DNA of 16,049 bases from a bacterium (GTDB lineage Bacteria > JAJVIF01 > JAGGVT01), in the NCBI GenBank assembly GCA_021157815.1, contig JAGGVT010000209.1, forward strand, positions 1 through 16,049, given 5' to 3'. The notes under the pieces are model-generated. The model did not search any database. It worked only from the letters and a program-made list of their open reading frames with translations, and was not told where the DNA came from. Positions 1 through 16,049 of this stretch are shown one piece after another (the stretch's first letter is position 1; each line of letters begins with the position of its first letter). The translations under genes were made by a program, and so were the position numbers.

Positions 1-21
1 CCGCTCGCGGGGAGGGCTGGG

Positions 22-1503
22 GTGGGGGCATTTTGTCAACGCATTGCATACCTCATACTAATCCCGATTCTATTCTTAATATGTTCGGGAACATCCGTCG
101 CAGCTGAAAATAGCAGCGATGCGTCGATTCCATTCAAGCGGATTCCGTTTTTATCATACTCAATTGACAATGAGAACATTGTTCTGAAAGTCGATTACCG
201 CGAAGGCTGGGGTTATCAGGTTGTTCGATTCAGATTCCCCGACCGCCTTGTGCTGGATATCTCCTTCAAAACCGGAACACCAAAGGAATTCAATCCAGAT
301 GACATGCCGATTTTCGAACGAATTAAACTGCCGTCCAGCTATCTGCTTTCGGATTTCAAAGCCACACTGGACAAGGAAATGATGCGCGTTACTGTGTCCT
401 CGAAATACTCGCTTGAATTTGAGCCTTCGTTTGATGAAGAAAAAAACATATTAACAATCAAAATTCCGCTTGTTCACAGGGATGAAAAGAAACGATTCAT
501 CAAGCGGGGAATTGAGTATCGCGATATCGTTCTTGTTGACAAAGCAGGCCCAAAAAAACTCCATCTGCTTTATGTTGATTTGCTCAGTGGACGATATTAC
601 CCGGCTATTGTAACCGCGGGCGATTTCGGGCACGATTTCCTTCCTGTCGAAACAATGATTGAAAACGCTGGCGCTGTCTGCGGTACAAGCGGTGGGTTTT
701 TCTCCAGCGACGGCCACCATCAGGGATTGATTATCCGAAACGGGTACCTGGAAAGCTACCCTAAATTCAACCGCCCTGTTTTCGCCCGGACAACTGACAG
801 CAAGATTCATATCGGCAACCTGCCATTTCGTGGTGTTCTTCACGGGCCGGACGGGATTGCTTTTCGATTTGACGCTATCGATTCAAAACCGCAATCGGGT
901 GATGTTGTTCTTCTGACCCCCGGACACCCCAGCAGAATATCATCCAGCCTGAAAGGTTCGAAAATTGTCATCGCTAATTATAAAGTGGAAAACGTTACAA
1001 CCGAAAAAGTAAAAACTAAAAAATGGCGCTATATCCTTTGGTCGCCTGAATACCGTGATGATTTCAAGCAGCTGAAAAAAGGCGATTCAATCATGTTTGA
1101 GTTCGGGCTTGGAATCACTGAAATTGAGATAGAAACCGCGCTTGGCGCAGGACCAATGCTGATTTCCGACGGCAAAACCAATGTCAGCAACGGCAACGGT
1201 TTCAGAAAAGATATTACACGGGGACGAGCTCCACGAGTCGGAATCGGGCTGACAAAAAACGGTCTCCTGATTCTCGCTGTATTAGAGGGCAGAAACCCGA
1301 TGGGACTGAACGGCAACGCATCGATTGGCGCAACGCTCGAGGAATTCGCAAAAATCCTTCTCGATTACGGCGCCGTTGTCGCGATGAATCTCGACGGCGG
1401 CGGCAGCGCCGCTATGGCTGTCAACAATGATAGAGTATCCTATTATCCCGGTGGCTCAAGACCTGTTACAAACGCAATCGCAATTTTCGATAGAAGAGAT
1501 TAG
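22..1503 (+). CDS. Secreted phosphodiester glycosidase (NAGPA-type) domain protein with AMIN-like N-terminal region
   Basis: Protein of 493 residues from a GTG start. Residues 8-28 form a hydrophobic signal peptide (AYLILIPILFLICSG) ending near VAA, so export is expected. Residues about 45-150 are beta-rich, with a segment reading YQVVRFRFPDRLVLDI that resembles AMIN-type envelope-binding domains. Residues about 165-490 carry the phosphodiester glycosidase signature: GGFF at 224-227, GAGPML at 375-380, RAPRVGIG at 402-409, NLDGGGS at 456-462 and RPVTNAIAI near the end. Family members (human uncovering enzyme, bacterial DUF2233/NAGPA proteins) cleave sugar phosphodiesters; the substrate here, possibly an envelope glycan, is inferred only. 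The start is uncertain: no stop precedes the GTG in this frame up to the window edge, the first bases look like a G-rich intergenic repeat, and the next ATG (residue 95) lies beyond the signal peptide. The stop codon abuts an 8-bp satellite, so the gene probably stands alone. Confidence 0.85.
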   Translation: MGAFCQRIAYLILIPILFLICSGTSVAAENSSDASIPFKRIPFLSYSIDNENIVLKVDYREGWGYQVVRFRFPDRLVLDISFKTGTPKEFNPDDMPIFERIKLPSSYLLSDFKATLDKEMMRVTVSSKYSLEFEPSFDEEKNILTIKIPLVHRDEKKRFIKRGIEYRDIVLVDKAGPKKLHLLYVDLLSGRYYPAIVTAGDFGHDFLPVETMIENAGAVCGTSGGFFSSDGHHQGLIIRNGYLESYPKFNRPVFARTTDSKIHIGNLPFRGVLHGPDGIAFRFDAIDSKPQSGDVVLLTPGHPSRISSSLKGSKIVIANYKVENVTTEKVKTKKWRYILWSPEYRDDFKQLKKGDSIMFEFGLGITEIEIETALGAGPMLISDGKTNVSNGNGFRKDITRGRAPRVGIGLTKNGLLILAVLEGRNPMGLNGNASIGATLEEFAKILLDYGAVVAMNLDGGGSAAMAVNNDRVSYYPGGSRPVTNAIAIFDRRD

Positions 1504-1598
1504 TTAGTAAGTTAGCAGGTTAGTAAGTTAGTAGGTTAGCAAGTTAGTAGGTTAGCAAGTTAGCAAGTTAGCAGGTTAGCAAGTTAGTAAGTTAGTAA
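1503..1598 (+). repeat. 8-bp tandem repeat GTTAGYAR, 12 units
   Basis: Twelve consecutive 8-bp units fit GTTAG[C/T]A[A/G], starting on the last base of the preceding stop codon, with a decayed thirteenth unit (GTTGGTAC) to 1606. Units differ only by transitions at positions 6 and 8. Stops occur in every forward frame, so it is non-coding. The same satellite occurs in the opposite orientation at the far end of the window. Confidence 0.95.
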
Positions 1599-1661
1599 GT
1601 TGGTACACTACTATCCGGATAAATTATAAGGAAAGCAGAAAAAACATAATAATAATCCACG

Positions 1662-1848
1662 ATGGTAGTAAAAAGGGGAATGTCCCAACCAAGTGAATAA
1701 GTACTGTATAAATGAGGGTTTGCAGCATAGTATATTGATAACGTCAGATTTGAAGCCTATGTGGACGTACCCCATGATTGGGGAATGCCCCTTTTTACGG
1801 ATAGAACGATTTGATATTCACTTTCGATTCATATCTGATAAATACCAT
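1662..1848 (+). repeat. Interspersed MITE-like element, copy 1 (187 bp)
   Basis: The sequence begins ATGGTAGTAAAAAGGGGAA and ends with CCCCTTTTTACGG followed by an AT-rich tail to AATACCAT. The AAAAAGGGG / CCCCTTTTT ends are inverted repeats, and outer TGGTA / TACCA bases also match. The core (GAATAAGTACTGTATAAATG, then TATATTGATAACGTCAGATT) recurs with few changes at 4792-4970 and 7819-7954. A small hairpin, TACCCC-atgatt-GGGGA, lies before the right end. There is no coding capacity, so it would be a non-autonomous element. Similar AAAAAGGGGAC-type ends are often mobilised by REP-associated (Y1) transposases; that link is inferred and no such gene is present. Confidence 0.85.
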
Positions 1849-1914
1849 TTCCCGGGATAATGCGTGGTAACCCGTAACCCGGTCATGCCGTCCCGTGAAC
1901 AATTAACAATTTTC

Positions 1915-1920
1915 TATAAT
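1915..1920 (+). promoter_or_regulatory. Possible -10 box upstream of the epimerase gene
   Basis: A perfect TATAAT lies 57 bases before the chosen ATG at 1977, in an AT-rich stretch. No good -35 hexamer sits 16-18 bases upstream, so this is a weak call. The rest of 1849-1914 holds only short GC-rich snippets (CCCGGGATAA, CCCGTAACCCGG) that look like intergenic repeat remnants. Confidence 0.3.
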
Positions 1921-1976
1921 GTAAATCAGGCATGACGGGGTCGTTGCGTCAAGAAGATAATAAAGGAAACTCAAAC

Positions 1977-2984
1977 ATGGCAAAAACACTGATAACAGGC
2001 GCAACCGGATTCATAGGATCAGCTGTTGCCCGCGCCTTGCATGAATCAGGGCGCGATATCCGCGTGCTGCTGAGAAGCGATCGATATATAAAAAACATCG
2101 AAGGCATCAAATATGAAATCGCCAAAGGTGACCTTACCGACCTGGAATCGCTCAGGCGCGCAATGGACGGCTGCGACAGGGTTTTTCATATCGCCGCGCT
2201 TTATCTCATGTGGACTCTCAAGCCCGAATTGATTTTCCAAACCAACGTTGATGGCACCCGCAATGTTCTAACCGCCGCGATGGATGCCGGCATTGAAAGA
2301 GTCGTTTATACATCTTCAATCGCCGCTATCGGTGTACGGGATGACGGCATCCCCGCTGATGAAACTGTCGAGTGGAATCTTGAACATATCAACGACCCGT
2401 ATGTCAAATCAAAACATCTCGCGATGCTGGTGGCAAAAGAGTTCGCGCAAAAAGGGCTTGATATCGTAACAGTCTGCCCAGCCGCCCCGCTTGGCAAAGG
2501 CGATATCAAACCAACACCAACAGGCCAGATGATTTGCGATTTTCTCAACGGTAAAACTCCGGTCTATTTCCACGGCGGATTCGACCTTGTGGATGTCGAG
2601 GATGTCGCTACGGGTCATCTTCTGGCAGAGCAAAAAGGCAAAAGCGGGGAATCATACATTCTGGGCGGAACGAATATCTACCTGAAGGATATGTATAAAT
2701 TGCTGTCGGACATCAGCGGTATTCGCGTTCCCGGGTTGTTTCTACCGCATGGCTTGGATCTATTTTCCGCATGGACACTGGAGAAAATCGCTACATGGTT
2801 CACAAAAAAACCACCATTGGTAACTCTTGGCGGATGCCGTACGATTAAACTCCCACCGTTTTACGATCACTCAAAAGCAACGCGTGAACTTGGATACACC
2901 TCTCGTCCACTAGAGCAAACCATGAGAAAATCAATTGATTATTTCTATGAAAACGGCTACGCGAAAAACAGGATAAACCTTTAG
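1977..2984 (+). CDS. hpnA: NAD-dependent epimerase/reductase, HpnA-like (hopanoid-associated sugar epimerase family)
   Basis: Extended short-chain dehydrogenase of 335 residues. The Rossmann motif TGATGFIG is at residues 7-14 and the catalytic YVKSK at 142-146, with an upstream serine pair at 113-114. The order of motifs, including NVDGTRNVL, YTSSIAAIG, ADETVEWNL, KPTPTGQMICDFLNG, VEDVATGHLLA and GESYILGG, matches HpnA-type proteins and related dihydroflavonol-reductase-like enzymes. HpnA is thought to act on the ribose-derived side chain in hopanoid synthesis, but no other hopanoid gene is in this window, so the true substrate is open. The start at 1977 is preferred because AAGGAA (1963-1968) precedes it by 8 bases; an in-frame ATG at 1932 would add 15 residues (MTGSLRQEDNKGNSN) without a ribosome site and runs into repeat-like DNA. 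It is probably monocistronic. Confidence 0.8.
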   Translation: MAKTLITGATGFIGSAVARALHESGRDIRVLLRSDRYIKNIEGIKYEIAKGDLTDLESLRRAMDGCDRVFHIAALYLMWTLKPELIFQTNVDGTRNVLTAAMDAGIERVVYTSSIAAIGVRDDGIPADETVEWNLEHINDPYVKSKHLAMLVAKEFAQKGLDIVTVCPAAPLGKGDIKPTPTGQMICDFLNGKTPVYFHGGFDLVDVEDVATGHLLAEQKGKSGESYILGGTNIYLKDMYKLLSDISGIRVPGLFLPHGLDLFSAWTLEKIATWFTKKPPLVTLGGCRTIKLPPFYDHSKATRELGYTSRPLEQTMRKSIDYFYENGYAKNRINL

Positions 2985-3041
2985 CATATATAGGTTTTAC
3001 TCGTTTACCGCGTTATAATCAATTTTGTAATAACCTTATAA

Positions 3042-3185
3042 TTGTTTGTTTATTTACGACTGGGGAATAAATTTATTAAAGACATTCTGATTATAGTTGT
3101 TGTTATGGTTGTTTATTTTGCTCTGCAACTGTGGATTCTTCCCGCGATTGGAATATCCACGCGAATGAGCGACGGATGCAAGTAA
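3042..3185 (+). CDS. Candidate small single-span membrane protein (47 codons, start uncertain)
   Basis: This short reading frame, open from a TTG at 3042 to TAA at 3183-3185, has a basic N-terminal segment (NKFIKD), then one strongly hydrophobic stretch (ILIIVVVMVVYFALQLWILP), then a short polar tail GISTRMSDGCK. That is the layout of a signal-anchored small membrane protein, and I have the impression (from memory only) of conserved small proteins with a similar ILP...MSxxC end. The start is the weak point: the TTG has no clear ribosome site, GGGGA at 3062-3066 points to a start near 3071-3076 where only rare codons exist, and the ATG at 3105 would cut the membrane span. It could therefore be a decayed gene. 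A weak GGTAA-cgtga-TTACC hairpin follows at 3187-3201. Nothing else was found in 2985-3317 except a possible promoter. Confidence 0.4.
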   Translation: MFVYLRLGNKFIKDILIIVVVMVVYFALQLWILPAIGISTRMSDGCK

Positions 3186-3268
3186 CGGTAACGTGATTAC
3201 CATTATTTAGAAAAAATGCAGTATCGGGTTATATTTGAGGGTTGCCTCCCAGGCGCCAGCATATTTTT

Positions 3269-3299
3269 TTGCATCACAAACACAAAACCATGATAAAAT
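3269..3299 (+). promoter_or_regulatory. Possible promoter for the 3318 gene
   Basis: TTGCAT (3269-3274) and TAAAAT (3294-3299) are separated by 19 bases; an alternative -10, GATAAA (3292-3297), gives 17. Transcription would begin near 3305, leaving a leader of only about a dozen bases, which fits the lack of a clear Shine-Dalgarno before ATG 3318. Confidence 0.25.
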
Positions 3300-3317
3300 A
3301 TTATCTTGTAAAGACCT

Positions 3318-4715
3318 ATGAGCGTATCCACACGACCACATTACATCAGCATTGGCGACAGCTCGACAGTTGTCGTGCGAGGCATCGGCGCGCTCCTGCA
3401 CAAAAGGGATTTCGACCCGTTTTGCACCACCCTGATTCAGAAAATAGGCGCCTCGCTTTGCAACAGGTTGCCAAAAAGCACTCGCAAATTCCTGATGGAG
3501 CGCATGACCGGAAGCCTTGGCGTTGATTTCAATCAGGCTAAAAAAATTCGCTCCGATGATTTAGCCGAATGGGTCGTCAGCGAATACCCGCAAGCGCAAT
3601 ATGACTCAGTTATTATCGGAGTGCCATCAGGAGGAGTCGGGCATCTGGCATCTTATCTTGGCGCGCCGTTTTTAACACAGCATTTCCTTGCAGGCTTTAA
3701 GGGAAAATTCCCGATTGATGATTCCGACAGTTATCTCGCCGGATGCGAACCTACCGCGCGAAAAATCGTTCAAACAAATTCCGACCTTCACGCGATAATC
3801 CATTACGACCCTCTTCATGACAGGTTCATTGTCAAACGAACGGGATTCATCCGCGTCAAACTGCTTTTTCTTCATAAGGCGTATCGTGAATTCCTGCTAA
3901 AATCGCTGAAACCCGGCGGAACAATCGTTCTAGTCGGATGCTCATTCCCCTGGCTGCAGTATCAAATCAGCGCCAGAGTGAATTTCCAGCTCGGAGGTCT
4001 TGGCGGCGTAACTCCCGATGAATACTACAACGGCAGCGATAGAATCGAGGAATATATAAATCTCGAAAGACGAAGTTCAGAGAAAACACAAACTCGAGTA
4101 AAGCACGAAAGCTGGCTTCTCTCAAAATACAAACCCGAAAACCATCCCGAATCCGAATGGGGACTTCTGCCATCGTTCGCCGATGATGTCAGAAATTTCG
4201 CCGACAGCCAAAACTTCCGCATTGTTGAAATCATGCTCGATCATCCTGATCAGCTGAGCGAAATAATGTTCAACGCATTCGGCAATTTAATCGCGAATGA
4301 GCATCCCGACAAACCGCGCAAAATACTCATCGATTCATTCACAAACTCATCACCTGCATTCAATAGAAAAATCTCGGCGCAACCGTTGTGGCTGCCGTTT
4401 ATCTGCGATGATTCATTCAATTTCGCAAAACGGATTCTCGATTCCCAACCTGAAGAAACTCAAATCCTCCTCGCGCTTCACCCGTCATTCGCCGACCCAT
4501 TCGACATAATACCGCTTGAAAAGTGGATGGAATATCTGTCGCGCTTTAAAGAAATAAATCTCATCGGCGTTGACAAAAAAAACTATCCCGCCGACCTGAC
4601 CGCATATTACAAATTCAGCGAAGACATAAATAAATACGCATCAACGAATCCATGCCCATTGAAAGCGATAAAGACAATAGATGAATTGCAGCCATACATT
4701 AATTCTGTTCTATAA
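3318..4715 (+). CDS. Hypothetical soluble protein of 465 residues, family not recognised
   Basis: I cannot assign a function. There is no signal peptide or membrane span, so it is probably cytoplasmic. Visible features: an N-terminal SIGDSSTVVVRGIGAL segment (residues about 11-26), a glycine-rich loop IGVPSGGVGHLASYLGAP (about 100-117), an IIHYDPLHDR motif (about 160-169), LLKSLKPGGTIVLVGCSFPW (about 193-212) that resembles the LKPGG strand of class I methyltransferase-like Rossmann folds, and LGGLGGVTPDEYYNGSDRIEEY (about 227-248). The C-terminal third is acidic and helical with PLWLPF (about 355-360). The methyltransferase resemblance is one motif only and no SAM-binding GxGxG is evident before it. 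The ATG start has no clear ribosome site (TAAAGAC at best). Its neighbours, the HpnA-like epimerase and a TIM-barrel protein, lie across repeat-bearing gaps, so an operon is unlikely. Confidence 0.8.
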   Translation: MSVSTRPHYISIGDSSTVVVRGIGALLHKRDFDPFCTTLIQKIGASLCNRLPKSTRKFLMERMTGSLGVDFNQAKKIRSDDLAEWVVSEYPQAQYDSVIIGVPSGGVGHLASYLGAPFLTQHFLAGFKGKFPIDDSDSYLAGCEPTARKIVQTNSDLHAIIHYDPLHDRFIVKRTGFIRVKLLFLHKAYREFLLKSLKPGGTIVLVGCSFPWLQYQISARVNFQLGGLGGVTPDEYYNGSDRIEEYINLERRSSEKTQTRVKHESWLLSKYKPENHPESEWGLLPSFADDVRNFADSQNFRIVEIMLDHPDQLSEIMFNAFGNLIANEHPDKPRKILIDSFTNSSPAFNRKISAQPLWLPFICDDSFNFAKRILDSQPEETQILLALHPSFADPFDIIPLEKWMEYLSRFKEINLIGVDKKNYPADLTAYYKFSEDINKYASTNPCPLKAIKTIDELQPYINSVL

Positions 4716-4717
4716 TC

Positions 4718-4781
4718 GTAGGGGCACCGCTTGACGCGCCCTGATTGGCGTTCCGGAAGAGGCACAGCAAGCAGCGCCCTT
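4718..4781. repeat. GTAGGGGC-type imperfect inverted repeat
   Basis: GTAGGGGCACCGCTTG (4718-4733) is answered by CAAGCAGCGCCCTTAT about 30 bases on (12 of 16 pairs). The same motif family recurs as a GC-rich hairpin near 15700. It starts just after the stop codon of the preceding gene and could weakly assist termination. Confidence 0.55.
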
Positions 4782-4791
4782 ATATTTGACA

Positions 4792-4970
4792 ATGGTAGTA
4801 AAAAGGGGACTGTCCTTACCATGTGAATAAACACAGTATAAATGAGGGTTTGAAGTATGGTATATTGATAACATCAGATTTGAAGCCTTATGTGGACTGT
4901 CCCCTTTTTGCGGATAGAACGATTCGATATTCACTTACGATTCATGTCTAATAAATACCAATAAGCCGGT
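4792..4970 (+). repeat. Interspersed MITE-like element, copy 2 (about 179 bp)
   Basis: It begins ATGGTAGTAAAAAGGGGACT and ends ATAAATACCA, matching copy 1 across its full length including the outer AT-rich tail (GATAGAACGATT...GATATTCACTT). Here the inner ends are almost perfectly inverted, AAAAAGGGGACTGTCC against GGACTGTCCCCTTTTT, and the short extra hairpin found in copies 1 and 3 (TACCCC...GGGGAATG) is absent. The rest of the gap to 5042 is AT-rich without a clear promoter or ribosome site for the next gene. Confidence 0.85.
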
Positions 4971-5042
4971 CTATTCTCTATTAATCAGCAATCCGGTAAT
5001 TGGTCTCTAACTTAACCGGACAATAGTGCTTATTAACATCTA

Positions 5043-6029
5043 ATGAAAATCTACTCAAGCTACTTCTCAAACCGTATCCTGAAACATGTCGCAAACGACA
5101 TGAAAGAACTGGCATCGGATGGCTTCACCGGCGTTGTCCACACATTCAGTGAAAACGATTTTCGCTATTACTCGCAAAGTTTCATCGACATTGTCAAGGC
5201 ATCCCATGATGCCGGCCTCGATGTTGACATCGACCCCTGGGGTGTCGGGCGGGTTTTCGGCGGCGAGGCATTTAGCGCATGGATTGCTGAAAACCCGGAC
5301 TCCATGCAGGTTTCCATCGATGGCAGCCCCAAACCGCTTGCATGCCTCAACTCCGACAATTTCCTTTCCTTCATGCATGAATGGCTTGATGCCGCTGTTC
5401 AAACAGGCGCGGATGGAATCTTCTGGGATGAACCGCATATTTACATTCCCAAAAAAAACGATCCTGAATCCAGCTGGACATGCGCCTGCGACAAGTGCCG
5501 AAAACTTTTTTCTGAAATGTTCAATACGGATTTCCCGGACACTCGAACAAGTCAGGTCGAACAATTCCACGCATGGACTTTGAAAAATTTCCTTGCGCGT
5601 ATGCTTAAACTCGCGAAAGGCGCAGGCATGCGCAACACAGTCTGCCTTCTGCCAAAGGAGTTCGCGCCAAATGACCCGCTCGATTGGTCGGATATCGCAT
5701 CCCTCGACACTGTTGATATCATCGCTACAGACCCGTACTGGTTCATCGCAAAACGTGATGTTGAAAATTTCGTCCGTTCATACAGCAGGCGAATAAAGGA
5801 ACTTGCGGATTCAAACAGCATCGAACCACAAATCTGGATTCAGGCTTTCCGAGTGCCGCAAGGCAGAGAAAACGAATTATCACGCGCGGTTGAAATCGCC
5901 ATCGAGGAGGGCATTGAAAATCTCGCAGTCTGGGGATTCAACGCATGCGCCGATATGTCATACCTCAGATGCGATGATTCCAAACTTGTCTGGGATGTTG
6001 TCAAGAGAGCTTTTAACAATATAAAATAA
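5043..6029 (+). CDS. TIM-barrel glycoside-hydrolase-like protein with CxCxxC motif
   Basis: Protein of 328 residues without a signal peptide. The alternation of strands and helices looks like a (beta/alpha)8 barrel: VVHTFSENDF (31-40), LDVDIDPWGVG (59-69), GADGIFWDEPHIY (122-134), NTVCLLPKE (198-206), VDIIATDPYW (224-233), PQIWIQAFRVP (262-272) and ENLAVWGFNAC (292-302). FWDEPH ends a strand with adjacent Asp129 and Glu130, a position typical of a catalytic acid in barrel hydrolases; it is unproven here. CACDKC at 147-152 (three cysteines) just after that strand suggests a metal-binding or disulfide knuckle in a loop. The exact family is not recognised; a sugar hydrolase role is inferred from fold-like features. 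No Shine-Dalgarno precedes the ATG. The gene is isolated between repeat regions. Confidence 0.8.
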   Translation: MKIYSSYFSNRILKHVANDMKELASDGFTGVVHTFSENDFRYYSQSFIDIVKASHDAGLDVDIDPWGVGRVFGGEAFSAWIAENPDSMQVSIDGSPKPLACLNSDNFLSFMHEWLDAAVQTGADGIFWDEPHIYIPKKNDPESSWTCACDKCRKLFSEMFNTDFPDTRTSQVEQFHAWTLKNFLARMLKLAKGAGMRNTVCLLPKEFAPNDPLDWSDIASLDTVDIIATDPYWFIAKRDVENFVRSYSRRIKELADSNSIEPQIWIQAFRVPQGRENELSRAVEIAIEEGIENLAVWGFNACADMSYLRCDDSKLVWDVVKRAFNNIK

Positions 6030-6107
6030 TAAGACAAGCAACAAGAAAAAAGGCTCTATCAACGTTAGGGGAAAAGAGAATAGTTAATCTGTTATTGGTG
6101 TAAGATT

Positions 6108-6355
6108 CGGTAAAGTCAGAAGGAGCAAAATGTGAAATAAATCGGTGTCAGACACCTTGAGTGTCCTAATGTAGGGTGTCGGACTCCACGATGCATTTTG
6201 CATCATAACGCTGTGGGGCATGGAGAGGGCGGTAGACGAACATTACCGTATATGGCATTTAAAATAAACTTGGGATATAGGTGTCAGACTCCTTGACAAT
6301 ACCATTATCAAGGTGTCAGACTCCGGTAAAGTCTAAGGCGCGAATGTCGGAATAA
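6108..6355. repeat. Cluster of four GGTGTCRGACWCC motifs inside a direct duplication
   Basis: The near-palindrome GGTGTCAGACACC (6144-6156) recurs as GGGTGTCGGACTCC (6174-6187), AGGTGTCAGACTCC (about 6279-6292) and AAGGTGTCAGACTCC (6310-6324). A flanking segment is also duplicated: CGGTAAAGTCAGAAGG (6108-6123) resembles CGGTAAAGTCTAAGG (6324-6338), each followed by a similar run ending in AATAA. A perfect small hairpin GATGCA-TTT-TGCATC lies at 6190-6204. Motifs of this type resemble REP-like sequences linked to Y1 transposases; no such gene is present. Confidence 0.65.
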
Positions 6356-6604
6356 CGAACTATATTTGTCCTAATGATGTTCTGAGTTTTTCGTAACCCG
6401 GATTCTCATTAACCGGGAAAGATGATTATGACCTCACCCAATACTCCGGCGAAGGGATGCCGGGCTACAGAGAAGCAAGCCTTTTAAAAATATCCCGTTT
6501 GGTAATAATTCCAAATGACAGTTCCCACCAAAGGATATTTTTTATAGAATAGGTCTCTTGATTATTTCGACAATCTCGAATTCAAACAAGGGAGTAAAAT
6601 ATAA
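6356..6604 (+). other. Intergenic region upstream of sucC
   Basis: No gene seen. It holds CCCGG-attctcattaa-CCGGG (6398-6418), a GCCGGGCTACAG snippet, and an operator-like inverted repeat TTTGG-taataatt-CCAAA (6498-6515). TATAGAAT (6543-6550) is a possible -10 box without a convincing -35. The sucC ribosome site GGGAG is at 6590-6594. The preceding 6030-6107 is featureless. Confidence 0.4.
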
Positions 6605-7765
6605 ATGAAAATCCATGAATACCAGGCAAAGGAAATCCTTAAAAAACATGGAGTGCCTATCCAGGAAGGCAAAGTGATTTTCAATATCGACGAGGTCAAA
6701 CAGGCAACCGATGAAATTGCAAGCGATCTGTATGTTGTCAAAGCCCAGATACACGCCGGCGGACGCGGCAAGGGCGGCGGTGTCAAACTCGCTAAAAGCC
6801 CTGAGGAAACACGCGAAATCGCTGAGAAAATTCTCGGCATGAACCTGGTTACCCACCAGACTGGCCCTGAGGGCAAAATAGTAAAGCGCGTTCTGATTGC
6901 GCAGGGAATTGATATCAAGAAAGAATTATATCTCGGAATCACAATCGACCGCTCACGCAAATGCCCTGTAATAATGGCAAGCATGGAGGGCGGTGTTGAA
7001 ATCGAAAAAGTCGCGGCTGAAACTCCGGACGCCATAATCAAAGAATGGGTTAATCCAAAAACCGGATTCATGCCCTACATCGGACGCAGGCTCGCATATA
7101 ACCTCGGACTCGAAGGTAAACTGGCGTCAAAGTTCGCGAGTTTCGTTGCCAAACTCTACTCCGCTTTCGAACAGAATGACAGCTCACTGGCAGAGATAAA
7201 TCCGGTTGTAATCACGGAGGATGATGATGTCATCGCGCTGGATGCCAAAATGAATTTCGATGACAACGCACTTTATCGCCATCCTGAAATCGTTGAATTC
7301 CGCGACCTGGATGAGGAAAATCCGTTGGAGGTCGAAGCCGGAAAATTCGGATTGAACTACATAAAGCTGGATGGCGAGGTCGGATGCATGGTCAACGGTG
7401 CGGGACTGGCAATGGCGACAATGGACATAATCAAACTTGCCGGATCATCACCCGCGAATTTCCTTGATGTCGGCGGCGGAGCGAATGTCGAGGCTGTCGC
7501 TAACGCTTTCCGTATTCTTACATCGGACAAGGATGTCAAAGCTGTTTTGATAAATATCTTCGGCGGAATCGTCCGATGCGACAGGGTCGCCGGCGGCGTT
7601 ATCGAGGCGTTGAAACTGGTCGATGTCAAAGTGCCTATCGTTGTGCGGCTTCAGGGAACAAACGCTACCGAGGCAAAGCAAATGCTCAATGATGCCGATT
7701 TCGATTTCATCACTGCTGAAACAATGCAGGACGCAGCCGAGAATGTAGTCGCCGCTTTGAAATAA
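6605..7765 (+). CDS. sucC: Succinyl-CoA synthetase (ADP-forming) beta subunit
   Basis: The 386-residue protein has the normal length for SucC. Together with SucD it forms the TCA-cycle enzyme that converts succinyl-CoA, ADP (or GDP) and phosphate to succinate, CoA and ATP in the cytoplasm. The N-terminal ATP-grasp domain begins MKIHEYQAKEILKKHG, with the nucleotide loop KAQIHAGGRGKGGGVK at 46-61 and Mg-binding residues in EINP (197-200) and DAKM (213-216). The C-terminal ligase domain has NGAGLAMATMD (264-274), FLDVGGGANVEAV (286-298), INIFGGIVRCD (316-326) and VRLQGTNATEA (347-357). All look intact. GGGAG precedes the ATG by about 10 bases. sucD follows on the same strand after 242 bases that include a repeat element, an unusually long gap for this pair. 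Confidence 0.97.
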   Translation: MKIHEYQAKEILKKHGVPIQEGKVIFNIDEVKQATDEIASDLYVVKAQIHAGGRGKGGGVKLAKSPEETREIAEKILGMNLVTHQTGPEGKIVKRVLIAQGIDIKKELYLGITIDRSRKCPVIMASMEGGVEIEKVAAETPDAIIKEWVNPKTGFMPYIGRRLAYNLGLEGKLASKFASFVAKLYSAFEQNDSSLAEINPVVITEDDDVIALDAKMNFDDNALYRHPEIVEFRDLDEENPLEVEAGKFGLNYIKLDGEVGCMVNGAGLAMATMDIIKLAGSSPANFLDVGGGANVEAVANAFRILTSDKDVKAVLINIFGGIVRCDRVAGGVIEALKLVDVKVPIVVRLQGTNATEAKQMLNDADFDFITAETMQDAAENVVAALK

Positions 7766-7818
7766 TCAAACAAGAAAAAGCTCTTCAATAAATCTTTTGG
7801 GTTGAGTTTAGATTGAGT

Positions 7819-7954
7819 AAAAAAAGGGGACTGTCCCAACCAAGTGAATAAACACAGTATAAATAAGGGGTTACAGCATAGTATATTGATAACATCAGAT
7901 TTGAAGCCTCATGTGGACGTACCCCGTTATCGGGGAATGCCCCTTTTTTTACGG
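7819..7954 (+). repeat. Interspersed MITE-like element, copy 3, inside the sucC-sucD gap (136 bp)
   Basis: It begins with a run of A then GGGGACTGTCCCAACC and ends GGGGAATGCCCCTTTTTTTACGG. The core matches copy 1 (AACCAAGTGAATAA, TATATTGATAACATCAGATT, TGAAGCCTCATGTGGACGTA) including the small CCCC-gttat-CGGGG hairpin, but the outer AT-rich tail of copies 1 and 2 is missing. It lies between sucC and sucD. Read on the transcribed strand it could fold end to end, with the right arm finishing in seven T, so it may act as a processing site or partial terminator. Confidence 0.85.
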
Positions 7955-8007
7955 GGGGCAAATAACCCACACAATTTATTGAAACGCCCAAGAAAAAGGA
8001 CAAAAAT

Positions 8008-8877
8008 ATGAGCATCCTTATAAACGAAAATACAAAACTGCTGGTGCAGGGAATAACGGGCGGCGAGGGTAGTTTCCACACGCGCCAGATGGTCGAATAC
8101 GGCACCAATGTCGTGGCGGGAGTAACGCCCGGAAAAGAGGGGCAGGACCTCGATGGCATCCCCGTTTTCAACACCGTGAAAAAAGCTGTCGAGAAAACCG
8201 GAGCGAACGCGTCTGTCATCTTCGTGCGCGCGGCTTTCTGCCCGGATGCCATCCTCGAGGCTGTTGATGCGGGAATCGCTGTTATTGTAACAATCACAGA
8301 GGGAATCCCGACTCGCGACATGATCAAAGTCAAATCGATTCTGAATGACAGCTCGACCACAATGATAGGCCCCAACTGTCCGGGAATAATCACTCCCGGA
8401 AAATGTAAAATCGGAATCATGCCAGGGCCCATTCACAAGCCGGGTAATATCGGAGTTATATCCAGAAGCGGTACGCTTACTTACGAAGCGGTTGACCAGC
8501 TGACCAAACTTGGGATCGGACAGTCAACGGTAATCGGAATTGGCGGCGACCCGATACCCGGTACCAATTTCATTAGCCTTCTTGATCTGTTCGAGAAAGA
8601 CGCGGAAACGGATGGCGTTCTGATGATTGGAGAAATCGGCGGTACAGCTGAGGAGGAAGCCGCGACGTTTGTAAAGGAAAAAATGAGCAAACCGGTAGCG
8701 GCGTTTATCGCCGGACAAACCGCCCCTGCCGGCAAACGAATGGGCCATGCCGGCGCAATTATCGCCGGCGGCAAGGGAACCGCGGCGGAAAAAATCATCG
8801 CATTGAAGGAAGCCGGAATTGCTGTCGCTGAAAGTCCTGCGGATATGGGCATCGCAATGAAGTCTGCGTTGGGATAA
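8008..8877 (+). CDS. sucD: Succinyl-CoA synthetase (ADP-forming) alpha subunit
   Basis: The 289-residue protein is the standard length for SucD. This subunit binds CoA and carries the histidine that is phosphorylated during catalysis. The N-terminal CoA-binding Rossmann domain has [18 protein letters not shown] (11-28), [10 protein letters not shown] (36-45), VTITEGIP (94-101) and [11 protein letters not shown] (121-131). The ligase domain has [10 protein letters not shown] (151-160), [12 protein letters not shown] (177-188), [10 protein letters not shown] (207-216) and the active-site motif [14 protein letters not shown] with the phospho-histidine at residue 247. AAAGGA stands 6-8 bases before the ATG. 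It belongs with sucC upstream; the intervening repeat raises the question of whether both are made from one transcript. Confidence 0.97.
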
Positions 8878-8946
8878 ACAATAATCGAAACCACCACACG
8901 AGTGGCACCCGAAATGCTGCAAATGCGATATCAGGTCGAATAACAT

Positions 8947-9107
8947 GTCATTCCCGCGAAAGGGGTTGTTGAAAAAGCCTGTTATATCCCAGACCGTAGG
9001 GGCAACTCTTCGTGGTTGTCCTGTATTTATGCCAATATTTAGGGTAGGCACAGAGACCTATCTCCTACATTCAGCACTTTTTCAACAGCCCCTTTCGCGG
9101 GAATGAC
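8947..9107. repeat. 161-bp MITE-like element with 31-bp terminal inverted repeats
   Basis: The left arm (8947-8977) begins GTCATTCCCGCGAAAGGGG and continues TTGTTGAAAAAG. The right arm (9077-9107) is its reverse complement with one mismatch in 31. The 99-base interior has no gene and includes GTAGGGGCAACTCTTCG, recalling the GTAGGGGC repeats elsewhere in the window. GTCATTCCCGCG ends are a recurring theme of short bacterial intergenic repeats. It separates sucD from the convergent lipoprotein gene. Confidence 0.85.
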
Positions 9108-9178
9108 GGTATCTTAATCCTTTCCCAACATTCTCTAACGTTCGAGGCTTGGATAACATTTCTCCTCTCCTACGCACC

Positions 9179-9207
9179 AAAAAAAATCCCCCACGATTCG
9201 TGAGGGA
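9179..9207 (-). terminator. Rho-independent terminator of the 614-residue lipoprotein gene
   Basis: On the minus strand TCCCTCAC-gaatc-GTGGGGGA (8 pairs, one G-U) is followed by eight T. It lies 28 bases beyond the stop codon. Confidence 0.85.
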
Positions 9208-9234
9208 CTGAATTTCTAAATTAACCGTTTCGTC

Positions 9235-11079
9235 TTATTCAACTTCTTCCATTAGATAAAGTCCAACTGTTGAAACCATATACAGTTTATCAGTCGAGGT
9301 ATCCCAGTCCATTCTGAGTGGTTCGCCATCGCAAATCCACGGTGATGAATAAATCCAGATAAAATCAGAATCGAATTTCTGGAATCTGTATGTTCCACCA
9401 TGATCCTCAAGCGTGAAGATATCACCCTTTGAGTTAATGGATATATCAAGACCGCCCATGAACTCACCGTTACCGGTGCCATATGTGCCAACGCTGCTAA
9501 TCTCGTCTGCAGTGCCAGACTGGCTGAAACAGTCACCGAAAACAGATAGTTTGCCCTCAGTGCCGTCCGAGAAAAAGACCAGCATGTTGAGAGTATCGGA
9601 AAGTCCTTCAATACCAACCACACCAATTTTCGGATAAACCTCGTCGCCAGATAAGTTAGATTCTGAAGAGTTAAGGAGATTAGTATCCTTGAACGCAATA
9701 TCCCAGGTAAAAACTGATGGACAAACGTCTGAAATTCGTCCTAATCCAAACAGACTTGGGCCATAACCCATTGGGTTTATATCACTTACATCTGGAACGT
9801 TGCCAACGGTATTAGTGGGGTAGCAGTTATACTGCCAGCAGCATGCGACATTTGACGCAACGCTGCCGGAAACCTCCCAGGTTGCAAGGGTTGAACCACC
9901 GATATTCGTGAGAAGGTTTCCGCCATCGGAAACATCAACTCTGTCCCATTCAAAATTTGGATCCCAATTCCATGCGCCCGGATATGGATTGTTCATTCCT
10001 ACATCGCCCTCATTCAGAACAACCATCGTATCCAGATTGTTCGTGAATTTAAGGCATGTTCGTGATCCCGTATCGGGAAAACCGCCAACATTATCAGTCT
10101 CGGGATGGTCAGCTACAACATAGACAAATCCCTGCGGTTCAACACCAACATCAAACCAGACATCATCAACCGGTTTTTCATAGAATTCAACTGTAATCAA
10201 TCTCGCTTCACCAACATCAACGACTTCCAATTCAAAGAATTTGTATGTCTGATATGCCGGTGTTGATGGTGATACCGCCATTGTTGGAATTATATAAGTT
10301 CCCTCAGGCGCAAGCTCTGAATTTGTTATATCCGCTGTCCATACTAGCGGATCTGCTGTGGCGAGAAAAGTTGTGTTTGCTCCTGTCAGAGCTGATGTGT
10401 CCGCATAAACACCGGTTACATTCTCCTGATGGTCAAGCGCTGTAACTTCGATTGTCGCGTTGCCGCCATCCGGTGTTAATTGTCCTGCAACATTCCAATC
10501 AGTCAGTGCAAGTACACCGCCGGTGTTTCCGGCAAGATCTGCAATGATGAAATAATCCACCAGTGTGTTTCCGCCGGAATACTGAATCTCCAGTGGTTCG
10601 GTATCGATTCCCAGTGGGAACACTCTGTTCGGGTCTTCTTTCCTGAAAGCGATAAAAGGATCAAGATCCCATGGGCCAAAGATGTCCATGTAGCTATCCG
10701 GATTCAGGACTTTCTTGCCGTAAAGATTCTCGAAAACGATACAGGCATCATACACCGTGTATGGTGATACGTTGTTAATTTTGAGAGTGATTTCCAAAAT
10801 ATCAGGCGGAATGAAGTTGTCAATTGTGAAACTGAAATTCGAGCCGACAAAGCCGGTTACATCCATGTAAGCGCTTGCTGAATGTTCACTTGCCTCAATT
10901 GTGCCATCCTCAAGATTCATCGTTCCTGATGCGAGTATTGCCAATTCATGGTTGTTTGCATCAGCAATCTGCTCAGGGGTTGAGTCAGGCTGCGGCGTTA
11001 TCGGGACATTACCGCCCCCGGAACAACCCGCAACAATCAATGCCAATACTACTAGAGAGAGAAAAATAATCGGTCGCAC
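9235..11079 (-). CDS. Lipoprotein with shared N-terminal domain and NHL-like C-terminus (paralogue A)
   Basis: Protein of 614 residues from a GTG at 11079, with GGGAGA 8 bases upstream. Residues 1-19 form a lipoprotein signal peptide with lipobox IVAGC (Cys19), followed by a Gly/Pro/Thr linker. Residues about 46-290 are strongly similar to the 13111-15138 product: ILASGTMNLEDGTIE, YMDVTGFVGSNFSF, DNFIPPDILEITL, a FENLYGKKVLNPDSY stretch, GGNTGGV, LTPDGG and APEGTYIIPTMAVSPSTPAY. This domain is not recognised; its beta-rich look suggests Ig-like or carbohydrate-binding folds. The rest differs: a central Asp/Asn-rich region with a Cys pair (ACCW), and at the end YGTGNGEFMGGLDISINSKG, which resembles NHL propeller repeats. 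It is probably anchored to a membrane and exposed outside the cytoplasm. It has its own promoter and terminator. Confidence 0.85.
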   Translation of the reverse strand: MRPIIFLSLVVLALIVAGCSGGGNVPITPQPDSTPEQIADANNHELAILASGTMNLEDGTIEASEHSASAYMDVTGFVGSNFSFTIDNFIPPDILEITLKINNVSPYTVYDACIVFENLYGKKVLNPDSYMDIFGPWDLDPFIAFRKEDPNRVFPLGIDTEPLEIQYSGGNTLVDYFIIADLAGNTGGVLALTDWNVAGQLTPDGGNATIEVTALDHQENVTGVYADTSALTGANTTFLATADPLVWTADITNSELAPEGTYIIPTMAVSPSTPAYQTYKFFELEVVDVGEARLITVEFYEKPVDDVWFDVGVEPQGFVYVVADHPETDNVGGFPDTGSRTCLKFTNNLDTMVVLNEGDVGMNNPYPGAWNWDPNFEWDRVDVSDGGNLLTNIGGSTLATWEVSGSVASNVACCWQYNCYPTNTVGNVPDVSDINPMGYGPSLFGLGRISDVCPSVFTWDIAFKDTNLLNSSESNLSGDEVYPKIGVVGIEGLSDTLNMLVFFSDGTEGKLSVFGDCFSQSGTADEISSVGTYGTGNGEFMGGLDISINSKGDIFTLEDHGGTYRFQKFDSDFIWIYSSPWICDGEPLRMDWDTSTDKLYMVSTVGLYLMEEVE

Positions 11080-11119
11080 TGTCTGTCTCCCTAAGACTGA
11101 AATTAAGATAAGTTAATGT

Positions 11120-11149
11120 TGTACCAACCTGATATGTAACCAACCTGAT
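11120..11149 (-). repeat. Tandem duplication in the lipoprotein leader
   Basis: On the plus strand TGTACCAACCTGAT is followed after one base by TGTAACCAACCTGAT; in the transcript this reads ATCAGGTTGGT twice. It lies between the predicted start of transcription (about 11151) and the GTG at 11079, so it would be in the 5' leader. Confidence 0.7.
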
Positions 11150-11157
11150 GCGCACAA

Positions 11158-11186
11158 ATAATAGCAATATTATTTACATGCAGCAA
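11158..11186 (-). promoter_or_regulatory. Promoter of lipoprotein paralogue A with dyad element
   Basis: On the minus strand TTGCTG (11186-11181), 17 bases, then TATTAT (11163-11158). The spacer and -10 contain the perfect inverted repeat AATAATA-gcaa-TATTATT (11157-11174). The same arrangement with the same dyad precedes the paralogue at 15138, which strengthens both calls. The dyad overlaps the polymerase site and could be an operator. Confidence 0.65.
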
Positions 11187-11259
11187 GATAAATTTGTTAT
11201 TTTACGGCATATCTTCAAATTGCATTTACTCCACTTAATAAATAAAGTTCAATTTTAAC

Positions 11260-11288
11260 TTGATTTCATTGTTTTTTTTTTTTATACT
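11260..11288 (+). promoter_or_regulatory. Promoter of the Cys-rich/lipoprotein operon
   Basis: TTGATT (11260-11265), 17 bases including a run of 12 T (11272-11283), then TATACT (11283-11288). Transcription would start near 11295, giving a 35-base leader with a strong ribosome site. The T tract could be slippage-prone. Confidence 0.5.
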
Positions 11289-11329
11289 GCCAAAATTAAT
11301 TACGCAGTCATTTTTTGTGAGGGGTCATA

Positions 11330-11992
11330 ATGAGAATGTTTTTAGTATCGTTATTTGTTTGTGTATTTTCAGCATTCTTGGCTACTAGCTCATCAGGAAC
11401 TATTCAGTGTCCACCACCTGGTGGTTTTCCATCTGATCCTGACAATACATATTGCCAATCATTCGGTTTTGAAATATTTGGACTCCCGAATGTGGTTGAG
11501 GTTACCTGCGATGATTATCAGGGACTCTGTTGTTTTTTCATGATTGAAAAATATATTGGCGATATTAGTTGTTGCACAAACTCAAATTGTTTTGAACAGG
11601 GAGAAGATGGTTGCTTGCCGTTTATGGATGGTGGTGATGATGGTTGGTTATGGGGTGTTTTAACTTCTGATGATTCAGTTTGGCATTGTGAAGGTGATGA
11701 ACAGTATTATCCTGAAGAGATTTACTGGGGATGCAATTCAGGCGACCCTCCTCAAGAATTGGATGGGCCACCTTCCTTCTGCGGAAATTGTGATGATGGT
11801 GATGATGATAAGGGGGTTTGCGTGGCTTTTAGAGCTTTGTTTAATCCCAATCTCAATCCTAATTTTAGAACTAATGCAAAATTTGACTGCTTCCCACCAA
11901 GCTGCTGGGACACTTGCGGTGATGCAAATGAAGCGCTGATAATCTGCGATGGCTGGAAAATATGTGGTGATCCAGATTGTGAATTGCTTTAA
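11330..11992 (+). CDS. Secreted cysteine-rich acidic protein, family not recognised
   Basis: Protein of 220 residues. Residues 1-22 are a signal peptide (MRMFLVSLFVCVFSAFLATSS); the mature part contains 20 cysteines, an even number consistent with up to ten disulfides. They include CC pairs at 67-68 and 81-82, CGNC at 151-154 and a C-terminal cluster (187, 192, 196, 206, 212, 217). Asp/Glu-rich glycine stretches (MDGGDDGW near 99-106, CDDGDDDKG near 154-162) could bind calcium. No known domain is recognised; a small disulfide-stabilised exported protein is the best description. GAGGGG at 11319-11324 sits 5 bases before the ATG. Base composition is visibly AT-richer than sucCD. A lipoprotein gene follows after a 34-base gap without a terminator, so the two are probably co-transcribed. 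Confidence 0.8.
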   Translation: MRMFLVSLFVCVFSAFLATSSSGTIQCPPPGGFPSDPDNTYCQSFGFEIFGLPNVVEVTCDDYQGLCCFFMIEKYIGDISCCTNSNCFEQGEDGCLPFMDGGDDGWLWGVLTSDDSVWHCEGDEQYYPEEIYWGCNSGDPPQELDGPPSFCGNCDDGDDDKGVCVAFRALFNPNLNPNFRTNAKFDCFPPSCWDTCGDANEALIICDGWKICGDPDCELL

Positions 11993-12026
11993 TTTTATTT
12001 AAAAAATATTAAGGATGGTATTAAAA

Positions 12027-13046
12027 ATGAAATCTTCAAGTAAAGTAGTTCTACTAGTGTTAATGATGTTTATCCTTGCGGGATGTCAGAGCAATAATAA
12101 TAACAACCAATCAGAAAATGCAGCAAACAATGAAAAAGACTTTGTAACATCACCGGAATCTCCAGATGATTTAATATTAAGAAATCAGATGAATATTGAT
12201 GAAAAAGCTGCATTTCTAAATGACATGAACTGGACGCTTAGCAGCGTCAATGAGAAAGTTTTTTATAAGCCTTTGCTAGTATTCATGTTTGTCAATAATC
12301 GTTATCCTTATGATATTGATGAGTTCATTTCTTCTAAAATTCCTCTTGTCTGGCCTGCAAATCCGGAAACGGGAAATCCATTCGAGATTGTTGATAATGT
12401 TGAGCCGACTAAGGACTACTTTGGAAAGATATCTTATATTCGCAAGTCGGACACTAACGCATGGTTTGAAACAGTGATTTTCGATAAGGAAAAAGATGAA
12501 TATGTTCTATTACAATTGCCATCTGCAGCCCAGGCTGAGAAAACACTCAATGATTTGAAGGAAAACAATAAACCAACGGATTTAGTCTTGGAAAATTATT
12601 TCAGAACGAAATTAAGCTGTGTAATAGACATGGCGCTTAGCAAAGCGGAATATCGTCTGGGAATTGCGACGCCAGGGAATCTTGGTGAAGCGGTACATGG
12701 CAACTTCTTTTTAATAGAAGATAATCTATCCGCAGATTTTTTCAGTGCGGACCCTTCTGAATCTCTTTTCTTTGAGAAAGGATTTGCCCTTTTGGATGAC
12801 GAATTCGTACAATTTGAAGAGTTTACGGTCCGTAAATTATCGCCAAACGGAAATGAGTATTTGCATCATTCTTTTGGTATTGAGTCAATCAGGAATCCTC
12901 AGAATTGGTGGCCAAATGATCAGGGCAAGTGGGACAGTTTGACAAATAAACATGTCTTTTTCTCAACAAAGCAAATTCTTGATGGTTCGTTACATATCCC
13001 GAAGTCTGCCCTTATTAGTAAAAAGGATATTCCGGGTTTGAAATAG
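12027..13046 (+). CDS. Lipoprotein of 339 residues, function unknown
   Basis: The start at ATG 12027 is preferred because AAGGA (12011-12015) lies 11 bases before it; ATG 12015 overlaps that site and would add only MVLK. The signal peptide SSSKVVLLVLMMFILAGC ends in lipobox LAGC, followed by an Asn-rich linker (NNNNNQSENAANNE). The mature protein shows no recognised domain. A segment VNNRYPYDIDEFISSKIPLVWPANPETGNPFEI resembles, in pattern only, the short-sequence YP..L.EL..P..P..G.P stretch seen in pseudopilin-like and related secreted proteins. The remainder is mixed alpha/beta with FFEKGFALLDDEFVQFEEF. It is the second gene of the operon starting at 11330, so the Cys-rich protein and this lipoprotein may act together at the cell surface; that is inference. 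It ends at a bidirectional terminator. Confidence 0.82.
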   Translation: MKSSSKVVLLVLMMFILAGCQSNNNNNQSENAANNEKDFVTSPESPDDLILRNQMNIDEKAAFLNDMNWTLSSVNEKVFYKPLLVFMFVNNRYPYDIDEFISSKIPLVWPANPETGNPFEIVDNVEPTKDYFGKISYIRKSDTNAWFETVIFDKEKDEYVLLQLPSAAQAEKTLNDLKENNKPTDLVLENYFRTKLSCVIDMALSKAEYRLGIATPGNLGEAVHGNFFLIEDNLSADFFSADPSESLFFEKGFALLDDEFVQFEEFTVRKLSPNGNEYLHHSFGIESIRNPQNWWPNDQGKWDSLTNKHVFFSTKQILDGSLHIPKSALISKKDIPGLK

Positions 13047-13074
13047 CATTCAGGATTTCTATAACTGAAAAAAG

Positions 13075-13104
13075 AGACAGGCATAAAAGACCTGTCTTTT
13101 TTTT
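13075..13104. terminator. Bidirectional terminator between convergent genes
   Basis: AGACAGG-cataaaaga-CCTGTCT with eight T on the right (13097-13104) and six A on the left (13068-13073). It serves the plus-strand operon ending at 13046 and the minus-strand gene ending at 13111. Confidence 0.9.
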
Positions 13105-13110
13105 ATCATT

Positions 13111-15138
13111 TTAATGCTCCCCGTGATCTATCCAGATTTCGTCACCAATATCCCTTTGATCCATCCAGCCGATGCAGACATCCGAACCATTCGATGCCAA
13201 ACCCGGATTATACGCATTAGGATGAACAGGGTCATTTATCATCTGTTCATTTATCCATGTTGAACCGCCATCCATTGATTCCTTGAAATAGCAATCCTGA
13301 TTTGTGAATATGTCAGGCGCTGAATACCACGATGCCAGCCACCGGTCCGATTCCTCACAAAACAGCGATGAGCTGAACATAAATTCCGCCGAGCTGAACA
13401 CTACCACTTCAGGCATAAACGATGTCGCGTTGGCATCGACTGATTTCACAAACAGCAAATCAAGCGCCGTTGGATACCGATTATAGTCATACAAAATCCC
13501 TGCGATACCCGTTGACGGATTAACCGCCAAAATCGGATTCTTCTCATCCAGCCCTGACATCCAGTCAACACTGACAAAAATATCAGCGCCCCAATTGACC
13601 CCATCTGAGGATGAGTCGAAACAAACTCGCGAACCGGCTGAAACCGCCGCTTCATCTGACCAGCAGGCCATTATCTTTTCACTTACAGGATTAAACGCAA
13701 TGTCAGGATAAACAACATCCATTCCAGGATCGATTATGTCACTCACCTGATTAAACACCCACGGATTCGCGCCGTTTTTACTTGCAACCCAAATCGATTC
13801 CTTGTCTTCACTATATGCAACATATACTTTTTCTTCGGTTGAATACGGGTCAACACATATCGATGGCATATGTTTGCCAGATGTCGATGCGTACCAGACA
13901 TCCCAGCTTTCGCCATCATCATCGCTTTTAAGTATGTCAAAGTAATATATGGAAGACTGGCTTACTCGCTCATGAGCTATATATAAAACATTGCCCTTTT
14001 TCGCCATGCTGGTGTAATGAAGAATATCTCCATAAGTTGGTTCGTTTGTTAACCTTGCCGGCTCCTGCCACGTTTCGCCGCCATCGGTGGATTTAACAAA
14101 GTGAATATCTCCCTTTGCCCAGTATTGAGGGCTGACGTACAAACTGTTAAACGACAAATAGAAATTATCGCCGTCAGCAATCATGTTGTGGCGACCTTCC
14201 GTACCCGCCCAGTGACTCGCGCCTCCGGGATTGAAAATGAAAATGTCATCCCCGAAAATAGTAGCGGATGAGTCTGCCACATGTATCTTGAAAAAGTTAT
14301 ATGTATGGTACATGGGCGATGATGGCGATGATGCCATAACCGGAATTGTATATTCACCAACCGGCGCATGTTGTGTATTTGATATGGACGCCTCCCACGG
14401 GTTCGGATATCCGACCTGCGTGAAAGTTGTGATTCCGCCGGTAAACACTGATGTATCAGCAACAACAGTTCCAATATCCGCCTGATAATCATGAGCGGAA
14501 ACGATGGCATCAACCGTGCCGCCATCCGGCTTTAATACACCGTCAACATGCCATGTATCAATCGCATATACACCACCCGTATTTCCACCCAGATGCGCGA
14601 TGATATAAAAGTCAACATATGGATTCCCCCCGGGATATTTCAACAAAAGCTGCTCGGTGTCACCCATCGGAGGAAATTCCCTTAATGCATGCTCTTTTCT
14701 GAACACGATGAACGGATTTATATCCCACGGTTGGAATATATCTATATAACAATCGGGGTTCATCACAGTTTTACCATATAGATCATCGAAAACGACATAG
14801 ACATCATATACAGTCAGCCCTGACAGATTGACAAGTTCGAGTGTGATATCGAGAATATCGGGCGGGATAAGGTTGTCTATATGAAAGGAAAAATTTGATC
14901 CGACATACGGTGTTACATCCATATATGGCGAAACAGTTCTGTTATTGATTTCAATAGTGCCGTCATCGAGATTCATTGTTCCAGATGCGAGTATGTGAAC
15001 ATCGCCACGTTGTGAATTATTTTCCATTGACGGCATATCCGCAACGCTGTCAGGAACAACAGTCGAATTGCCGGAGTTGGAACATCCTGCAGCAATCACC
15101 AGAAGTGAAATTATAATTATGAATAGAGAAGTACGCAT
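13111..15138 (-). CDS. Lipoprotein with shared N-terminal domain and sialidase-like Asp-box repeats (paralogue B)
   Basis: Protein of 675 residues; ATG at 15138 with AAGGTGA 5 bases upstream. Signal peptide with lipobox IAAGC (Cys19). Residues about 46-290 match paralogue A (ILASGTMNLDDGTIE, YMDVTPYVGSNFSF, IPPDILDITLEL, FDDLYGKTVMNPDCY, GGNTGGVYA, APVGEYTIPVMASSPSSP). From about 300 the protein differs: it has four Asp-box motifs, STDGGETW (350-357), SDDDGESW (405-412), SSDGVNW (510-516) and SMDGGSTW (621-628). Such SxDxGxTW boxes mark beta-propeller blades in sialidases and BNR-repeat proteins. Sialidase activity is not claimed: the catalytic arginine triad was not traced. The protein likely sits on an outer surface and binds or cleaves glycans, or is structural. 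It is probably transcribed alone, and it shares its promoter design with paralogue A. Confidence 0.87.
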   Translation of the reverse strand: MRTSLFIIIISLLVIAAGCSNSGNSTVVPDSVADMPSMENNSQRGDVHILASGTMNLDDGTIEINNRTVSPYMDVTPYVGSNFSFHIDNLIPPDILDITLELVNLSGLTVYDVYVVFDDLYGKTVMNPDCYIDIFQPWDINPFIVFRKEHALREFPPMGDTEQLLLKYPGGNPYVDFYIIAHLGGNTGGVYAIDTWHVDGVLKPDGGTVDAIVSAHDYQADIGTVVADTSVFTGGITTFTQVGYPNPWEASISNTQHAPVGEYTIPVMASSPSSPMYHTYNFFKIHVADSSATIFGDDIFIFNPGGASHWAGTEGRHNMIADGDNFYLSFNSLYVSPQYWAKGDIHFVKSTDGGETWQEPARLTNEPTYGDILHYTSMAKKGNVLYIAHERVSQSSIYYFDILKSDDDGESWDVWYASTSGKHMPSICVDPYSTEEKVYVAYSEDKESIWVASKNGANPWVFNQVSDIIDPGMDVVYPDIAFNPVSEKIMACWSDEAAVSAGSRVCFDSSSDGVNWGADIFVSVDWMSGLDEKNPILAVNPSTGIAGILYDYNRYPTALDLLFVKSVDANATSFMPEVVVFSSAEFMFSSSLFCEESDRWLASWYSAPDIFTNQDCYFKESMDGGSTWINEQMINDPVHPNAYNPGLASNGSDVCIGWMDQRDIGDEIWIDHGEH

Positions 15139-15241
15139 TTAAGTCACCTTCATTTAGGGATTCCAACCATTAAGACGTTAGCAATTATCTCAAGGTTACG
15201 TTATGTCCGTTTATTTCATCAGATGCAAGAGAAGCATACCA

Positions 15242-15270
15242 ATAATAGCAATATTATTAGTGTGTCGCAA
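15242..15270 (-). promoter_or_regulatory. Promoter of lipoprotein paralogue B with the same dyad element
   Basis: On the minus strand TTGCGA (15270-15265), 17 bases, then TATTAT (15247-15242), with AATAATAGCAATATTATT at 15241-15258 identical over 18 bases to the copy before paralogue A. The predicted leader is about 97 bases. Confidence 0.65.
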
Positions 15271-15366
15271 GGGGAAGCATGTACATCAATAGGCAGGAGT
15301 TGTTGGATTATCGTGGAGTTGCAGCAAGGAAACTGTCTCAGAACATGGAATTATGCACGAAACATT

Positions 15367-15474
15367 GTCATTCTGAGCGCAGCGAAGAATCTATAAGTTG
15401 CTGTGTTGATTATTAAACCAGGTGAAATTAATCCACGCTATCGAGAATAGAGCCTTCGCTGCGCTCAGGATGAC
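15367..15474. repeat. Inverted repeat with GTCATTCTGAGCG ends
   Basis: GTCATTCTGAGCGCAGCGAA at 15367 onward (26-base arm to 15392) pairs with TTCGCTGCGCTCAGGATGAC ending at 15474, about 23 of 26 positions, around a 56-base loop. This is the widely seen intergenic repeat type whose translated form reads FCHPERSE. Confidence 0.75.
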
Positions 15475-15632
15475 AGAAATCGCTCAGGATGGCAGAAATT
15501 GCTCAGGATGACAAAATTTGCTCAGGATGGCAGAAATCGCTCAGGATGGCAGAAATCGCTCAGGATGACAGAAATCGCTAAGGATGACAGAAATTGCTCA
15601 GGATGACAAAATTTGCTCAGGATGACAGAAAA
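15463..15632 (+). repeat. 19-bp tandem array, about 9 units
   Basis: Unit GCTCAGGATGRCAGAAATY repeated at exact 19-base spacing from 15463, 15482, 15501, 15520, 15539, 15558, 15577, 15596 and 15615. Variation is confined mainly to A/G and C/T positions, plus two units reading ACAAAATT. The first unit is the distal end of the inverted-repeat arm described at 15449-15474, so the array seems to have expanded from it. Confidence 0.9.
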
Positions 15633-15695
15633 AGACGAGTTCTGAGATACATTCCTTGCCGCGTCCTGAATTGACCTTGTTTGATGCGGCACACC

Positions 15696-15717
15696 GGGGC
15701 GCAGCAAGCGGCGCCCC
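15696..15717. repeat. GTAGGGGC-family GC-rich hairpin
   Basis: GGGGCGC-agcaagcg-GCGCCCC, a perfect 7-bp stem; on the minus strand it reads GTAGGGGCGCCGCTTGCTGC, related to the repeat at 4718-4781. Confidence 0.6.
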
Positions 15718-15790
15718 TACAACAAGCTGCCGTCTTACACATTCGTTTCTCTTTTTCAGCAGTCCCAAACGCAGCACATATAACAAAAAC

Positions 15791-15810
15791 CCCGGTGAGG
15801 GGACACCGGG
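15791..15810. repeat. Perfect hairpin CCCGGTG / CACCGGG
   Basis: CCCGGTG-aggggа is followed by CACCGGG, a 7-bp stem with a 6-base loop, preceded by AACAAAAAC. It lacks a T tract on either side, so it is more likely a repeat fragment than a terminator. Confidence 0.5.
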
Positions 15811-15842
15811 TTACAATTGCACTATTATTTGAAAATCTGCTC

Positions 15843-16030
15843 AACCTACTAACCTGCTAACCTGCTAACTTACTAACCTACTAACCTGCTAACGTACTAA
15901 CCTACTAACCTGCTAACTTACTAACTTACTAACCTGCTAACTTACTAACCTGCTAACTTACTAACCTGCTAACTTACTAACCTGCTAACCTGCTAACTTG
16001 CTAACTTGCTAACCTACTAACCTGCTAACT
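15843..16030 (-). repeat. 8-bp tandem repeat, 23 units, opposite orientation to the one at 1503
   Basis: Plus-strand units AAC[C/T]T[A/G]CT from 15843 to 16026 plus a partial unit; the reverse complement is AGYARGTT, a circular permutation of GTTAGYAR. Only one unit (AACGTACT) has a transversion. Stops prevent coding. Confidence 0.95.
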
Positions 16031-16049
16031 GTTCCTGTTTAACGACTGC

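Follow-up and report, generated by a model that had tools for sequence, protein, structure and literature searches.

Two lipoproteins with a shared N-terminal module

Two lipoprotein genes, P0001 and P0002, are located on the minus strand of the window, i.e. the whole analysed stretch of 16,049 nucleotides. Each product carries a signal peptide with a lipobox at Cys19, a shared N-terminal module (NTD) containing two domains, A and B, and a C-terminal module (C-module) of its own. The features are the following:

9235-11079, minus strand: P0001, 614 aa, GTG start; signal peptide and lipobox Cys19, NTD and NHL-like C-module (ORF, profiles)
10216-11076, minus strand: NTD of P0001, residues 2-288, 53% identity with the P0002 NTD (family alignment A1)
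10522-10947, minus strand: domain A of P0001, beta-sandwich (alignment A7; AlphaFold model of the P0002 counterpart, pLDDT 86.7)
10216-10515, minus strand: domain B of P0001, Ig/FN3-like (alignment to the modelled domain B of P0002)
9238-10209, minus strand: C-module of P0001, residues 291-614, NHL-like repeats at its end (profile; homologs on subfamily-2 lipoproteins)
13111-15138, minus strand: P0002, 675 aa; signal peptide and lipobox Cys19, NTD and BNR/Asp-box C-module (ORF, Pfam BNR_2)
14272-15138, minus strand: NTD of P0002, residues 1-289 (BLASTP, alignment A1; AlphaFold pLDDT 86.8)
14578-15003, minus strand: domain A of P0002, residues 46-187 (separate AlphaFold model; CBM2-like or generic sandwich matches, Z 6-8)
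14272-14571, minus strand: domain B of P0002, residues 190-289, Ig/FN3/transglutaminase-C-like, Z 9-10
13114-14271, minus strand: C-module of P0002, residues 290-675, BNR/sialidase-like propeller repeats (Pfam, profile)

BLASTP aligned residues 1-288/289 of the two proteins at 53% identity (E 4e-95) and detected no significant similarity past these residues. The initial annotation had noted a lipobox with Cys19 in both proteins and an alignment over residues of about 46-290. The lipobox was present in both, all of the long motifs quoted for the shared region were found and the shared region was real, but its actual span was slightly wider than proposed. The similarity is far above chance, because the NTD of P0002 alone gave 44 matches in its own genome and the family profile gave 142.

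Asp-box repeats had been suggested for the C-terminus of one protein and an NHL-like end for the other, and both suggestions held. The C-module of P0002 matched Pfam BNR_2 at E 2.5e-4, which is short of Pfam's curated cut-off, and its profile matched sialidase propellers at E 3e-6. A four-row profile of the C-module of P0001 matched the NHL structures of TRIM2/3/71 at E 1.6e-7. As had been proposed, the two C-modules were unrelated in sequence (hhalign probability 0.2%); broadly defined, both may be beta-propellers.

Size and distribution of the family

A total of 98 complete NTDs were verified in the genome, and they fall into two homologous subfamilies, of which subfamily 2 has the longer NTD (approximately 430 aa). 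About 85 of the profile matches were located at profile positions 3-110. The possibility that these were partial or signal-peptide matches was rejected, as most of those fetched aligned as subfamily 2; a few weak ones among them may be signal-peptide matches. A lipoprotein at positions 12015-13046 of the window, unrelated to the family, matched an early iteration of the profile at positions 4-65 only.

All four genomes of the phylum, which is a small one, were positive, with 56-189 matches each, and a search of 385 genomes gave only two weak positives outside the phylum, in agreement with the lineage-specific family that had been predicted. Relatives found in the profile scan of genome contigs were 'Planctomycetota bacterium CSMAG_1386' and LacPavin_0920_SED3_MAG_49_9. 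In the literature searched on the NTD family, or on lipoprotein expansions in uncultured phyla, nothing on the family was found. It is estimated that the NTD heads about 5% of the genes of its own genome (approximately 135 of an assumed 2,700).

Structure of the N-terminal module

The NTD is built from the signal peptide, the lipobox cysteine, a short CSS-x(n)-P tether, domain A and the Ig/FN3-like domain B. Cys19 was invariant among the members aligned in A1 and A10. Neither the NTD nor a 52-row NTD profile gave a convincing match in Pfam, NCBIfam or PDB sequences, and the subfamily-2 NTD likewise matched no known domain. The shared domain, which was not recognised in the initial annotation, has thus not turned out to be a well-known one.

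AlphaFold modelled the NTD of P0002 as two confident beta-sandwiches. Domain B was similar to Ig, FN3 and transglutaminase-C-like domains with Z values of 9-10. Domain A matched CBM2-like or generic sandwiches with Z values of 6-8. A known superfamily was considered for domain A and is not claimed, because Foldseek gave nothing at E <= 0.001 and the Z values obtained by VIA were tied and middling, with unrelated structures such as integrin legs and adaptin ears level with the CBM2 ones.

The structural neighbours of domain A include many CBM2 cellulose/chitin-binding domains (e.g. 3ndy_E, 6qfs and 2cwr; Z 6-7.4), which resemble it in overall arrangement. An alternative explanation is therefore that the NTD is itself ligand-binding and tethers the proteins to one common coat or substrate polymer, while the C-modules vary the action; several C-modules are sialidase-propeller-like or carry hydrolases, as would fit such a role. 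CBM2 binding relies on exposed tryptophans. However, no conserved Trp was present in domain A in the A1 consensus, no Pfam CBM match was seen in any member (0 of 52 NTDs at E 0.1) and the Z values are no higher than a common arrangement would give. A ligand-binding NTD thus appears unlikely. Since domain A matches mostly a common arrangement, the preferred interpretation of the NTD as a mount for the C-modules rests on its position and constancy and not on a recognised function.

Exchange of C-terminal modules

The 107 C-termini in the genome sorted into about 42 types, defined as single-linkage BLAST clusters, so that distant homology missed by this method, especially among propellers, would lower the type count. 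The profile search proposed in the initial annotation has thus revealed many lipoproteins with one domain and diverse C-termini. LVIVD, PQQ, SBBP, PD40, BNR, PKD, fn3, Peptidase_C11 and M23 were named among the C-modules. Propellers, PKD and fn3 dominate those with Pfam names, next to a few peptidases; many C-modules are unnamed.

The NTD was not bound to one C-terminal type. Pairs of NTDs with 65-82% identity were found with no similarity between their C-modules, and at the junction between domain B and the C-module the identity dropped from approximately 80% to approximately 20% within 25 residues. At the DNA level, homology stopped no more than about 25 nt from the end of the NTD in seven of eight pairs. 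Conversely, C-modules with 44-67% identity, including that of P0001, were carried by NTDs that were less than 28% identical or had no BLAST match to each other. Homologs of the P0001 C-module (42-47% identity) are present on three subfamily-2 lipoproteins, and the modules therefore truly swap. On the tree of subfamily-1 NTDs at least 40 changes of C-type were counted, where 29 would be the minimum and shuffled labels gave about 50. The NTD itself is under purifying selection, with dN/dS values of 0.03-0.16, although the highest dS values are near saturation. As a natural experiment, the family displays domain shuffling between a constant, probable mount and exchanged ends, with the breakpoints visible.

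Proposed role of the N-terminal module

A role in surface attachment or assembly had been suggested for the shared domain in the initial annotation. The NTD is probably a lipid-anchored mount or docking unit, which would display interchangeable modules at the outer membrane. Each protein would leave the cytoplasm by the Sec route, receive its lipid at Cys19 and be delivered to the outer membrane, where domains A and B, as a standard docking unit, would keep the C-module clear of the membrane. The docking units could be held by a common partner or by one another. Parallel production of many members would result in a surface repertoire of binding modules and hydrolases (propellers, PKD, fn3, clostripain and M23), and new members would arise by duplication and recombination at the boundary between NTD and C-module. 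The genome has Omp85, a marker of diderms, and LspA, the signal peptidase for lipoproteins; LolA was looked for and not found. T9SS cargo shares a C-terminal sorting domain; in a sample of 22 C-terminal ends of the family, inspection by eye showed no common tail.

A more specific version of this model is put forward tentatively. Tether, domain A and domain B together might form the anchor or sorting unit of an undescribed, phylum-specific outer-membrane display, in which one dedicated partner or array docks about a hundred lipoproteins and new functions are acquired by exchange of C-terminal cassettes at a fixed boundary.

The residues following the lipobox cysteine had the consensus S-S/G-polar-P. 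Ser at +2 was found in 108 of 123 family members and in 6 of 22 non-family lipobox matches; the tether C[SGA]x(2-5)P was found in 93 of 123 and 2 of 22, respectively, where the non-family set is both small and crudely called. The enrichment of the tether, together with a constant NTD on variable cargo, could also mean that the NTD is a targeting signal, which addresses the proteins to an export or flipping machine specific to the lineage; the tether, with or without domain A, would then mark the cargo and domain B would act as a spacer. A Cys-adjacent N-terminal export signal of this kind is known from Bacteroidetes surface lipoproteins, namely the LES, an acidic motif (K-(D/E)2 or S-D-D-D-D) at about +2 to +6 after the cysteine (Lauber et al. 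2016, PMC5080379). In both cases a short conserved motif lies directly behind the lipid-bearing cysteine in a large set of lipoproteins. The CSS-x(n)-P motif is, however, non-acidic and has a large, conserved unit of two domains behind it, and for a signal alone two domains with about 250 conserved residues, kept under strong purifying selection, would be unnecessary. The targeting explanation is accordingly regarded as rather improbable.

With the NTD as a mount, the family points to a lineage-specific loading of the outer membrane and suggests a general-purpose means by which an uncultured bacterium could present many functions on the outside of its cell. The NTD profile would annotate several hundred proteins which are now without a family.

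Comparison with known systems

The closest layouts are found in APD1/APD2 of Amoebophilus asiaticus and in MafB-N of Neisseria. APD1 and APD2 head lipoproteins with a signal peptide and lipobox, a lineage-specific N-terminal domain and polymorphic C-termini, which the cell is thought to deploy from its surface in parallel (Zhang et al. 2012, PMC3482391). As in the NTD family, the lipobox lies directly ahead of the conserved N-terminal domain, and within a genome one kind of such domain carries highly polymorphic C-termini. In contrast, the NTD appears to be a different domain, as judged from Pfam; it occurs in all four genomes of the phylum, with at least 98 complete copies in one of them; and the APD C-termini are host-directed effectors, whereas those of the NTD family are mainly beta-propellers, PKD and fn3 with some peptidases. 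In polymorphic toxins the C-termini are toxin domains, and a cognate immunity gene lies downstream. It is highly improbable that the C-modules serve as surface-delivered weapons in the manner of such toxins or of the Amoebophilus effectors (PMC3482391), despite the common layout and lipobox, as no toxin domains were among the C-modules named.

MafB-N is likewise a lineage-restricted, conserved N-terminal domain with variable C-termini and a proposed role in surface anchoring (PMC3482391). However, MafB depends on a second protein, the lipoprotein MafA, to hold it, whereas the NTD proteins each carry their own lipobox, and toxins with immunity partners are a feature of MafB (PMC3482391). Given these precedents for lipoproteins with a constant N-terminus and a variable C-terminus, the NTD family does not represent a new principle. 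It is a new and much larger variant of such lipoproteins, built on an uncatalogued domain.

Two lipoproteins with a common N-terminal module

Two paralogous lipoproteins were found where the initial annotation had placed them, both with a signal peptide and a lipobox with Cys19:

9235-11079, minus strand: P0001, ORF of 614 aa with a GTG start
13111-15138, minus strand: P0002, ORF of 675 aa

As described there, a shared N-terminal region is followed by differing ends. Residues 1-288/289 were 53% identical (BLASTP, E 4e-95), with no match past that point, and the remaining parts (C-modules) were unrelated in sequence, with an hhalign probability of 0.2% between a 4-row profile for P0001 and a 6-row profile for P0002. 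The Asp-box repeats and the NHL-like end were also recovered: the P0002 C-module was BNR/Asp-box, sialidase-like, and NHL-like sequence was located in the final part of that of P0001. Both may be propellers in a broad sense. The opposite strand between the two genes (11330-13046, plus strand) encodes a Cys-rich exported protein of 220 aa and an unrelated lipoprotein of 343 aa, both without a Pfam match. Upstream (1-8877) are genes for a NAGPA-domain protein, an NAD-dependent epimerase, two further proteins that had no Pfam match (3318-4715 and 5043-6029) and then both succinyl-CoA ligase subunits; no link of these genes to the lipoproteins was evident.

The shared N-terminal module (NTD), not recognised initially, gave no convincing match in Pfam, NCBIfam or PDB sequence families. 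Its AlphaFold model, built with 52 family members, was confident and all-beta (mean pLDDT 86.8, core >90), and was divided as follows:

residues 22-41: tether, low confidence
residues ~46-187: domain A
residues ~190-289: domain B

Modelled domain B resembled Ig, FN3 and transglutaminase C-terminal sandwiches (Z 9-10). Domain A, with a pLDDT of 86.7 when modelled by itself, had only middling predicted structural matches, the best being WSSV VP37 (Z 8.2). CBM2-type domains and chitinases came next at Z 6-7.4, level with integrin legs and adaptin ears. Because the matches were middling and unrelated ones tied, domain A was not assigned to a superfamily. Cys19, Pro26, Arg67, Asn104, Asp112, Arg114, Asp129, Thr132, Pro142, Arg153, Asp217, Gln219, Gly261, Tyr263 and Ser271 were invariant or nearly so in the family.

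Family size, range and constraint

The suggestion of a lineage-specific family with diverse C-termini was supported by a profile search. It gave 142 matches in the window's own genome, compared with 44 places matching the P0002 NTD as single query, and all four genomes that represent the phylum in the collection were positive (142, 189, 155 and 56 matches). Among 385 genomes, mostly outside the phylum, two outside were positive, both weakly. One of these carries a distant domain-A-like lipoprotein (L156), propeller-like by eye downstream, which is possibly a source or an offshoot of the family. Two named relatives are 'Planctomycetota bacterium CSMAG_1386', a type of name used in a cold-seep catalogue (PMC10491686), and a MAG from Lac Pavin sediment, the sampling of which is described in PMC9875498.

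From fetched stretches only, 98 complete NTDs were verified in the own genome, 44 in subfamily 1 (the kind of P0001 and P0002) and 54 in subfamily 2, in which the NTD is longer (~430 aa). Homology between the subfamilies extended from end to end (hhalign 100%, E 1.6e-41). Family genes were clustered (contigs C118, C98, C104, C56 and C87), with 39 neighbour pairs closer than 4 kb against a random expectation of ~18.

NTD dN/dS was 0.03-0.16 in nine pairs, which indicates that the NTDs are constrained, working sequences, although several dS values were close to saturation. Two paralogs in the own genome, L058/L163 (C104:11295-11314) and L056/L164 (C206:8837-8856), had an in-frame stop (TAG and TAA) at the identical NTD codon, the E of NCxEPYE, with frames otherwise open for >500 codons onward. 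A pattern search of the four genomes found this stop in these two copies only, and since the flanking codons differ, the stops look independent. Further copies with a single in-frame stop (C104:13218, TGA; C195:752; C175:1; C98:15551; C98:2303; C154:7435) are probably pseudogenes or assembly errors.

Exchange of C-modules

The 107 C-modules of the own genome fell into ~42 BLAST types (single-linkage clusters), six of which were common to both subfamilies. Pfam named propellers (LVIVD, PQQ, SBBP, PD40, BNR and FG-GAP), PKD, fn3, clostripain (Peptidase_C11), M23, beta-helix and further modules; many had no Pfam name. A clade of seven NTDs, at least ~65% identical, carried two PQQ propellers, two PD40 propellers, one PKD-containing module and two unnamed ones. 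At the end of domain B in such pairs, identity fell from ~80% to ~20% inside 25 residues. In seven of eight pairs, DNA homology stopped no more than ~25 nt from there, and in the remaining pair 67 nt from there; upstream of the gene, DNA homology was limited to short stretches of 30-60 nt. Conversely, C-modules 44-67% identical were found on NTDs that were <28% identical or had no BLAST match.

Within the phylum, the P0001 C-module type was otherwise confined to three subfamily-2 lipoproteins, at 42-47% identity. In the subfamily-1 tree (a quick tree, like the others), P0001 and P0002 were sisters with a support of 100, and the nearby L007 had the C-type of P0002; it was therefore probably P0001, rather than P0002, that exchanged its end. 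At least 40 changes of C-type were required for 30 types, where the minimum is 29 and shuffled labels need ~50; C-type thus tracks descent in part, yet has recurred or moved.

Localization and role of the N-terminal module

Serine directly followed the cysteine in 108 of 123 family members, compared with 6 of 22 lipobox hits outside the family; for C[SGA]x(2-5)P, the counts were 93 and 2, respectively. The outside set is small and crudely called, and both of its motif positives resemble missed members (one, Q37, was subsequently counted in the family). Omp85 proteins and LspA in the own genome show a diderm cell that lipidates proteins. This genome encodes Omp85 and on the order of a hundred lipoproteins or more, yet LolA (PF03548) was not detected; the genome is only 91% complete, and its LolA may be divergent. 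MacB_PCD hits could belong to LolCE or equally to other exporters.

The family combines a lipobox and a constant, constrained NTD with swapped C-modules, and is almost entirely restricted to one lineage. Its members would be exported by Sec, lipidated and located at the outer membrane, where domains A and B may form a mount or docking unit for C-modules acting outside the cell. This role in display is somewhat favoured over a common ligand-binding role of the NTD, an export-signal role or, lastly, a toxin system, because the constant part always lies between the lipid and the variable part, is conserved far beyond the needs of a mere spacer, and carries modules typical of surface binding or hydrolysis.

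In Bacteroidetes, a short motif after the cysteine is known to drive surface export (PMC5080379). Amoebophilus APD1/APD2 have a lipobox, a lineage-specific constant domain and a polymorphic C-terminus, the same layout as in the present family, and the constant/variable layout of Neisseria MafB-N is similar (PMC3482391). The layout itself is known; the present family is new in its pair of domains, its number of copies, its spread across the phylum, its modules other than toxins and its clean breakpoints.
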